Part shown: one piece after another, positions 1-64,000 of the stretch
Numbering within the stretch: the stretch's first letter is position 1
Layout: each line of letters starts with the position of its first letter
Source: Microvirga ossetica
GTDB taxonomy: Bacteria > Pseudomonadota > Alphaproteobacteria > Rhizobiales > Beijerinckiaceae
Length of the DNA stretch: 64,000 nucleotides
Direction of reading: 5' to 3'
Assembly: GCF_002741015.1 (NCBI RefSeq)
Contig: NZ_CP016616.1
Coordinates: forward strand, 1 to 64,000
Notes under the pieces: generated by a model
The model's database searches: none
What the model was told of the DNA's origin: nothing
Seen by the model: only the letters and a program-made list of their open reading frames with translations
Made by a program: the position numbers and the translations under genes

Positions 1-624
1 CGCATCCTGCGCGTTCTCGTGGACCAGAACTTCCAGCGCGTGGGCGGTACGACGCGCGTCCACGTGGATGTGCGCATCGTCTCATCCTCAAGCCGCGATC
101 TGCCGGCCGAGATCGCCGCCGGCCGCTTCCGCGAGGACCTGTTCCATCGCCTCGGCGTGATCCCGATCCGGGTGCCGTCCCTGTCCGAGCGGCGCGAGGA
201 CGTGCCGGAACTGATCGAGTTCTTCATGGATCAGATCTCGTCCACGACCGGGCTTCCCAAGCGGCGCATCGCGGAGGATGCCATGGCGGTGCTGCAGTCG
301 CACGACTGGCCTGGAAACGTGCGCCAGCTCCGCAACAACGTCGAGCGGCTGATGATTCTCAGCTCCGGCGATCCTGAGGCCGAGATCACCGCCGACATGC
401 TGCCCTCCGAGATCGGCGCTCTCGTGCCGAGCACGCCGGGCGGGGCAGGGGGCGAAAAGCTCATGAGTCTACCGCTCAGGGAGGCACGGGAGATCTTCGA
501 GCGCGAATACCTCCTGGCGCAGATCGCCCGTTTCAGCGGCAACATCTCGCGAACAGCGGAGTTCATCGGCATGGAGCGCTCGGCGCTGCACCGGAAGCTC
601 AAGTCCCTGGGTATCGGCGGATAG
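1..624 (+). CDS. ntrX: Nitrogen-regulation response regulator NtrX, C-terminal part
   Basis: The gene is open at the window edge, so only the last 207 residues are seen. They hold the end of a sigma-54 AAA+ activator domain (REDLFHRLGVIPI, then the helical lid with PGNVRQL) and a Fis-type helix-turn-helix at the very C-terminus (NISRTAEFIGMERSALHRKL). The protein would be the DNA-binding partner of the NtrY kinase and activate sigma-54 promoters or control nitrogen and redox genes. Placement immediately before hfq and hflX is the usual alphaproteobacterial order ntrY-ntrX-hfq-hflX, which favours NtrX over NtrC. The receiver domain and GAFTGA loop lie outside the window. Confidence 0.88.
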   Translation, partial: RILRVLVDQNFQRVGGTTRVHVDVRIVSSSSRDLPAEIAAGRFREDLFHRLGVIPIRVPSLSERREDVPELIEFFMDQISSTTGLPKRRIAEDAMAVLQSHDWPGNVRQLRNNVERLMILSSGDPEAEITADMLPSEIGALVPSTPGGAGGEKLMSLPLREAREIFEREYLLAQIARFSGNISRTAEFIGMERSALHRKLKSLGIGG

Positions 625-854
625 GGTGTTTTATTGTAGCGCGGAAGTGCTTTTTGCGCCGCAAAAAGGAAAAGATGCAACGCCATCCACGGGAAAATAT
701 GTCCCGAGGAGGTAGAACCGTTGTGCCCCCCTTGCCGAACGCGGCTGTTCGCCCTGTAATATGAAGGCCGGTCACCGACCGCACGAAAGCGGAAAACATA
801 TCCAGGCGGCCCCATAGCCAAGACCGGCGGCGATGGGCTGGCGAGGCAACTTCA

Positions 855-1109
855 ATGGCGGGCGATCGCGCGCAAAATCTTCAGGACACATTTCTGAATT
901 ATGTCCGGAAGCAAAAAATTCCCCTGACGATCTTTCTCGTGAACGGGGTCAAGCTTCAGGGCGTCGTTACCTGGTTCGACAACTTCTGCGTCCTTCTGCG
1001 CAGGGATGGTCATTCCCAGCTGGTTTACAAACACGCCATTTCCACCATCATGCCGGGACAGCCCGTCCAGTTGTTCGATCAGATCGACGAGGCTGGCGAG
1101 AAGGCCTGA
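855..1109 (+). CDS. hfq: RNA chaperone Hfq
   Basis: This 84-residue protein matches the short alphaproteobacterial form of Hfq, a hexameric Sm-like ring that pairs small RNAs with mRNAs. The Sm1 strand region covers about residues 8-50, with QDTFLN at 10-15 near the uridine pocket, and the Sm2 motif YKHA lies at 58-61. The acidic C-terminal tail of E. coli Hfq is absent, which is normal here. A 230-base leader separates it from ntrX, so it may have its own promoter. One base separates its TGA stop from the GTG start of hflX, so the two are probably co-transcribed. Confidence 0.97.
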
Positions 1110-1110
1110 G

Positions 1111-2505
1111 GTGGCGGAACCACGTAGTCCGGGGGAAGAACGTCTCGCTCAGCTTGCCGAACCTGAAAAAGTGGTTGCGGCAGGGACACGCGCACTCGTC
1201 GTCGGCCCTTATCTGACCCGCAAGCGACGGATTTCCGCGGAAGCAGACGGCGAAGGGACAAACCCGCGCCCTCCCGAGGCTCGTCTCGATGAAATCGCGG
1301 GCCTTGCCCTCGCCATCGATCTCACCGTCGTCCATTCGATGATCGCGCCGCTGAGCTCGCCGCGGCCGGCGACCTTCATCGGCAGCGGCAAGGTCGATGA
1401 GCTCGCCGGTATCGTCCGGGCGGAGGAGATCGGCCTTGTGGTCATGGATTGCGCGCTGAGCCCGGTCCAGCAGCGCAATCTGGAAAAGGCCTGGGGCGCC
1501 AAGGTCATCGATCGAACCGGCCTCATTCTCGAGATCTTCGGCCGGCGCGCCCGCACCAAGGAGGGCACGCTCCAGGTCGAGTTGGCTCACCTGTCCTACC
1601 AGAAGGGGCGGCTGGTCCGGTCCTGGACCCATCTCGAGCGCCAGCGCGGCGGCTTCGGCTTCCTCGGCGGCCCCGGCGAGACGCAGATCGAGGCCGACCG
1701 CCGTCTGATCCAGGAACGGATGACCCGGATCGAGCGGGATCTCGAAGGCGTCGTGAAGACGCGATCCCTGCACCGCACGAGCCGCCGGCGGGTGCCGTAT
1801 CCGATCATCGCCCTCGTCGGCTATACCAATGCCGGCAAATCGACCCTGTTCAACCGCATGACTCAGGCCGACGTCCTGGCCGAGAACATGCTCTTTGCGA
1901 CGCTCGACCCCACATCCCGTTCCATCGAGCTGCCGCACGGGGAGAAAGCCATCCTGTCGGATACCGTCGGCTTCATCTCGGATCTGCCGACCATGCTCGT
2001 GGCGGCCTTCCGCGCGACCCTCGAGGACGTGGTCGAGGCCGATGTCCTTCTTCATGTCCGGGACGTCTCGCACGGCGAAACCGAGGCCCAGGCGGGCGAC
2101 GTCGCCATCGTGCTGCGCGAGCTCGGCATCGATCCCGACGATACGAAACGCATCGTCGAGGTCTGGAACAAGGCGGACTTGCTCTCCGCGGACGAGCGCG
2201 AGAGGCTCGCCACGGCCTCGCACCGGACCGGCGAGGAGAGGCGGCCGATCCTCATCTCGGCCGTGACGGGCGACGGCATTCCGGAATTGCTCGCCACCAT
2301 CGAGCAGCATCTCGCCATGGGCCGGCGGACCTACGAGGTCGACGTGGCGCCCGAGGATGGGCAGGGGCTCGCCTGGCTGCACGAGAACACCGAGATCCTG
2401 GATCGAGAGACAAGGGAAAATGGGCACACCATCCTCCAGATCCGCCTCGTCGCCGGCAAGGAGCCGCGCTTCCTCAATCGGTTCCCCGAGGCACGTGTCC
2501 TATGA
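1111..2505 (+). CDS. hflX: Ribosome-associated GTPase HflX
   Basis: This 464-residue GTPase binds the large ribosomal subunit and splits or rescues stalled ribosomes under stress. An N-terminal glycine-rich HflX domain ([20 protein letters not shown]) precedes the G domain: P-loop GYTNAGKST at about 237-245, DTVGF from 284 and NKAD at 353-356. The frame is open further upstream inside hfq, but I chose GTG at 1111, one base after the hfq stop, because the extra N-terminal residues look like out-of-frame Hfq. The 3' end overlaps the convergent mazG stop by six bases, so no separate terminator lies between them. Confidence 0.95.
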
Positions 2506-3345
2506 CGACGCGCCGGGCTCGCGCTCGGCGGTCTTCGCAGAAACCCAGAGTGCTTCCATCTCCTCAAGCGAGGCTTCGTCGAGGGTCCTGTTCTGCCGTT
2601 CGAGAGCTGCCTCAATGGCCGCGAAGCGCCGCTCGAACTTAGCGTTCGTGCGCCTCAGGGCGCGTTCGGGATCGATGCCGAAATGGCGGGCGAGGTTGGT
2701 GACGGAGAACAGAAGATCCCCGATCTCGTCCTCGATCCTGTCTTGCGATCCAGATGAGGAGGCTTCTTTAACCTCCTCCAATTCCTCGTGAATCTTGTCG
2801 ACAACCTGAACCGCCTCGGGCCAGTCGAAGCCGACCTTCGCGGCTTTGGCGGTGAGCTTTTGGGCCCGGGTCAAGGCGGGCAGGGCCGTCGGAATCCCAG
2901 CGAGAAAACCCGCCTCATGTGGCTCTGAATCCTGCCCCATGCTCTCGCGGGCGGCGCGGCGCTCGGCCTTCTCCTCGGCCTTGATCGAATCCCACAGGCT
3001 CTTCACCGCTTCCGGCGACAGATCCTCCGTGTTGCCGAAGACATGCGGATGGCGCCTGACGAGCTTTCGCGTGATGGCCTCGACCACATCGCCGAACGCG
3101 AAGGACCCTTGTTCCTCGGCCATGCGGGCATGGAAAACCACCTGGAGCAGCAGATCGCCCAGTTCGTCCTTCAGATCCGCGAGATCGCCACGCTCGATGG
3201 CGTCCACGACCTCATAGGCTTCCTCGAGGGTGTAGGGCGCAATCGCCGCGAAATCCTGCTCCAGATCCCAGGGGCAGCCGGTTCCGGGCGTGCGCAGGGC
3301 CGCCATGATCTCCAGGAGCCGCGCGATGTCTGAGGAAGGCGTCAT
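2500..3345 (-). CDS. mazG: Nucleoside triphosphate pyrophosphohydrolase MazG
   Basis: This 281-residue protein hydrolyses NTPs and dNTPs to monophosphates and is thought to limit (p)ppGpp and remove damaged nucleotides. Two MazG repeats are visible, each with the EExxE...ExxD metal-binding pattern: LEEAYEVVDAIE...DELGDLL around residues 40-75 and HEELEEVKEA...EDEIGDLLFSV in the C-terminal half. The start at MTPSSD is chosen because GCPWD, the normal N-terminal landmark, follows soon after. Upstream in-frame codons would add 27 atypical residues. It is convergent with hflX and ends inside its last codons. Confidence 0.94.
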   Translation of the reverse strand: MTPSSDIARLLEIMAALRTPGTGCPWDLEQDFAAIAPYTLEEAYEVVDAIERGDLADLKDELGDLLLQVVFHARMAEEQGSFAFGDVVEAITRKLVRRHPHVFGNTEDLSPEAVKSLWDSIKAEEKAERRAARESMGQDSEPHEAGFLAGIPTALPALTRAQKLTAKAAKVGFDWPEAVQVVDKIHEELEEVKEASSSGSQDRIEDEIGDLLFSVTNLARHFGIDPERALRRTNAKFERRFAAIEAALERQNRTLDEASLEEMEALWVSAKTAEREPGASS

Positions 3346-3473
3346 GATGGGATTCCCGATCTTCACCAGTCTCATAGCCCGAGGATAAAAGACTGGGCTA
3401 GCGGGATTCGTGTCACGCCAGCGCATTGGCGCTATACGAACGGAACGAGATTCTTCGAGAGAACGGAAATCCT

Positions 3474-3908
3474 ATGAAAGCGCGGATCAAACTGGTCGAT
3501 GGCATGATGTTCGTGGGCGAATCCGGCAGCGGCCATGCCGTGATCATGGACGGCGCCCCGGAATATGGCGGACGCAATCTCGGCGTCCGTCCGATGGAAA
3601 TGCTGCTCATCGGTCTTGGCGGCTGCACGGCCTTCGACGTGGTTCAGATTCTCCGCAAGGGGCGCGAAAAGGTCACGGATTGCGAGGTCGAGGTCACGGC
3701 CGAGCGCGCCGAGACCGATCCCAAGGTCTTTACCGCCATTCACATGGAATACCGCGTCAAGGGCAGGGATCTCGCGCCGGCAAAAGTCGAGCGGGCCATC
3801 GAGCTTTCCAAGGAAAAGTACTGCTCGGCCTCGATCATGCTGGGGGCCGTCGCCAAGATCACCTATGACTGGACCGTCGAGGACGAGGCTGCGGAAGCCG
3901 CTGCCTGA
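3474..3908 (+). CDS. OsmC-family protein (peroxide-resistance/YhfA-like)
   Basis: This 144-residue OsmC/Ohr-fold protein has the two expected reactive cysteines, C51 in GLGGCTAFDV and C117 in KYCSASIML, about 66 residues apart. OsmC and Ohr proteins reduce organic hydroperoxides as dimers with these two thiols. The sequence looks closer to the YhfA/OsmC-like branch (glycine-rich GLGGC, KYC) than to Ohr itself, so the substrate is uncertain. ATG at 3474 was chosen over an upstream TTG at 3426 because the fold begins at MKARIKL and a purine-rich ACGGAA sits just before it. It is divergent from mazG. Confidence 0.85.
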   Translation: MKARIKLVDGMMFVGESGSGHAVIMDGAPEYGGRNLGVRPMEMLLIGLGGCTAFDVVQILRKGREKVTDCEVEVTAERAETDPKVFTAIHMEYRVKGRDLAPAKVERAIELSKEKYCSASIMLGAVAKITYDWTVEDEAAEAAA

Positions 3909-4216
3909 ACCCTGGCAAGCCAAGGATCGGTCCAACAGGCTCCGGCCTCATCATGGGCCTGGAGGACCGCACCATGGCGAGGATCGGCACGATCGTCTGG
4001 GCGTCCGCGCCGTCCCACATGCCATCGAATTCTGAAGCGCGGCGCTGGAGTGCCGACCTTGAGATCCGTCCGACGGCTGGGCAATTCCGGTTCCGCACCA
4101 TCGAGCAGTTTGGGACTGCGGAACCATGTTCGAGGTCTGATCCCACTGACCTAATGGGTCGACATAGCCCGGGAGAGGCGCGTCTGAACCGCAGGGGAGA
4201 CATCCGCGCCCATATC
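3909..4216. other. Intergenic stretch between osmC-like gene and first IS
   Basis: About 300 bases with no convincing gene. A 109-codon open frame crosses it, but it has no recognisable domain and no ribosome-binding site, and it runs into the left end of the insertion sequence. Possibly decayed mobile DNA. Confidence 0.4.
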
Positions 4217-5680
4217 TCATGTCAGAACTCGTTAGACAAGTCTCTGATTGTCCTCATTAGAGATGTCACCTCCGGGGAGTGACTGCTGAGAGCTCAACCC
4301 ACCTTGAACAGGCTCTTGCCTTGGCCGCGCCGCCGCGGGGCGCTGTTGCTCCGGCTCATGTCGAGCTCCTTCTGCCGCTCGGCAATATAGGCCAGAACCG
4401 GGCCCAGCCGCTTGTTCTCGACAACTGCCGCCTGATCCACCTGCTGGCGTCGGTCAAAGGGCCTGTAGGGCAGCTCCAGGCCCTTGTGCTTGATGGCAAA
4501 GCGCCCATCCGGATAGTCATAGACGGTCACCCGCTGGCGGGCGAGGGACAGCGTCATCGCGTTCGGCTCGAGGATGAACAGCACCTGGTCGTACTGCAGG
4601 GTCAGACTGCGCGAGACCGTCCGCTCCTCGCGCCAGGCGAACACGTCATCCAGCTCATCGTCCTCGCTGAGCGGGCGATGCAGGTCCTTGTCGCTGTAGG
4701 GCGCCTTGGCAAAGCGGCGGTTGAAGTCCGCCATGAATGCCGGCAGGAAGGCATTGCCCGCCTCAAGGGTCGAGATCCCAGCCAGGCGCATCTCCTTGAC
4801 CAGGCGGTCCTGCAAGGTGCCGTTGGCGCGCTCGACGCGGCCTTTGGCTTGGGGCGAGTTGGCGCAGATGATGTCGATGTTGAGCTGATGCAGCGCCCGC
4901 CCGAACTGGGTCATGCCGTCACCGCCCACCGCTCCTTTGCCGTTGACGCGGAAGACGGCATGCTTGTCGGAGTAGAACGCCACCGGCTTGCCGTAGGCCT
5001 CCAGGTACTCCCGGGTCGATCGGAAATAATCAAAGGTCGACTCGGTCTCGACGAACTTCAGGTGCATCAGCCGGCTGGTGGCATCGTCAATGTAGACCAG
5101 AAGCGTGCAGGGTGGGCCGCGATCCTCGAACCAGTAGTGCTCGGAGCCGTCGATCTGGACGAGTTCGCCGACGCAGTCGCGCCGATAGCGCGGCTGGTGC
5201 ACCCCTTTGAGCTTCTGCCGGCGCTCCTGCCAGAGACCCGCCGCGATCATCCAGCGCCGGATCGTCTCGACACCCAGATCGATGCCGTGCCGCTCGGCGA
5301 GCTTCTCGCAGGCGAGCGTCGGGCCGAAATCGGCATAGTTGGCTGTGATCAGCGCCAGCACCTCGGTCCGCAGCGCCGCCGGGTAGGAGCGGTTGCTGGG
5401 CTTGCCGCGCCGGCGCGACACCAAGGCCGTGGGACCACCGGTCTGATAGGCCTTGAGTAATCGGAACACTTGGCGCCGTGTGATCCGCAGCAGTTGGGCA
5501 GCTTCGCGCACCGTAATTCGCTCCGCCACGACGTCCCGCAGAATGTGAACCCGATCGATCTCCGGCCGGCTCATCCCGATCACCGTCATCAGACCCAATC
5601 TCCCCAGCACCATCACCCAGGGAGAGTGACATTTGTAACGGGGAGAGGAGTGACCTTTCTAACGGGGTTCTACATCTCAT
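4217..5680 (-). mobile_element. ISNCY-type insertion sequence, copy A
   Basis: The element is one transposase gene plus ends carrying repeated short sites. The left end has CGTTAGACAAGTCTCT (4230-4245) and CATTAGAGATGTCACCTCC (4255-4273). The right end, read inward on the minus strand, has CGTTAGAAAGGTCACTCC (5647-5664) and CGTTACAAATGTCACTC (about 5624-5640). Beyond these, the outer ends align imperfectly (left TCTCATGTCAGAAC against right TGAGATGTAGAAC), giving imperfect terminal inverted repeats of roughly 30 bases. The exact outer bases and the target duplication could not be fixed. Confidence 0.7.
4294..5616 (-). CDS. ISNCY-family DDE transposase (copy A)
   Basis: This 440-residue transposase has an N-terminal helix-turn-helix (ITVREAAQLLRITRRQVFRLLKAY) that reads the IS ends. 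A retroviral-integrase-type DDE core follows, with first Asp in ELVQIDGSEHYWFED, second near FYSDKHAVFRV and the Glu in KGRVERANGTLQDRLVKEM. The gene fills the element and ends about 20 bases from the inner left-end site. Length and motifs fit a full, probably active ISNCY/IS1202-group transposase. It is clearly related to the neighbouring transposase at 5798-7096 but diverged, so this is not a recent duplication. Confidence 0.9.
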   Translation of the reverse strand: MMVLGRLGLMTVIGMSRPEIDRVHILRDVVAERITVREAAQLLRITRRQVFRLLKAYQTGGPTALVSRRRGKPSNRSYPAALRTEVLALITANYADFGPTLACEKLAERHGIDLGVETIRRWMIAAGLWQERRQKLKGVHQPRYRRDCVGELVQIDGSEHYWFEDRGPPCTLLVYIDDATSRLMHLKFVETESTFDYFRSTREYLEAYGKPVAFYSDKHAVFRVNGKGAVGGDGMTQFGRALHQLNIDIICANSPQAKGRVERANGTLQDRLVKEMRLAGISTLEAGNAFLPAFMADFNRRFAKAPYSDKDLHRPLSEDDELDDVFAWREERTVSRSLTLQYDQVLFILEPNAMTLSLARQRVTVYDYPDGRFAIKHKGLELPYRPFDRRQQVDQAAVVENKRLGPVLAYIAERQKELDMSRSNSAPRRRGQGKSLFKVG

Positions 5681-7187
5681 CTCGGCGCAATCCAGAAATG
5701 GCACTCCGCGTGCAAAGTTGACATGACACCCTGGGTCTAAAACCGGTTGGGGAGGGCGCCCCGGCGGAGCTGGTCGGGGTTGCTCCGCCGGGGCGCCTTA
5801 CGGTGTCTTGAACATGTGACGCTCACCCTGCCCCCGCCGGCGCGGCGCCTTGGCCGAGCGCTGCTCGTCCCGCTCCTGCTGACGCTGCGCCACATAGGCC
5901 AGCACCTCACTCAGGCGCTTGTTCTCGACAATCGCCGCCTGCGTCACCCGCCGCAGCTTGTCATAGGTGCGGTATGGCAGGTCGACCCCGTTGTGCCGGA
6001 TCGCCAGCCGTCCGTCCGGATAGTCGATCACCGTCACACGCTGGCGGGCGAGAGGGCGCGTCAGCTCAGTGGGCTCGAGCAGGAACAGCACCTTGTCGTA
6101 CTGGAGCGTCAGATTGCGGGTGACGGTGCGCTCCTCTTTCCAGGCGAAGATATCCTCCAGCACCATGTCCTGCGGCACCGGACGGTGCGCATCCGAGGGG
6201 CTGATGGGCTCCTTGGCGAAACGCCGGTTATGATCGGCCAGGAACCCCGGCAGGAAGGCGTTGGCTGCCTCGATCGTCGATATGCCGGCAAGCCGCATCT
6301 CCTTGACCAGGCGATCCTGGAGCGTGCCGAACGAGCGCTCGATGCGGCCCTTGGCAGCCGGTGTGTTGGCGCAGAGGATGTCGATGTTGAGTTCATGCAG
6401 GGCGCGTCCGAACTGGGTCATGCCGTCGCCGCCGTCCGCCGCTGTGTTGCTGACCCGGAAGATGGCGTGCTTGTCGGAATAGAAGGCGATCGGGCGGCCA
6501 TGGGCTGCGACGTATCGATGGGTCTCACGCAGATAATCGAAGGTGGATTCCGAGGGCACGAAAGCCGCATGCACCAGCTGGCTGGTGGCATCATCGATAT
6601 AAGCCAGAAGCGTGCATTGCGGGCCACGGTTCTCGAACCACCAATGCTTGGAGCCGTCGATCTGGATCAGTTCGCCCCTGCGCTCCCGGCGATTGCGTGG
6701 TTGGTGCACGGAAGGAAGGCGTCGGCGGCGATCCAGCCACAGACCGTCTTCGATCATCCATTTGCGGACCGTCTCTCGGGACACGGGACAACCATGGGTC
6801 TCCCGCAGCTTCTCAGTAGCCAGCGTCGGACCGAAGTCTGGATAGCGCTCCTTGATGATCGTCATGACCAAGTCGCGGACTGACGCGGGAAGCCGGTTGT
6901 TGCCGGGCTGGCCGCGCCGCTTCGACACGAGGCAGACAGCTCCATGCTGCCGGAAGCCCTTCAACAGCCGGAAGACCTGTCGGCGTTTGAGCCGGAGCAG
7001 GCCGCAAGCGTCCCGAACGGTCACCCGACGGGCTTCTAAATCCATCAGCACATCCAGCCGGGAAAACTCCTTGGCGCTCATCGACACCACCGTCATACGG
7101 CACGTCCTCCTGCAGCCCCGAAAAGCAGGAGAGTGCCATTTGAACTTTGCAGAGGGGTGTCATCTCTATATTGCGTCTACATCTCAA
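5677..7187 (-). mobile_element. ISNCY-type insertion sequence, copy B
   Basis: This second, different element abuts copy A in the same orientation. Its ends share motifs: left CGCAATCCAGAAATGGCACTCC (from about 5686) with TGCAAAGTT and ATGACACCC further in; right, on the minus strand, CGCAATATAGAGATGACACCCC with TGCAAAGTT and AATGGCACTC further in. The outermost right-end string TCTACATCTCA (7176-7186) also occurs at the right end of copy A (5670-5680) at the same distance from the first inner site. It is therefore read as part of the conserved end, not as a target duplication. Confidence 0.65.
5798..7096 (-). CDS. ISNCY-family DDE transposase (copy B)
   Basis: This 432-residue transposase has the same architecture as copy A: an N-terminal helix-turn-helix (VTVRDACGLLRLKRRQVFRLLKGF), then a DDE core with Asp in ELIQIDGSKHWWFEN, Asp in AFYSDKHAIFRVS and Glu in KGRIERSFGTLQDRLVKEM. 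The C-terminal basic tail (RRRGQGERHMFK) matches that of copy A (RRRGQGKSLF). It appears intact, with no internal stop or frameshift. Related elements are common in Methylobacterium, Bradyrhizobium and Microvirga, which fits the apparent host. Confidence 0.9.
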   Translation of the reverse strand: MTVVSMSAKEFSRLDVLMDLEARRVTVRDACGLLRLKRRQVFRLLKGFRQHGAVCLVSKRRGQPGNNRLPASVRDLVMTIIKERYPDFGPTLATEKLRETHGCPVSRETVRKWMIEDGLWLDRRRRLPSVHQPRNRRERRGELIQIDGSKHWWFENRGPQCTLLAYIDDATSQLVHAAFVPSESTFDYLRETHRYVAAHGRPIAFYSDKHAIFRVSNTAADGGDGMTQFGRALHELNIDILCANTPAAKGRIERSFGTLQDRLVKEMRLAGISTIEAANAFLPGFLADHNRRFAKEPISPSDAHRPVPQDMVLEDIFAWKEERTVTRNLTLQYDKVLFLLEPTELTRPLARQRVTVIDYPDGRLAIRHNGVDLPYRTYDKLRRVTQAAIVENKRLSEVLAYVAQRQQERDEQRSAKAPRRRGQGERHMFKTP

Positions 7188-7308
7188 TTTCGCATAAGAT
7201 ATATTATGGAACTTAAACTGATATGTTTCTATAGGGAGAGAGGTCGTAAGCCGGCCGCTTCTCTCCGATCGTGCAATCGCCAGTCAGACGTAGAAACTCT
7301 TCCGACGC

Positions 7309-8109
7309 TCAATGCATCTCAATCTGCAGCCCGTCATAGGCCGGCTCGATATGCGGCGGCAGCTTTCGGCGTAGCGTCTCGTAATCGAGATCCGTGTGAA
7401 GATTCGTCAGGATGGCACGCTTGGGCTTGACCCTCTCGATCAGCGTCAAGGCCTCGGACACCGAGAAATGCGTGGGATGCGGCGTGTAGCGCAAGGCATC
7501 CAGGATCAGCACCTCCAAGCCTTCCAAATTCCGCACACTCTCTTCCGGCATCAGGCTCACATCCGGCGCATAGGCAAGATCGCCGAACCGGAAGCCCATG
7601 GCATCGATGTCCCCATGGACCATCTTGAACGGCAGAGCCTCGATGGCCCCGCCCGGACCCGGAACGGCGGCGGTGACGCCGATCTGCAGATGGCGCATCT
7701 TCAGGATCGGCGGATAGGAACTGCCGGCCGGCGTATCGAAGCAATAGCCGAACCGCATCTGGAGCAGTTCGCTTGTCATCCGGTCGGCATAGACCGGAAT
7801 GCGGTGGCGCTGAACGAGGGCGAGCGGCCGAAGGTCGTCGATCCCATGGATATGATCGGCGTGCTCATGGGTGTAAAGAACGGCATCCAGGCGCCTGACA
7901 TCGGCTCCGAGAAGCTGGTCGCGCAGATCGGGTGTGGTATCGACCAGCACCGTGGTGACCGCGCCGTCAGGGCCGGCTTTTTCGAGCAGGATCGAGCAGC
8001 GCCGGCGCCTGTTCTTGGGGTTCGACGGATCGCATGCACCCCAGCCGACGCCGACGCGCGGCACGCCGGCGGATGACCCGCAGCCGAGGATCGTCACCCG
8101 CAGCGTCAT
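7309..8109 (-). CDS. MBL-fold metallohydrolase (PhnP/RNase Z-like)
   Basis: This 266-residue metallo-beta-lactamase-fold hydrolase has the zinc motif HEHADH at residues 81-86. The GCGSSAGVPRVG start and the Cys-rich CDPSNPKNRRRRCS loop are typical of the PhnP-like branch. Family members are phosphodiesterases, such as cyclic ribose phosphate esterases, but the cellular substrate of this conserved tatD-linked gene is not established. Its ATG overlaps the tatD stop (ATGA), so it is translationally coupled. It is the last gene of the tmk-holB-metG-tatD block. Only about 120 bases separate it from the ISNCY element downstream. Confidence 0.9.
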   Translation of the reverse strand: MTLRVTILGCGSSAGVPRVGVGWGACDPSNPKNRRRRCSILLEKAGPDGAVTTVLVDTTPDLRDQLLGADVRRLDAVLYTHEHADHIHGIDDLRPLALVQRHRIPVYADRMTSELLQMRFGYCFDTPAGSSYPPILKMRHLQIGVTAAVPGPGGAIEALPFKMVHGDIDAMGFRFGDLAYAPDVSLMPEESVRNLEGLEVLILDALRYTPHPTHFSVSEALTLIERVKPKRAILTNLHTDLDYETLRRKLPPHIEPAYDGLQIEMH

Positions 8110-8915
8110 GAAGCCAGCACCTGGCCCTGGGCCGCGTCGGCAGCGGCCGCCTTGGCGAACAGGCGATAGAAATTGGCCGTCGTCAGTTCCGCGACGGCCT
8201 GATCGGCCACGCCGATGACGTCGGCTAGCACGTGAGCCGTATGAGCCACGAAGGCCGGCTCATTGGTTTTGCCGCGATATGGGACGGGGGCCAGATAGGG
8301 CGCGTCAGTCTCCACCAGGAGACGATCATGCGGCACGTTCGCCGCGATCCGGCGGATGTCCTCGGAATTCCTGAAGGTCAGGATCCCGGAAAACGAGACG
8401 TAGAGCCCGAGCTCGACGCCGACCTGGGCCAGCTTTTCACCGGACGAGAAGCAGTGGAGAACCGCATCGAAGCGCCCTCGTCCCGTTTCCTCGGTCAGGA
8501 TCCGGATCATGTCGTCGTCGGCATTCCGCGCGTGGATAACCAGAGGCAGCCCGGTTTCGCGCGCGGCTGCGATATGGGTGCGGAAAACCTGCTGCTGCAC
8601 GTCGCGCGGGCTCTTGTCGTAATGGTAGTCAAGACCGGCTTCGCCGATGGCGATGCAGCGCGGATGCCGGGACAGCGCGACCAGCCGATCGGCCGGCACA
8701 TCCGGTTCCACGGCGGCATTGTGCGGATGCGTGCCGATTGTGCAGTAAACGCTCTCATGGGCCTCGGCGAGAGCCCGATAGGTGTCGAAGCGTGCCACAT
8801 GGGTCGAAATGGTCACCATACGGCCGACGCCGGCCGACGCGGCAGCCGCCAGAACCTCGGGGAGGCGGCTCTGAAAATCCGGGAAATCCAGGTGGCAATG
8901 GCTGTCGACCAACAT
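8106..8915 (-). CDS. tatD: TatD-family metal-dependent DNase
   Basis: This 269-residue TIM-barrel amidohydrolase-type nuclease carries the expected metal ligands: DSHCHLDF (H6, H8), Glu in AIGEAGLDYHY, His in LVIHARNADDD and HCFSS, and Asp in VETDAPYLAP. TatD proteins act as 3'-5' exonucleases on single-stranded or damaged DNA and, in some species, remove D-amino acids from tRNA. Position downstream of metG and upstream of the MBL hydrolase, with a 4-base stop/start overlap, is the standard alphaproteobacterial arrangement. Here a glycoside-hydrolase-like gene separates it from metG. Confidence 0.94.
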   Translation of the reverse strand: MLVDSHCHLDFPDFQSRLPEVLAAAASAGVGRMVTISTHVARFDTYRALAEAHESVYCTIGTHPHNAAVEPDVPADRLVALSRHPRCIAIGEAGLDYHYDKSPRDVQQQVFRTHIAAARETGLPLVIHARNADDDMIRILTEETGRGRFDAVLHCFSSGEKLAQVGVELGLYVSFSGILTFRNSEDIRRIAANVPHDRLLVETDAPYLAPVPYRGKTNEPAFVAHTAHVLADVIGVADQAVAELTTANFYRLFAKAAAADAAQGQVLAS

Positions 8916-9075
8916 CGGTGAAGGCGCCCTCCTCTGCGGCGGCTAGAGCTGTTTCCACTTGCGCGGAATCATCTCTCTTCTTTGGTTTGCCGCATTTTTT
9001 GACGGCGAACCGGATCCACTTCGCCGAAAAATGCTCCAGCGGCACAGGCTGCATAAAGCGGATCGCAGCCTTCGT

Positions 9076-10407
9076 CTACCGGCGCACCCCTTGCGCCGTC
9101 GGCACGGGCTCGTCGTCCTCTTTCGTTTCCTTGCGGCGCATCTTGCGGAGCCGTTCCTGGTGCCGGAGAACCGAGGCCTGGTCATGATCCTGCGGCCTGA
9201 CGACAGGCACCGTCAGGCACACGCTCTGAGCCGGCAGTACATCGCACCAATCCTTGATCAGCTGCTTGTAGCATCGCCCCACGGGGCGGATGTTGCGATC
9301 GAGGTCGTAGAGCCCGACAGGCGTGACGCGATTGTTCTCCTCGCGCAGTGCCGTGTCCCAGTCCATCTGGTCGGTGAGTGAGTACCAAGTGAAACCGACG
9401 ATCGGCACGCCGGTGTTGCGGACCCTCAGCACGTTGGCCCATTGCTTCCAGAGCCAGTTGACGGCCTCGTCGCCGTTCGGCCCCTCCATGAGGTTCGTCT
9501 CGGTATGCATCACCGGCAGGCGGTAGCGTTCATAATACTGGCGTGTGATTTCGTCATAGCCGAATATGTCGCCCGCGGCCCGCGTGTTGCCGTCGGCTTG
9601 CACCCTGTGCTCGTTGGTGACGTAATAGTCGTTTCCCATGATGCAGTGGTGGCGCAGGGACGAGCGGCTGAGGAAGAAATGGTACTCGTCCCGGCTCATG
9701 CCGTTGTCGATCAGGAACTCGTACATCTCAGAATCGAGCCGCCGGCCATAATTCAGGTCGAGAGACAGGAACCGTCTTGCATTCATGATCTCCGCCGGCT
9801 TGATCGCGGCCGGGTTGTCGGCGTGAAAGTACTCCGACGACTCGCTCTGGATGAAGAGCGCATCCGGACGGACCTTGAGGATCCGCTCCATGGCCAGCAC
9901 ATTGGCCTTCACGATGTGCTTGAGCGCCGTCACGAAGCTCTGATCCGTCGTCATCTGCTCGTTCCACCAGCCGTAAGCCGCCGAGAACTGTGCGCAGATG
10001 AACATCTCGTTGACCGGGGTATAGAGCTGGACCCAGGGAAAGCGGCGCGCGAAGTCTTCCGCATAAGCCCCGAAAAGGTCAGGGAAATCCGGGTTCTGGA
10101 AATTGCCGATCCAGTCCGGGACGCCGAAATGGCAGAGATCGACGATCGGAACGATGTTGCGCCGCTCGATCTCGGCGAAAGTCATGTCGGCGAAGGACCA
10201 GTCATAGCGGCCGGGGCCGATGAAGGTCTTGTGGAGCGGCGGACCGTAGCGCAGCACCTGGATGTCGAGCTCGTCGAGCAGGTCGAAATCCGTCCGCCAG
10301 TGGGTGTAATGACCGCACTTCTCCATCTCGTCGATGCGGGTGCGGCCATTGTTGATGGTCGGGATGCTGTTCTCGATCCCGGTCGCGAACATGAAGGTGG
10401 TGAACAT
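9076..10407 (-). CDS. Glycoside hydrolase family 1-like protein
   Basis: This 443-residue protein resembles retaining GH1 beta-glycosidases (clan A TIM barrel). The acid/base Glu is E134 in YTPVNEMFI and the probable nucleophile E303 in MHTETNLMEG, where canonical GH1 has T-x-N-E-P and T-E-N-G. The Trp-rich FTWYSLTDQMDWD near residue 355 matches the aglycone/glycone region. The variant motifs mean the substrate cannot be assigned. The C-terminal 40 residues are highly charged (RLRKMRRKETKEDDE) and look disordered. GGAAG lies 8 bases before the ATG. It sits between metG and tatD on the same strand, interrupting an otherwise conserved housekeeping cluster. Confidence 0.75.
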   Translation of the reverse strand: MFTTFMFATGIENSIPTINNGRTRIDEMEKCGHYTHWRTDFDLLDELDIQVLRYGPPLHKTFIGPGRYDWSFADMTFAEIERRNIVPIVDLCHFGVPDWIGNFQNPDFPDLFGAYAEDFARRFPWVQLYTPVNEMFICAQFSAAYGWWNEQMTTDQSFVTALKHIVKANVLAMERILKVRPDALFIQSESSEYFHADNPAAIKPAEIMNARRFLSLDLNYGRRLDSEMYEFLIDNGMSRDEYHFFLSRSSLRHHCIMGNDYYVTNEHRVQADGNTRAAGDIFGYDEITRQYYERYRLPVMHTETNLMEGPNGDEAVNWLWKQWANVLRVRNTGVPIVGFTWYSLTDQMDWDTALREENNRVTPVGLYDLDRNIRPVGRCYKQLIKDWCDVLPAQSVCLTVPVVRPQDHDQASVLRHQERLRKMRRKETKEDDEPVPTAQGVRR

Positions 10408-10454
10408 CGCGCGCTTCCGCTGAGGGCCCTTGCGGGCCGATCAAAACGGACGCG

Positions 10455-12005
10455 TCAGGACGCCTCCGCCTCGATATAACGCGGGAAAATCGGCGCAGGT
10501 TGCGGAAGCGCCGTCCCGGCGGCCAGGCGGTGCTCCGGCCCGACCGACGCGAGCACCCTGCCCTCCGGCGCGACCGAAAGGAGGTCGAGCAGCTTGGCCG
10601 CAGCCGTAGGAACAAAGGGCTGGGCCAGGATGCCGACCGCCCGCAGAACCTCGGCCGTGACATAGAGCACCGTGTTCATGCGCGCCGGATCGCTCTTGCG
10701 CAGCACCCATGGCTCCTGGGATGCGAAATAGCGGTTGGCCTCCGCCACAACGGCCCAGATCTCCGCCAGGGCCGTGTGGACGGCAAAGTCCTTCATCGCC
10801 GCCCTCGCCTTCCCGGGCAGCGCATCGGCGAGCCAGAGGATGTCCTGATCGGCCTGGGTGAACTCCCCCGGCTGCGGCACGCGAGCATCGCAGTTCTTGG
10901 CGATCATCGACAGCGAGCGCTGCGCCAGATTGCCGAGATCGTTCGCCAGATCAGCGTTGATGCGGTTGACGATGGCCTCATGGGAGTAGTTCCCGTCCTG
11001 GCCGAACGGCACTTCGCGCATGAAGAAATAGCGGATCTGGTCGACGCCGTAGGTGTCAGCAAGGTCGAACGGATCGACCACGTTGCCGACCGACTTCGAC
11101 ATCTTCTCGCCCTTGTTCAGCAGGAAGCCGTGACCGAAGACGCGCTTGGGCAGCGGCAGCTCCGCTGACATGAGGAAGGCCGGCCAATAGACCGTATGGA
11201 AGCGTACGATATCCTTGCCGATGATGTGCACATCCGCCGGCCAGTAATGCCAGCGCGGATCGTTCTCATCCGGGAAGCCGCAGCCCGTCACGTAATTATT
11301 GAGGGCATCGATCCACACGTACATGACGTGCTTCGGTGCGCCCGGCACCGGCAGGCCCCAGTTGAAGGTCGTACGGCTGATCGAGAGATCCTGCAGGCCG
11401 GAGCGGACGAAGCTCGTGATCTCGTTACGCCGCGTCTCCGGGCTGATGAAATCCGGGTTGGCCTCGTAATGCGCCAGCAGACGGTCCTGATAGGCAGCGA
11501 GGCGGAAGAAATAGCTCTCCTCCTCGATCCATTCGACAGGCGTGCCGGTAGGCGCACGCCAGCTGCCGTCGGGCTGCTTGGTTAGCTCGCTCTCGTCGTA
11601 ATAGGCCTCGTCCCGGACCGAGTACCAGCCGGAATATTTGGAGAGATAGATATCCCCCTTCTCCTGCATCCGGCGCCAGAGCTCCTGGGTCGAGGGCAGG
11701 TGATCGGCATCCGTGGTGCGGATGAAACGGTCGTAGGAGCAGTCGAGCCGGTCGGCCATGGCCTTGAACTTGGTGGCCATCTCATCGACGAAGGCTTTCG
11801 GCGTCGTGCCGCTCTTGTCCGCCGTCTGCTGGATCTTCAGGCCGTGCTCGTCCGTCCCGGTCATGAAGAAGACGTCATAGCCGTCGATGCGCTTGAAGCG
11901 CGCGATGGCATCCGAGGCGACGACCTCGTAGGCGTGGCCGATATGCGGAGCCCCATTCGGGTACGAGATAGCCGTGGTGATATAGAATTTCTGCTTGTCG
12001 GCCAT
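10455..12005 (-). CDS. metG: Methionyl-tRNA synthetase
   Basis: This 516-residue class I aminoacyl-tRNA synthetase charges tRNA-Met. The HIGH signature is at residues 21-24 ([10 protein letters not shown]) and KMSKS at about residue 300 ([19 protein letters not shown]). It is the short form without a C-terminal dimerisation domain and lacks an obvious four-cysteine zinc knuckle, as in many alphaproteobacterial MetG proteins. It lies downstream of holB after a 58-base gap and is part of the dacC-tmk-holB-metG transcription block. Nothing looks broken. Confidence 0.97.
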
Positions 12006-12063
12006 GTCGAACCCCTAAACTGAAACTTCGAGAACCCTTCGGCTTCTGCGGACGGCGGAGGCT

Positions 12064-13128
12064 TCAAGCCGCTCGCCGAACGGCATCGGCGAGATCGTCG
12101 AACATCGTCAGGATGAAGGGCCGGCGGTCGAGGTTGAACACGTCGATCTCGCGCGCCGAGCGGTCGATCTTCTCACATACCTCCACCAAGGGCGCAAGCC
12201 GTGAGGCGCCAAGGCCCGCCCGCTCGTGCAGCCTCTCGGAAACCCACCGCTGGACGGTATCCAGGGCCAGTTCATAGCTGTCGTCCGCGTCGCGTCTGGC
12301 AAGAGCCTCTGCGAGGGCAAGGATCTGCTTGGGGTCGGCTTTCGGCAATCCATTCAGGAGTTTGGTGACCTGGTCGATGAAGGCGACCTTCTCCTCATCG
12401 AGCAGTTCCAGGGTCCGGCGGACCGAGCCTTCGCCGTAGCGCAAAGCCTGATCAACGACCGCGCCCGGAATCACGCTCCAGGGCTCGCCGAGGGAGCCGA
12501 TCGCTGCCCTGACATCCCGATCCTCGAGCGGCCGCAGCAGCAGGCGACGGCACCGGGAGCGGATGGTGGGCAGAACCCTCTGAGGAGCATGGCTAACGAT
12601 GAGAAAGAGAGAGCGCGGCGGCGGCTCCTCGATCACCTTGAGGAGCGCATTGGCGCTCGAGATCGTCAGATCCTCGGCGCTGTCGACGATGCAAATCCGA
12701 TAGCCGCCGTCGGCGGCAGTCGAGCCGAACATGGCGAGCGCCCGGCGGACCGCTTCGACCGGGATCGTCGCCGAAGGGCCTTTCTTGTCGGTCGCCGGAG
12801 CGCGGCGCAGCACGGAAAGGTTGGGATGCGAGAGCGCCGCGACTTGGCGCGCTGCGGTGGACTCGGCCGGAACATCCAGGTTCCGGACCGCCCGGTCGGC
12901 TCGCTTCTCGGGGTCGAGGACGGCTCGGGCGACGCGATAGGCGAGGGTCGCCTTGCCGATGCCCTGGGCTCCGCCGATCAGCCATGCATGGTGGAGGCGG
13001 CCGCTGCGCAGCCCCTCCAGGAAGGCCCCCTCGCCTTCCTCGTGGCCGAAGAAGGCGAACTGCTCGCGCGGATGAGGCGCGCCTTCGAACTGGTCCGGGT
13101 CGGCCATGTCTTGATCGTCACGCGACAT
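12064..13128 (-). CDS. holB: DNA polymerase III subunit delta'
   Basis: This 354-residue clamp-loader subunit of the AAA+ family opens the sliding clamp together with DnaX and HolA. A P-loop-like IGGAQGIGKAT lies at residues 51-61, and SNALLKVIEEPPP precedes SRCRRL, the sensor/arginine-finger region typical of delta'. The usual zinc-binding cysteines of DnaX are absent, supporting HolB rather than DnaX. The start overlaps the end of tmk by 11 bases, and a GAGG lies about 8 bases before the ATG. A second in-frame ATG seven codons downstream is possible. Confidence 0.93.
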   Translation of the reverse strand: MSRDDQDMADPDQFEGAPHPREQFAFFGHEEGEGAFLEGLRSGRLHHAWLIGGAQGIGKATLAYRVARAVLDPEKRADRAVRNLDVPAESTAARQVAALSHPNLSVLRRAPATDKKGPSATIPVEAVRRALAMFGSTAADGGYRICIVDSAEDLTISSANALLKVIEEPPPRSLFLIVSHAPQRVLPTIRSRCRRLLLRPLEDRDVRAAIGSLGEPWSVIPGAVVDQALRYGEGSVRRTLELLDEEKVAFIDQVTKLLNGLPKADPKQILALAEALARRDADDSYELALDTVQRWVSERLHERAGLGASRLAPLVEVCEKIDRSAREIDVFNLDRRPFILTMFDDLADAVRRAA

Positions 13129-13792
13129 CGAGGGGCCTCACCGCATGTTCGGTCATTTGCGGAAGACGCTCACACAACGCGGCCCAGATCGCGGTCTCGA
13201 CCTCGTCCAGGTCCTGGTTCGCATCGACCACGACGCACCGTTTCGGCTCGGCCTCGGCAATGGACAGATAGGCTTGGCGAAGGGATTGGTGGAAGGAGAT
13301 ATCCTCTTCCTCGAACCGGTCCGCCCCCTCGCCTTTTCGGGCCTGCCTTGCTCCGGCCCGCGCAAGCCCGATTTCGGCGGGCAGATCGAGGATCAACGTC
13401 AGGTCGGGCTTCACGCCCTGCAGGGTCACCTTTTCGAGCCGATCGATCAAACCCTTGTCGATATTGCCCAACGATCCCTGATAGGCACGGGTCGAATCCG
13501 CGAAGCGGTCGCACAGGACATGGGTTCCGCTCCTGAGGGCGGGAACGATGGTTTGATCGAGATGGTCGATGCGGGCTGCGGCAAACATCAAGGCCTCGGC
13601 GAAGGGACCCAGATGCTTGGCATGCCCACCGAGGATGAAAGCGCGGATCTCCTCCGCATGGGGCGAACCGCCCGGTTCGCGGGTCACGAGAACGGGCTGC
13701 GCCAGCCGCTCGAGCCGGTTCTTCAGTCTCTCGATCTGGGTCGACTTGCCTGCGCCCTCCCCGCCTTCGAACGTGATGAAGCAGCCTGCCAT
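13118..13792 (-). CDS. tmk: Thymidylate kinase
   Basis: This 224-residue kinase phosphorylates dTMP to dTDP. The P-loop GGEGAGKST is at residues 9-17, the DRFADSTRAYQG motif binds dTMP and Mg, and a lid region rich in Arg/Lys follows (ARQARKGEGADRFE). I place the start at MAGCFITFEGG because the open frame upstream is antisense-like GC-rich translation inside dacC. This ATG also overlaps the dacC stop by one base (TGATG), indicating translational coupling. It is followed directly by holB. Confidence 0.96.
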   Translation of the reverse strand: MAGCFITFEGGEGAGKSTQIERLKNRLERLAQPVLVTREPGGSPHAEEIRAFILGGHAKHLGPFAEALMFAAARIDHLDQTIVPALRSGTHVLCDRFADSTRAYQGSLGNIDKGLIDRLEKVTLQGVKPDLTLILDLPAEIGLARAGARQARKGEGADRFEEEDISFHQSLRQAYLSIAEAEPKRCVVVDANQDLDEVETAIWAALCERLPQMTEHAVRPLDVA

Positions 13793-15006
13793 CAGATTCC
13801 TTCGACGAGGCTCGTGAATGCGCGGCGGACCCAGCCCGTGCTGAACTCCAAAAGGCCGTCCAGAGCCCGCTGGCTCAGGGTGCCTTCCTGGATATCCTCG
13901 TTGGCGTAGAGCGGCATTTCGACGGCCTGCATGTCCCCGCGGTTGACCTGGAGCCGGGCCACCTCGGCACCCTTCTGGACGGGAGCCTTGAGCGGTCCGG
14001 TATAGACGATGCGAGCCGTGACCCGCTCGCCGTCGCCACGGGGAACAAGTACACGAACAGGCTTCTTGGACACAAGCGGCAGCGCCCTCCTGTTCCCACC
14101 GAAAACCTGAGCCTCGCCGACGACCTGTCCCGCAGCGAAGAGCTGCTGGGATTCGAAGGCCCTGAAGCCCCAATCGAGGAGCTTGCGCGATTCCGCCGCC
14201 CGGTCCTTGGCGCTCTTCAGCCCGTTCACGACGACGATCAGACGCTGATCGTTCTGGACAGCGGACCCGATCAGGCCGAAGCCGGCTTCGTCGATATTGC
14301 CGGTTTTCAAGCCATCCGCGCCGATATCCAGGAACAGCAGGGGGTTGCGGTTCTGCTGGCGGATCTTGTTCCAGGTGAATTCCCGCTCGCCGAAGATCTT
14401 GTAGAGGTCGGGATAGGTCTCGATGATGTACAGGGCGAGCTTCGCAAGCTCGCGGACGGTCGCCTTCTGCTCCGGATGGCCATAGCCTGTCGCGTTCCGG
14501 AAGGTCGATTTCGTCAAGCCGATCTGCTTGGCGCGCTCGTTCATCATGCGGGCGAAGTTGTCCTCCGTCCCCGCGATGCCTTCGGCGATGGCGATGGCGG
14601 CATCGTTGCCCGATTGAACGATCAGGCCCCGCAGCAGGTCTTCCAGCCGAACATTGGTGTGGACCCTGGCGAACATGGCGGAGCCGCCGGAGCCGCCTCC
14701 CCCTTTGCGCCAGGCATTTTCGGAGATCATGAACTCGCTGTCGAAGTTCAGGCGGCCGTTCTTGATCTCGTTGAAGACGACCTCGGCCGTCATGGTCTTG
14801 GCCATGCTGGCAGGCGCCGTGAGTTCATCCGCATTCTTCTCGAAAAGAACCGCATGGCTCTCGGCGTCCATGAGGATGGCCGTCGGTGCAATCGTCTGAA
14901 AGCCCTGTGCCTGCGCCGCCTGAGGCCAGGCCAAAGAAGCGGCACTCAACACAAGACCGAGCGTCGCCAGGAATCGGGCGACCTTAACGTGACGCATCGT
15001 CGGCAT
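13792..15006 (-). CDS. dacC: D-alanyl-D-alanine carboxypeptidase (PBP5/6 type)
   Basis: This 404-residue low-molecular-mass penicillin-binding protein trims the terminal D-Ala of peptidoglycan stem peptides in the periplasm. A signal peptide covers about residues 1-34 and ends AQAQG. The serine motif is S67-M-A-K70, the SGN motif is in IVQSGNDAAIAIAE, and KTG is in DGLKTGNIDEAGF. The C-terminal beta-rich PBP5 domain follows, with an amphipathic end (WVRRAFTSLVEGI) that could anchor it to the membrane. The start might instead be the ATG at codon 4. It forms the head of the block with tmk and holB, downstream of rlpA. Confidence 0.93.
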   Translation of the reverse strand: MPTMRHVKVARFLATLGLVLSAASLAWPQAAQAQGFQTIAPTAILMDAESHAVLFEKNADELTAPASMAKTMTAEVVFNEIKNGRLNFDSEFMISENAWRKGGGGSGGSAMFARVHTNVRLEDLLRGLIVQSGNDAAIAIAEGIAGTEDNFARMMNERAKQIGLTKSTFRNATGYGHPEQKATVRELAKLALYIIETYPDLYKIFGEREFTWNKIRQQNRNPLLFLDIGADGLKTGNIDEAGFGLIGSAVQNDQRLIVVVNGLKSAKDRAAESRKLLDWGFRAFESQQLFAAGQVVGEAQVFGGNRRALPLVSKKPVRVLVPRGDGERVTARIVYTGPLKAPVQKGAEVARLQVNRGDMQAVEMPLYANEDIQEGTLSQRALDGLLEFSTGWVRRAFTSLVEGI

Positions 15007-15125
15007 CTCCAGATTATTCCCCTAGGAGACCCCGAATCTGTGGCGCGTCAACAGCAAATCAACGCACGGCTACGCTGGCCAGTGCGCGTTGTTACGTTCT
15101 ATCGATGAGGCCGGTCGCCTGACGC

Positions 15126-16067
15126 TTAGCGCAGGGCGAATTTCGACGGGCCGGATGCCGGATAGGCACTGGTCTTCTGGAACCCTGACTGCGACGCCGG
15201 CGCCTCGTACAGGCTCGCCACCATGGGACGCGAGGCCGGATTGGCCGCGCTGATCCGCGCGACGGGGCTTGCCGCCCCCGGGATCGTGCCGAGATCGAAT
15301 GGGCGCTCGGGCGGAAGCGGGACGTTGCTGGCGACAGCGCCCGTGGCAGAAGTCTGGATCGGGCGCGCCGGCGTCCCATAGGCCGCGCTGTCGGGCTCAT
15401 AGGAGCGCAGCGCGATGGCCTGGCGCGGGGCGTTCGCCTGAGGCGCGGCCTGGGCGATCATGGTCGGGGCCGAACGGATCATGGTTGCCGGCTGGCCGTC
15501 GGTCCTGAGGCTGGCAAGCAGGATGCGATCATCACTGCCGTTGGTGGAGGCGCGGCCGACATATTCGACCCTCACTCGCGCCGTGCCTTGCTGCCGGAAG
15601 CCGAGGGCCGATGCGGCCCGCTCGGACACGTCGATGACCCGGTTGCCGTGGAACGGCCCGCGGTCGTTGACGCGCACGATCATGGAGTGACCGTTCTGCA
15701 GGTTCGTCACCCGGGCATAGCTCGGAAGCGGCATGGTCGTGTGGGCCGCGGCAACCGAATCGCGGTCGAAGATTTCGCCGTTGGCCGTCATGCGGCCGTG
15801 GAAGCTGGAACCGTACCAGGACGCCAGTCCCTCGTTCGCGCGCGGCGCTTCGCTGGGGACATAGGTCCGGCCCGCGATCGTATAGGGCTTGCCGACCATT
15901 TCGCGGCCGCCGCCCTTCGGAACGGGCTGGCCGTCGGCAATGACCTTGGGGCTCGGCGAGACGCCGTATTTGGGATCGATGCCGCCGCGGACATTCGACG
16001 AGCAATTGGCGGCTGTCAGCGCGATCGCCGTCACGCCTGCAATGCGAAGGAGAGCCCGATGGTTCAA
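15126..16067 (-). CDS. rlpA: RlpA-like septal ring lytic transglycosylase
   Basis: RlpA proteins are outer-membrane lipoproteins that cleave denuded glycan strands at the septum. The double-psi beta-barrel core is clear: GLASWYGSSFHGRMTANGEIF followed by ARVTNLQNGHSMIVRVNDRGPF and VIDVSERAA. The N-terminus is a signal sequence ending in LTAANCSS, a plausible but atypical lipobox (N before the Cys). I chose a TTG start at 16067, giving 313 residues, because AAGGAAGG lies at the right distance; ATG codons at 16124 or 16187 are alternatives. The C-terminal third is Pro/Ala-rich and has no clear SPOR domain. Confidence 0.88.
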   Translation of the reverse strand: MNHRALLRIAGVTAIALTAANCSSNVRGGIDPKYGVSPSPKVIADGQPVPKGGGREMVGKPYTIAGRTYVPSEAPRANEGLASWYGSSFHGRMTANGEIFDRDSVAAAHTTMPLPSYARVTNLQNGHSMIVRVNDRGPFHGNRVIDVSERAASALGFRQQGTARVRVEYVGRASTNGSDDRILLASLRTDGQPATMIRSAPTMIAQAAPQANAPRQAIALRSYEPDSAAYGTPARPIQTSATGAVASNVPLPPERPFDLGTIPGAASPVARISAANPASRPMVASLYEAPASQSGFQKTSAYPASGPSKFALR

Positions 16068-16546
16068 GGAGACGAAGCCTTCCTTGCGCCCGGATGTCGC
16101 TTCTGCGCGATTACAATGCATGTCCCCTCGCATTCGTTTATCTGCACCCGTGCATAGCATCGTCACGGGGCTTGCCCCGCGCATCAAGCCAAGGTGCTTC
16201 GATGAGCCTTAAAGGAAGGTTAAACCGCCGCGCTTGTCAATGGCAAAGCTGCCGGAGGGTGAACGTTGTTACTAAAACTGCAAAATCTTTTGTTTTCAGT
16301 CGAATAGAAGGTTGCGCTCGCATTTCGCTAGAGCAAATCCGAAACTGGAAACTCGGGTCCGAGAAGGCCGCCGAAGAAGTCAGCTGGGCGCCGTCCAGTG
16401 GCTAGAACAAGATTTTATCTGATAAATCAGTGATTTACTTGGAAAGTACCGGCCCGGACATGGCGGCCTGGGCCGATTGGGGAGACAAAAGATCGCCTGA
16501 GGTGGCGCTGCCCCCGTACTTTGAGGCGATGTGGTTAATGAAACTG

Positions 16547-16560
16547 TGGCGGAGGGGGTG
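16547..16560. repeat. attL core: direct repeat of the tRNA-Ser 3' end
   Basis: The 14 bases TGGCGGAGGGGGTG are identical to positions 36821-36834, which form the 3' end of tRNA-Ser on the minus strand. After this the sequences diverge. This is the pattern left when a tyrosine-recombinase element integrates in a tRNA 3' end. Confidence 0.8.
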
Positions 16561-16691
16561 TCCGCCTAAGTGGCGTTTCAGGCTGTGTCCTGCGTGATCT
16601 GCATATCCGGAAAAGCCTTTATCCCCCAGACTATTGCCGCATCATCATGTTTCTCCATGCATCTGTATGTGTCCTGTGTTATCCCGTCGAA

Positions 16692-16711
16692 ACCGGGGCG
16701 GAAACCGGGGT
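16692..16711. repeat. Left integrase arm-type repeat
   Basis: ACCGGGGCGGAAACCGGGGT occurs here and again, identically and in the same orientation, at 36745-36764. Each copy contains two ACCGGGG heptads 12 bases apart. The left copy lies about 130 bases inside attL and 24 bases before the integrase start, as expected for arm sites bound by the integrase N-terminal domain. Such a position would also let the integrase repress its own promoter. Confidence 0.65.
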
Positions 16712-16735
16712 TGACAGGGTGGACGAGAGACAGAC

Positions 16736-17968
16736 ATGGCGACACGAACATTGCATCGCTTAAGCGCGCGCGGCTTGCAGGGCCTGTCCAAGGGCAAGCA
16801 CAGCGACGGCGGAAACCTGTTCCTGAGGGTCGATGCCTCCGGCGCGCGGCGCTGGAGTTTCATCTACGCGCTCTCGGGCAAGGAACGCGAACTCGGGCTG
16901 GGGAGCTTGCGCGACGTGTCCCTGGCGAAGGCCCGCGAACGAGCGGCTGAGATGCGCTCGCTCCTCACCGAGGGTCGCGATCCTGCAGTTGTACGGGCCG
17001 CTGAGACGCCCGCGACACCCAGCTTCGGGGCATTCGCCGACAGCCTGCTGCAGGACATCGAGGGCCAGTGGCGCAATGAAAAGCACCGGAGCCAGTGGCG
17101 GATGACGCTGACCAAGTACGCCGCGCCACTGCGCGACAAGCCGGTCGACGCCATCACTACGAAGGATGTGCTTAGCGCGCTCAGGCCGCTGTGGGGCACG
17201 AAGCCCGAGACCGGCAACAGGCTTCGCGGTCGGATCGAGCGCGTGCTCGCCGCCGCCCGGGCCAGGGGGCACATCGCCGGGCCCTGGTCGAACCCGGCGG
17301 CGTGGCGGGGCCATCTCGATCAGTTGCTGCCTGCCCGCCGGACGCTCAGCCGAGGTCATCACAAGGCGATGCCCTACGCGGCGGTGCCGGATTTCATGGC
17401 CCTGCTCGCTGAACAGGATGGGATCGGCGCCAAGGCGCTCGCCTTCACGATCCAGACCGCCGCCAGGACGGGTGAAGTGATCGGCATGCGCTGGAGCGAG
17501 GTCGACCTCGAGGCCCGGGTGTGGACGGTTCCGGCTGCGCGCATGAAAACGGCCAAGGCGCATCGCGTGCCGCTGTCCGAGCCCGCGCTGGAGATCCTCA
17601 AGAGGATTGCGCAGCTGCGGGATCAGGACGAGGACGGAGACAGCTTCGTGTTCCCTGGCGCGAAGCTGGGCAAGCCCTTGTCGAACATGGCACTTGGGAT
17701 GTGTCTTCGCAGACTGGAAATCGACGCGACAGTTCACGGATTCCGAAGTTCGTTCAGGGTGTGGGCGGCCGAGGCGACGAGCTATCCGCACGACGTGTGC
17801 GAACTCGCTTTGGCGCACACGGTCGGCGACCGGGTCGTGGCCGCCTACAAGCGCACGGATCTGTTGGAGCAGCGGCGCGGTCTGATGGACGCTTGGTGCC
17901 GCTTCATTCAGGCCCGGACCGGAATCGTTTCCCTGGCCAGGATCGACCGCGCAGCCCCCGCCGCCTAA
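16736..17968 (+). CDS. P4-type tyrosine integrase
   Basis: This 410-residue tyrosine recombinase would integrate and excise the island at tRNA-Ser. An N-terminal arm-binding domain (DUF4102-like, HSDGGNLFLRVDASGARRWSF) covers about residues 1-90, followed by a SAM-like core-binding domain and the catalytic domain. The catalytic residues are R244 (AARTGE), H334 and R337 (HGFRSSFR), H361 (LAHTVGD) and nucleophile Y371 (AAYKR). All are present, so it is probably active. It lies at the left end of the element, reading inward, directly beside the arm-type repeat. A hairpin follows the stop codon. Confidence 0.95.
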   Translation: MATRTLHRLSARGLQGLSKGKHSDGGNLFLRVDASGARRWSFIYALSGKERELGLGSLRDVSLAKARERAAEMRSLLTEGRDPAVVRAAETPATPSFGAFADSLLQDIEGQWRNEKHRSQWRMTLTKYAAPLRDKPVDAITTKDVLSALRPLWGTKPETGNRLRGRIERVLAAARARGHIAGPWSNPAAWRGHLDQLLPARRTLSRGHHKAMPYAAVPDFMALLAEQDGIGAKALAFTIQTAARTGEVIGMRWSEVDLEARVWTVPAARMKTAKAHRVPLSEPALEILKRIAQLRDQDEDGDSFVFPGAKLGKPLSNMALGMCLRRLEIDATVHGFRSSFRVWAAEATSYPHDVCELALAHTVGDRVVAAYKRTDLLEQRRGLMDAWCRFIQARTGIVSLARIDRAAPAA

Positions 17969-17987
17969 AGGCCCTGGACGGGCATTC

Positions 17988-18007
17988 CGGTCCTGTCGGG
18001 ACCGTTT
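17988..18007 (+). terminator. Possible integrase terminator
   Basis: CGGTCC and GGACCG form a 6-base stem around a 5-base loop, followed by TTT. It is short with a weak T-run, so efficiency is uncertain. Confidence 0.35.
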
Positions 18008-18229
18008 CCCTGTCCGCGCCTCCTCGGTCGCCTTAAGGCGTGGAATCGGCGTTTGTGGGGGCGCCGGACCCGGCTGTCGCGCCGCGTCGTCCGGCCCGGT
18101 CCGATCCACTGCGTGGCCCCTTCGCGGCACGCGGTCACATGTGCAGCGAACGCACCATGCGGTGTCGGTTGAGGATCTGAGGCCAAGCCTCTGGTGCGAC
18201 ACATCTTCGATCAACCGAAACCTTAATTG

Positions 18230-18257
18230 TTGCACTTAACGCACGCTCTTGTAAGAT
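18230..18257 (+). promoter_or_regulatory. Sigma-70-like promoter upstream of alpA-like gene
   Basis: TTGCAC (18230-18235) and TAAGAT (18252-18257) are separated by 16 bases in an AT-richer patch about 85 bases before the start codon. Consensus match only; no experimental support. Confidence 0.45.
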
Positions 18258-18340
18258 AAATTCCACTTTTGTCTTGTGGACTCCTGCTGCAGAAATCACT
18301 GCACGCCGTTCATCGCGGCGTCGCTTTTACAGGAGATCCC

Positions 18341-18673
18341 ATGAACCAGCCGACATTCGCACCCACCCCCGCTCCCGCCTCGTTCAGGCCCAAGGGCGGG
18401 GCCAAGACCGGACCCAAGCCCGGGTCCAGGCGCAGGAAGGCCGCGCCCCAGCCCCTCCGGCCGTGGCCGGATTCGCCCGATACCCTTGTCAACCTCAAGC
18501 AGGTCATGGCGCATCGCCTGCCATTCTCGCGGGCGATGATCTACCGCATGAGCACTGACGGCCGCCTGCCTCCGCCGATCAAGGTTGGCCATAACGTCTG
18601 GTGGGTGGCAGGCGAGATTGAGGACGCCCTTTGCCGTCTCGCCGAGTTGCGCACGACCCAGACCGGCGTGTGA
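18341..18673 (+). CDS. AlpA-family DNA-binding protein (excisionase/regulator)
   Basis: This 110-residue protein has a low-complexity Pro/Lys N-terminus of about 50 residues. A winged helix-turn-helix of the AlpA/MerR type follows: LVNLKQVMAHRLPFSRAMIYRMSTDGRLPPPIKV, then the wing HNVWWVAGEIEDAL. In P4-like elements AlpA stimulates integrase expression or acts as an excision factor. ATG at 18341 has a strong AGGAGA ribosome-binding site 5 bases upstream and was chosen over an upstream in-frame start. It would start the main rightward transcript of the element. Confidence 0.82.
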   Translation: MNQPTFAPTPAPASFRPKGGAKTGPKPGSRRRKAAPQPLRPWPDSPDTLVNLKQVMAHRLPFSRAMIYRMSTDGRLPPPIKVGHNVWWVAGEIEDALCRLAELRTTQTGV

Positions 18674-19004
18674 GCCTCCTATGCCGCCTCGTGCCCCTGT
18701 GCCTGACCTGCCGACCCATATGCCGGTCGCGCGTAGCGGCCTGAGCCGGTCGTGCAGGAACGCCCACGATGGACCGGTCCTGCGCCCGTCCCCGGAGGCG
18801 ACGGTCGCCCCGGAAGACGCTCTGTCCTGACAAACTAAAGGCCCGGAGTTCGCTGCTCCGGGCCCTTGTCAGCCTTCAACCGTGATCCGGGAGCCGCCAC
18901 GCGACCGGTTGGGATGAAAGCCTCACACGTCTCACGAGGACCCTGGCATTCTACCTGACCGTGATGCGCGCGAGAACTCCGGGGTCTCACGACGAGGAGA
19001 TCCC
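18674..19004. other. Intergenic region with hairpin and possible tiny frame
   Basis: A 49-codon frame (ATG at 18681, stop at 18830) lies between the alpA-like gene and a hairpin, but has no ribosome-binding site and no recognisable domain. The rest shows nothing beyond the hairpin at 18840-18864 and the GACGAGGAG ribosome-binding site of the following small gene. Confidence 0.35.
18840..18864 (+). terminator. Strong GC hairpin, possible terminator
   Basis: GGCCCGGAG (18840-18848) pairs perfectly with CTCCGGGCC (18856-18864) over a 7-base loop. It is preceded by AAA and followed by CTTGTC, so it lacks a good T-run. It may terminate or attenuate the alpA-like transcript. Confidence 0.4.
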
Positions 19005-19136
19005 ATGCCGCACGAACGCACCGTGCACTTCCCCGCCTTCAAGGCCGCCGTCCTGAAGTTGCTGCGCGAGGCGGTCCATATCGCTTCCAACGCACCCGAG
19101 ATGCGACTCGTCGGACCTCATGGGGAGCGGCTGTGA
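19005..19136 (+). CDS. Small hypothetical protein (43 aa)
   Basis: A short frame, MPHERTVHFPAFKAAVLKL to HGERL, with a clear AGGAGA ribosome-binding site 6 bases before its ATG. Its TGA overlaps the ATG of the next small gene (TGATG), so the chain 19005-19136, 19136-19342, primase, helicase looks like one translationally coupled operon. No domain is recognised; the middle could form one amphipathic helix (AFKAAVLKLLREAVHIA). The coupling is the main support that it is real. Confidence 0.55.
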   Translation: MPHERTVHFPAFKAAVLKLLREAVHIASNAPEMRLVGPHGERL

Positions 19137-19342
19137 TGGGCAGATCCCGCCGCCGATCAGCAGGGCCTCCTGTCTCTGAGGCGATGCTGACGGCTATCGA
19201 GCGCGCCGATCCGGGATGGACCGCGCGCACCCTGAAGCGCATCTGTGGGGAACCGCACAACGGCAGCAGCAGCGCAGCCGATTTCGCGAGGCTAATCGAG
19301 CACGAGTACCGCAGGGTCGCACCGCGTGGGGAGCGCCCATGA
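19136..19342 (+). CDS. Small hypothetical protein (68 aa)
   Basis: A basic 68-residue protein (MGRSRRRSAGPPVSEAMLTAIE...) with two predicted helices and no recognised family. It begins within the stop of the 43-codon gene (TGATG) and its own stop overlaps the primase ATG (ATGA). This tight coupling on both sides suggests a function in element replication or its control, but that is only inferred from position. A GTG one codon upstream is an alternative start. Confidence 0.6.
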   Translation: MGRSRRRSAGPPVSEAMLTAIERADPGWTARTLKRICGEPHNGSSSAADFARLIEHEYRRVAPRGERP

Positions 19343-20358
19343 GCGACACCCGGCCCTCCATCGATTTCGCGGCCATCGCTCGATCCTGCCTGGATCGGGG
19401 CGAGCGGCTGGTGCGCTCATGGCTGCCTGGCGGACGCCGCGAGGGCCACGAGTGGGTGGCGCGCAATCCGGTCAGGGCCGACCGCAAGGCGGGCTCGTTC
19501 AAGGTCAACCTGCGCACCGGCAAGTGGTCCGAATTCGCGACCGGCGACAAGGGCGGCGATCTTGTCAGCCTGTACGCCTACCTGCACGGCCTGTCGCAGG
19601 TAAATGCGGCGCGCGACCTTGCCGCCAAGCAGGGACCGGAGACGCGCACCAGGGCGCGGATGCCAAAGCCCGCACAATCACCGGTCCCGGTGCATGCCAG
19701 CAGGCCGGAGGACGGAAGTTCGGCTTTCGCCCAAACCTTGTGGACCGAGGGCGTCGATTCCAAGAGCACGCTGGCCGAGGCGTACCTCACCAGCCGGGGC
19801 CATTCCCTCATCGACGACATGCGGCTGCGGCTCGTCCGCTTTCACCCTGCCTGCCCCTTCGGCAAGGACGGGGACGGCCGCACGATCCGCGTACCCGCCC
19901 TACTGATCGCGTTCCGGCCGCCGCGCGGCGATTCCGGCGAGCGCGAGCCGCCGCAGGCCATCCACCGCGTGGGCTTGCGGCCTGACGGCTCGAAGATCGG
20001 CAAGATGATGCTCGGGCCGGTCGGCGGGCTCGTGATGATGGTCTCTCCGGACGAAACGGTCGGGGACGGCCTATTCGTGACCGAGGGGTTCGAGGATGCG
20101 CTCGCCGCAAGGGCACTCGGCCTGCGCCCGGTCTGGGCCCTCGGCAGCACCAGCGGCCTTGTCAGTCTGGATGTACTGCCGGGCATCACATCCCTGACGG
20201 TTCTCGCTGACCGCGACCCGAACGGGGCCGGTGTCGAGGCGGCCCGCGCCTGCCGGGCGCGATGGCAGTCCGAGGGCTGCGAAGTCCGCATCATCCCACC
20301 AGCCGAGGGCGCGAAAGACTGGTGCGACGTGTTCGTGAAAAGAGGCCCCCATGCGTGA
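19339..20358 (+). CDS. TOPRIM-domain primase
   Basis: This 339-residue protein resembles primases of phages and integrated elements. The N-terminal part (EWVARNPVRADRKAGSFKVN...GDKGGDLVSLYAYLHG) is the region that precedes TOPRIM domains in such primases, although zinc-binding cysteines are missing here. The C-terminal TOPRIM domain has the catalytic Glu E249 (TEGFEDALA) and the D-x-D pair D291/D293 (LADRDPNGAG). It would synthesise RNA primers for replication of the island after excision. The ATG overlaps the preceding stop and the next gene begins inside its last codons, so both are co-translated with the helicase. Confidence 0.87.
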   Translation: MSDTRPSIDFAAIARSCLDRGERLVRSWLPGGRREGHEWVARNPVRADRKAGSFKVNLRTGKWSEFATGDKGGDLVSLYAYLHGLSQVNAARDLAAKQGPETRTRARMPKPAQSPVPVHASRPEDGSSAFAQTLWTEGVDSKSTLAEAYLTSRGHSLIDDMRLRLVRFHPACPFGKDGDGRTIRVPALLIAFRPPRGDSGEREPPQAIHRVGLRPDGSKIGKMMLGPVGGLVMMVSPDETVGDGLFVTEGFEDALAARALGLRPVWALGSTSGLVSLDVLPGITSLTVLADRDPNGAGVEAARACRARWQSEGCEVRIIPPAEGAKDWCDVFVKRGPHA

Positions 20359-21892
20359 GGCGCCATCCCCTGACGAAATCCTCAAACAATACGGCGATCC
20401 GGTCGCGGACGAGCCGCCGCCGGGCGCGGCATCCGGCGAGTTCGAACAGGCGGCGCAGGTGATCGAGCGTCTGGCGAGCCTGCCGCCGCTCGAATACGAG
20501 CGCGAGCGCAAGGCGGCGGCCAAGCGGCTCGGGTTGCCGGTCGCGGCGCTCGACAGGTTCGTCAAGGCAGAGCAGCGGAAGCGACGGAAGGGTGCTGGGG
20601 CGCGTGACGAGGGCGCATTTTCCGGAGATCTTGCACTGAGCGACTTCGTCGCTCTGATGCCCCTCGGCAGGTTCATCTTCAAACCGACCGGCGCTGTCTG
20701 GCCCGCGCAGAGCGTCGACAGCCGCGTCCCGCCGATCGACCCCGACGGGGTCGAGCCGATGGCCGCGAGCGCCTGGCTGTCCCGCAATGCCGCCGTCGAG
20801 CAGATGACCTGGGCTCCCGGCGAGGAGCAGCTTATCCATGATCGCCTCGTGTCGGATGGCGGATGGATCGCGCGTCCCGGCTGCACCGCGTTCAACCTCT
20901 ACCGGCCACCGGTCATCGCGCCCAGCACAGAGAACCCCGCGCCCTGGCTGGAGCACGTGCGGGCGATCTACCTGGACGAGTTCGACCACATCGTCGGCTG
21001 GTGCGCCCACCGCGTGCAGCGGCCGCAGGAGAAGATCAACCATGCCCTTGTGCTCGGCGGTCGGCAGGGGATCGGCAAGGACACCATCCTCGAACCCATC
21101 AAGTCCGCCGTCGGTCCGTGGAACTTCATGGAGGTGTCACCGACCCAGGTCATCGGCAGATTCAACGGGCATTTGAAATCCGTCGTGCTGCGCGTCAGTG
21201 AGGCGCGCGACCTCGGCGATGTCGACCGCTTCGCCTTCTACGAGCACATGAAGGCCGTCATAGCAGCCCCGCCCGACGTGCAGCGCGTCGATGAGAAGTT
21301 CCTGCCGGAATACGGCATCCCGAACGTCTGCGGCGTCGTCATCACCACGAACAACAAGGTCGGCGGCCTCTATCTGCCCGAGGACGACCGCCGCCATTTC
21401 ATCGCCTGGAGCGGCCGCACCAAGGACGATTTCGCTGCCGCTTACTGGAGCGGGCTCTATGACTGGCTCGACCGCCAGGGCGGCCGGGAGGCCGTCGCGG
21501 GCTTCCTTCACCGGTATGACCTTTCGGGGTTCGACCCCAAGGCCCCGCCGCCGCACACACCGGCCTTCTACGAGATCGCCTCCGCGTCCAGGGCATCCGA
21601 GGACGACGAGATGGCCGACACGCTCGATGCGCTGGGGTGGCCCAAGGCGGTGACGGTCGCCGACATCAAGCAGGGCGCGTCCGCCGAATTCCGTCTCTGG
21701 CTGGATGACCGGAAGAACCGCAAGGCCATCGCCTACCGCCTGGAGACCAACGGCTACACCCTCGTCCGTAACCCGCATCAGAAAGAGGGGCGGTGGAAGG
21801 TCGGCGGCAGAAACACGGCGATCTATGCGAGCGATAAACTCACCGACCGCGAGCGGCGGGACGCTGCCGAGCGGCTGGCGAACTGGGCGTAG
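20351..21892 (+). CDS. Phage/plasmid-type replicative helicase (DUF5906/D5-like)
   Basis: This 513-residue ATPase has a Walker A motif GGRQGIGKDT with K243, the downstream block NFMEVSPTQVIGRFNGHLKSVVLRVSE and the sensor-like GVVITTNNKVGGLYLPEDDRRHF. These are typical of superfamily 3-like helicases fused or paired with primases in satellites. The N-terminal 110 residues are charged and coiled (EYERERKAAAKRLGL) and may bind the primase. It overlaps the primase stop by 8 bases. Together they could form an autonomous initiation module that uses the origin-like region immediately downstream. Confidence 0.87.
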   Translation: MREAPSPDEILKQYGDPVADEPPPGAASGEFEQAAQVIERLASLPPLEYERERKAAAKRLGLPVAALDRFVKAEQRKRRKGAGARDEGAFSGDLALSDFVALMPLGRFIFKPTGAVWPAQSVDSRVPPIDPDGVEPMAASAWLSRNAAVEQMTWAPGEEQLIHDRLVSDGGWIARPGCTAFNLYRPPVIAPSTENPAPWLEHVRAIYLDEFDHIVGWCAHRVQRPQEKINHALVLGGRQGIGKDTILEPIKSAVGPWNFMEVSPTQVIGRFNGHLKSVVLRVSEARDLGDVDRFAFYEHMKAVIAAPPDVQRVDEKFLPEYGIPNVCGVVITTNNKVGGLYLPEDDRRHFIAWSGRTKDDFAAAYWSGLYDWLDRQGGREAVAGFLHRYDLSGFDPKAPPPHTPAFYEIASASRASEDDEMADTLDALGWPKAVTVADIKQGASAEFRLWLDDRKNRKAIAYRLETNGYTLVRNPHQKEGRWKVGGRNTAIYASDKLTDRERRDAAERLANWA

Positions 21893-21994
21893 CCGAGGAT
21901 CACGGACGGCCGCTGCCGAACCATCTCAAAGCCTTGCGCCGCAAGGCTTTGAGGACACCGGGACAGGCGCTTTCGCAACCCGCCCGTCCGTGGT

Positions 21995-22134
21995 GTCCGT
22001 GATCGCCTATTTACCCCAGCAAAAAACCTATTTTACCCCCTCACGCGCGTCAGGCTTTGCGGTGTTTATGGCGATCGGGTGATTGGCCGGGGGAATCAGA
22101 GGTTTTTTGCTGGGGGGAATGGAAAATCACGGAC
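21995..22134. other. Candidate replication origin (large inverted repeat)
   Basis: The arms CCCCAGCAAAAAACCT (22014-22029) and AGGTTTTTTGCTGGGG (22100-22115) are a perfect 16-base inverted repeat. Outside them GTCCGTGAT (21995-22003) and ATCACGGAC (22126-22134) form a second, nested inverted pair. The 70-base interior includes an AT-rich strand and a CACGCGCGTCAGGC patch. Further ATCACGGAC-like copies lie at 21899 and 22135-22157. Position directly after primase and helicase fits an origin, but function is inferred. Confidence 0.5.
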
Positions 22135-22442
22135 ATCACGGATTCACGGACGGGAGAGCGTCCGCTCATGCCCCTCTCCGGGCCTCCAACCTGCCCCAAA
22201 AAGGACTCCGGCCCCTGACCGGCCCGGTCAGGCTCGGCCCCAGGCACCCGATGCCTCCTGGGATGCCCGCCAGTTCCTCTTCCGAGCCCGCTGGCGGCGA
22301 TCCGAGGCTTGAGGGGAGCGGGGACCGGACAGGGCCCCTTAGCCGTCGGGCAGCCTGTTTGACGCGATCCGACCAGTCGCCTCCGGGCATCATGCATGGT
22401 GATCCATCGTCACAAGGACATCGTGCCCCTGTGAAGACAATC

Positions 22443-22467
22443 CCCCCACGAGAATTTCTCGCGGGGG
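22443..22467. repeat. Palindrome 1 (CCCC-CGAGAA-TTCTCG-GGGG type)
   Basis: A 25-base inverted repeat with one mismatch, followed by GAGACGCC. It is nearly the same as the palindrome exactly 72 bases downstream, including the GAGACGCC tail, so the pair is a direct repeat of palindromes. Confidence 0.6.
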
Positions 22468-22514
22468 AGACGCCGTCACCCTGTTTCAAGCCGGAAGGGT
22501 CAGAGGGAACCCTC

Positions 22515-22541
22515 CTCCCCGCGAGAAATTCTCGCGGGGAG
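22515..22541. repeat. Palindrome 2 (CCCCGCGAGAA-TTCTCGCGGGG type)
   Basis: A perfect 27-base inverted repeat centred on 22528, followed by GAGACGCC as in the first copy. It lies about 75 bases before the start of the next gene, so it could be an operator, a terminator for rightward transcripts or a mobile palindromic element. Confidence 0.6.
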
Positions 22542-22614
22542 ACGCCTCTCCCGCACAGTCCGGGGCTGGTGCTATCGTGCCTGGCAAGGCCGTGGACACG
22601 AGGAGAGACCATCC

Positions 22615-22899
22615 GTGGCGGACAGTGTGCGGCAGGGCCTGATCCTGCGCGGTGAGGGAGGCCGCTTCCTGCCCGGCTCCGCCAGCCGTGGCCGCCCGAA
22701 GGGGTCGCGCAGCCGCCTCGCCCGAGCCTTCGTCGACGATGCCTATGCCGTCTGGCAGGAGCACGGAAAGGCCGCCCTGGAGACCCTCGCCAGGGAAGAT
22801 CCCGGCATGTTTGTCCGCATCATGGCGGGCATCACCCTGCACTCCCTTTCGCGCGCCAAGCCCACCGTGCCCGACGAGGGCGAGGACGGCGGCCCTTGA
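22615..22899 (+). CDS. Small phage-like protein (DUF5681-like)
   Basis: This 94-residue protein has the RFLPGSASRGRPKGSRSRL motif near its N-terminus, resembling the KPGQSGNPKGRP signature of DUF5681 proteins found beside phage terminase genes. A helical part follows (LARAFVDDAYAVWQEHGKAALETLAREDPGMFVRIMAG). The GTG start has an AGGAGAG ribosome-binding site. Related proteins may be small terminase or packaging-associated factors, which would fit a satellite that redirects helper-phage packaging, but the family's role is unproven. It is convergent with the next two minus-strand genes. Confidence 0.65.
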   Translation: MADSVRQGLILRGEGGRFLPGSASRGRPKGSRSRLARAFVDDAYAVWQEHGKAALETLAREDPGMFVRIMAGITLHSLSRAKPTVPDEGEDGGP

Positions 22900-22941
22900 A
22901 GGAGCCGCTCACGCCCAGAATCGGCCACCCGCATGAGTGCC

Positions 22942-23715
22942 TCAGGGGGCCTCGTCCTGCCCCTGGGCTAAAGGCCCCTGATGCATGAGCCAGAGACGGC
23001 CTGCGAGCAGCCTCATGCGCGGGCTCTTGTGGCCATGGAAGGTAGCCAGCAATCGCTCCAGGAGGCGTTCACGCACGAAGGCCCTCAGATCCTCGCCGCA
23101 TTCCGCGCAGGGATCGCGCTCCGAGAGCCGGATCACGTCGCCCCATTCGGCGGCGGTGACCTGCAGCAGCAGGGCGCAGGCGTCGATCTCGGCGAGGCTC
23201 CAGGGACGCAGCGGCGACCGATCCGGCAAAGTCCCGCCGCGCGACATTGCTCCGACCATCGCCCCCTCGCGCGGCACCGAACGCAGCACCGTGCCGGTGG
23301 CGGTCATCCGCGTGCCGGGGTGAGGCACGCCCTTCTTCCCGGCCTTCCCAGGCTTTTTCCCGAGCAGGCGCTGCAGCAGGGTCGAGGCCGACCAGGCCCG
23401 GCTTCCGCGCCGCATGGGCTCGCGGCCTGACATGGCCCAATCCTGGCCGGTGAGGGCCAGGAACGTGACGGGATCGGCGCGCGGATTGTCGATCACGTTG
23501 ACGAGGCAGCGGCTGTGGATGCGGTCGCGCTCCTCCAGCAACAGCAGGCCGTGCCGAGCCAGGAGTTCGGAATGGTCGATGCCGAGGCGGTGGGCGACGA
23601 AGGCGAGCGGCACGAGGCCGGTGGCCGCAATCAGCAAAAGGTCGGGATCGAGGGGAGCCCGGCCGTCATAAGGGCCGTCAAAGGGGCGGGATGCAGGGTC
23701 GGACATGGCTGTCAT
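22942..23715 (-). CDS. Hypothetical protein with HTH-like N-terminus
   Basis: This 257-residue protein is not recognised. Residues 25-60 (LLLIAATGLVPLAFVAHRLGIDHSELLARHGL) could be a helix-turn-helix of the kind seen in small terminase-like proteins. A C-terminal pair of cysteines (DPCAECGED) might bind metal, and the middle is basic. AAGGAGG precedes its ATG, which overlaps the stop of the upstream minus-strand gene (ATGA), so the two are translated together. The partnership with a terminase-like helix-turn-helix protein suggests a DNA-binding or packaging role. Confidence 0.6.
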   Translation of the reverse strand: MTAMSDPASRPFDGPYDGRAPLDPDLLLIAATGLVPLAFVAHRLGIDHSELLARHGLLLLEERDRIHSRCLVNVIDNPRADPVTFLALTGQDWAMSGREPMRRGSRAWSASTLLQRLLGKKPGKAGKKGVPHPGTRMTATGTVLRSVPREGAMVGAMSRGGTLPDRSPLRPWSLAEIDACALLLQVTAAEWGDVIRLSERDPCAECGEDLRAFVRERLLERLLATFHGHKSPRMRLLAGRLWLMHQGPLAQGQDEAP

Positions 23716-24164
23716 GAGCGGTCCTCCTTCGGGGAGGCCGTGCCCTTCGCGGCGGCCATGTCGCGCTCCAGGCGTTCGATCTCGCGGTTGATCGTCTCGA
23801 GATCCATGTCGTCGATGTTGCCGGTGCTGATGGCGGGCTCGACGGCGGGCTCACGCCAGTTTTTGACGCGCGGTGCGAGCAGCGCCTGGTTGGCTCTCAA
23901 GCTGACGCCGAGGTCGTGCTTCTGAGAGGCGAGCCACAGCATGTTGTTCGAGGCTTCGATCAGGGCGAGGTCGGCTCCGTTGTCGATCTCGTCGCGGTAA
24001 TGCCGCTCCAGATCGGCGCGGGTGAGGCCGAGAATGGCGGCGACGCGGTCGAGGGAGAGGCCGTTGAGCATGCCTAAGACGACGATGCGGCGGGTGTCGG
24101 CGGTCGGCTCGTGCGGATCGCGTCCGTTGCCGCCGGACACGACGGTGAGGGCTCGTCGGGGCAT
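23712..24164 (-). CDS. Phage-type helix-turn-helix protein (small terminase-like)
   Basis: This 150-residue protein carries a clear helix-turn-helix (TADTRRIVVLGMLNGLSLDRVAAILGLTRADLERHYRDEIDNG). A helical region follows (LIEASNNMLWLASQKHDLGVSLRANQALLAPRVKNW) and a charged coiled tail (DLETINREIERLERDMAAAKG). The same layout occurs in small phage proteins annotated as HTH or small terminase-like. I chose ATG at 24164 because AGGAGG lies just upstream; longer in-frame extensions lack this. It is divergent from the SIR2 gene and may define the left edge of the defence cargo. Confidence 0.7.
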   Translation of the reverse strand: MPRRALTVVSGGNGRDPHEPTADTRRIVVLGMLNGLSLDRVAAILGLTRADLERHYRDEIDNGADLALIEASNNMLWLASQKHDLGVSLRANQALLAPRVKNWREPAVEPAISTGNIDDMDLETINREIERLERDMAAAKGTASPKEDRS

Positions 24165-24350
24165 GAACACCTCCTCGGGACGACTGTCGCGATGGGAGCG
24201 AGCATAGCACCGCATCGAGTCGATGGGGGAAAGCTGCCGGAATGGCGTGACACTGTGGATGAGGATGTCCTCGCTCATATCGTCTCACGCGGTTGCGAGT
24301 TAGAACGATGCTCAGCCATCCAGCAAGCCGCAACCTCGATCCGTCCTGAC

Positions 24351-27300
24351 ATGAAATTTTGTTCCAATGGACCAGACGTCCCGGATGAACTCCTCGTCGC
24401 GCGCGATGCTGGCGACGTCATCCTCTTCTGCGGAGCCGGTGTCAGTCAGCAGAACGCAAAACTTCCAAATTTCCCCATGTTGGCGGGCAGGGTCATTCAA
24501 AGCCTGGGCGCGGCACGGGACAGTCGCGCCCGTGCCCTGCTGAAACAGGTGTCGGGCCTCACGCAGATGCCCGACATTGGGGGCATCGTGGCAACCGACC
24601 GGGTGTTTGGGCTGCTTGAGCAGGAGTTCGACGTGTCCGACGTTCGTGCGGCCGTTGCGGAAGCCATCACGCCCGGCTCTGATGCCAAGCTCGATGCCCA
24701 CCGCATTTTGATTGATCTTGCCACGACGCGCAGCGTCACCCGCTTGGTGACGACAAACTTCGATCTCCTGTTTGAGGCTTGCGACCCTGGCCTAGCCAGT
24801 GCCGGGCCGCCAAACCTGCCCGATCCCCACAGTGATCGTGACTTCCATGGCATCGTGCACCTGCATGGCCGCGTCGATGCTAACTACCGGGCCGCGCGGG
24901 ACGAAGAGTTCGTCGTCTCAAGCGCCGACTTCGGCCGGGCCTACCTCTCAGTGGGTTGGGCCACGCGATTCATCCAAAGGCTCCTGTCGCGGTATCAGAT
25001 CCTTTTCGTCGGCTACACAGCAGAGGATCCGCCCGTACAGTACCTCCTTGAGGGGTTGAACCTTAGCGCAGGCACTCGCAACAGGCTCTACGCCTTCCAG
25101 AGCGGCGAGCAACGCTCCGCCGTCGCTCTCTGGGAACATCGGGGCGTTCAGGCCATCCCTTTCGACGCCAGCCAAGACTTCGCGCCACTATGGGATACGC
25201 TCGGAGCCTGGGCAGAGCGGGCACGTGACCCTCGAATGTGGCATGAAACGGTGCTGTCCCGGGCTTCAGCCGGTCCCCAACACCTTACGCCGCATGAACG
25301 CGGGCAAGTCGCCCATTTACTCTCAACCCCTGAAGGGGCTCGCCGTCTGACGACGGCGGCTCATCCGCTCTGCGCGCAATGGATTCTTGTCGCCGATCCG
25401 GCCCAAAGATACGCCAACCCGGAGCGGAGCGGCTCGGAAGATGAAAATCTGACATCCTTCGACCCATTCAATGCTCTTGGCCTCGATAGCGATCCTTCAC
25501 CTCAGCCTGTCGACCCTGAAGTCATCTTTAAGAAGCGAGACGTCCCTTCGGAGGCACTCGACGTTCTGGTGCCGAACCTCCTAGACCGAGAGCAGGGGCT
25601 CCATCGCTTTCGGTACGGGATACGCGGATCTTCCACTCACTTCGACGCGGACCTTCCGCCTCGTTTGCTCGCCCTTGGAACGTGGGTGCGCCAAACAGCG
25701 CACGAACCTGTCGCATTATGGTGGGCCGCCCAGCAGCCTGGGTTACACCCCGCGATCACGCGGGACATCGAATGGCGCTTGCTCCGTGAAGCTCAACGCT
25801 TCCCCGATGCAATCCGGCGCGGATGGCGACTGCTTTTTGCTGCGTGGCGCGATCAACGTGTCGACCCGATGATGCGGTGGTATGACATCGAACAAAGAGG
25901 CGAGCAGGAGGGTTGGACCCACTTTCTCGTCCGTGAACTTGTCCACATGTACCGTCCCAAGCTGATCGTGGGTCCTGCCTCCAGCCTCGCGCATCCTCTT
26001 CTCTGGGCAAGCGAGGGGCTGCCTGATGACGTCATTCACGCCCACATTGACTATCCACGACCGCACAAGGGCGTCTCCGTGCCGGATGAGTTCTTGCCCT
26101 ATGCGGTAGAGTGCTTTCGAGCCAACCTCGATCTTGCGCTTGCACTGGAGCGTGACATCGGCAGCTCCGATTGGGTCTACCTTTCGCCGAGTCGTGGGCC
26201 AGAGGGAAGTTCCGAGACGACGGGCTCGGATTATGGCCTGACAGGTCTCGTTGCCCGTTTTCAGAAACTCGTGACCAACCTCGCGAGCGTAAACCGCGAG
26301 GCGGCTCTCAGTCAGATTCTTTCGTGGCCGACGCAGGACGATTTCGTTTTTGCGCGCTTGCGGATCTGGGCAGCAGGCACCGGACTCCTGAATGCACGCG
26401 AAGCTGGAGCGGTGTTTCTGACACTTTCTGAGCAGGCGTTCTGGGGCTTCGCGCACCAACGTGACCTGCTGTACGCGCTGAAGGATCGCTGGTTGGAACT
26501 TAACCCGGAAGACCGCGCGGCGTTAGAACGCCGACTCCTGACAGGGTCGCGTCCTCGTCCTGAGGACGTTAAAATAAGTGAAGAAGCGAGAACACACGCC
26601 CGGCTGGACCGACTGCACTGGTTGTCGTCCCATGGTGTGACGTTTAGCTTTGACATCAGTGAGACCCTGCGTGCACTCGGCGCGGCCGCCCCGAAATGGA
26701 CGCCCGATAGCGGTGACACGGCGGCCGATTGGCATGAGTCGGAGGTCTACTCGGTTCCGACGGATAGCAGCCCGGGCCCGCTCGTTGAGACTCCAGTGCC
26801 GGACATTCTCCGTCTCGCGAAGGCCCTTGGGGGCTTCGATCTTGCCGCACGAACGGAACGTGATCCGTTTCGCGGCCTCGCTGAGCACAAGCCATCACGT
26901 GCTCTCGGGGCTCTAACACACGCGGCACGGTCTGGCGATGCACCACGATGGGCTTGGTCTGCGTTTCTGCGCACCGAAAGCCGAACCCGTGATCGAGTTC
27001 GGATGATCGGGGCGATTGCGGAACGTCTGATCAGGTTGCCCCCCGACAAGCTTGAGGACATTGCCTATCCGGTTTCCGAATGGATGAAGGCGATTGCGGA
27101 GCGGTTTTTCAGCGATGCGGCAGGTGTGCTTCCGAGTCTATGGGAAAGCTTGATGGCCGCGCTTCGCACCTCCGGTACCGAGCCACGTCTCCGCGATGAT
27201 CGCTCATGGGCAAACGATGCCCTGAGCGCACCGGTTGGAAAACTATATGACTTTCTGGGCAAGGACCCTGTTAAAGACAATCTTGTGGTGGGTGGTGGCC

Positions 27301-28142
27301 TTCCTTGCGACTGGACCCATCGCGTCGAAGACCTTCTTGCTCTGCCGGGAGACATGCGGCGGCACGCACTGGTCATGCTGGCCCACCGATTGGATTGGCT
27401 GTACGTGGTTGATCCCCATTGGACTGCTCAGCATCTGCTCGCGCATGTGGCGGACCAGGGACCCGATGGTGATGCGATATGGGATGGCATCCTTTGGTCA
27501 CCGCGCGTGTCAGGAAGGCTCTATCCCGCCTTGAAAGACATGCTGGTTAAGCGTGCTACGGCTGGACAAACGAGCCGACGCGAGGAGAGCACGGTTCTTG
27601 CCGGGCTGCTCCTGCGCGGTTGGGAGTTGCGAGCCTCATCTGGCGAGCCCCTGGTCAGCGATATTGAGTTGCGCGAGGTCCTGATCCACGCTGATGATCA
27701 GTTCCGCCAGCGGCTCCTCTGGCAACTTGAGCAAGGGTGTTCAGAGCCCAACAGTGATTTGCGAACCAGGGTCGAATCCTTTTTCGCTCATGTCTGGCCC
27801 AAGCAGCGAGCCCTGCGCACGCCAGACATGTCTGGGCACTTGGCTAACTTCGCCCTGGCAAGTGGCGACCTCCTGCCGAGAGTTGTTCGACTGATCCTGC
27901 CTAGGCTCGTGCCCACACGGGATGCGCCGCTCCGGTTGCACCTGGAGGATCTCGAGCCGGACGGGCATCCTGCCATCGCGCATCCGTCCGCGACGCTCGA
28001 TCTGCTGTGGGCTGTGCTCGGTGAGGACACGGCGGCATGGCCAAACCGCATCGAGCCGGTCCTGGATGTCCTGGCGCAGACCCCGGAAACCGCATCCGAT
28101 GCGAGATTGTCCGAACTCCGGCGACGCCTTGATATGTCCTAA
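24351..28142 (+). CDS. SIR2-domain antiphage protein, DSR1-like
   Basis: This 1,263-residue protein begins with a SIR2-type NADase domain (about residues 5-260). It has GAGVS at 28-32, TTNFD at 134-138 with catalytic Asn136, and HLHG at 170-173 with the candidate catalytic His at 170 or 172. The DSADF-like and FVGYTAEDPPVQYLL segments are also there. About 1,000 helix-rich residues follow (DUF4020-like), presumably the phage-sensing part. Defence-associated sirtuins DSR1 and DSR2 deplete NAD+ on infection and have this architecture; size and C-terminus favour DSR1. ATG at 24351 lacks a strong ribosome-binding site, so the start is uncertain. It stands alone on the plus strand. Confidence 0.8.
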   Translation: MKFCSNGPDVPDELLVARDAGDVILFCGAGVSQQNAKLPNFPMLAGRVIQSLGAARDSRARALLKQVSGLTQMPDIGGIVATDRVFGLLEQEFDVSDVRAAVAEAITPGSDAKLDAHRILIDLATTRSVTRLVTTNFDLLFEACDPGLASAGPPNLPDPHSDRDFHGIVHLHGRVDANYRAARDEEFVVSSADFGRAYLSVGWATRFIQRLLSRYQILFVGYTAEDPPVQYLLEGLNLSAGTRNRLYAFQSGEQRSAVALWEHRGVQAIPFDASQDFAPLWDTLGAWAERARDPRMWHETVLSRASAGPQHLTPHERGQVAHLLSTPEGARRLTTAAHPLCAQWILVADPAQRYANPERSGSEDENLTSFDPFNALGLDSDPSPQPVDPEVIFKKRDVPSEALDVLVPNLLDREQGLHRFRYGIRGSSTHFDADLPPRLLALGTWVRQTAHEPVALWWAAQQPGLHPAITRDIEWRLLREAQRFPDAIRRGWRLLFAAWRDQRVDPMMRWYDIEQRGEQEGWTHFLVRELVHMYRPKLIVGPASSLAHPLLWASEGLPDDVIHAHIDYPRPHKGVSVPDEFLPYAVECFRANLDLALALERDIGSSDWVYLSPSRGPEGSSETTGSDYGLTGLVARFQKLVTNLASVNREAALSQILSWPTQDDFVFARLRIWAAGTGLLNAREAGAVFLTLSEQAFWGFAHQRDLLYALKDRWLELNPEDRAALERRLLTGSRPRPEDVKISEEARTHARLDRLHWLSSHGVTFSFDISETLRALGAAAPKWTPDSGDTAADWHESEVYSVPTDSSPGPLVETPVPDILRLAKALGGFDLAARTERDPFRGLAEHKPSRALGALTHAARSGDAPRWAWSAFLRTESRTRDRVRMIGAIAERLIRLPPDKLEDIAYPVSEWMKAIAERFFSDAAGVLPSLWESLMAALRTSGTEPRLRDDRSWANDALSAPVGKLYDFLGKDPVKDNLVVGGGLPCDWTHRVEDLLALPGDMRRHALVMLAHRLDWLYVVDPHWTAQHLLAHVADQGPDGDAIWDGILWSPRVSGRLYPALKDMLVKRATAGQTSRREESTVLAGLLLRGWELRASSGEPLVSDIELREVLIHADDQFRQRLLWQLEQGCSEPNSDLRTRVESFFAHVWPKQRALRTPDMSGHLANFALASGDLLPRVVRLILPRLVPTRDAPLRLHLEDLEPDGHPAIAHPSATLDLLWAVLGEDTAAWPNRIEPVLDVLAQTPETASDARLSELRRRLDMS

Positions 28143-28357
28143 CGCCCAGTTCTCGTTGGGCATCTCAGATCTCCCCACGAGCAAGCGTTCACATTGCTCA
28201 AGCGACTGAACAATGACAGATAGCGGGCGGTAAAAGTAGCTGCCAGCCTTTGAACGGTGATGGTCCGGTTGTCGCACGTAGCTGCCGTCTGCCCGGCTTC
28301 TGCTTTAGGTTTAAGAAGGGCGTCGCGGCTAGGGTACCAAGCATTAGATTTTAGCCG
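28143..28357. other. Convergent intergenic region
   Basis: Just over 200 bases between the convergent SIR2 and vsr genes. No gene, clear terminator hairpin or repeat is seen. Confidence 0.4.
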
Positions 28358-28834
28358 CTAGCTCCGCTCTAGCTGCAGCCACCGTCCGATTACCTCCAGT
28401 TCCCGTTCATGACTGCTTCTCAGGAAATGACTGCAGCGTGCTGTGACGTCTTCAATTGGAAGGCGGGCGGGTCCTCTAAGGGCGCACTCCCAAACTGTCA
28501 GCACCCTCCAGCCGTCGGCAATCAGGCGCGTTGAGATGAGTTGATCTCGTGCCCGATTGCGGGAAATCTTGGCTTCCCAGAATTCGGTTCGGGTGGCTGG
28601 CAGCTTAAACATCGGACAGTTATGTCCGTGCCAGAAGCAGCCATGCACAAAAGCGACGGCCCGGTACTTGGGAAAAGCTAAGTCTGGCCGACCCGCCAGA
28701 TGCTGCGGATGTAACCTGAAGCGCAAGCCTGCGGCGTGCAGTGTGCGACGGAGCAGTAGTTCCGGTTTGGTGTTCCGGCTGCGGATCCGGCTCATGTTGT
28801 GCCGACGCTGCTCGGGATTTAATACATCTGCCAT
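28358..28834 (-). CDS. vsr: Very short patch repair endonuclease Vsr
   Basis: This 158-residue nuclease nicks DNA at T:G mismatches made by deamination of 5-methylcytosine. Residues corresponding to the E. coli active site are at the same numbers: E25 (TKPELLLRR), D51 (GRPDLAFP), H64 and H69 (FVHGCFWHGHNCP), with the zinc-binding cysteines. It is the last gene of the minus-strand methyltransferase-McrB-McrC-Vsr operon, 7 bases after the McrC-like gene. Pairing with an m5C methyltransferase fits its role in repairing mutations caused by that enzyme. Confidence 0.95.
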   Translation of the reverse strand: MADVLNPEQRRHNMSRIRSRNTKPELLLRRTLHAAGLRFRLHPQHLAGRPDLAFPKYRAVAFVHGCFWHGHNCPMFKLPATRTEFWEAKISRNRARDQLISTRLIADGWRVLTVWECALRGPARLPIEDVTARCSHFLRSSHERELEVIGRWLQLERS

Positions 28835-28841
28835 TCAGATT

Positions 28842-30506
28842 TCAGATAGGACCTGCAGTAGCATCATCAACCACCCTTCGCAGCGCGGCGGCAATCTCTA
28901 TGATGGAGGCACCAGGCCGGAGCGTCACCGCTCCGAAGCGAAACCCTTTCCGGTATTCTGGGTGAAAGAGGCGGCTAGGCATCTGGGTCCTTCTGTAGTC
29001 AGAGCCGAGTACCGGCAGATATGGCGCGAGGAGATACGCTGCGGTGACGATGCCCTTAACGTCGCCGGTTGCAGCCTCCTGCACAAGTGCGTCACGATAC
29101 GTATGGATCGAACTAAGAGCGTCGTTAAGACCTTCATCGATCCTATACTTCGCATCCAGCACAATGAGCTGGCCGGTATGTTCTGCTGCGGTCGACTCAG
29201 AGATTACAACGACATCGGGTGTCATAGACCGACTAAATGACCCCTGGGCATCAGGCTCCTTCCAGAATTCACGATACTGTTTCTGGAAGCAGAGTTTCCA
29301 GCCTCTGCCGATGGATACAGTAACTGCACCGGTTGCAAGTGTAAGCCCGCCAGCTGCATCAGCGATGAAAAGATTGCTGGTTTCCAGACTCGAGGGTCCG
29401 AACTCGTGTGTGCCAGCTCGTACTAAGCGCAGAAAACACCACAACTCGTAAAGTTCATATGTCCTTGCCAGCGGCACACGCAGGAAGTCACCGAATACCG
29501 CAGCAATGCCAAGATTCATGTCCTGCCATACCCGATAAAAGCGTCGATAGTTGGGGTCATGACGGAATACGGCGGATAGCATGAGATGAGCCGGTGCATC
29601 CCCTGCCTCTGCGAACGGAGCTGCAGTCGCAATGCGGCTGATGCGGCGAGCCAAACGTCGGCATCGCGCTGCCCATGCCACTGCAATCTGGCGCTGATCC
29701 ACTTCTCCGCCCGTCAGTTCCCGTTCGAGTGTATCTGCAGCCGCATTCAGCCAACTCGCCCAGTACCTGAGACACGCCCCCATCTGCCGGTGCTCTGCTA
29801 GGTCAAGCGAATTGAGCCTCTGCCTGATACGGATTTGCGCTGGCAGAAAGCCGCGCAATGCTGCAGGAAGCCGTGACGGCTTGGCGCTCTCCGCCAGCGG
29901 GCGACCTGAACGGAAGGACCGAAGTACCTCCAATCCCGTAGCCCGCTGTGCCCGGTGATATGGCAGCGCGACTTCCTCTGCCGATAATCTGCGCCGCGGA
30001 TTGCGGACAATTGCAGTGACTATTTCCTCTAGTTCTTCAATCCGCGAACGTAAGAACTCGAGCCTTGCGATTGCAGGCGGTTTTGCGCTCGCTCCGCGTG
30101 CCACGGCAGTCCGAAAGCTACTAAGTGAAAAGAGCGCAAAGGTATCATCGAGAATCTCGCGCACCATAGAATCAAAGTCGTCCCGCGTGAGCTTGCGCCG
30201 ATCTGGATCGGTGATGATCTCGAAACGGCGGGGGGAACTACCCGGGATGCGCAGTTCTGCATCGACTACTCCAGCATGAAACCCGGGCGACCAGCGCCAG
30301 AGTGCCATGTCCGGTCCAGGAGCACGTAATGCCTCGATGGCCAGATCATCGATGAGGAGGTCGGTATTTACAGCTTCCGGACTGCCACTCAGCTCAAAAT
30401 GGTAGCTGCCTTTCTCATGGATTGCTCCCGGAGGAATCGAATCCGGATCCGGCCAGACCCGCCACCTCGAGCGTGTAGTCTCATCAGCGATATGCAGCGC
30501 CAGCAT
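28842..30506 (-). CDS. McrC-like nuclease subunit (DUF2357 / PD-(D/E)XK)
   Basis: This 554-residue protein has an N-terminal DUF2357-like beta-rich region, a long helical middle and a C-terminal PD-(D/E)XK nuclease. The nuclease motifs are TPDVVVIS and QLIVLDAKYRID around residues 430-460. It begins 9 bases after the McrB-like gene. In McrBC and in the R2 subunit of LlaJI-type systems such a protein is the DNA-cutting partner of an AAA+ NTPase. Its acidic and lysine catalytic residues look intact, so it is probably active. The m5C methyltransferase in the same operon suggests a restriction enzyme that cuts DNA lacking the protective methylation rather than a stand-alone type IV enzyme. Confidence 0.82.
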   Translation of the reverse strand: MLALHIADETTRSRWRVWPDPDSIPPGAIHEKGSYHFELSGSPEAVNTDLLIDDLAIEALRAPGPDMALWRWSPGFHAGVVDAELRIPGSSPRRFEIITDPDRRKLTRDDFDSMVREILDDTFALFSLSSFRTAVARGASAKPPAIARLEFLRSRIEELEEIVTAIVRNPRRRLSAEEVALPYHRAQRATGLEVLRSFRSGRPLAESAKPSRLPAALRGFLPAQIRIRQRLNSLDLAEHRQMGACLRYWASWLNAAADTLERELTGGEVDQRQIAVAWAARCRRLARRISRIATAAPFAEAGDAPAHLMLSAVFRHDPNYRRFYRVWQDMNLGIAAVFGDFLRVPLARTYELYELWCFLRLVRAGTHEFGPSSLETSNLFIADAAGGLTLATGAVTVSIGRGWKLCFQKQYREFWKEPDAQGSFSRSMTPDVVVISESTAAEHTGQLIVLDAKYRIDEGLNDALSSIHTYRDALVQEAATGDVKGIVTAAYLLAPYLPVLGSDYRRTQMPSRLFHPEYRKGFRFGAVTLRPGASIIEIAAALRRVVDDATAGPI

Positions 30507-30515
30507 CGGCCAGCC

Positions 30516-32171
30516 TCAGCGGCTTGCCTGGAATGAGCCGAACTCGTCCAGATCAACCAGCAGCTTCGTGAGAAAACTCTGAGACTTCGGAAGCGAAGTG
30601 AATGCCTTGATCAACCCGGTAAGGAGCCGACGCTGCTTCTCCGCTCCGCGCAGTTTGGTCAGAACCTTCTGTACCATCAAATCGTCCACGGTCCCCGTCG
30701 GATCCGCCTTCAGATGCTCTGCAGCGAATGCGTGGTAGCGGACGACCTCCTCAGCGACGCGGTATCCGAACCCAAGGCTGTGAGGAGCCATTATGTCCTG
30801 CGCTATCTGAAGAAAACCCTCGCACGCGGCGCGGGCGTCCTTCAGCTGGGGCTCACGGGCTTCAAGCGTTGACATGAAACCCGCCAGATCTACAGCCGAC
30901 ATATCAATCACGATGGCCCGGTCTAGCACCTTGTCACTTACGGCATTTGTCGTTTCATCGATATTGATAGTGCCTATGACATAGAGGTTATCGGGTATTC
31001 TCAATTCTGCGGGGATATTTGTTCCCTTAGATCCTTCGAGCGGAACGCCGTTGGTGTGCAGTTGGAGCGCCTCTTGAGTTTCGATTGCGGACAGCACGTC
31101 GGAGAAATAGTACTCGACGCGTGCCAGGTTCATCTCGTCCAGCACGACGAATACGGGAGAGTCCTTATGTGCAGTCGCAAGGAGCACAGCCTCTAAGAAG
31201 GGCGGCACAACATACCGGTTCGAGAGAACATCGTAGTAGCCGGTCAACCCGGTTGGGTCGGTCCATTCAGGCCGGACAGGACATACAAACAGGAATGGGT
31301 TGGGGTTCCGCAGCTTAACGCCGTGGACCGCACGAGCATACTTCAACGCCAACTGTGTTTTGCCAGTACCAGACAACCCAGCCAGGATCACAAAATGCTT
31401 ATGCGGAAGAAAGTTGAGTGCTGCATGGAAGCGGCGGACTTCGCCGCCAGGATAGTGGCCCTCAAGAGCGGCAACCGCCGCTTCGATGTCTGCAACGGGA
31501 ATGGATGATGGCATTCGGCGCATTTCTGCGCTTACCTCACCAGCATCGTCCCAGACGCGGATTTCGTGGACCTTCTCTCGGCCGATGAGGTTGCCTAGAT
31601 AGCCCACGAACTGCCGGGCCAGCAGGCTCCGGTGCACTGACGCTCCTGGCGGCCAGATTGCGAAGTGTATCGAATCAATCTTCGCCAAGCAGCTTGGATC
31701 AAGCTCACCTTTGTGGCGCGCCGCCGTCAGTGACTCTTTGAAGTCGTAGTTATGAAAGTATAGCTCCCCCGTATCCGTGATGTAGAATTTTACGTTATTA
31801 CTAATGCTCCCTGGCTTCTTCGAGGCTGCAATGAGAGTCGCATTCCGCGCTTGTCCTTCATGAAACAGCTTCAGCAATCCGCTGTTTAAGGTTCCGATAT
31901 CCTCTTTCACTGAGATGGCGAAATAGACCTCGTCGTGAGGCGGAAAAGTCAGCACACAAAGCAGAACCATCTGCTGGAGCGGAGTGGCTGTACCAGCAGC
32001 TATTTTCTCCGAATGACTCTCGAGATTGTTAGTGCAGGCAAACAGACCTCCCTCCAGAATACGGGCGCTGTTCGAAAAGCCGAAATTGCTCGCAATCCGT
32101 GCGCTTGTTTCTGTTCCCGGTAGACCCCTGATCGCCTTTTCAAACTGTTGCTGGCGTTCTGCTGCCGACAT
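30516..32171 (-). CDS. McrB-like AAA+ NTPase of restriction system
   Basis: This 551-residue protein has a DNA-binding-type N-terminal region (about 1-240) and an AAA+ core. Walker A is GLSGTGKT with K271, Walker B VFVVLDEMNLARVE with DE at 345-346, and the McrB-like signature is YVIGTINIDETTNAVSDKVLDRA. McrB-type motors use GTP or ATP to translocate DNA and activate the nuclease. The start at MSAAERQQQ is preceded by AAGGAAG, and the frame overlaps the end of the methyltransferase gene by 32 bases. The longer in-frame extension lies entirely within that gene and was rejected. Confidence 0.85.
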   Translation of the reverse strand: MSAAERQQQFEKAIRGLPGTETSARIASNFGFSNSARILEGGLFACTNNLESHSEKIAAGTATPLQQMVLLCVLTFPPHDEVYFAISVKEDIGTLNSGLLKLFHEGQARNATLIAASKKPGSISNNVKFYITDTGELYFHNYDFKESLTAARHKGELDPSCLAKIDSIHFAIWPPGASVHRSLLARQFVGYLGNLIGREKVHEIRVWDDAGEVSAEMRRMPSSIPVADIEAAVAALEGHYPGGEVRRFHAALNFLPHKHFVILAGLSGTGKTQLALKYARAVHGVKLRNPNPFLFVCPVRPEWTDPTGLTGYYDVLSNRYVVPPFLEAVLLATAHKDSPVFVVLDEMNLARVEYYFSDVLSAIETQEALQLHTNGVPLEGSKGTNIPAELRIPDNLYVIGTINIDETTNAVSDKVLDRAIVIDMSAVDLAGFMSTLEAREPQLKDARAACEGFLQIAQDIMAPHSLGFGYRVAEEVVRYHAFAAEHLKADPTGTVDDLMVQKVLTKLRGAEKQRRLLTGLIKAFTSLPKSQSFLTKLLVDLDEFGSFQASR

Positions 32172-33639
32172 GCTCTTCCTTCGCCTTTGCACCCTTGAGG
32201 GTCTTAAATATCTCGGACGCCAAGGCCCTTGCCAGGAGCGGAGGAACGGCATTTCCGATCTGCCGGAACGCTGGATTCATCGTTCCGCTGAACACAAAAC
32301 CATCGGGAAAGGATTGCAGCCTTGCAGCCTCGCGTACTGAAATCGTCCGGGCCTGTTCACTGTCGTAATGGATGTGGCTGTAACTGTCCTTGCCGAGGTG
32401 CGCCATGAGTGTTCTCGCTGGCTGATCTCTCCACATCTTACGCCATTTGTTTGGGAATTTTGATGCATCGTAAGGAGGAACAATCGAGTCCTTCAGGCGC
32501 TCGTATTCCGAAGAGCCTTCCCGAACCCTTTTGCCTTGTTCGCGCAGTTCGGAAATCCGCTCGGCCAGCATAGCCATGGCGTGCCGATGGGCCTCCGGAT
32601 ACTGATCCCCCGGATTGAGACGCGCGAAAAGTTCGTAGTCCCGGGGCAGATAGCGGATCACGTGGTCCCGCAGTCCTTCGACTGGCGCCTCGAACCCAGG
32701 CCAGGAGCGCATTTGCCGGGCATATTCCGACACTTTCCGACGGTTATCATAGGGTATCGGCTGGTCCATACGTCGTGCGCCGCGCTTCAGGATGCCTGAT
32801 GCGAGCTGCTTCCGAGCATAGATCGGGGGGAGATCACCAATAGCCTGTTCAGCAGTTATGGCTGAGGGAAGGTCCGGACCCGAGGCTGGCGGTTCAATAT
32901 AGTCATGCGCGGCTCCGAAGAGGCCATTAAGTACTTTCAAGGCAACTGCGCGCGATCCGTCATAGCCAGCAGGAAGGGTCATCCAATGTGACGGAGACGG
33001 GAATGAAACGGAGGCCGCGACTTCTCGGCGGTAGCCGATCAAGAACATTCTCTCTCGCATCTGCGGCACGCCATAATAGGAGGCGTTCAGGAGGGTGTAT
33101 CCGCAAACGTAGCCCTTTGCCTCGAGAACCTCGCAGATTTCCTCGGCGATGTTCTGGCCGCCATGGTTGAGAACATCTGGAACATTCTCCATCAGCACGA
33201 CGAGTGGCTGAAATGCTGCAACGTATCTAAGATATTCCTGATAGAGCCGTGCGCGAGGATCATGCCGAAACGCCTGAGGGTGTGAATCAATCTCGCGGAG
33301 CTTTGGACGGCCGACACGGGCAAACGCTTGGCACGGTGGGCCACCGACAATTACATCGAACGCGTCGTCGACAGGTCCCAGGTCTAGCTCTGCCACCAAG
33401 TCTTCAGGGTGCGTGGCAATAATGTCACGAGACCTGCTATGGCGGGCGTCATCTGGATGGAAATTCAGTCCATGGGACCGAGCTGCATCAGGATCCAGCT
33501 CTAGAGCTGCCCTGATTGCAAATCCAGCTGCCTTGAAGCCAAGGGACAGCCCGCCACACCCTGCGAACAGGTCAAGGACACGCGGCTTCTCACCGGCACG
33601 AATTCGCGCAAGCTTCTGATGAACGGCGTCACTCGTCAT
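32140..33639 (-). CDS. DNA (cytosine-5)-methyltransferase
   Basis: This 499-residue C5-methyltransferase has the ordered motifs: I FAGCGGLSLGF (from residue 25), IV GGPPCQAF with catalytic C103, VI ENVPDVL, VIII MRERMFLIGYR, then a variable target-recognition region, and IX-X REAARLQSFPDGFVF and RQIGNAVPPLLARAL. It would protect host sites from the downstream McrBC-like enzyme. Being first in the operon makes sense for safe establishment of a restriction system. The recognition sequence cannot be read from the protein. Bacteriophage or Dcm-orphan roles are less likely given the nuclease genes. Confidence 0.95.
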   Translation of the reverse strand: MTSDAVHQKLARIRAGEKPRVLDLFAGCGGLSLGFKAAGFAIRAALELDPDAARSHGLNFHPDDARHSRSRDIIATHPEDLVAELDLGPVDDAFDVIVGGPPCQAFARVGRPKLREIDSHPQAFRHDPRARLYQEYLRYVAAFQPLVVLMENVPDVLNHGGQNIAEEICEVLEAKGYVCGYTLLNASYYGVPQMRERMFLIGYRREVAASVSFPSPSHWMTLPAGYDGSRAVALKVLNGLFGAAHDYIEPPASGPDLPSAITAEQAIGDLPPIYARKQLASGILKRGARRMDQPIPYDNRRKVSEYARQMRSWPGFEAPVEGLRDHVIRYLPRDYELFARLNPGDQYPEAHRHAMAMLAERISELREQGKRVREGSSEYERLKDSIVPPYDASKFPNKWRKMWRDQPARTLMAHLGKDSYSHIHYDSEQARTISVREAARLQSFPDGFVFSGTMNPAFRQIGNAVPPLLARALASEIFKTLKGAKAKEEHVGSRTPATV

Positions 33640-34014
33640 GCTCGACTAGTTCCTATTTCCGCTGAGCAACACGAAACTGGCCCAGACAGGTTAACGATCC
33701 GGCATGAATCGAAAAACGCTGGCCCTGCCAAAGCTTGCGCCCCGAAATACGTTGTTGCTCCAACGCATGGTCCGTGACCTGCAATCTGAGTATCCTGTTA
33801 CAGAGATGGCCGGTCGATCCCTTCCTGGCTGCACAAGCTACAGCATATGGCACCAGCCCGGGCCGCGCGCCAGCCAGCTCTGAGTTTGATCCCCAACTCT
33901 TCAAATCCTGTCTCACGGGCTCGGTGTGCAGACTTGCGGGGAGTGCTGAAAAATGGTCTGGCTGTAAATGAGGTGCGCCTCCCATTGTTCGTGATCATCT
34001 CAAGGCTTTTGTAA
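33640..34014. other. Divergent intergenic region, restriction operon / GAF gene
   Basis: About 375 bases between the divergent methyltransferase and GAF-protein genes, so it must hold both promoters. No supported coding frame and no clear inverted repeat were found. AT content rises towards 34000, in line with the AT-rich start of the next gene. Confidence 0.45.
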
Positions 34015-34920
34015 ATGACTGTATCGTTGGTCGATGTGCAGAACTCTATCAAGTCATTGATCCGACAGAATAGAATTAACTCACTCATTTATTCACTTCT
34101 CATTCCTGTAATTGTCGGCGTCTATTGCACGTTTTATGACAAGCTTGTGGCTGTTCATCCCCTTCTGTTTTGGGGACCTGTATTGATGTTCGTTCTATTT
34201 GCTCTGGTCACAGCCTATTATACTTATGATGTAAAACTTGCTCCTGAGATATATCTGGAGATGGAAGACGCATATGATCGGATTGAGAAGCTGGAGGGGA
34301 ATACCCGTTTCTTGAATGTTCTTCAGGAGCAATCCCTCTCATGGGGCATTATCGTTCGCAATCATATTCATGATCAGACAAGAACCCCTGAATATCTTAA
34401 GGAAACAATCAGGGAGATCCTTTCGCTCATCGTCGAGGATCGGGAGCGTTTGTTTGATTTTGATGCCAGCGAACTCTGGAGCTTCTCCGTCTATGTTTAC
34501 GATACGAGGGATGGCCTGCTGCATCCGATATGGCGGGACAAGCATCGCAAACATCCTTCAAGTGGGCCTGGGCGCCTATGGGCGCCCGGTCGCGGCCACG
34601 TCGGCATTGCATTTGCTCAGTGCGTGCCGAAGATATGCCCGGATGCATATGCACCCGGGGTTTGGGAAATGTTCAATTCGGCAGATCAGGCGGAGCCTCA
34701 TGATTCGAGGGCGTATGCCTCCTTTGTATCTGAACCGATTGGGCCAGTCGGCGGGAAATCCCACCCTTATGGCGTCTTGGTTGCTACAAGCGATACGGTA
34801 GGACGGTTTGACATAGCCTCAGCCCTAGCCCTGCGGCACGCCGCGAGTGCAATTGCAACGCTTATATATCTAGCGTACGATCAATCAGACCTCGAGAAAG
34901 TGTGCGATCTTGCAAACTGA
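34015..34920 (+). CDS. Unrecognised 2TM-coiled-coil-GAF membrane protein
   Basis: This 301-residue protein has two transmembrane segments near residues 22-40 (INSLIYSLLIPVIVGVYC) and 48-68 (LLFWGPVLMFVLFALVTAYY). A helical stretch follows (MEDAYDRIEKLEGNTRFLNVL). A C-terminal domain from about residue 145 has GAF-like sequence: RGHVGIAFAQ, GKSHPYGVLVATSD and GRFDIASALALRHAAS. GAF domains bind small ligands, so a membrane sensor is plausible. No enzymatic domain is seen. The first third is distinctly AT-richer than the neighbouring genes, a sign of recent transfer. It lies 46 bases before a small gene with which it probably forms an operon. I know no defence system with this pairing. Confidence 0.7.
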   Translation: MTVSLVDVQNSIKSLIRQNRINSLIYSLLIPVIVGVYCTFYDKLVAVHPLLFWGPVLMFVLFALVTAYYTYDVKLAPEIYLEMEDAYDRIEKLEGNTRFLNVLQEQSLSWGIIVRNHIHDQTRTPEYLKETIREILSLIVEDRERLFDFDASELWSFSVYVYDTRDGLLHPIWRDKHRKHPSSGPGRLWAPGRGHVGIAFAQCVPKICPDAYAPGVWEMFNSADQAEPHDSRAYASFVSEPIGPVGGKSHPYGVLVATSDTVGRFDIASALALRHAASAIATLIYLAYDQSDLEKVCDLAN

Positions 34921-34965
34921 AACGAGGCTGACGCGTTCGGCTCAGAAAGGCCTGCAGGAGTAATT

Positions 34966-35178
34966 ATGACTGCACCGATCTCAAAAGGACCTGTTCAAAC
35001 CTATAGCCGTAAAGCTGAAAGGCTCAGTGAACGCGTTGCAAAGCCAGAAAGCGACCCAAAGCTGTTGGATGAGCTTGTAACGGCAGTGAGGGCCCAGGCT
35101 GATGAAATCTCCGAGTATATGATCAAGAAGTCCAGTTCCGGCCGGACACCTTTACGGAAGACGCGGAGGTTTGGGTAA
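34966..35178 (+). CDS. Small hydrophilic partner protein (70 aa)
   Basis: This 70-residue charged protein (SRKAERLSERVAKPESDPKLLDELVTAVRAQADEI...) is probably one long helix with a basic tail (RTPLRKTRRFG) and no membrane segment. GCAGGAG lies 6 bases before the ATG. It follows the 2TM-GAF gene on the same strand after 46 bases. No family is recognised. It could be the cytoplasmic output or inhibitor of the GAF protein, but this is inferred from position only. Confidence 0.65.
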   Translation: MTAPISKGPVQTYSRKAERLSERVAKPESDPKLLDELVTAVRAQADEISEYMIKKSSSGRTPLRKTRRFG

Positions 35179-35363
35179 TTCCATCCTCAGAAAAAAACGG
35201 TTCCCTGACCGTGGCGAGTTGTGACGCCTAGCCGCCGACACTGAGCGGCTGCGAACTTCATCGACTGACGGTCGGTGTCAGCCTGTGAAATCTCCGTCCC
35301 TAAGCGCGCCCGAAAAGCACAGCCGTTTAGGGCGAGCAGCGTCACGGAACAAGTCGACGCCAA

Positions 35364-36605
35364 CTATTGGAATGCGATCTTTTCAAGCTGCTTCAGCCGT
35401 AGTTCATAGGTGGACGAAATGCAGTCCGCGTCATCCTCACATGCGTTCCGCATGCGGTACCAATTCCGCTGGCTCGTCCTTGTCTTGTCAGCGACGGACT
35501 TGGGCGCGGTCTTCAGGATATGTGAGTAGAGAGCTGACATGGCCAGATCGCTGGCGGACAGCTCCTGCCTCCGGCAGACGGCGTTCTCGGCCACGGTCGA
35601 TGCCTTCCGGCAGTCGAAGGAAGGTGACCGGACGACTGTTCTCCCCGTCTCGGCCACTTTTCGCACGGCCTCGACACAGCTTGCGAGAAGTCCGCTACGG
35701 TCCCTCAGGTTGCCGACCGCCTCCATCTCGTAGGAGAGGAGGCGCCCGAAATTCTCCCCTCCGAAGGCATCGTGCCCTTCCTTGAAGGTCTGCTCCCCGA
35801 GGGACTTCATCTCTGCGGCGTCGAGGCCGAACAGGTTGGAGCAGGTCGCGGACAGCTCGATGTAGCCCGCCCCGAGCCTGACCATGGCATCGAGAGTGGG
35901 CTTCGAGCTTGGCGGGGTGACGGTCGTGCCGTCCTGCTCGAAGATGTCGATGCCAAGCTCGCGTGCCTTATTCGGGGTCAGTAGCGAGAACCCCTCCGGA
36001 GGCGACTGCGTGATGAACATGATCGCCTCGCGACGAAGCCCGAGATGCGTGAGGTAGGATCCAATGTCGGCGTTTCCCATGCCGGTCTCGCGGAGCTGGC
36101 CGTTCTCACGGATGTACGCCGCGTGGAACCCGATGGTGGATCGCGGCGACATGTAGCGTCGGTTCGCGGATATCCAGATCAGCGCACAGGCTGAGTAGCA
36201 CTCCTGATCGGGCAGGACCACGGTTGCGAAATTCCGTTGCCGGATCTGTACGCCCATGTCCAGGGCGTCCTTGACGAGGCCCCCGGGTGACATGAGAACG
36301 ATACTGGCCTTGGGACGCGAGAGCCCACCTAGTATCTCTGCGAACCGATCCGCATCCCCACTCCGGATCGGCCCTTTCACAAAAACCATGCTCACATCAA
36401 TCCCGGAGGGACTGAAGACGTCGAACTCGGCAGATCGGGCCGTGCAGATTCCTACCATGAGCACGACCATTGCAGTCGATAGGCTTAGCCAGACGTGCGA
36501 GAAAAAGCTCAATTTCGCGGCGATTCGGGTCGTCAGCGGCAGTTCTTGTGTCCCCGGCGCGTCCCCACTCCGTCCTATGGTCGGGTGGATACCTAGAACC
36601 TGCAT
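35364..36605 (-). CDS. Exported ClpP-like protein with LprI-like C-terminus
   Basis: This 413-residue protein has an uncleaved or long signal region ending near ARSAEF (residue 60). A ClpP-like/COG3904-type domain follows, with S138 (QECYSACALIW) as the likely nucleophile and H151 (STIGFHAAY) as base; the SPGGLVKDAL strand is typical. The last 85 residues match the DUF1311/LprI lysozyme-inhibitor fold with its cysteine pattern (FDCRKAS, AVCRRQELSA, ACEDDADC). The combined protease-like and lysozyme-inhibitor-like layout suggests a periplasmic envelope-protection role. It is the last gene before the right end of the island. The N-terminal start is uncertain. Confidence 0.7.
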   Translation of the reverse strand: MQVLGIHPTIGRSGDAPGTQELPLTTRIAAKLSFFSHVWLSLSTAMVVLMVGICTARSAEFDVFSPSGIDVSMVFVKGPIRSGDADRFAEILGGLSRPKASIVLMSPGGLVKDALDMGVQIRQRNFATVVLPDQECYSACALIWISANRRYMSPRSTIGFHAAYIRENGQLRETGMGNADIGSYLTHLGLRREAIMFITQSPPEGFSLLTPNKARELGIDIFEQDGTTVTPPSSKPTLDAMVRLGAGYIELSATCSNLFGLDAAEMKSLGEQTFKEGHDAFGGENFGRLLSYEMEAVGNLRDRSGLLASCVEAVRKVAETGRTVVRSPSFDCRKASTVAENAVCRRQELSASDLAMSALYSHILKTAPKSVADKTRTSQRNWYRMRNACEDDADCISSTYELRLKQLEKIAFQ

Positions 36606-36636
36606 AGCTAACTCGTTCTAAGATTTAAGAATTTAA

Positions 36637-36676
36637 TGGTCGGAGCGAGAGGATTTGAACCTCCGACCCTTGGTCC
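36637..36676 (-). pseudogene. tRNA-Pro 3' half (vestigial attachment site)
   Basis: On the minus strand this reads into a full T-arm (GGAGG TTCAAAT CCTCT), a 3' acceptor strand CGCTCCG, discriminator A and CCA. It ends upstream inside the anticodon loop. The sequence matches the 3' half of a proline tRNA with a one-base gap. The 5' half is absent, so it is not a working tRNA. A break in the anticodon loop is where many integrases cross over. Confidence 0.72.
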
Positions 36677-36744
36677 GCCAGACAAGCCAGAGCAGGCTCG
36701 ACGGCCGGTTCCCGCTGAAGACCATGCCGTGGCTCGTGCCAAAG

Positions 36745-36764
36745 ACCGGGGCGGAAACCGGGGT
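36745..36764. repeat. Right integrase arm-type repeat
   Basis: An identical copy of the 20-base repeat at 16692-16711, in the same orientation, lying 56 bases inside the right core repeat. Together the two copies bracket the element on the inside, as arm-type sites do. Confidence 0.65.
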
Positions 36765-36820
36765 GAATCGCTGGGCTCGAATGGAAACATCAAACAATTC
36801 AATCCCTTAGCCAAACACAA

Positions 36821-36834
36821 TGGCGGAGGGGGTG
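36821..36834. repeat. attR core: tRNA-Ser 3' end
   Basis: TGGCGGAGGGGGTG, identical to 16547-16560. It contains the encoded CCA and acceptor 3' strand of tRNA-Ser. The match ends where the tRNA continues with GGATTC and the left copy with TCCGCC. Confidence 0.8.
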
Positions 36835-36910
36835 GGATTCGAACCCACGGTGGGCTTGCACCCACGGCGGTTTTCAAGACCGCTGCCTTAAACCACTCGG
36901 CCACCCCTCC
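36821..36910 (-). tRNA. tRNA-Ser (anticodon TGA)
   Basis: The minus strand folds as a 90-base class II tRNA with CCA encoded. The acceptor GGAGGGG pairs with CCCCTCC, the anticodon stem GCGGT/ACCGC encloses CTTGAAA (anticodon TGA), the long variable arm is CGTGGGTGCAAGCCCACC, and the T-loop is GTTCGAAT. Its 3' end overlaps the island's right core repeat, so the tRNA remains intact after integration. It normally lies beside rlpA in related genomes. Confidence 0.96.
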
Positions 36911-36995
36911 AAGGGCCGGAAAACCGGTTCCGACCCGTGCTTCTCTCTAAGACCGTGGGCCCTGCGGCGTCAACCGAGACCGACGGCTCGTGCCG

Positions 36996-39900
36996 TTACG
37001 ACCACTGCACCCGCGAGGCATCCGCCTGGAAGTCGTCGAGAGGCTGGATGTGATCCGCAGCAGGCTGGTCGAGATCCGGTACCGGATGCGCCCCGGACGC
37101 AGCAGCATCTCCGGCATCCACCTGCTCCGTCCAGGCAGCACCCGCGCCGTGGCTCGGATCGGTCGCGCCATCCGCCATGAGCAGAAGAATATCCGAACCG
37201 GCCAGGTCCTGAATCGTCCCGGAAGCCCCCATTGGAGCCGCCAAGCCCGAGGCATGAGCGACATCGTCCACGACGACGTCGACACTCCTCTCAAGCGAAG
37301 CCGCCCCCTCGCTGTCGACCAGCACCACGCCGATGCTGCGGCTGCCGGCTGCGAGGCCTGACGCGTCGCTGCTCTCGAGCACGAGGGCTTCGAGCACCGA
37401 CGCGTAGATTTCGGGAGTCGCATGCCCGCTCAGCGTCAGCGTTCCTGTCCCGGCGGCGTATCCGCCGCCCACGATCTCGATTCCGGTATCGCCGATCATC
37501 GTGCGCCCGTTGTCCTCATGAAGGACGAAGCCTTCGACATCGAGGCGGTCGCCGGGCTGCGCTCCGGAGAGCGTGATGGTCGCCCCGCCGAGATGCGAGC
37601 TGTCGATATCTTCGGCAGCGGCGCCGCCGATGGCCTGCGCGTGGTGCGTGCCGGCTTCGACGTGGTTGGGCGATGCGAGCGCCAGTTCCGGTGCATCGTT
37701 CACGGCCTCGGCAGTCACGGAGAACGGCGTGGTCGTCGTCGCCGTTTGGCCTGCGGCTTCCTTGCTCGTGGCCTGAAGCGTCAGATTCAGTGTCCCGTTC
37801 CAATCCTGCGGCGGCATGAGCTGGAGGCCGGACAGGCTGGCGGCCGGCACCGTCCATGTGCCGCCTCCGACAGCCGTACCATGCGAGAGCATGAAGCCGT
37901 CGGGCACGCCGAGGATGCTGACCGTCAGAGTCTCTGAGCCGACGGTATCGACGAGAGAGGCTGAAAGGTTCAGCGCAACGGCGTGATCCTCAAGCCCTGC
38001 CGCGTCTCCCGCCACCGTTGTGGGCGCGTCGGCAACAGCCGACACGCTGACTGTATGTGTGCCGGTAATCTCGCGACTCACACTCGTGCCGTTGCCGGTA
38101 TCGGTGATCGTCGCCTTCAGGGTCAGCGTGAAATCCGCATCGCTGTTCTCAGCCGGCCGGAGCGTCACGAGCCCGGCGCGCAGATCGGCGGTCGCCACCT
38201 GCCACAGGCCCGGGCTGAGTTCCGTTCCGAGATTGAGGCTGGCCCCCTGCGGCAGTCCCGAGACCTGGGTGAAGTCCGACCAGGTCTCCGAGCCATCCGT
38301 ATCCAGAAGGGTGAAGGTCGGCTTGAGGAGGATGGACGTATCCTCGGCTCCAGCGCTCGCGCCGGCGATCGTGCCTGAATCCGCCACCGGATCGAGGCTG
38401 ACCGTGAAGTCTACCGATGTCCGGGCGGTCGATCCCCCTGCACTCTCGGCGGCGATGCCGGTGAGCGTGAGCGTGAACGAGCCCGAGGCCTGCGCAGGCG
38501 GAATGAAGGTCACTCCGCTGAGCTGCGCCGGCGTGAGCAGCCAGGAGCCGTCGGCCTGCTTGGTTCCGGCGCTGAGGCTCGCACCGGCCGGTAACCCGCT
38601 GAGCACGAAGCTGAGACTTTCCGAACCGTCGGTGTCGATCAGGGCGCCCCCGAGGCCAGTGAGCCTGATGGACGTGTCTTCGCGTCCCGAAAAATTCACC
38701 ACGGTCACGGAGGGCGCATCGGCAACGGCATCGACGTGCACGCGGAAGGTCGCCTCGCTCGTGGCCGTCTCACTATTCGTCTCACGGCTTGTGGCGCGAA
38801 GGGTCAGGCTGAAGGAGCCAGAGAAGTTCTGCGGCGGCGTCACGGAAAGGCTCGGCAGATCCGATGGCGATACGAGCCAGCTTCCGTCCGGCTGGCGCGT
38901 GCCGTGCGAGAGCGAGGCGCCCGCGGGCATTCCCGAGATCACCACGGACAATGTCTCCGAACCGTCCCGGTCGGTCAGGACAGCGGACAGGTTCAGGCCG
39001 ATCGGCTCGTCCTCGCGGCCCGCTGCATCGCGGGCGCTCACCACGGGAGCATCGGCCGTCGCATCCGCGTGGACTTCGAATGTTTCCCTCGTGGTTTTTA
39101 CCGAACCGTTCGAGGTCTCGCGGGAATGCGCCAGCATGGTCAGGGCCATGGTGCCGCTCCAATCGGCGGGCGGCGTCACGGTCAGGCCCGCGAGCTGCGA
39201 GGGTGTCAGAGTCCAGCTGCCATCGCCATTGTTGAGGCCAGCGGAGAGACGTGCACCTTCCGGCAGGCCTTCGATCACCACCGACAGGACTTCGGACCCG
39301 TCGGCATCGGTCAGCGACGCCGAGAGGTTGAGAGCGATTTTTCCGTCTTCGTTGCCCGTCGCGTCATGGACGGTGACGATCGGTGCATCGGCGCTCGGCG
39401 CGACGGAGATAGCGATCGTCCGGCTCGTCGCAAGCGTGTCGCCGTTACTCGCCTCGCGCGTCGTCGCCTCGATCGTCAGCGAATAGGTGCCGTACTTGTT
39501 TGCGGGCGGAACGAATTGCAGGCTTCCCAGATGGGCGGGATCGACCGACCAGCGCCCGTTGCCGAGATCGGTGATGCCGTCACCTTCGAGGCGTGAGCCT
39601 GCCGGGAGCCCGGATATCACCACGGCCGCAACCGACTCGCTGCCATCCTTGTCGCTCACCCCGACGGTGAGATTCAGTAGGACCGCCACATCCTCGACGC
39701 CGGCAGGCGGAGCGGCAGAGATGACGGCACTGTCGGCCACCGCGGACACGGTGACGTTGAGATCGGATGTGGTGGTCGTCTCGCTGGCCGTGGCTTCCGT
39801 CGACACGGCTGTCACACGCAGAGTGATCGTGCCGGAGAAGTCCGCCGGGGGAACGAGGCTGACATGCGCCAGCTGATCCGGCCGCAGCACCCAGGTGCCG

Positions 39901-42900
39901 TTGAGAGGATCCCTCACGCCGACCGAGAGGCTTGCACCGGCAGGAACGCCTTCGATGCGGATGCCGAGCGTCTCGCGGCCGTTATCCGTGTCGGATGTTC
40001 CGGCCGCGATGGACAATTGCACCGAGCGGTCCTCGACCGTCCCTGAATCGGCGACAACGAGCGTCGGCGTCTGGGCAATCGGCGCGCCGCCCGGAACCGT
40101 GCCCGATCCGTCGCCCTCGCCTCCATTTCCGCCGCCCGAAGGCGTCGTGACGGTCACCGTCACCTCTTCTGTGCGATGCGACTGGTCGCCCTCGCGTTCC
40201 ACGGCAACCGCCGTGATCTTCAGATCGAAGCTGCCGCTGTAGCCCGCAGGCGGGCGGATCGAGAGATCGGGGAGCGCTTCGACAGGGACCAGCCAGACGC
40301 CATCGCCGGCCGGAATGCCGGCCGAGAGAACCGCGCCGGCCGGCACGTCGCGCACCCACATGTACAAGCTCTCGGAGCCGTCCGTATCGCCCGGCGTCGC
40401 CGTGATGTGAAGCGGGATCAGTCCGTCGTCGGGATCGATGCTGTTGTGACCGGCGCCGGTCGATTCCGTGAGCGTGAGCACCGGAGTGTCGGCGTCCCCC
40501 GCCGGATCCACCACCATATGGCCGCCGATGGGCGTCCGGATTCCGCCCGTGTCCTCGATGGTCATTTCGACGGTGAGCGTCGCAGCCCGGTCGCTGTCAT
40601 GCGGCATGGTCAGCGTCACGCCCGTCATCTGCGTGGCGGGAATCCGGTAGATGCCGTTCGCATCGGCTGCGAGAATCGTGCCGTCCGCAAGTTTCAGGAC
40701 CGCGCCGTTAGGCACGTTGCCGATGAGGATGTCGCCGACGACTTTTTCCGAATTGTCGCTGTCGCCGAGGCCGGGATCGAGGCGCAGCGCGATGGGCTGG
40801 TCCTCGGTTCCTCCGATGGTGCCCCAGTTGCCCGAGTGTCCGTCGAGGCCGCCGACGGCGGGAGTGTCGACCACCGCCACGACATTGACCGGGAACAGCA
40901 CCGGCGTCTTCGCCTGATCGCCGCCATCCGCCTCCTGCGTGACCGCGGTCACGCGCAGCTCGATGGTGCCGGAAAAGTTGGGCGGCGGAAGCAATGTCGC
41001 CTGCCTCGCTTCCTCAGCGGTCAGGGACCAGATGCCTGGTCCGCGATACGTCCCGTGAGACAGAACCGCGCCTTCCGGGATGCCGGAGATGACGAAGCTC
41101 AAGGTCTCCGAGCCGTCCGCGTCCGGCAGAGTTGCGGTAAGGTTGAGCGCGATCGGAGTGTCCTCGAATCCGGTCGCGCCCGTGACATCCATGACAGGCG
41201 CATCGGCCACGGCGCGCACCGTCACCCGAAGATCGAGCGGCTGGCGCTCGGCCGTGCTGCCGTTGGGCTCCGCGGAAATGGCGGAGACCTTCAGGGTGAA
41301 GTCCTTGTCGGAATGCGCAGGCGGCGTGATGGTGAGGCCGTTCACCTGCGCCGGGTCCACCAGCACGGAGCCATCGGCTGCGCGGACGAGAACCACGCTT
41401 CCGGCGCGCACCACCGCTCCGTCCGGAATACCGGCGATCCTGAAGCCGACGATTTTCTCCGAGCCGTCGCGATCGGTCGTCCAGGCTGCCATGTTCAGCG
41501 GGATCGCCGTATCCTCGTCTCCCACGGAATGGTTGACGCGGAGCCCAGGAGCGTCGGCGACGGCCTCGGCCTTCACCTGGAAGGACAATTCGGTACTGGC
41601 CTTGCTGCCGTTCGAACTTTCGGTCGCGGTGGCGCGGATTTTCAGGTCCAGCGTTCCGGAGAAATCGACCGGTGGCTTGAGAGACAGCTGCGGCAGATCT
41701 TCGGTCCGCACGAGCCAGGAGCCGTCCGACTGAAGAGTTCCGCGGGTCAGGGTCGCATCCGCCGGCACCCCATAGATCCTGACGGCCAGCGTTTCCGATC
41801 CATCCCTGTCGACCAGAGATGCGGAAAGATTGAGCGGGATTTCAGTATCCTCGTTCCCCGAGACGCTGACGGCGGTCACGCTCGGCGCATCGGCCACGGC
41901 GTTGACCGTCACCCGGCTCGTCCCGGTCACTTCGCCGCTCACGGTCTTCCCGTTGCCGGTGTCCTGCAGGGTTGCGGTGAAGGTAAGGGTGAAATCCTCG
42001 TCGCTGTGCGCCGGCGGCTTGATCTTGACCTGCCCGGTCCGCAGGTCCCCGGTCGGAACGCTCCAAACTCCCGGCTCCACCATCGTGCCTCGATTGAGCG
42101 TCGCGCCGGAGGGCACGCCGGATACCCGCGTGAATTCGGACCAGGTCTCCGAGTTGTCTTTGTCGGGCGTGTCGAAGGTCGGGCTGATCGTGATCCAGCT
42201 GTCTTCGTTGCCGGCGGCCGAACCGGTGATGGTCCCCGCATCGAGCACGGGATCGAGATTCACCGTGAACGTGGTCGCATTGCGCGCACTCGGCACGCCG
42301 GCCTCGCTCTCGGTCGCGACGGCCGTCAGCGTCAGCTCGAACCGGCCCGACCCGTGCGGCGGCGGCGTGAGCACCAATCCGGTCAGCTGCGCCGATGTCA
42401 GCAGCCAGCTGCCGTCCGCCTGTTTGATGCCGGCATTGAGCGTTGCGCCGGGAGGCACGGTCAGCAGGAAGCTCAGGCTCTCCGAGCCGTCGATGTCGCG
42501 CAGGGCGCCACCCAGACCCGTGAGGGCGACAGGCTCGTCCTCGCGGCCTGAGAAGTTGGCCACCGTCACGTCGGGCGTATCCGCGACCGCGCCGACCTGG
42601 ACGCGGAAGTCGGCCCTGCTCGTCTCGGCGTCGCCGTTGCTCTCCCTGGCGGTCGCTTCGATGCGCAGATCGAGAGGCCCGGAAAAATCGTGCGCAGGCG
42701 TCAGTTTCAGATGAGCAAGATCGGACGGCGACACGCGCCAGCTGCCGTCCGGCTGACGGGTTCCATGCGACAGGGAGACGTCCGACGGCACGCCGAAGAT
42801 GCTGACGGACAGAAGCTCCGAGCCGTCCTGATCCTTCAGGGCTGCCGAGAGATCGAGGGCGATGGCGGTATCTTCCGATCCCCTGACGTCGTGCACTACC

Positions 42901-45485
42901 AGGATCGGCGCGTCGGCAACGGCCTCGACCGAGACCTGGAAGTCCGCGCGCGTGGTCGCCGTCGAGCCGTTCGAAGTCTCCCGCGCCTGGGCCACCAGGG
43001 TCAGAGGCATGGTGCCGCTCCAGTCGGCAGGCGGCGTCAGCTTGAGACCGGCGAGCTGCGCCGGCGACACGGACCACGTGCCATCGCCGTTATCGGTGCC
43101 GGCGGAGAGGCGCGTTCCAGGCGCCAGTCCCTCGATCGTCACCGACAGCACCTCGGAACTGTCCGTATCGGTCAGCAGCGCCGAGAGGTCGAGTGCAATC
43201 GCCTGATCCTCCTGCCCCGCTGCATCACGCACCGTGACAGTGGGAGCGTCGGCGACAGCCTCCACCGCCACCTGGAACGGCAAGTTCGTCGTGGCGGTGA
43301 TGCCGTTCGAACTCACGGAATTGGCCTGAAGGGTCAGGTTGATCGTGCCTGAGAAATTCGACGGTGGAAGAATCGAGAGGTTGGGGAGATCGTTGGGATC
43401 GACATTCCAGCTGCCGTCCGGCGCGCGGCTGCCATGCGAGAGCGACGCGCCCGCCGGAACGCCGAGAATCGTGATCGACAGGACCTCCGAACCGTCGGTG
43501 CCGGTCAGGGATGCGGAGAGATTGAGCGCAATGGACTCGTTCTCTCGCCCTGCCGCATCGTGCGTGATCACCACGGGCGCATCGGAGATGTCGTCCACGA
43601 CGACCCGGAAATCGACGTTCCGCGTTGCTGTCGAGCCGTTCGACGTCTCGCGGGCAGTCGCCCGGAGCGTCAGATCGATCGTTCCGGCGAAATCAACTGG
43701 CGGCGTGATGGACAGATGCGCCAGATCGGCGGGAGGGACGCTCCAGCTGCCGTCCGGCTGGCGGATGCCGTGCGAGAGGGTCGCGCCGTCCGGCACGCCC
43801 AGGATGCTGACCGAAAGGATTTCCGATCCGTCGCTGTCGATCAGAGCGGCCGAGAGATTCAGCACAATCGGCTGATCCTCATCCCCCGCAACGTCGCTTG
43901 CGGAAACCGCGGGCGCGTCGGCAACGGCGTCTACCGTCACTCGATGCGTCCCGGTCACGACCCGGCTGACGCTCATCCCGTTTCCGCTGTCGGTCAGGGT
44001 CACTGTCAGGGTCAGCGTGAAATCGGCATCGCTGTGCTCCGTCGGGCGTACGCTTACGAGCCCGCCGCGCAGATCCACCGTCGCGACCTGCCACAAGCCG
44101 GGCGCGATTTCGGTGCCGCGGCTGAGCGAGGCACCCGCCGGCACGCCTGCAACCTGCGTGAATTCGGACCACGTCTCCGAGCCGTCCATGTCCGGCGTCA
44201 GGAAGGCCGGCTGAATCAGAATCGAGGTATCCTCTGGTCCCTGGCTTGCACCACTGACGCTGCCGGCATCGACCGCCGGGTCTAGGCTCACCACGAAGGA
44301 AGCCGAGGTTCGGGCGCTCGGAACGCCCGCCTCGCTCTCGGTGGCGATCGCCGTGAGCGTGAGGGTGAACTGTCCCGACATGTGGGCCGGCGGGGTCAGC
44401 GTCAGCCCTTCGAGCTGTGCGGGCGTGAGCGCCCAGCGCCCTCCGCCAAGGGAGGTGCCGGCGCTGAGCGTCGCTCCGACAGGAACGCCAGAGATCACGA
44501 AGCTGAGGCTCTCCGAACCGTCCGTATCGCGCAGGGCGCCGCCGAGGCCCGCGAGGCTCACGACCCTGTCCTCCTTGCCATGGGCATCGGCGACCGTCAC
44601 GCCCGGTGCATCGGCGACGGCGTGGACCTGCACCTGAAACGTCACTTCGGACGGAGACATCGCGCCGTTGGATTCCTGCGACGTGGCGCGCAGGGTGAGG
44701 TTAAATTTGCCGGAAAAGTTCTCCGGCGGAACGATCGCGAGGTCGGGCAGATCGGCGGGAGAGACGCTCCAGCTGCCGTCGGACTGGCGCGTGCCGTGGG
44801 TGAGAGAAGCCCCTTCGGGAACACCGAAGATCTTGATCGTCAGCAGCTCCGAGCCATCGGTGTCGGCGAGGATCGCGGACAGATTCAGAGCGATCGGCCG
44901 ATCCTCCTGCCCCTCCGCATTGTACGCCTGAACCAGCGGCGCATCGGCGGTGACGTCCTGCGGCTCTTCAGCAGGCGGCTCGTCGGCAGGCCGCTGCGGA
45001 ATGACGATCTGGTGGTCCGGACGATCGGTGCCGGCATTCACGACCTCCGGGGCGAAGGCCACAGCCACGGCGGTGTCAGGCACATAGCTCGACGAGCCCG
45101 AGGAAATGACAGCCTTCGGTGCAAGCGACGACCGGGGTGCTGCAGGTGCCGTCACCCTCACATCGTCGGGCAGCGCCACACCGATCACCGCAGGATTATC
45201 GTTCGATGGTGTGAGATCCGATGCGCTCGACGGTGCTTCATCACGTGGTGCGGTCTGGTCTGTCGCTTCTATCCCGATCTCATGAGGCCTGACGGAGGCG
45301 TTGCCGGAGGGCGCTCCCGGTACCATGCCGAAGGCTGTAACTGCTTCGGTCCCGCCGACGAGATTGCCGCTGGCTCCTCCGTCGCCGGTCGGAAGCATGC
45401 GCTGCACGGCGCGCAGGGCGCGCAATGCTTCCTCGTCGACAACGCTGGCATCGAAGGGAATGGTGAGATCGGGCTGCTGGCTCAT
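36996..45485 (-). CDS. Giant type I-secreted repeat adhesin
   Basis: This 2,829-residue protein is mainly about 21 tandem Ig/cadherin-like repeats of 95-110 residues. A typical unit has an EDxxIALNLSA start, a DxDGSE calcium-type loop, a GVPxGAxLSxGT turn and an FSGTxxLTL strand, often joined by AVADAP. The N-terminal 170 residues are low-complexity and lack a Sec signal, as expected for type I substrates. The C-terminal part has a distinct VEAGTHHAQAIGG...GGATITLSGAQPGD domain and an acidic tail without RTX nonapeptides. It is the last gene of the operon encoding its exporter. Likely role: surface adhesion or biofilm; the ligand is unknown. Confidence 0.85.
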   Translation of the reverse strand: MSQQPDLTIPFDASVVDEEALRALRAVQRMLPTGDGGASGNLVGGTEAVTAFGMVPGAPSGNASVRPHEIGIEATDQTAPRDEAPSSASDLTPSNDNPAVIGVALPDDVRVTAPAAPRSSLAPKAVISSGSSSYVPDTAVAVAFAPEVVNAGTDRPDHQIVIPQRPADEPPAEEPQDVTADAPLVQAYNAEGQEDRPIALNLSAILADTDGSELLTIKIFGVPEGASLTHGTRQSDGSWSVSPADLPDLAIVPPENFSGKFNLTLRATSQESNGAMSPSEVTFQVQVHAVADAPGVTVADAHGKEDRVVSLAGLGGALRDTDGSESLSFVISGVPVGATLSAGTSLGGGRWALTPAQLEGLTLTPPAHMSGQFTLTLTAIATESEAGVPSARTSASFVVSLDPAVDAGSVSGASQGPEDTSILIQPAFLTPDMDGSETWSEFTQVAGVPAGASLSRGTEIAPGLWQVATVDLRGGLVSVRPTEHSDADFTLTLTVTLTDSGNGMSVSRVVTGTHRVTVDAVADAPAVSASDVAGDEDQPIVLNLSAALIDSDGSEILSVSILGVPDGATLSHGIRQPDGSWSVPPADLAHLSITPPVDFAGTIDLTLRATARETSNGSTATRNVDFRVVVDDISDAPVVITHDAAGRENESIALNLSASLTGTDGSEVLSITILGVPAGASLSHGSRAPDGSWNVDPNDLPNLSILPPSNFSGTINLTLQANSVSSNGITATTNLPFQVAVEAVADAPTVTVRDAAGQEDQAIALDLSALLTDTDSSEVLSVTIEGLAPGTRLSAGTDNGDGTWSVSPAQLAGLKLTPPADWSGTMPLTLVAQARETSNGSTATTRADFQVSVEAVADAPILVVHDVRGSEDTAIALDLSAALKDQDGSELLSVSIFGVPSDVSLSHGTRQPDGSWRVSPSDLAHLKLTPAHDFSGPLDLRIEATARESNGDAETSRADFRVQVGAVADTPDVTVANFSGREDEPVALTGLGGALRDIDGSESLSFLLTVPPGATLNAGIKQADGSWLLTSAQLTGLVLTPPPHGSGRFELTLTAVATESEAGVPSARNATTFTVNLDPVLDAGTITGSAAGNEDSWITISPTFDTPDKDNSETWSEFTRVSGVPSGATLNRGTMVEPGVWSVPTGDLRTGQVKIKPPAHSDEDFTLTFTATLQDTGNGKTVSGEVTGTSRVTVNAVADAPSVTAVSVSGNEDTEIPLNLSASLVDRDGSETLAVRIYGVPADATLTRGTLQSDGSWLVRTEDLPQLSLKPPVDFSGTLDLKIRATATESSNGSKASTELSFQVKAEAVADAPGLRVNHSVGDEDTAIPLNMAAWTTDRDGSEKIVGFRIAGIPDGAVVRAGSVVLVRAADGSVLVDPAQVNGLTITPPAHSDKDFTLKVSAISAEPNGSTAERQPLDLRVTVRAVADAPVMDVTGATGFEDTPIALNLTATLPDADGSETLSFVISGIPEGAVLSHGTYRGPGIWSLTAEEARQATLLPPPNFSGTIELRVTAVTQEADGGDQAKTPVLFPVNVVAVVDTPAVGGLDGHSGNWGTIGGTEDQPIALRLDPGLGDSDNSEKVVGDILIGNVPNGAVLKLADGTILAADANGIYRIPATQMTGVTLTMPHDSDRAATLTVEMTIEDTGGIRTPIGGHMVVDPAGDADTPVLTLTESTGAGHNSIDPDDGLIPLHITATPGDTDGSESLYMWVRDVPAGAVLSAGIPAGDGVWLVPVEALPDLSIRPPAGYSGSFDLKITAVAVEREGDQSHRTEEVTVTVTTPSGGGNGGEGDGSGTVPGGAPIAQTPTLVVADSGTVEDRSVQLSIAAGTSDTDNGRETLGIRIEGVPAGASLSVGVRDPLNGTWVLRPDQLAHVSLVPPADFSGTITLRVTAVSTEATASETTTTSDLNVTVSAVADSAVISAAPPAGVEDVAVLLNLTVGVSDKDGSESVAAVVISGLPAGSRLEGDGITDLGNGRWSVDPAHLGSLQFVPPANKYGTYSLTIEATTREASNGDTLATSRTIAISVAPSADAPIVTVHDATGNEDGKIALNLSASLTDADGSEVLSVVIEGLPEGARLSAGLNNGDGSWTLTPSQLAGLTVTPPADWSGTMALTMLAHSRETSNGSVKTTRETFEVHADATADAPVVSARDAAGREDEPIGLNLSAVLTDRDGSETLSVVISGMPAGASLSHGTRQPDGSWLVSPSDLPSLSVTPPQNFSGSFSLTLRATSRETNSETATSEATFRVHVDAVADAPSVTVVNFSGREDTSIRLTGLGGALIDTDGSESLSFVLSGLPAGASLSAGTKQADGSWLLTPAQLSGVTFIPPAQASGSFTLTLTGIAAESAGGSTARTSVDFTVSLDPVADSGTIAGASAGAEDTSILLKPTFTLLDTDGSETWSDFTQVSGLPQGASLNLGTELSPGLWQVATADLRAGLVTLRPAENSDADFTLTLKATITDTGNGTSVSREITGTHTVSVSAVADAPTTVAGDAAGLEDHAVALNLSASLVDTVGSETLTVSILGVPDGFMLSHGTAVGGGTWTVPAASLSGLQLMPPQDWNGTLNLTLQATSKEAAGQTATTTTPFSVTAEAVNDAPELALASPNHVEAGTHHAQAIGGAAAEDIDSSHLGGATITLSGAQPGDRLDVEGFVLHEDNGRTMIGDTGIEIVGGGYAAGTGTLTLSGHATPEIYASVLEALVLESSDASGLAAGSRSIGVVLVDSEGAASLERSVDVVVDDVAHASGLAAPMGASGTIQDLAGSDILLLMADGATDPSHGAGAAWTEQVDAGDAAASGAHPVPDLDQPAADHIQPLDDFQADASRVQWS

Positions 45486-45497
45486 GGGCTGGGATCC

Positions 45498-46943
45498 TCA
45501 GCGCTCATGGAAGGAGGCTGCCATCGCCGAGTAGATCGGCTTCAGCAGATATTGCAGCACCGTCTTGGTGCCGGTAGTGATGTCGGCCTGGACGGTCATA
45601 CCGGCCACGAGCTGCGCATAACGCGGGTCGTGGCCCACATGCTGCTGCTTGAGTACGATCCGGGCGCGATAGTGCGGCTGGCGTTGCTCGTCGAGGAAGG
45701 TGCCGGCGGAGACCCGCTCGACCATTCCTTCGACGGAACCGAAGCGCGCATAGTCGAAGGCCTGCACCTTCACATGAACGGGCTGTCCGGCTTCGATGAA
45801 GCCGATATCCCGCGGCATGAGACGCACATCCGCCACCAGCGATGCATCCTGCGGCATGATCTCGGCCACGAGCCCGCCTGGAGGCAGCACGGTGCCGGGA
45901 CGATGAACCGCAAGTCCGCGCAGGACACCGTCGATGGGCGCACGCAGCACGGTGCGATCCGCACGATCCTCGAGCTTGCGGACGAGTTCCGTGGTCTCCG
46001 CGACCTCGAGGGCGACGCGGGCCGCTTCCTGGCGTGCCTCGTCCACTGCTGCGGACTGCACCTCGACGATCCGCGCCTCCGCCTCGGCGAGGCTTCGCAA
46101 TGCGGTGGCGTGTTGGCCGCTCAGGCGCTCGTGCTCGGCCTTGGCGTTCATGAACAGCCGCTGCGCCTCCAATACGGCGAGACGCGTGGTCAGGCCGTTG
46201 CGCGCGAGCTCCTCGCGAATGCCGAGCTCCTTGGAATGCAGCGCCGTCTGCTCCTGCAGGGACGAAATCTGACCTGACAGCGTCGCGAGATCGCCGCGCC
46301 GCTGCGCAACCTGCTCCTGCAGAACCGAGATACGGTCGGCGAGCGCCCGCATGCGCGCTGTCAGGGCGGCTCGCTGCGGCTCGGCGAAGGTGCTGGTTGT
46401 GAGGAGCGGTGCCACCTGCGTCCCGCCCGTCGCGTCCGCGACCATACCGGCCGTGGGAATCTGGCGGCCGCGCAGCTCCATGGCGATGAGGTTTCCATTC
46501 GCTGCGGCGGCGAGGCGCTGGGCCTGAAGCTGCAGGGATTCGAGCCGGAGCCGGGCCTGCGACAGCTCGGACTGTGCGGCCGCATCGTTCATGCGCAGAA
46601 GAGGCTGCCCCGCCTCGATCTGCTCGCCTTCGTTCACCAGCACTTCCGCAACGATGCCGCCTTCGAGATGCTGCACCGGAGCGGGCGCAACCGCCGGCGA
46701 GATTTCGCCGACGCTGACGGCGACCTCCGGCACTTGGGTCAAGGCTGCCCAGGTCAGGGTCGATGCCACCAGCAGACCGGTGCCTAGGACGACGGCGCGC
46801 TCCAATCCGTGAACGCGCAGTTCCTCCAGGGCGAGCACGTGGCTGTCCGGGCGCGGCTGGCGGCTGGCGCGCGGCAGGATCCGTCGCTCGATCGTTGCGG
46901 GCAGGATCTCGCCGTTGACGGCAGGGTTGGCGGTTTTGCTCAT
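45498..46943 (-). CDS. HlyD-family type I secretion adaptor
   Basis: This 481-residue periplasmic adaptor has a short cytoplasmic N-terminus, one membrane span near residues 50-72 (AVVLGTGLLVASTLTWAALTQV) and a lipoyl half (VQHLEGGIVAEVLVNEGEQIEAGQPLLRMN). A long coiled-coil hairpin of about 200 residues follows, then a beta-barrel (RAPIDGVLRGLAVHRPGTVLPPG). It would link the ABC exporter to an outer-membrane TolC-like channel, which is not in this window. Start at MSKTANPAV: its ATG overlaps the stop of the upstream ABC gene by one base, whereas the longer frame lies inside that gene. Confidence 0.93.
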   Translation of the reverse strand: MSKTANPAVNGEILPATIERRILPRASRQPRPDSHVLALEELRVHGLERAVVLGTGLLVASTLTWAALTQVPEVAVSVGEISPAVAPAPVQHLEGGIVAEVLVNEGEQIEAGQPLLRMNDAAAQSELSQARLRLESLQLQAQRLAAAANGNLIAMELRGRQIPTAGMVADATGGTQVAPLLTTSTFAEPQRAALTARMRALADRISVLQEQVAQRRGDLATLSGQISSLQEQTALHSKELGIREELARNGLTTRLAVLEAQRLFMNAKAEHERLSGQHATALRSLAEAEARIVEVQSAAVDEARQEAARVALEVAETTELVRKLEDRADRTVLRAPIDGVLRGLAVHRPGTVLPPGGLVAEIMPQDASLVADVRLMPRDIGFIEAGQPVHVKVQAFDYARFGSVEGMVERVSAGTFLDEQRQPHYRARIVLKQQHVGHDPRYAQLVAGMTVQADITTGTKTVLQYLLKPIYSAMAASFHER

Positions 46944-49126
46944 CAGGCAACCTTCGAGCTGTTGGCGGCAGCGACGTTCGCGAAGGCGGCATTGGCCAGC
47001 GGGACGCCGATGGATGTTCTGGTGGGACGCGGCCCGGTCGGGGCGCCCTGCTGCTCGAGTTCCTCGACCTGTCCGTCCCGCACGCGCAGCACGCGGTCGG
47101 CCAGGCGGATATGGCTCGGGCGATGCGTCGCCATGAGGATGGTGCAGCGGCCGCGGTGCGCGGCAATGACGTCCGTGAAGGCTTTCGCGCATGCATCGTC
47201 GAGCCCGGCCACGGGCTCGTCGAGCAGCAGGATCGGGGCATCGCGCAGCAAGGCGCCGGCAAGCGCGATCCGCTGCAGGATGCTGCGCGGGAGCCGGCCG
47301 CTCTGATTGTCGCCGACGCGGGTGTCGAAGCCCTGCGGAAGCGCCTCGATGGTCTCGAGAACGCCGGCTTCCGCCGCCGCCTCACGCAATTCCGCGTCCG
47401 AAGCGCTCGGGCGGGCAAGACGGAGGTTCTGAGCGACCGTTCCGTAGAGCAGTCCCGGCGATTGCGGCACCCAGCCGATGCTGCGCCGGAGCACGGCGGG
47501 ATTGAAGGACCGGACATCGTGTCCGTCGATCCGGACCAATCCGCCCTGCGGCCGGTAGAGGCCCGCGATGAGCAGCAGCAGGGTCGACTTGCCGGTTCCC
47601 TCCGCGCCAGTGACGGCGACAACCTGACCGGGCTGGATCGCGAAGCTGGCACCGGCCAGCACGGGCTCCGCCTGCGGCATGTAGCGCAGCGTGACGCGCT
47701 GGAAGACGATGGCGCCCTGCTCCGGCGGCGCCATGCGCGCCTCCAGCGGTGGCGGACGCTCCGTCTCGAGCGCCATCAATCCGTCAACCTGACGGATCGA
47801 CGCCTGGGTCTGTTCCCACCGGGACAGCATGATGAAGCCGGTCTGCATGGGGCCGAGGACGCGCCAGATCAGCATCATGCCGGCGATCAGAGCGCCGGCC
47901 GTCATGGCACCGGCGAGGACCGAAAGCACGCCCATGACGACGGCTGCCAGCCCGGAGAGGGTCACGAGCGCCTGACTGGCGGCCAGAACCGAACCGGAGA
48001 GCGTGCCGACCCGCGCCGAAGCGATGGCAGCCGCAGCCGATGCGCCGGCATAGCGCTCGATCCACCGCTCCTCGGCACCGGCGAGCTTCAGGGTCCGTAC
48101 GGTTTCGAGCGCTTCGACCGCCAGGGCTTCCCGCGCCTGATTGGCGCGTGCCGCCTGCTCGATCGCCAGCCGCATCGATCCCCGCGAAACCAGGTAGAGG
48201 ATGACGAAGCCCAAAGCCGTTCCCACCGGAACGACGGCGATCCAGCCGCCCAGCACCACCATGAGCACGACGACGAGCACGGTGAACGGCATATCGAGCA
48301 GAGCAACGGCGAAACTGCCGGTTAGGAATTCGCGGATGGCAGCGAAATCGCGCAGCCGCGACACCTGCGATGCGGTGCCGGCGCGTTCCACGAGAGCGGT
48401 CGGGAGCGACATCAGCTGCGTGAAGACCGAGCTCGGTACCAGCCGGTCGAGCCGTTCGGCAATGCGCAGCAGCGCACGCTGGCGGGTGGCGCGGAAGGCG
48501 ACTTCCAGCAGGATGGCCGCAAGGACCCCGGCAACGAGCATGGGCAGCGTGCGCGGGCTATAGCCGGCAATCACGGTGTCGAACACCGCCATGGTGAAGA
48601 TCGGCACCGCCAATCCCAGCACCGCCATCAACCCGCTGAGGCAGAGCAACCCCGGCAGATCGCCGCGAAAGCGCTGTGCGATTCCGCCGAACCAGTTCTG
48701 ACGGGACGAGCCGGCACTCGTATCGATCACCATCAGGGTGCCGCGCAGCGTTTCGGCAGCGCAGGGCGTCACCTCGCCCGTGCCGCCGTCCAGCACCAGA
48801 ATCTGCCCGGCCTCATCGCGATAAACGACGGCCGCTGCCTCGCCCCGCGTCAGCAGGATGGCCGGCAAGCGGCGGGGATCCAGAGAGCCCCGGCGCAGCC
48901 GCTCCATCCGGGTCGGATAGCCCAGGACGGCGAGCGTGTTGCGCAGATCCGTGAGATCAATGTCCGGCTTGGCGTGCGGAAGCGCGGCGAGCAGGTCGTC
49001 CACACCGCCCGACCAATCCATCAGCCACAGCATGGCCGAGAGGCAACGGCTCAGATCCGACGGAGCCACAAGGTTTTCGGGCAACTCCAGCGGAGCGCGC
49101 AGGTGTTCCGTTATGAGCATGTTCAC
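46943..49126 (-). CDS. Type I secretion ABC transporter B (full ATPase, C39-like N-terminus)
   Basis: This 727-residue half-transporter has an N-terminal region of about 140 residues resembling a C39 peptidase-like domain but without its catalytic Cys, as in LapB/HlyB exporters. Six membrane spans and an ATPase domain follow. Walker A GAEGTGKST (K near residue 513) and Walker B LLLDEPVAGLD are intact, but the signature is degenerate (QSGRLPRSILQR instead of LSGGQ). Its start overlaps the end of the other ABC gene (ATGA-type overlap), so the two are coupled. It probably pairs with the 565-residue ABC protein as a heterodimer. Confidence 0.92.
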   Translation of the reverse strand: MNMLITEHLRAPLELPENLVAPSDLSRCLSAMLWLMDWSGGVDDLLAALPHAKPDIDLTDLRNTLAVLGYPTRMERLRRGSLDPRRLPAILLTRGEAAAVVYRDEAGQILVLDGGTGEVTPCAAETLRGTLMVIDTSAGSSRQNWFGGIAQRFRGDLPGLLCLSGLMAVLGLAVPIFTMAVFDTVIAGYSPRTLPMLVAGVLAAILLEVAFRATRQRALLRIAERLDRLVPSSVFTQLMSLPTALVERAGTASQVSRLRDFAAIREFLTGSFAVALLDMPFTVLVVVLMVVLGGWIAVVPVGTALGFVILYLVSRGSMRLAIEQAARANQAREALAVEALETVRTLKLAGAEERWIERYAGASAAAAIASARVGTLSGSVLAASQALVTLSGLAAVVMGVLSVLAGAMTAGALIAGMMLIWRVLGPMQTGFIMLSRWEQTQASIRQVDGLMALETERPPPLEARMAPPEQGAIVFQRVTLRYMPQAEPVLAGASFAIQPGQVVAVTGAEGTGKSTLLLLIAGLYRPQGGLVRIDGHDVRSFNPAVLRRSIGWVPQSPGLLYGTVAQNLRLARPSASDAELREAAAEAGVLETIEALPQGFDTRVGDNQSGRLPRSILQRIALAGALLRDAPILLLDEPVAGLDDACAKAFTDVIAAHRGRCTILMATHRPSHIRLADRVLRVRDGQVEELEQQGAPTGPRPTRTSIGVPLANAAFANVAAANSSKVA

Positions 49127-50820
49127 GACACGCGCTCCAATCCTCCGTCGCGGATCGCATAGACCCGATCGGCGATGTTCAGAGTGGAGGGCCTGTGCGT
49201 GACGTTGATCACTGTCACCCTGCCCCGAAGCTCCGCCAGGAGCCGGGCCAGGCGCGCATCGCTGTCGCCGTCGATCTGCGAGGTGATATCGTCGAGGAGA
49301 AGGATGCGCGGCTCCTCGACAAGCGCGCGGACGACGCCGATGCGCTGGGCCGCACCGCGCGGCAGCGGCGTCGCCGCGACGCCGACCTGCGTATGCCAGC
49401 CGCCCGGCAGGGCGCTGGCGACCTGGTCGAGCCCGAGCTCCGTCGCAAGGTGCAGAGCGAGAGCTTCCCGCTGCGGCTGGTGCATCGTCATGTTCTGCAA
49501 CAGCGTGCCGCGCACCAGCGCCGGATCCGGCGGCACCAGGGCCACGAGCCGGCGGGCGGGACAGACATCGACTTGCGCAAGATCCTGCCCATCGATCCGG
49601 ACATGGCCTTCATTTGCCTGCAGATCGCCGGCGATCAGCCGCAGCAGCGCCGAGCGTCCGGAACCGTTGGGGCCGGTGATGCCGACGATCTCGCCCGGCT
49701 TCGCTTCGAGCGCCAGTCCATCGAAGAGCCACTCGGCATAGCGCGGGTTCCTGAACCGGACATTCTCCAGCACGATGTGACCTTCCCGCACCTGCAGCAC
49801 GGGGCGACCGGCACGACGCTCCTGCGGAAGGGCGCCGATCTCGGCCACCCGGCGGCGGCTTTCCGCGAGCGACTGCAGGCGCGACCACAGGGCGACGCCT
49901 CCGAGCAGGGGCTGCATGGTACGTCCGACCAGCATGGTGCAGGCACCGAGGCCGCCGACGCTGAGCTGCCCGTTCAGCACCATGTGGCAGCCGAAGGACG
50001 CAACGCCGACCGTCGCGAATTGGGCGAACAGCATCCCCCCCTCCTGTCCTGCGGAGATGGTTTGCGCCAGCCTCCGCCGCAGTTGCGCCGAGCCGTTTTG
50101 CAGGCGCTCGTAGCGGCGCTCGAGCAGCGGCTCGGCGCCCAGGACCTTCATGGAGTGAATGCAGTTCAACGTGTCGAAGAGGAAGTTGAAGCGGCGCTCC
50201 TCGGCCATGGCGAGGTTATGGGCGGCGGAGCGGACGCGGCGTCCCGTCAGGGCCGCCAGCAATCCGATACTTCCGAGAAGAACCAGCGGCACCAGGACGA
50301 GCGGGCCTGCGAGGTACCAGATGCCGACCAGATAAAGCAGCGCGAAGGGCAGATCGAGCATGGCCTGCAGCGCCGGCCCAGACCACGCTTCGCGCAAGGA
50401 GCCGATGGCGGAAAGGCGCTCGGCATAATAGCCGTTGCCATGCGCTTCGAGCGCCGACAGTGGCGCGTTCAGCAGGCACTGCATCGCCTGACGGTGCGCC
50501 TGCGCCTCCGAGGTCGCGGCAATGCGGGAAAGGACGCGTCCGCGCACGTGCCGCAGCAGCGCCTCCAGCAGGATGGCGATCGCCACGATCGTTGCGAGCA
50601 CGGCCAGCGTGCCGACGGCCTTGTTGGGAAGAATCCGGTCATAGACCTGGAGCAGCGCAACCGGGAGAGCCAGCGCCAGCAGGGTGATGAGCAGCGTGGC
50701 CTCGAGAACGGGGATCATGAAGGCGATGCCGAAGCGGCCGATCAGCCCCCTGAACGGGCGTGTCAGCCACGGGCCGGCGGACATCGTCGATGTCGCGGAA
50801 AGAACGGCGGACCGATCCAT
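49123..50820 (-). CDS. Type I secretion ABC transporter A with degenerate ATP site
   Basis: This 565-residue ABC half-transporter has six membrane spans in residues about 30-320 and an ATPase domain without an N-terminal C39-like extension. The Walker A motif reads GPNGSGRSA, so the catalytic lysine is replaced by R389. The signature reads TPLPRGAAQR, and Walker B is RILLLDDITSQID with Asp instead of Glu. These changes suggest it binds ATP poorly and hydrolyses it weakly. It is the first gene of the operon and overlaps the second ABC gene. Single-protein homodimers are the rule in type I secretion. Confidence 0.9.
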   Translation of the reverse strand: MDRSAVLSATSTMSAGPWLTRPFRGLIGRFGIAFMIPVLEATLLITLLALALPVALLQVYDRILPNKAVGTLAVLATIVAIAILLEALLRHVRGRVLSRIAATSEAQAHRQAMQCLLNAPLSALEAHGNGYYAERLSAIGSLREAWSGPALQAMLDLPFALLYLVGIWYLAGPLVLVPLVLLGSIGLLAALTGRRVRSAAHNLAMAEERRFNFLFDTLNCIHSMKVLGAEPLLERRYERLQNGSAQLRRRLAQTISAGQEGGMLFAQFATVGVASFGCHMVLNGQLSVGGLGACTMLVGRTMQPLLGGVALWSRLQSLAESRRRVAEIGALPQERRAGRPVLQVREGHIVLENVRFRNPRYAEWLFDGLALEAKPGEIVGITGPNGSGRSALLRLIAGDLQANEGHVRIDGQDLAQVDVCPARRLVALVPPDPALVRGTLLQNMTMHQPQREALALHLATELGLDQVASALPGGWHTQVGVAATPLPRGAAQRIGVVRALVEEPRILLLDDITSQIDGDSDARLARLLAELRGRVTVINVTHRPSTLNIADRVYAIRDGGLERVS

Positions 50821-51114
50821 AACCCTACCATTGGCCTATCGGCCGCGGAGATATGAGGATGATGTGGTGAAATATACCGGGCTCTCACCGGTATGACGGA
50901 ACGGCATCATGCCCTTGGCCCAGCCTCACCGCGGTGAGCGTCCAATCCGCCATGGATATCAGCGTATCGATACCCCAGAATGTCGTAATATATTCTTAAA
51001 CGTCAACAGCGTGTCTTATACCCGCCACCATTAAACCCTTGGTAGAGTTAATAGTGGGAGCAGCAGACACCTTTGACGGCGGACAATTTCCTCCGCGGAA
51101 GATACGGCCGGCCG
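50821..51114. other. Promoter region of the secretion operon
   Basis: About 290 bases between the secretion operon (minus) and the end of the dioxygenase gene. It contains the inverted repeat at 50874-50894 and AT-rich patches around 50980-51050. No coding frame is supported. Confidence 0.45.
50874..50894. promoter_or_regulatory. Inverted repeat ATACCGG-N7-CCGGTAT, possible operator
   Basis: A perfect 7-base inverted repeat over 21 bases, about 55 bases upstream of the first secretion gene. Its size and symmetry fit a dimeric regulator, but no regulator gene lies nearby. Confidence 0.4.
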
Positions 51115-52083
51115 CTAATGAGCCCCCTCGACCGGCGGAGTTCCGTAGGTGTGGAACGACTCGACGGTCTTCATGCCCCACGCCTGCCCCTTCTTGCGCT
51201 CCTCCTCCGTCCAGACGATCGGTTTCCAGTCCGGGGCGAGGATAAGTCGCGCGCCGGCATTGCAGACTTCGACGCGGTTGCCGCCGGGCTCGTAGACGTA
51301 GAGAAAGAAGGTCTGCTGAACCGCATGCTTGTGCGGGCCGGATTCGATCGGAACGCCCGCCTCCAGGAAAATGTCCGCAGCGCGCAATACATCCTCGCGG
51401 CTATCGAGAGCGTAGGTCAGGTGATGAAAACGGCCTTTCGTGCCGGTATGATCGCGGGTGAAGGCGAAGTCGTAGCTCTTGTTGGTCAGCGTCATCCACA
51501 TGCCGGCCTCGGTGCCGTCATTGAGGACGATCTGCTCGGTGAGCCGGCATCCGAGATAGGTCTCGAAGAAGATGCGGTTTGCGCGGATGTCTGCGGCGAG
51601 ACAGTTGAGATGGTCGAGCCGGCGGACATTGACGCCGCGTGCCGGGAAACGCTGCGCCTGGTTCTTCAGAACGGGCTTGAGCTCGGGCGGCGGTGCGTAC
51701 CACTCCGTCTCGTAATAGAGCTCGACCACATGCCCGTCCGGGTCGCGACAGAGGAAGGCGGGGCCATGGCCGAGATCGCCGTCCGTCCAGCCGATATCGT
51801 AGCCGGATCCTTTCAGCGCCGCGACCCGGCGCTCGAGCGCCTGCTGGCTGCGTGCTCGGAACGCCATGTGGCCCATGCCGGGCTGCTTCGAAGCCGTCAG
51901 CTTGAGCGAGTGGCGCTCGTAGTCGTCCCAGCCGCGCAGATAGACGGAATCGCCCTGGCGGCCGCTCTCCGTCATCCCCATCACGTCGACGAAGAAGCGC
52001 AGGCTCTCCTCCGGCTTGGGCGTCAGCAGCTCGAGATGGCCCAGATGGGCGAGGTCAAGCACCGGTTCTTCCTGCATTATCAT
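51115..52083 (-). CDS. Extradiol ring-cleavage dioxygenase (type I, VOC fold)
   Basis: This 322-residue vicinal-oxygen-chelate protein has two tandem VOC modules, as in catechol 2,3-dioxygenases. The iron ligands are recognisable in the C-terminal module: H158 (RRLDHLN), a His in GRFHHLTYAL (220-221) and E272 (GGNRVEV). It would cleave a catechol-type ring beside a hydroxyl with O2. The exact substrate is unknown; the linked Rieske oxygenase suggests a product of O-demethylation or hydroxylation. It is the last gene of the long minus-strand operon, after the MetE-like gene and a palindromic hairpin. Confidence 0.85.
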   Translation of the reverse strand: MIMQEEPVLDLAHLGHLELLTPKPEESLRFFVDVMGMTESGRQGDSVYLRGWDDYERHSLKLTASKQPGMGHMAFRARSQQALERRVAALKGSGYDIGWTDGDLGHGPAFLCRDPDGHVVELYYETEWYAPPPELKPVLKNQAQRFPARGVNVRRLDHLNCLAADIRANRIFFETYLGCRLTEQIVLNDGTEAGMWMTLTNKSYDFAFTRDHTGTKGRFHHLTYALDSREDVLRAADIFLEAGVPIESGPHKHAVQQTFFLYVYEPGGNRVEVCNAGARLILAPDWKPIVWTEEERKKGQAWGMKTVESFHTYGTPPVEGAH

Positions 52084-52109
52084 CGCTTTCGGGTCAAAAT
52101 CATGCGCGT

Positions 52110-52133
52110 GGGGTGGGCCGATCGGCCCACCCC
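52110..52133 (-). other. Intercistronic palindrome
   Basis: GGGGTGGGCC-GATC-GGCCCACCCC is a perfect 24-base palindrome between the methyltransferase-like gene and the dioxygenase gene. No T-run follows on the minus strand, so it probably protects or attenuates mRNA rather than ending it. Confidence 0.5.
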
Positions 52134-52144
52134 TTCGTTGTTGC

Positions 52145-53278
52145 TCAGGCTGCCTTTTGGGCTCCGGATCCGGGGCTGCCCCAGACCTCCTCGGCGATCT
52201 CGACGATCATTCGCAGCTTGGCCCATTGCTCGTCCTCGGCCAGCGTGTTGCCCTCCTCGGTCGAGGCGAATCCGCATTGGGGCGAGAGGCAGAGCTGGTC
52301 GAGGTCGACATATTTGCTGGCCTCGTCGATGCGCCGCTTGATGTCGTCCTTCTTCTCCAGGATCCCGGTCTTGGAAGTCACGAGACCGAGAACGACGGAC
52401 TTGCCCTTCGGCAGGAAGCGCAGGGGCTCGAAGCCCCCTGCCCGGTCGCTGTCCCACTCCATGAAATAGCCGTCGACCGGCATGCTGTTGAACAGCACTT
52501 CCGCGACCGGCTCGTATCCGCCCGAGGCAATGAAGGTCGAGCGGAAGTTGCCGCGGCACAGATGCATGGTGATCGTCAAGTCGTCCGGCTTGTCCTTGAG
52601 CGCTTCGCGCACCATACCGGCATAGATCTCCGGCTGCTTCTCCGGATCGTCGCCGCGCTGGCGCAGCATCTCGCGCTGCTCGGGATCGCAGAGATAGGCG
52701 AACGAGATGTCGTCGAGTTGGAGATAGCGGCAGCCGGCGTCATAGAAAGCGTGCACGGCCTTGTTGTAGGCCTTGCCGACATCGGCGTAGAAATCGCCCA
52801 TCTCGGGATAGACGCCCATGTTCATCATCTTCCGGCCGCCGCGATAGTGCAGCATGCTGGGACCAGGGATCGTCATCTTCGCAACGCGGTCGGTGTTGTC
52901 CTTCACGAAGCGGAAATGGTCGATCATCGGGTGCTGGCCGGAAAACCCGACCTTGCCCGTGATCCGCAGCGCCTTCGCGATGCCGACGCCGCCCTTGAAG
53001 TTCATGCCGGAATCCGCCTCGACGGAGGTCACGCCGTCGAGATGCTCCAGGAAATCGAAATGCCAGAAGGCCCGGCGGAACTCGCCGTCGGTCACAGCCT
53101 GCAGGCCGATCTCCTCCTGGCGCTTGATGAGCGCCCGGATTTCCCGGTCCTCGATCTCCTTCAGGGCCGCGTCGGAGATTTCACCATCGTGATGCTTGTG
53201 GCGCGCGTCCTTCAGGGCTGCCGTGCGCAAAAGGCTGCCGACCATGTCGGCGCGGAAAGGTGGCTTGGTCCGTTGCAT
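52145..53278 (-). CDS. Cobalamin-independent methionine synthase family methyltransferase
   Basis: This 377-residue protein matches the C-terminal catalytic half of MetE, the MetE-II-like group. The metal ligands are visible as His and Cys in MHLCRGNF, a Glu in YFMEWDSDR and Cys in SPQCGFAS. Standalone members lack the N-terminal half and are often found in catabolic clusters, where they are thought to use methyl groups other than methyltetrahydrofolate. ATG at 53278 has GGAGG upstream; the GTG five codons earlier would overlap that site. It sits between livF and the extradiol dioxygenase gene. Confidence 0.83.
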   Translation of the reverse strand: MQRTKPPFRADMVGSLLRTAALKDARHKHHDGEISDAALKEIEDREIRALIKRQEEIGLQAVTDGEFRRAFWHFDFLEHLDGVTSVEADSGMNFKGGVGIAKALRITGKVGFSGQHPMIDHFRFVKDNTDRVAKMTIPGPSMLHYRGGRKMMNMGVYPEMGDFYADVGKAYNKAVHAFYDAGCRYLQLDDISFAYLCDPEQREMLRQRGDDPEKQPEIYAGMVREALKDKPDDLTITMHLCRGNFRSTFIASGGYEPVAEVLFNSMPVDGYFMEWDSDRAGGFEPLRFLPKGKSVVLGLVTSKTGILEKKDDIKRRIDEASKYVDLDQLCLSPQCGFASTEEGNTLAEDEQWAKLRMIVEIAEEVWGSPGSGAQKAA

Positions 53279-53301
53279 GGGATGTTCCTCCACGTGTTTA
53301 T

Positions 53302-54028
<727 letters not shown>

Positions 54029-54036
<8 letters not shown>

Positions 54037-54781
54037 CGACGCTCTCCCCGAGATAGACGGCGCGGACTCTGGGGTCGGTCGAGACCTCCTCGACGGTGCC
54101 CTCCGTGAACAGCGCGCCGTTGACGAGAACCGAGATCCGGTCGGCGAAGCTGAACACGAGGTCCATGTCGTGCTCGATCAGCAGTACCGAGACATCGCGC
54201 GGCAGGGCTGCCACCGTCGCGAGCAGTTCGTGCCGCTCCGCCTCCGGCACGCCGGCGGCAGGCTCGTCGAGGAGCAGCACGCGCGGCCGGCAGGCGAAGG
54301 CGACCGCGATCTCGAGCAGGCGCTGCTTGCCATAGGCAAGGCTCGACGTGCGCTCGTCGAGCACGTCGGTGAGACGAAAGCGCTGGGCGATCTCGACGAT
54401 CTCGTCGATGATCTCGCGCTTGCTGCCGATCACGCGCCACCAGTCGCGCCCGCCGCCCATCCGCTCCGATACGGCAAGGCCCAGCGTTTCGAGCGGCGTC
54501 ATGGCCGGGAAGAGCTGGTTGATCTGAAACGTGCGGGCCAGACCGCGCTGGACCCGCAGTTCCTGACGCAAGCGCGTTATGTCCTCGCCCTCCAGCAGGA
54601 TCTGGCCGGAGGTCGGCGTGAGCACGCCGGTGAGCAGATTGATGAAGGTGGTCTTGCCGGCGCCGTTGGGACCGATCAAGGCGTGCCGGGCCCCCTGTTC
54701 GAGCTTGAACGTCACGTCGTCGGTGGCGACAAGACCGCCGAAGCGCTTCACGAGGCCTCTGGTTTCGAGAGCGGGCGCCAT
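54029..54781 (-). CDS. livG: Branched-chain-type ABC transporter ATPase LivG
   Basis: This 250-residue ATPase has Walker A GPNGAGKTT, signature-like SSLAYGKQRLLEIA and Walker B VLLLDEPAAGVPE. The AYGKQR signature is typical of LivG. It begins one base after the end of livM and its end overlaps livF. It forms the heteromeric ATPase pair with LivF on the cytoplasmic face of the transporter. Confidence 0.94.
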
Positions 54782-54782
54782 G

Positions 54783-55820
54783 TCAGATCTCCCGAGCGGA
54801 GGTGGTCGGCAGCGCGCCGGGGCGTTTCCCCCCGAAGCGGCCGAAGAAGCGCTTCACTGCGAATCTGGCCTTGTCGGTCAACCGTTCGCGGCCCGCCAGG
54901 ACGAGGAGGACGAGGATCAGGCCGATCCAGAACTGCCAGTATTGCGGCGTCCAGGCTGAGAGAACGTCCTGCAGCACCTTGAAGACGACGGCTCCGATCA
55001 GGCCGCCATAGAGATAGCCGACGCCGCCGATCACCAGAACCAGCATCACGTCGGCGGAACGGTGGAAGGCAAGCACGTCAAGCGAGACGAACTGGGTCGT
55101 CTGCGCCAGCAGCCCGCCGGCGACGCCCGCATAGGCGGCGGCAAGGGTGTAGACCGCGACGAGCCTGCGGTTGACCGGGATGCCGACGGCGCGCGCCCGC
55201 AGAGGATTGTCGCGGATCGCGCGGAGCGATAGCCCGTAGGGCGACACGACGATCCGGCGCGCGATCACGAACAGCAGGAAGGTCACGACGAGGCTGTAGG
55301 CATAGGCGGTCGTGCCGAAGATGTCGAATTCGAACAGCCCGAGGATCGGCCCCATGGTGATGCCCTGGAGGCCGTCGGCCCCGCCGGTCAGCCAGGACAT
55401 CTGGTTGGCCAATTCGCCGAGAACCAGCGCAACGCCCAGCGTCACCATCAGCTTGGTGAGATCGGACCCGCGCAGGACAAGGAAGCTGGTGATGAAGCCC
55501 AGGATCGCCCCGGCAATCGCCGCCACGATCAGACCCGCCAGCGGGTCGGTCATGCCGTTCCTGGCCAGAATTCCCGCCACATAGGCGCCGAGCCCGAAGA
55601 AGGCGGCGTGGCCGAGCGACACGATGCCGGCATAGCCCAGGATCAGGTCCAGGGAGAGCGCGAAGAGACCGATGATCGCGATCTCGTTCAGGATGAGATG
55701 CCGCTCGGGCAGGAAGAACAGGGTCGCGGCCGCCACGAGCCAGAAGGCGATCTCGCCCAAGCCCCATCGTCCCCTGCGGCTCAAGGCCGTCCTGACAGTT
55801 TCGGCAGTGGTCGACTGCAT
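54783..55820 (-). CDS. livM: Branched-chain-type ABC permease LivM
   Basis: This 345-residue integral membrane protein is of the LivM family with about nine hydrophobic segments. The EAA-like loop NPLRARAVGIPV and the family motif GYAGIVSLGHAAFFGLGAYV are clear. I chose ATG at 55820 because TAGGAAAC precedes it; the longer frame would start 10 codons earlier, overlapping the end of livH. The basic C-terminus (KARFAVKRFFGRFGGKRPG) is cytosolic. Confidence 0.93.
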   Translation of the reverse strand: MQSTTAETVRTALSRRGRWGLGEIAFWLVAAATLFFLPERHLILNEIAIIGLFALSLDLILGYAGIVSLGHAAFFGLGAYVAGILARNGMTDPLAGLIVAAIAGAILGFITSFLVLRGSDLTKLMVTLGVALVLGELANQMSWLTGGADGLQGITMGPILGLFEFDIFGTTAYAYSLVVTFLLFVIARRIVVSPYGLSLRAIRDNPLRARAVGIPVNRRLVAVYTLAAAYAGVAGGLLAQTTQFVSLDVLAFHRSADVMLVLVIGGVGYLYGGLIGAVVFKVLQDVLSAWTPQYWQFWIGLILVLLVLAGRERLTDKARFAVKRFFGRFGGKRPGALPTTSAREI

Positions 55821-55839
55821 CGGATGGTTTCCTATCGGG

Positions 55840-56694
55840 TCAGCGCGCACGGGCGAAAAGGCCCTGTGGGCGAAGAACGAGAACGACGATCATGAGCGTG
55901 TAGATGACGAAGGCACCCAGGCTCGGCACGTAGTACTTGCCGGCGACATCGGCGATCCCGAGAATGAGGGAGGCCAGAAACGGGCCGGTGATGCTGGTGG
56001 TGCCGCCGACCGTGACGACGATCAGAAAGTAGATCATGAACTTGAGCGGGAACGTGGGATCGAGACCCAGGATCTCCGCTCCCAGAGCGCCGCCCAGTCC
56101 CGCGAGCCCGGAACCGACCGCGAAGGTGGCGGCGAAGATCACGCTGACATTGATGCCGAGACCACGGGCGACCCGCGGATCGTCCACCGCAGCCCGCAAC
56201 CGGCTGCCGAAGCGGGTTTGCGTCAGAATGTATTGCAGCACGACCACGAGAACTCCGCAGACGGCGATGATGAAGCTGCGGTAGAGGCCGACCTGGATAC
56301 CGAGAATCTCGACGCGTCCCTGAAGCCAGGTCGGGATCTGGATCATCTGCTGCTGCGATCCCATGGTGTAGTCGACGGCGGCGACCGCCATGAAGACCAG
56401 GCCGATGGAAAACAGAACCTGGTCGAGATGGCTGCGCGCATAGAGTTGCTTGTAGAGCGTCCGCTCGAGCACGAGCCCGATGACGGCCGGCACGGTAAAG
56501 GCCAGGGGAAGCGTCAGAAGGAACGGCACGCCATAGCGGTTCATCAGAACGGCCGTCACGTAGCCGCCGGCCATGGCGAAGGCCCCATGCGCCAGGTTGA
56601 CGAAGTTCATCAGTCCGAGCGTCACGGCAAGCCCGCAGGCCAGCACGAACAACAGCATGCCATAGGCAATGCCGTCAAAGAGGATGGTCAGCAC
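55840..56694 (-). CDS. livH: Branched-chain-type ABC permease LivH
   Basis: This 284-residue permease is of the LivH family with eight or so membrane helices. The GLMNFVNLAHGAFAMAGGYV segment and the ATFAVGSGLAGLGGAL motif are characteristic. It is separated from the binding-protein gene upstream by 60 bases containing a strong hairpin and from livM by 19 bases. Confidence 0.94.
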   Translation of the reverse strand: MLTILFDGIAYGMLLFVLACGLAVTLGLMNFVNLAHGAFAMAGGYVTAVLMNRYGVPFLLTLPLAFTVPAVIGLVLERTLYKQLYARSHLDQVLFSIGLVFMAVAAVDYTMGSQQQMIQIPTWLQGRVEILGIQVGLYRSFIIAVCGVLVVVLQYILTQTRFGSRLRAAVDDPRVARGLGINVSVIFAATFAVGSGLAGLGGALGAEILGLDPTFPLKFMIYFLIVVTVGGTTSITGPFLASLILGIADVAGKYYVPSLGAFVIYTLMIVVLVLRPQGLFARAR

Positions 56695-56716
56695 CGTTCT
56701 CTCCAGGCGTCGTCGG

Positions 56717-56744
56717 GGAAGCGCCGTCGATGGACGGCGCTTCC
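56717..56744 (-). other. Intercistronic hairpin between binding-protein gene and livH
   Basis: GGAAGCGCCGTC pairs with GACGGCGCTTCC around a 4-base loop, a 12-base stem without a T-run. Such hairpins after binding-protein genes stabilise that mRNA or reduce read-through, so the binding protein is made in excess over the permeases. Confidence 0.6.
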
Positions 56745-56754
56745 GACAGGATGA

Positions 56755-57930
56755 TCAGTTGGACTTGGCGGCTTTCACCGGGTCCTTGACGTTCGGGATG
56801 GTGGCGAATTCGACATTGTAGAGCTCGCCGTCCTTGCGTTCCACTTTGCGCACATAGATGTTCTGAACAATGTCGCGGGTCTGCGGGTCGATCGAGACCG
56901 GGCCGCGCGGGCTGGTCCAGCTCATGCCCTTCATGGCGTCGACGAGGGCCTGCCCGCCTTCTCCGTTGGTCTTCTTCAGGCCTTCGTAGATCAGGTGCAT
57001 GCCGTCATAGCCGCCGACGGCCATGAAGTTGGGACGCATGCCGTTGTTGGCCTTCTTGAAGGCTTCCACGAACGCCTTGTTCTCCGGGCTGTCATGGGCT
57101 GCGGAATAGTGCTGGGTGGTGATGGCGCCGAGGGCGACGTCGCCCATGTTGTTGAGCAGATCGTCATCGGTCACGTCGCCGGGCCCGATCAGCTTGATGC
57201 CGCTCTTGTCGAGGCCGCGCTCGACGAACTGCTTCATGAACTGGGCACCGATGCCCGAAGGCACGAAGACGAACAGGGCATCGGGCTTGGCGTCCGCCAC
57301 CTTCTGCAGGAAGGGCGAGAAGTCGGGATTCGCGAGCGGCACCCGCAGGTTCTCGACCTGCCCGCCCTTGGCGGTAAAGGCGGCTGCGAACGCCTTCTCG
57401 GCGTCGATGCCGGGGCCGTAATCGGAAACGAGCGTGGCGACCTTCTTGATGCCGTTCTGCGCCGCCCAATCGGCCATCGGCACGGTGGCCTGAGGCAGGG
57501 TGAAGCTCGTGCGGACGATGAAGGGCGAGGCCTCCGTGATGGTGGAGGTGGCCGCCGCCATCACCACTTCCGGCACCTTCGCCTGAGTCGCCAGGGGCGC
57601 GGACGCGAGAGCCAGCGGCGTCAGCCCGAAGCCCGCCATGACGGCGATCTTGTCGTTGACGATCAACTCCTGGGCGAGGCGCTTCGTGACATCGGCGGTG
57701 CCGGTATCGTCCTTGACGATCAGTTGGATCTTCTTGCCGGCGACCGTATCGCCCTTCTGCTGCATATACAGCTTCGCCGCAGCCTCGATCTGGCGGCCGG
57801 TCGAGGCGAACGGCCCGGTCATCGGCAGGATCAGGCCGATCTTCAGGGTATCCTGCGCCATTGCCGCTCCGCTCAGTGCCAGCATGGCCGCCGCGGCGCC
57901 TACAGCGCTTAACAAGGTCCGTCTCAACAT
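56755..57930 (-). CDS. livK: Liv-type periplasmic substrate-binding protein, copy 1
   Basis: This 391-residue type I binding protein has a signal peptide of about 25 residues (MLRRTLLSAVGAAAAMLALSGAAMAQ). A two-lobed Leu/Ile/Val-binding-type fold follows (TLKIGLILPMTGPFASTGRQ). Start at MLRRT: the frame runs on upstream without a signal sequence. It delivers ligand to LivHM. A nearly identical paralogue lies at 60956-62131, so the gene pair is a duplication. Ligand identity cannot be read, but it is probably an aromatic acid. Confidence 0.92.
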   Translation of the reverse strand: MLRRTLLSAVGAAAAMLALSGAAMAQDTLKIGLILPMTGPFASTGRQIEAAAKLYMQQKGDTVAGKKIQLIVKDDTGTADVTKRLAQELIVNDKIAVMAGFGLTPLALASAPLATQAKVPEVVMAAATSTITEASPFIVRTSFTLPQATVPMADWAAQNGIKKVATLVSDYGPGIDAEKAFAAAFTAKGGQVENLRVPLANPDFSPFLQKVADAKPDALFVFVPSGIGAQFMKQFVERGLDKSGIKLIGPGDVTDDDLLNNMGDVALGAITTQHYSAAHDSPENKAFVEAFKKANNGMRPNFMAVGGYDGMHLIYEGLKKTNGEGGQALVDAMKGMSWTSPRGPVSIDPQTRDIVQNIYVRKVERKDGELYNVEFATIPNVKDPVKAAKSN

Positions 57931-57971
57931 GTCTCTTCCTCCCTCTTCGGCTTTTTCCAAGCCTTCCTGTT

Positions 57972-58727
57972 TCAGGCGCGGATGCGCCTCTTGATCAGCG
58001 CCGAACCGGGCACGAGATCCATGTCCCGCTGGTTCGTGAGCGCCCATTCCAGATTGCGGTGAGCGATGCGCGCATGCTCCCGCATGATGGCTTCGGCCCG
58101 GCTTCCCTCCCGCCGCTCGATGGCGCTCAGGACGCAGCGGTGCTGGTCCTGGGCCACGGTGAGAATATGATGCAGCTCCGGCGACCGCGACTGCACCGGG
58201 ACGAGAGCGCTCGGCGAGGCGAAGGGCAGCGCGCCGACCCGTTCGAGCTGGCGTGCCAGGGTCGGGCTATCCGCCATGGCGATCAGGATCCGGTGGAACC
58301 GCGCGTTCAGCTCGACATATTGCAGGAGATCGATCTCGATCCGCTCATGGCGGACGACCTCATCGATTTCGTCGAGGCATTCGGCGGCGTTGCGCAGGTC
58401 GGTCCGGCTCGCCCCGTGCTCGGCGGCAAGGCGCGCGGCCAATCCCTCGAGCGTGCCTCGGATCTCGATGGCCTCGAAGACTTCCTTTTCCGAGAAGGCC
58501 TTGACGGCGAAGCCGCCGGAGGGGATGGCCTCCAGCAAGCCCTCCTCCTCGAGCCGGACGAGGGCCATGCGAACCGGGGTACGGGACACACCGAGCCGCT
58601 CGACCATCTGCAGTTCGGAGACCCGCTCGCCCGGATTCAGCTCACCGCGAAGCACGAGCTCGCGCAGGGCGAGCTGGGCCTTCACCGTCTGGGAAAGCGA
58701 GCGGTCGCTGACCTTATCCACCGTCAT
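57972..58727 (-). CDS. GntR-family transcriptional regulator (FCD type)
   Basis: This 251-residue regulator has an N-terminal winged helix (LRELVLRGELNPGERVSELQMVERLGVSRTPVRMALVRLEEEGLL) and a C-terminal all-helical FCD domain (AAECLDEIDEV, FHRILIAMADSP, QDQHRCVLSAIERREG). FCD-type repressors release DNA on binding a carboxylic-acid inducer. The ATG overlaps the reductase stop by one base. Its likely targets are the two CTGTATACAG palindromes upstream of the oxygenase gene, matching the TNGTNNACNA type of site bound by this subfamily. Confidence 0.93.
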   Translation of the reverse strand: MTVDKVSDRSLSQTVKAQLALRELVLRGELNPGERVSELQMVERLGVSRTPVRMALVRLEEEGLLEAIPSGGFAVKAFSEKEVFEAIEIRGTLEGLAARLAAEHGASRTDLRNAAECLDEIDEVVRHERIEIDLLQYVELNARFHRILIAMADSPTLARQLERVGALPFASPSALVPVQSRSPELHHILTVAQDQHRCVLSAIERREGSRAEAIMREHARIAHRNLEWALTNQRDMDLVPGSALIKRRIRA

Positions 58728-59701
58728 TACGCTGCCCTGTCCGCGGTATCGATGGTGATGCTGCCCCCTGCTACCCGCGAGACGCAGGTGCAGAGTTTGG
58801 AATTGGCAGCCTTCTCCTCGTCATTGAAGAACACATCCCGGTGGTCGACAATACCGTCCACGTCGAGAATATGCAGAGCGCACAACCCGCACTCGCCGCG
58901 CCGGCAATCCGAGATCATAGCGACGCCGGCCTTTTCCAGGGCGTCCAGCATGGTCTGGTTCTGCGGCACGTCGACTACCAGGTTGAGGCGAGGGATATTG
59001 ACCTTGAAGGGTTGTGAAGCGAAACGCCCGCTGTTGCCGAATGTCTCGAACCGCAGCTGCTCGACCGGACGGCCGCTGTGCTGCCAGGCCCTCTTGGCCG
59101 CCTCGAGCATGCCGATGGGGCCGCAGACGTAAAGCTCGCCGCCCGGTGCCAGCCGGGCGATCTCGGCATCGAGATCCACCCTGCCCCCGGCCTCGTCGAC
59201 GAACATCTGCAGCCGATCGCCGATGCGCTCCCCCAATTCGTCCGCCAGCGCCATGTCGTCCCGGCTCCGGCAGGCATAGAGCACCCGGAAATCGGCTCCG
59301 ATCTCGGCAAGGGCCAGGGCCATGGTGAAGATCGGCGTGATGCCGATGCCGCCCGCCAGCAGCAGATATTCCGGCCGGTTCCGGCTGAGGTCGAAATGGT
59401 TGCCCGGCGTCGAGATGGTGAGATGGGCGCCCGGCGCGAGGCTCCACATATAGGCGGAGCCTCCGCGGCTGTCGCCGAGGAGTTTTACCGCAATCCGGTA
59501 GATGCCGTCCGTGCAGGGACCGACGGTGGAATAGGACCGCACGTCCGGCCGCCCGCCGATCTGCACCGTCACATTGATGTGGCTGCCGGCCTTCGGAATC
59601 ACGAAGTCCCCCGCAGGCTCGATTTCGAAGAGCCGGATATCGCGGGTGAGATCCCGCGTCCGGAGCAGCTTCGCAGTGCGCCATTCGAGTTGCTCGGCCA
59701 T
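58727..59701 (-). CDS. VanB-like oxygenase reductase (FMN/[2Fe-2S])
   Basis: This 324-residue protein has an FMN/flavin-binding N-terminal domain (DVRSYSTVGP...) and an NAD-binding domain (LLAGGIGITPIFTMALALA). A C-terminal plant-type ferredoxin follows with cysteines in DCRRGECGLCALH and CTC. It passes electrons from NAD(P)H to the neighbouring Rieske oxygenase. Start at MAEQLEWR (59701): the longer frame is antisense-like. Genes oxygenase, reductase and regulator are consecutive with overlaps or gaps of at most 8 bases. Confidence 0.92.
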   Translation of the reverse strand: MAEQLEWRTAKLLRTRDLTRDIRLFEIEPAGDFVIPKAGSHINVTVQIGGRPDVRSYSTVGPCTDGIYRIAVKLLGDSRGGSAYMWSLAPGAHLTISTPGNHFDLSRNRPEYLLLAGGIGITPIFTMALALAEIGADFRVLYACRSRDDMALADELGERIGDRLQMFVDEAGGRVDLDAEIARLAPGGELYVCGPIGMLEAAKRAWQHSGRPVEQLRFETFGNSGRFASQPFKVNIPRLNLVVDVPQNQTMLDALEKAGVAMISDCRRGECGLCALHILDVDGIVDHRDVFFNDEEKAANSKLCTCVSRVAGGSITIDTADRAA

Positions 59702-59709
59702 GGTCGAAC

Positions 59710-60792
59710 CTACTCGGCCGCCTGGCTCGGAACGTGAGGCTGCGGACCGAACTCCTCGGCCAGCATCCCGTCGATCAGCTTGCGGGCCCACAGCGCGCCG
59801 GCATCGATGTTGAGGTTGTAGAAGGGCATCCGTGGATTTCTATCGATGGCGATCTGCTGCGCCTCGAGCACGGTGTGGTCCTGATCGTAGACGCCGTTGC
59901 CTTCGTTCACATGGGCCTTGTTGATGTCGCGCGTGAGATGCTCGTCATCCGTCCGGAAGGTGCGCACGAAATTCCAGAAATAATGGCAGGACTTGTCCGT
60001 CTCGGGCGTGATCGCCGCGAGGAAGGCGCCGTTGACGCCCTGCGAACGGTCTCCCTCGGGAGCACCGGTTCCCGTCACGGCGACGCCCACATCGCCCACC
60101 ACCGTCGACGGCGCCTGGAAATAGATGATCTGCCACCGGTCGACATGCTCGCCGGGCCTATCGAGCTGCTTGGCCCAGAACGGCGGCGGCTCGATATTCT
60201 TCATCCAGCGCGTCACGGTCGCCGTGCGCTCCGTATGCGTCACGTCGAAGGGCGAGTTGGTGATGGCCTCGTCGCCGATGCTGCCGGCATGGACATAGGT
60301 CTCGTGCGTCAGGTCCATCAGGTTGTCGATGACGAGGCGGTAGTCGCATTTGAGGCTGTAGAACGTGCCGCCCTCGCCGACCCAATCGGTGCCGTCGTTC
60401 CAGTGAAAATCGGGAATCTTGGCCGGATCGGCCAGAGCGGGATCTCCGGGCCAGATCCAGACGAGTCGATGGCGCTCGGCGATCGGATAGGAGCGGACGC
60501 AGGCGGACGGATTGATGGTCTTCTGCGCCGGCATGTAGGTGCAGCGCCCGGCGGAATTGAACACGAGCCCATGATAGCCGCAGATCACCTGATCGCCTTC
60601 GAGGCGTCCCATGGAGAGCGGCAGCAGCCGGTGCCAGCAGGCGTCTTCCAGCGCCGTCACCTGCCCGTCGGTGCGGCGATAGAGAACCACATCCTGGTCG
60701 CAGATCGTCCGCGCGGCGAGCTCGTGCGTGATCTCATGGCTCCAGGCCGCGGCATACCAAGCATTGAGGGGAAAGGCGTTGGCGTGCGTCAT
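59710..60792 (-). CDS. VanA-like Rieske non-haem iron oxygenase
   Basis: This 360-residue oxygenase has the Rieske motif C52-W-H54...C71-G-Y-H74 and a C-terminal catalytic domain with NLMDLTHETYVH, where the mononuclear iron ligands lie. It belongs to the vanillate O-demethylase/phthalate-type alpha-subunit group. Such enzymes O-demethylate or hydroxylate aromatic acids; vanillate is one possibility but the substrate is not proven. ATG at 60792 has AGGGAGA just upstream. It heads the transcript and is preceded by a palindrome. Confidence 0.9.
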   Translation of the reverse strand: MTHANAFPLNAWYAAAWSHEITHELAARTICDQDVVLYRRTDGQVTALEDACWHRLLPLSMGRLEGDQVICGYHGLVFNSAGRCTYMPAQKTINPSACVRSYPIAERHRLVWIWPGDPALADPAKIPDFHWNDGTDWVGEGGTFYSLKCDYRLVIDNLMDLTHETYVHAGSIGDEAITNSPFDVTHTERTATVTRWMKNIEPPPFWAKQLDRPGEHVDRWQIIYFQAPSTVVGDVGVAVTGTGAPEGDRSQGVNGAFLAAITPETDKSCHYFWNFVRTFRTDDEHLTRDINKAHVNEGNGVYDQDHTVLEAQQIAIDRNPRMPFYNLNIDAGALWARKLIDGMLAEEFGPQPHVPSQAAE

Positions 60793-60813
60793 GTGTTTTC
60801 TCCCTAATACAGA

Positions 60814-60823
60814 CTGTATACAG
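60814..60823. promoter_or_regulatory. CTGTATACAG operator, promoter-proximal copy
   Basis: A perfect 10-base palindrome 22 bases before the oxygenase ATG. It matches the core of FCD GntR operators. The second copy is 85 bases away centre to centre, about eight helical turns. Confidence 0.6.
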
Positions 60824-60898
60824 GCAAAATTGCAGGACAACTATACTTGCGGCTAATGCGGGACGCGGAAGGCGAAAAGCTGAGCTTTGGCGCTCTAG

Positions 60899-60908
60899 CT
60901 GTATACAG
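60899..60908. promoter_or_regulatory. CTGTATACAG operator, distal copy
   Basis: An identical palindrome upstream of the first, just before the terminator of the preceding binding-protein gene. Two identical sites at helical phasing suggest cooperative or looping repression by the GntR dimer. Confidence 0.6.
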
Positions 60909-60941
60909 AAAAATAAGAGCGCCATCTCTCGATGGCGCTCT
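60909..60941 (-). terminator. Rho-independent terminator of binding-protein copy 2
   Basis: The minus strand forms AGAGCGCCATC-GAGA-GATGGCGCTCT, an 11-base perfect stem, followed by TTATTTTTC. This is the clearest intrinsic terminator in the window. It separates the transcript of the second binding protein from the oxygenase operon. Confidence 0.85.
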
Positions 60942-60955
60942 GGGTCGATCGCTGC

Positions 60956-62131
60956 TCAGTTGGACTTGGCGGCTTTCACCGGATCCTTGACATTCTGCGT
61001 CGTGGCGAACTCCACATTGTAGAGTTCGCCGTCCTTGCGCTCGACCTTGCGCACATAGACGTTCTGAACGATGTCGCGAGTCTGCGGATCGATCGAGACA
61101 GGACCGCGCGGGCTGGTCCAGCTCATGCCCTTCATGGCGTCGACGAGGGCCTGCCCGCCTTCTCCGTTGGTCTTCTTCAGACCCTCGTAGATCAGGTGCA
61201 TGCCGTCATAGCCGCCGACCGCCATGAAGTTGGGGCGCAGACCATTATTGGCCTTCTTGAACGCCTCCACGAAGGCCTTGTTCTCGGGACTGTCATGCGC
61301 AGCCGAGTAGTGGTGCGAGGTGACGGCGCCGAGCGCCACATCGCCGATGCTGTTGAGCAGATCGTCGTCCGTGACGCTGCCTTCCGCAAGGAAGCGGATG
61401 CCGCTCTTGTCGAGGCCGCGCTCGACGAACTGCTTCATGAACTGCGAACCGACACCTGAGGGCACGAAGGCCAGAAGCGCGTCGGGCTTGGCGTCCGCAA
61501 CCTTCTGCAGGAAGGGCGAGAAGTCAGGATTCGCGAGCGGAACCCGCAGGTTCGCGACCTGCCCGCCGGCCTTGGTGAAGGTTTCCGTGAACGCCTTCTC
61601 CACATCGATGCCGGGGCCGTAATCGGAAACGATGGTGACGACGCGCTTGAGGCCTTCCTTTGCCGCCCATTCGGCGAGCGGAACCGTGACCTGGGCGGCG
61701 GTGAAGCTCGACCTGACGATGAAAGGCGATTGCTCGGGAATGATCGACGTGGCCGCCGCCATGACCACTTCCGGCACCTTCGCCTGAGTCGCCAGGGGCG
61801 CCGTCGCCAGGGCGAGCGGCGTCAGGCCGAAGCCGGCAAGGACCGTCACCTTATCCTGAACGATGAGTTCCTGCGCCAGGCGCTTTGTGACGTCGGCGGT
61901 GCCGGTGTCGTCCTTGAGGATCAGCTGGATCTTCTTGCCGGCGACCGTATCGCCCTTCTGCTGCATATACAGCTTCGCCGCCGCCTCGATCTGGCGGCCG
62001 GTCGAAGCGAAAGGCCCGGTCATCGGCAGGATCAGGCCGATCTTTACCGTTTCCTGCGCCATGCCCGCTCCGCTCAGAGCCAGCATGGCCGCAGCTGCTC
62101 CCGCAGCACTCAACAATGTTCGACGTAGCAT
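60956..62131 (-). CDS. Liv-type periplasmic substrate-binding protein, copy 2
   Basis: This 391-residue protein is nearly identical to copy 1 at 56755-57930, with the same signal peptide pattern (MLRRTLLSAAGAAAAMLALSGAGMAQ) and the same C-terminal end (NVKDPVKAAKSN). Substitutions cluster in the second lobe around SITEGSV-type positions and in the AAQVTVPLAEWAAKEG segment, which could alter ligand preference. It has its own terminator and no transporter genes of its own, so it probably docks with the LivHM permease downstream. Confidence 0.93.
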   Translation of the reverse strand: MLRRTLLSAAGAAAAMLALSGAGMAQETVKIGLILPMTGPFASTGRQIEAAAKLYMQQKGDTVAGKKIQLILKDDTGTADVTKRLAQELIVQDKVTVLAGFGLTPLALATAPLATQAKVPEVVMAAATSIIPEQSPFIVRSSFTAAQVTVPLAEWAAKEGLKRVVTIVSDYGPGIDVEKAFTETFTKAGGQVANLRVPLANPDFSPFLQKVADAKPDALLAFVPSGVGSQFMKQFVERGLDKSGIRFLAEGSVTDDDLLNSIGDVALGAVTSHHYSAAHDSPENKAFVEAFKKANNGLRPNFMAVGGYDGMHLIYEGLKKTNGEGGQALVDAMKGMSWTSPRGPVSIDPQTRDIVQNVYVRKVERKDGELYNVEFATTQNVKDPVKAAKSN

Positions 62132-62213
62132 TTGTCTTTCCTCCCTTATGCGCCTCCCCGCCTTCTGTCGGATGCGTCTGGCGGCATCCGTTCAGGAAGC
62201 AGGGAGGAAATGG

Positions 62214-63236
62214 TTATTCAGGCTTGATGCCCGTGCGCTTAACAAGCTCGCCCCAACGCGCCATTTCCTTGGAAATGTGGTCGCGGAATTCGGCAGGTGT
62301 GTTGGTCCAGACCTCGGCGCCCTCCAGGGAGAGGCGCTCGGCGATCTCAGGAGCGGCCATCGCCGCCCTGATTTCCGTGTTGAGCCGATCCACCACCGCT
62401 TTCGGCGTACCGGCCGGAACCAGGATGCCGTACCACTGCGACGCCTCGAAGCCCGGGAAACCCGATTCCGCCACCGTGGGAACGTTCGGCGCGCTCTTGA
62501 GGCGCGACGATCCGGAGACCGCAAGCGCCCGCATGGTGCCGGCCTCCACATGCTGCAGCAGGTTCGGCGCTCCTGTGAAGGTGAGCTGCACGCGGCCTCC
62601 GAGAAGATCGGTCACGGCCGGCGCGGTGCCACGGTAAGGAACGTGGGTCAGGTTCATGCCCGTCCGATCGGCAAGCGCCACCATCGCGATGTGCGCCGCG
62701 CTGCCGATGCCGCCGGACGCGTAGTTCAGCTTGCCCGGATTCTGCTTGGCGTAGTCGATGAGCTCCTGAAGCGTCTTTGCTGGCACCTCCGGATGGACGA
62801 CCAGCATGTTGTGCACGTTCGCGATGCCGCTCACCGGCTCGAAGCTCTTCATCGGATCGTAGGGCAGCTTCGGGTAGAGGGCCGGATTGACGGCAAAGGT
62901 GCCGATATGGCCCATGACCAGGGTATGACCGTCCGCCGCAGCGCGGGCGACGGATCCCACGCCGACCGAGCCACCCGCACCAGGTCGGGACTCGATGATG
63001 ACCGGATATTTGAGCGCGACCTCGAGCCTTTGCCCAAGAAGCCTTGCCAGGATGTCGGTCGATCCACCGGGGGTGAAGGGCACGACCAGAAGAATGTTCT
63101 GGCTCGGATAGGCCTGGGCCGCGACACGGATCGAATAAGTCGCGGACATGCCGAAAGCGGCCGCCCCCATCAGGACGTGGCGGCGCGTCATCCCGGACGC
63201 TTGAGTCGCAACCCCTAGGTCTTTTTGTATCGTCAC
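62214..63236 (-). CDS. Bug/TctC-family periplasmic binding protein
   Basis: This 340-residue protein has a Tat-type signal (MTRRHVLMGAAAFGMS) and a mature domain typical of tripartite tricarboxylate-transporter receptors (YPSQNILLVVPFTPGGSTDILARLLGQRL, ESRPGAGGSVG, NYASGGIGSAAH). Such proteins bind carboxylated aromatics or dicarboxylates and often act without cognate TctAB genes, as here. It lies between the second Liv binding protein and a YciI-like gene, all on the minus strand. Confidence 0.92.
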   Translation of the reverse strand: MTIQKDLGVATQASGMTRRHVLMGAAAFGMSATYSIRVAAQAYPSQNILLVVPFTPGGSTDILARLLGQRLEVALKYPVIIESRPGAGGSVGVGSVARAAADGHTLVMGHIGTFAVNPALYPKLPYDPMKSFEPVSGIANVHNMLVVHPEVPAKTLQELIDYAKQNPGKLNYASGGIGSAAHIAMVALADRTGMNLTHVPYRGTAPAVTDLLGGRVQLTFTGAPNLLQHVEAGTMRALAVSGSSRLKSAPNVPTVAESGFPGFEASQWYGILVPAGTPKAVVDRLNTEIRAAMAAPEIAERLSLEGAEVWTNTPAEFRDHISKEMARWGELVKRTGIKPE

Positions 63237-63301
63237 GTGTGTCTCTCTCCTGAATTCGCAGGTCCGGGTTTCTTGGACGACCCGGACATTCTCTGAAACC
63301 G

Positions 63302-63616
63302 TTAGGACGTCATGGGATCGATCCGATGCGCCTGGAACCGCGAGGCGAGCGCCGTGATCTCGATGGACTCGACGAAGCCCGCCAGAGCATAGGGATCGCT
63401 CTCGGCAAAAGCCTGGGCCGCCTCCCTCGAGGGAGCCTCCAGAATGCCGAAATTGCCATTCGGCGCCTCGCCGTCATCCTCGGTCAGGGCACTGCCGATC
63501 AGCACCCGGGCAAGGCCACCGCCGCCGGTCGCGACATGCTGGCGGTGGGCATCACGGTGCCGCTCGCGCAAGCCAGCAGCATCGGGCCGGTGGCGGCAGG
63601 TCATGAGCCAGTACAT
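63302..63616 (-). CDS. YCII-domain protein
   Basis: This 104-residue protein belongs to the YciI/YCII-related family: MYWLMTCRHRPDAAGLRERHRDAHRQH, then a beta-rich region with FGILEAPSREAAQAFAESDPYALAG. The family has a dimeric ferredoxin-like fold, and members in catabolic clusters may process small ring-cleavage products. It begins 4 bases after the end of the LigB-like gene, so it is co-transcribed. No biochemical role can be assigned. Confidence 0.85.
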   Translation of the reverse strand: MYWLMTCRHRPDAAGLRERHRDAHRQHVATGGGGLARVLIGSALTEDDGEAPNGNFGILEAPSREAAQAFAESDPYALAGFVESIEITALASRFQAHRIDPMTS

Positions 63617-63620
63617 CGCG

Positions 63621-64000
63621 CTACGCAGCCGCTGCCGGGGCCACGCTCGCCCGGTTTTCCATGACGATCATGCCGGCCCCGGTCATGGAGGCCGGCACGA
63701 AATAATGCTTGTGCCGCACGACCACTTCGGGGTCCATCGCGCCGCGCATGACGAGCCACATCATGAGCTCGGCGCCCTCGCTGCCGAACATCTCGACATA
63801 TTGCTCGCGCGACATCCCGGCGAGCTTGTCCGGGTTGTCGGCGATATCGTTCAGGAAAGCCTGATCGGCCTCCGGATTGACGAAGCCTGCGCGTGCGCCC
63901 TGGAGCTGGTGAGAGAGCCCGCCGGTCCCGAGAATGACGAAGCGCTCATCGCTGTCGTAGCTCTCGATCGCCTGGCGGAGCACACGGCCCATCTCGTAGC
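63621..64000 (-). CDS. LigB-type (class III) extradiol dioxygenase, C-terminal part
   Basis: The gene runs off the window; only about 126 C-terminal residues are seen. They match the LigB superfamily of protocatechuate 4,5-dioxygenase-like enzymes: ERFVILGTGGLSHQLQGARAGFVNPEADQAFLNDI, then AELMMWLVMRGAMD, and the Ala-rich end. It would open an aromatic ring by a non-VOC mechanism. With the VOC-type enzyme at 51115 this cluster carries two unrelated extradiol enzymes. The iron ligands of the N-terminal half lie outside the window. Confidence 0.82.
   Translation of the reverse strand, partial: YEMGRVLRQAIESYDSDERFVILGTGGLSHQLQGARAGFVNPEADQAFLNDIADNPDKLAGMSREQYVEMFGSEGAELMMWLVMRGAMDPEVVVRHKHYFVPASMTGAGMIVMENRASVAPAAAA

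Follow-up and report, generated by a model that had tools for sequence, protein, structure and literature searches.

Within the first 64,000 nucleotides of contig NZ_CP016616.1 of Microvirga ossetica (the window), two genes on the forward strand follow one another beside SIR2 and restriction genes. They raise the question of whether they belong together and, if so, what they do for the cell. A reading of the DNA made earlier from the sequence alone (the sequence-only reading) had taken them for a membrane-located sensor of unspecified output and possibly a new antiphage system. The comparisons described here suggest that the pair is an undescribed toxin-antitoxin-like unit, one that may protect cells from phages. 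Our preferred reading, to which we give a probability of about 0.5, is a mobile two-gene toxin-antitoxin-like module that probably serves abortive infection.

The first gene (34015..34920, + strand) encodes a 301-residue protein with two predicted membrane segments, a long helix and a GAF domain; a possible weak ribosome site, AAGG, precedes it at 34002..34005 (+). Hydropathy put the membrane segments at about residues 21 to 47 and 43 to 70, drawn here as features at about residues 21 to 41 (34075..34137, +) and 44 to 70 (34144..34224, +), and both segments were present at the same cut-off in 22 of 29 relatives. The AlphaFold model has helices at residues 5 to 39 and 49 to 119 followed by a GAF fold, the defining feature of the GAF superfamily. 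The part of the second helix at residues 71 to 119 (34225..34371, +) would form a coiled-coil-like stalk, and the GAF domain, delimited by the model and the alignment, covers residues 121 to 300 (34375..34914, +). Pfam GAF_2 matched the protein with an E value of 4e-4, under the family cut-off, and passed the cut-off in a distant relative (locus L005). Thus, the architecture named by the sequence-only reading, two transmembrane segments, a coiled coil and a GAF-like domain, is borne out at the level of prediction. Residues Y160, L169, R187, W189, G192, G194, H195, G197, D210, D230, Y234, and G253 of the GAF domain were invariant across 30 sequences. Since no invariant or nearly invariant column of the 27-sequence family alignment held a cysteine, reductase chemistry is unlikely for this protein. 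Comparison with solved structures, which bears mostly on residues 93 to 292, matched soluble GAF sensors and free methionine-R-sulfoxide reductases (5hl6, 3mmh, and 3ksg) over the GAF part only, and the conserved catalytic cysteines of the reductases were not encountered in the GAF family here.

The second gene (34966..35178, +) encodes a 70-residue protein and has a ribosome site, AGGAG, at 34956..34960 (+), ahead of the second ATG. As anticipated, the product is small, basic (net charge of +6), and helical, with two predicted helices at residues 11 to 24 and 31 to 58 (pLDDT about 77 to 84), a fold taken from a fused model in which the small part had no aligned relatives. The GAF gene stop ends at 34920, which leaves a gap of 45 nt before the small-gene ATG at 34966, one less than the 46 bases first counted. 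The GC contents of the two genes, 49.2% and 51.2%, are low against 63.6% for the whole window, as the claim of AT-rich base use had it; the island around the pair (28 to 36 kb of the window) is itself low in GC. The two genes share a reading frame in the window, where a single TGA and 45 nt without a further stop (34918-34965) separate them; the coordinates put the frames in register in the window only, and readthrough into one protein was rejected, the shared frame being taken for a coincidence.

Next, the association of the two genes was examined at the window and 11 other GAF loci. One of these, L012, in which a transposase cuts the GAF gene, was left out of the partner count, as were the Methylobacterium/Methylorubrum homologues P0008 and P0009, close homologues of the window's own clade. 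A same-strand ORF of 61 to 79 residues accompanied the GAF gene at all 11 intact loci (the window and 10 others), with start positions that range from 41 nt ahead of the GAF stop to 76 nt past it; among these loci, no intact GAF gene lacked the partner. Other ORFs of at least 200 residues in the same DNA had such a neighbor in 18 of 130 cases, a control whose limits were chosen after the loci had been seen and whose ORF calls are crude. When overlap with another ORF of more than 100 residues was disallowed, the counts were 9/11 versus 7/130. In an all-versus-all comparison of 722 ORFs of at least 80 residues from the 11 loci, nothing recurred at three or more of them except the GAF gene and an ORF on its opposite strand. 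In one genus, both genes occurred in the same 2 of 10 genomes, both of them sources of the small-protein profile described below, and neither occurred in the other 8. We therefore regard it as nearly certain that the two genes constitute one conserved unit, as had been supposed, and comparison shows that the GAF gene and the 60- to 80-residue gene are the whole of it and move together. The layout at the 11 intact loci, two adjacent codirectional genes with a small partner, is that of type II toxin-antitoxin systems.

The small partners are hard to relate to one another by sequence. No homologue of the window's small protein was found by sequence among 5.8 billion proteins, so relatives were reached by position beside the GAF gene. 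Pfam gave no match for this protein (E up to 1) or for the partner at L023 (E up to 0.1). Five small genes of one clade (L020 to L023 and L032) gave pN/pS values of 0.15 to 0.48 over 10 pairs, which points to purifying selection, and four GAF genes of this clade behaved alike (0.20 to 0.42 over 6 pairs). A profile of the L020 to L023 partners, run against 397 genomes, recovered the four loci it was built from, G990 as the sole new genome, and three weak matches, and missed the window's own small gene; the weak matches (L029 to L031, E of 0.003 to 0.009) were judged to be chance and dropped. Profile scores of other partners were reached by 3 to 4 of 500 shuffles for L005, L013, and L014 and by 68 for the window, 229 for L003, 236 for L004, and 382 for L011. 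In pairwise comparisons, the L004 and L011 partners were strongly alike, and the best match of the window's protein was L023, a score reached by 1 of 300 shuffles in one of 66 pairs tried. These sequences diverge fast, and they do not establish homology across all loci; a common two-helix hairpin is suggested.

In G990 (locus L032, 9622-10000), the small gene is whole and lies, behind a truncated tyrosine integrase, directly after a GAF gene reduced to about its last 55 residues' worth, a remnant 62% identical to L022 over 47 residues. At this single locus, the asymmetry is of the kind expected if the GAF protein is harmful and its partner harmless and protective.

The GAF protein itself is thinly distributed. 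A protein search yielded 14 other relatives, 40 to 62% identical, and a profile search added eight among 7,997 candidates scored, one of them only 216 residues long; two of the homologues are the named P0008 and P0009. The gene was found in 1 of 61 close relatives (the window's own genome, 9.6 Mb in 6 contigs), 5 of 397 genomes of the family, 1 of 199 of the order, 3 of 385 of the class, 3 of 398 of the phylum, and none of 111 of genus g28. These sets overlap, all except genus g28 include the window's genome, and the counts are lower bounds, only some first-look candidates per genome having been scored. A profile scan of named genomes placed three loci in Neorhizobium huautlense, Pseudomonas palmensis, and Bradyrhizobium sp. 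Tv2a-2; a single-sequence scan of genome contigs gave no relative of the GAF protein. Searches by sequence of viral contigs, phages, and plasmids returned no relatives, and a phage search at E up to 10 gave only two weak matches, both to one ssRNA phage.

To see where the unit resides, the surroundings of 13 loci were compared. Two are clear defence islands: the window, where the neighbors are a Dsr1-like SIR2 gene, Vsr, DUF2357/PDDEXK_7, a McrB-like AAA gene (PDC-M26A), and a C5 methyltransferase, confirming the SIR2 and restriction neighbors first noticed; and L004, with SIR2 (PDC-S65), DUF4062, a weak TIR-like match, and a methyltransferase fragment within 6 kb. Four lie near phage or integrase genes: L003 (3 to 5 kb from tail-collar and endolysin genes), L023 (3 to 6 kb from portal and terminase genes), L011 (5 to 9 kb from Zot, a weak Rep match, and the integrase of an inovirus-like element), and L032, behind its truncated integrase. 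Four follow tRNA ends: L022, whose pair starts at the 3' end of tRNA-Pro, L021 (94 nt behind tRNA-Arg), L012 (about 350 nt behind tRNA-Ser, where an IS4/5-type transposase truncates the GAF gene), and L005 (after an apparent tRNA 3' end, by eye). The remaining three, L013, L014, and L020, sit among ordinary genes (named mostly by eye, a class-III aminotransferase by match), with no mobile or defence gene nearby. These setting counts are raw and uncorrected for the background of arbitrary genes. At L011, an inovirus-like prophage (9297-19000) adjoins a selB-like host gene (by eye) and carries the GAF pair at its edge.

Insertion of the unit can be followed in two groups of genomes. At L022 (genome G988), the pair spans 9198-10614. 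The upstream flank is fully or nearly matched in five sister genomes and the downstream flank in four of these, in which the flanks stand 15, 45, 95, and 609 nt apart versus about 1.4 kb with the pair; the fifth (L036) had a match for the upstream flank alone, and another four genomes with piecemeal matches lay outside the comparison. The L013 pair sits between mutS-like and glnD-like genes (names by eye), which directly adjoin each other in the L014 genome, whose own pair is elsewhere. These related genomes share a mutS-glnD-murJ-trpS-like order (by eye), but the position of the GAF pair within or close to this gene run differs between them. The two-gene unit is patchy and mobile: distantly related bacteria carry it at tRNA sites, within defence islands, or in prophages. 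This spread through prophages and tRNA-end cassettes speaks against a housekeeping role, which would have counted against the sequence-only reading. Of the two counts proposed with that reading, co-occurrence of homologues and closeness to known defence genes, the first gave the pair together at 11 of 11 intact loci; for the second, only 2 of the 13 loci are clear defence islands.

The closest functional parallel is the toxFtsLD9:PanA toxin-antitoxin pair of Gelidibacter mesophilus (NetFlax D9), known to us from parts of PMC10440598. According to these, toxFtsLD9 is a 281-residue protein with a GAF domain and a membrane-bound FtsL-like helix; it stops colony formation in E. coli, with filamentation and later collapse of the culture, its toxicity does not act through partial depolarization, and it is neutralized by a Panacea antitoxin (PMC10440598). 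Both it and the window's protein combine a membrane location, a helical stalk, and a GAF domain in about 280 to 300 residues, a likeness of architecture that is predicted here. The antitoxins differ, a Panacea-domain protein there and a 60- to 80-residue two-helix protein with no Pfam match here. Pfam holds a Panacea model, and in the small partners of the window and L023 it found no Panacea-domain antitoxin beside the GAF gene. The parts of PMC10440598 consulted report no phage defence by toxFtsLD9, and it is the only GAF membrane toxin found in the literature searched. Since a protein of this transmembrane-helix-GAF type has been shown to be toxic, the likelier division of roles, by analogy, has the GAF protein as effector and the small protein as inhibitor. 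Of the membrane sensor proposed earlier, the membrane location and the GAF domain stand as predictions, and the role of effector now seems the more likely one.

In the toxin-antitoxin-like reading, the GAF protein would be a harmful inner-membrane protein assembled into dimers or larger complexes, and the two-helix protein would bind it and keep it off. Infection might free it through a ligand in the conserved GAF pocket, through a phage protein, or, if the partner is short-lived, through its depletion once the host no longer expresses it. The freed protein would then, by analogy with toxFtsLD9, upset cell division or the envelope and halt growth before phage release. Many classical antitoxins are encoded upstream of their toxins, and the downstream position of the small partner counts against this reading.

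A search of viral protein structures gave one match under an E value of 0.001, gp43 of the temperate Gordonia phage Finkle (PMC9476905), with a Foldseek E value of 1.2e-5, a probability of 1.00, and TM scores of 0.51/0.59. The gp43-gp44 genes (ON456347, 30621-31589; L033, 10622-11590), annotated only as membrane protein and hypothetical protein, resemble the pair in that a protein with two transmembrane segments, a helix, and a GAF-like domain is followed 36 nt on by a basic 58-residue ORF, beside an integrase. The GHVG motif is absent from gp43 (by eye), and the sequence match to the GAF family was not significant (2.4 bits versus shuffles of up to 4.4). Homology is thus unsupported by sequence, and the likeness may be convergence. 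It is tentatively, at less than even odds, that we extend the picture to an undescribed family of two-gene anti-phage modules that would take in proteobacteria and also, judged by fold, a temperate phage of actinobacteria. In such a family, the membrane-anchored GAF protein would be both sensor and executioner, freed by a ligand or phage protein from its fast-evolving two-helix partner so that the stalk kills or arrests the cell.

The Finkle look-alike beside its integrase and the prophage neighborhoods of several loci would also fit a membrane exclusion or sensor system like lambda RexAB or CarolAnn 43/44. Each protein would then be harmless by itself, with the small one acting as sensor or activator, and a phage product would cause the two together to open the membrane or depolarize it. 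CarolAnn 43/44, Sbash 31/30, and RexAB are likewise two-gene, prophage-carried units with one membrane protein, and in CarolAnn 43/44 neither gene is toxic alone (PMC6426606). CarolAnn 43/44 is a functional precedent for two-gene prophage defence, but its parts differ: like Sbash 31/30, it has a 4-TM protein and a larger, DUF4747-like one (in CarolAnn-type pairs, of about 370 residues with a weak DUF4747 match), with no GAF domain mentioned in the parts of PMC6426606 consulted. The window pair had no DUF4747 match (Pfam, E up to 1) and two hydrophobic segments, not a 4-TM protein, and the proven protein of like architecture, toxFtsLD9, is toxic alone; we consider this alternative unlikely.

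Another possibility is nucleotide activation like that of CBASS, Pycsar, or CARF-type membrane effectors: infection would lead to a cyclic or modified nucleotide, and its binding in the GAF pocket would cause the membrane helices to open. No dedicated cyclase or TIR messenger gene of the CBASS, Pycsar, or Thoeris type was found in the unit at the 11 loci, and the absence of a further gene common to at least three of them means that the messenger would have to be host-made. PADLOC 2023 likewise matched nothing in the window pair, the L020 GAF protein, or the L023 partner. Such activation seems quite improbable. The mobility evidence is equally compatible with a selfish module for addiction or island maintenance that plays no part in phage defence, and the patchy occurrence (2 of 10 genomes in the genus above) fits it too. 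Addiction modules are common on plasmids, and none of this family was found there by sequence; two of the loci, moreover, lie in defence islands. We think this account very unlikely. An ordinary signaling or redox GAF protein with an unrelated neighbor is already disfavored by the patchy, mobile distribution (1/61 and 5/397 genomes) and, given the missing invariant cysteine and a partner at every intact locus, is highly improbable.

GAF domains are among the commonest ligand sensors. If the reading as an abortive-infection module is true, bacterial immunity would gain a sensing principle from a compact mobile pair in which a GAF domain is coupled to a membrane effector. The cassette measures about 1.4 kb and lends itself to cloning and testing in one piece. 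The pair is missing from the 2023 PADLOC library, and a full-text search of open-licence literature on GAF domains with defence or toxins, seen in part, found no description of a membrane-GAF protein paired with a small partner, in agreement with the earlier statement that no described defence system with this pairing was known.

The window holds further genes of interest around the pair. A SIR2 protein of up to 1,343 residues (24111-28142) matches Dsr1 over residues 81 to 394 (E of 1e-101), and the whole protein falls far below the Dsr1 cut-off (341 of 1,400 bits); it may be related to Dsr1 but differ from it toward the C terminus. Vsr, DUF2357/PDDEXK_7, the McrB-like AAA gene, and the C5 methyltransferase form one run (28358-33639, - strand) that looks like an McrBC-type restriction unit with its own methyltransferase. 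On the other side, directly beside the pair, a 413-residue protein (35364-36605, -) has a ClpP/NfeD-like serine protease region and a weak LprI-like C terminus, both under the Pfam cut-offs. Beyond it, at 36996-50820 (-), lie a 2,829-residue repeat protein and then a type I secretion-like gene set (by eye).
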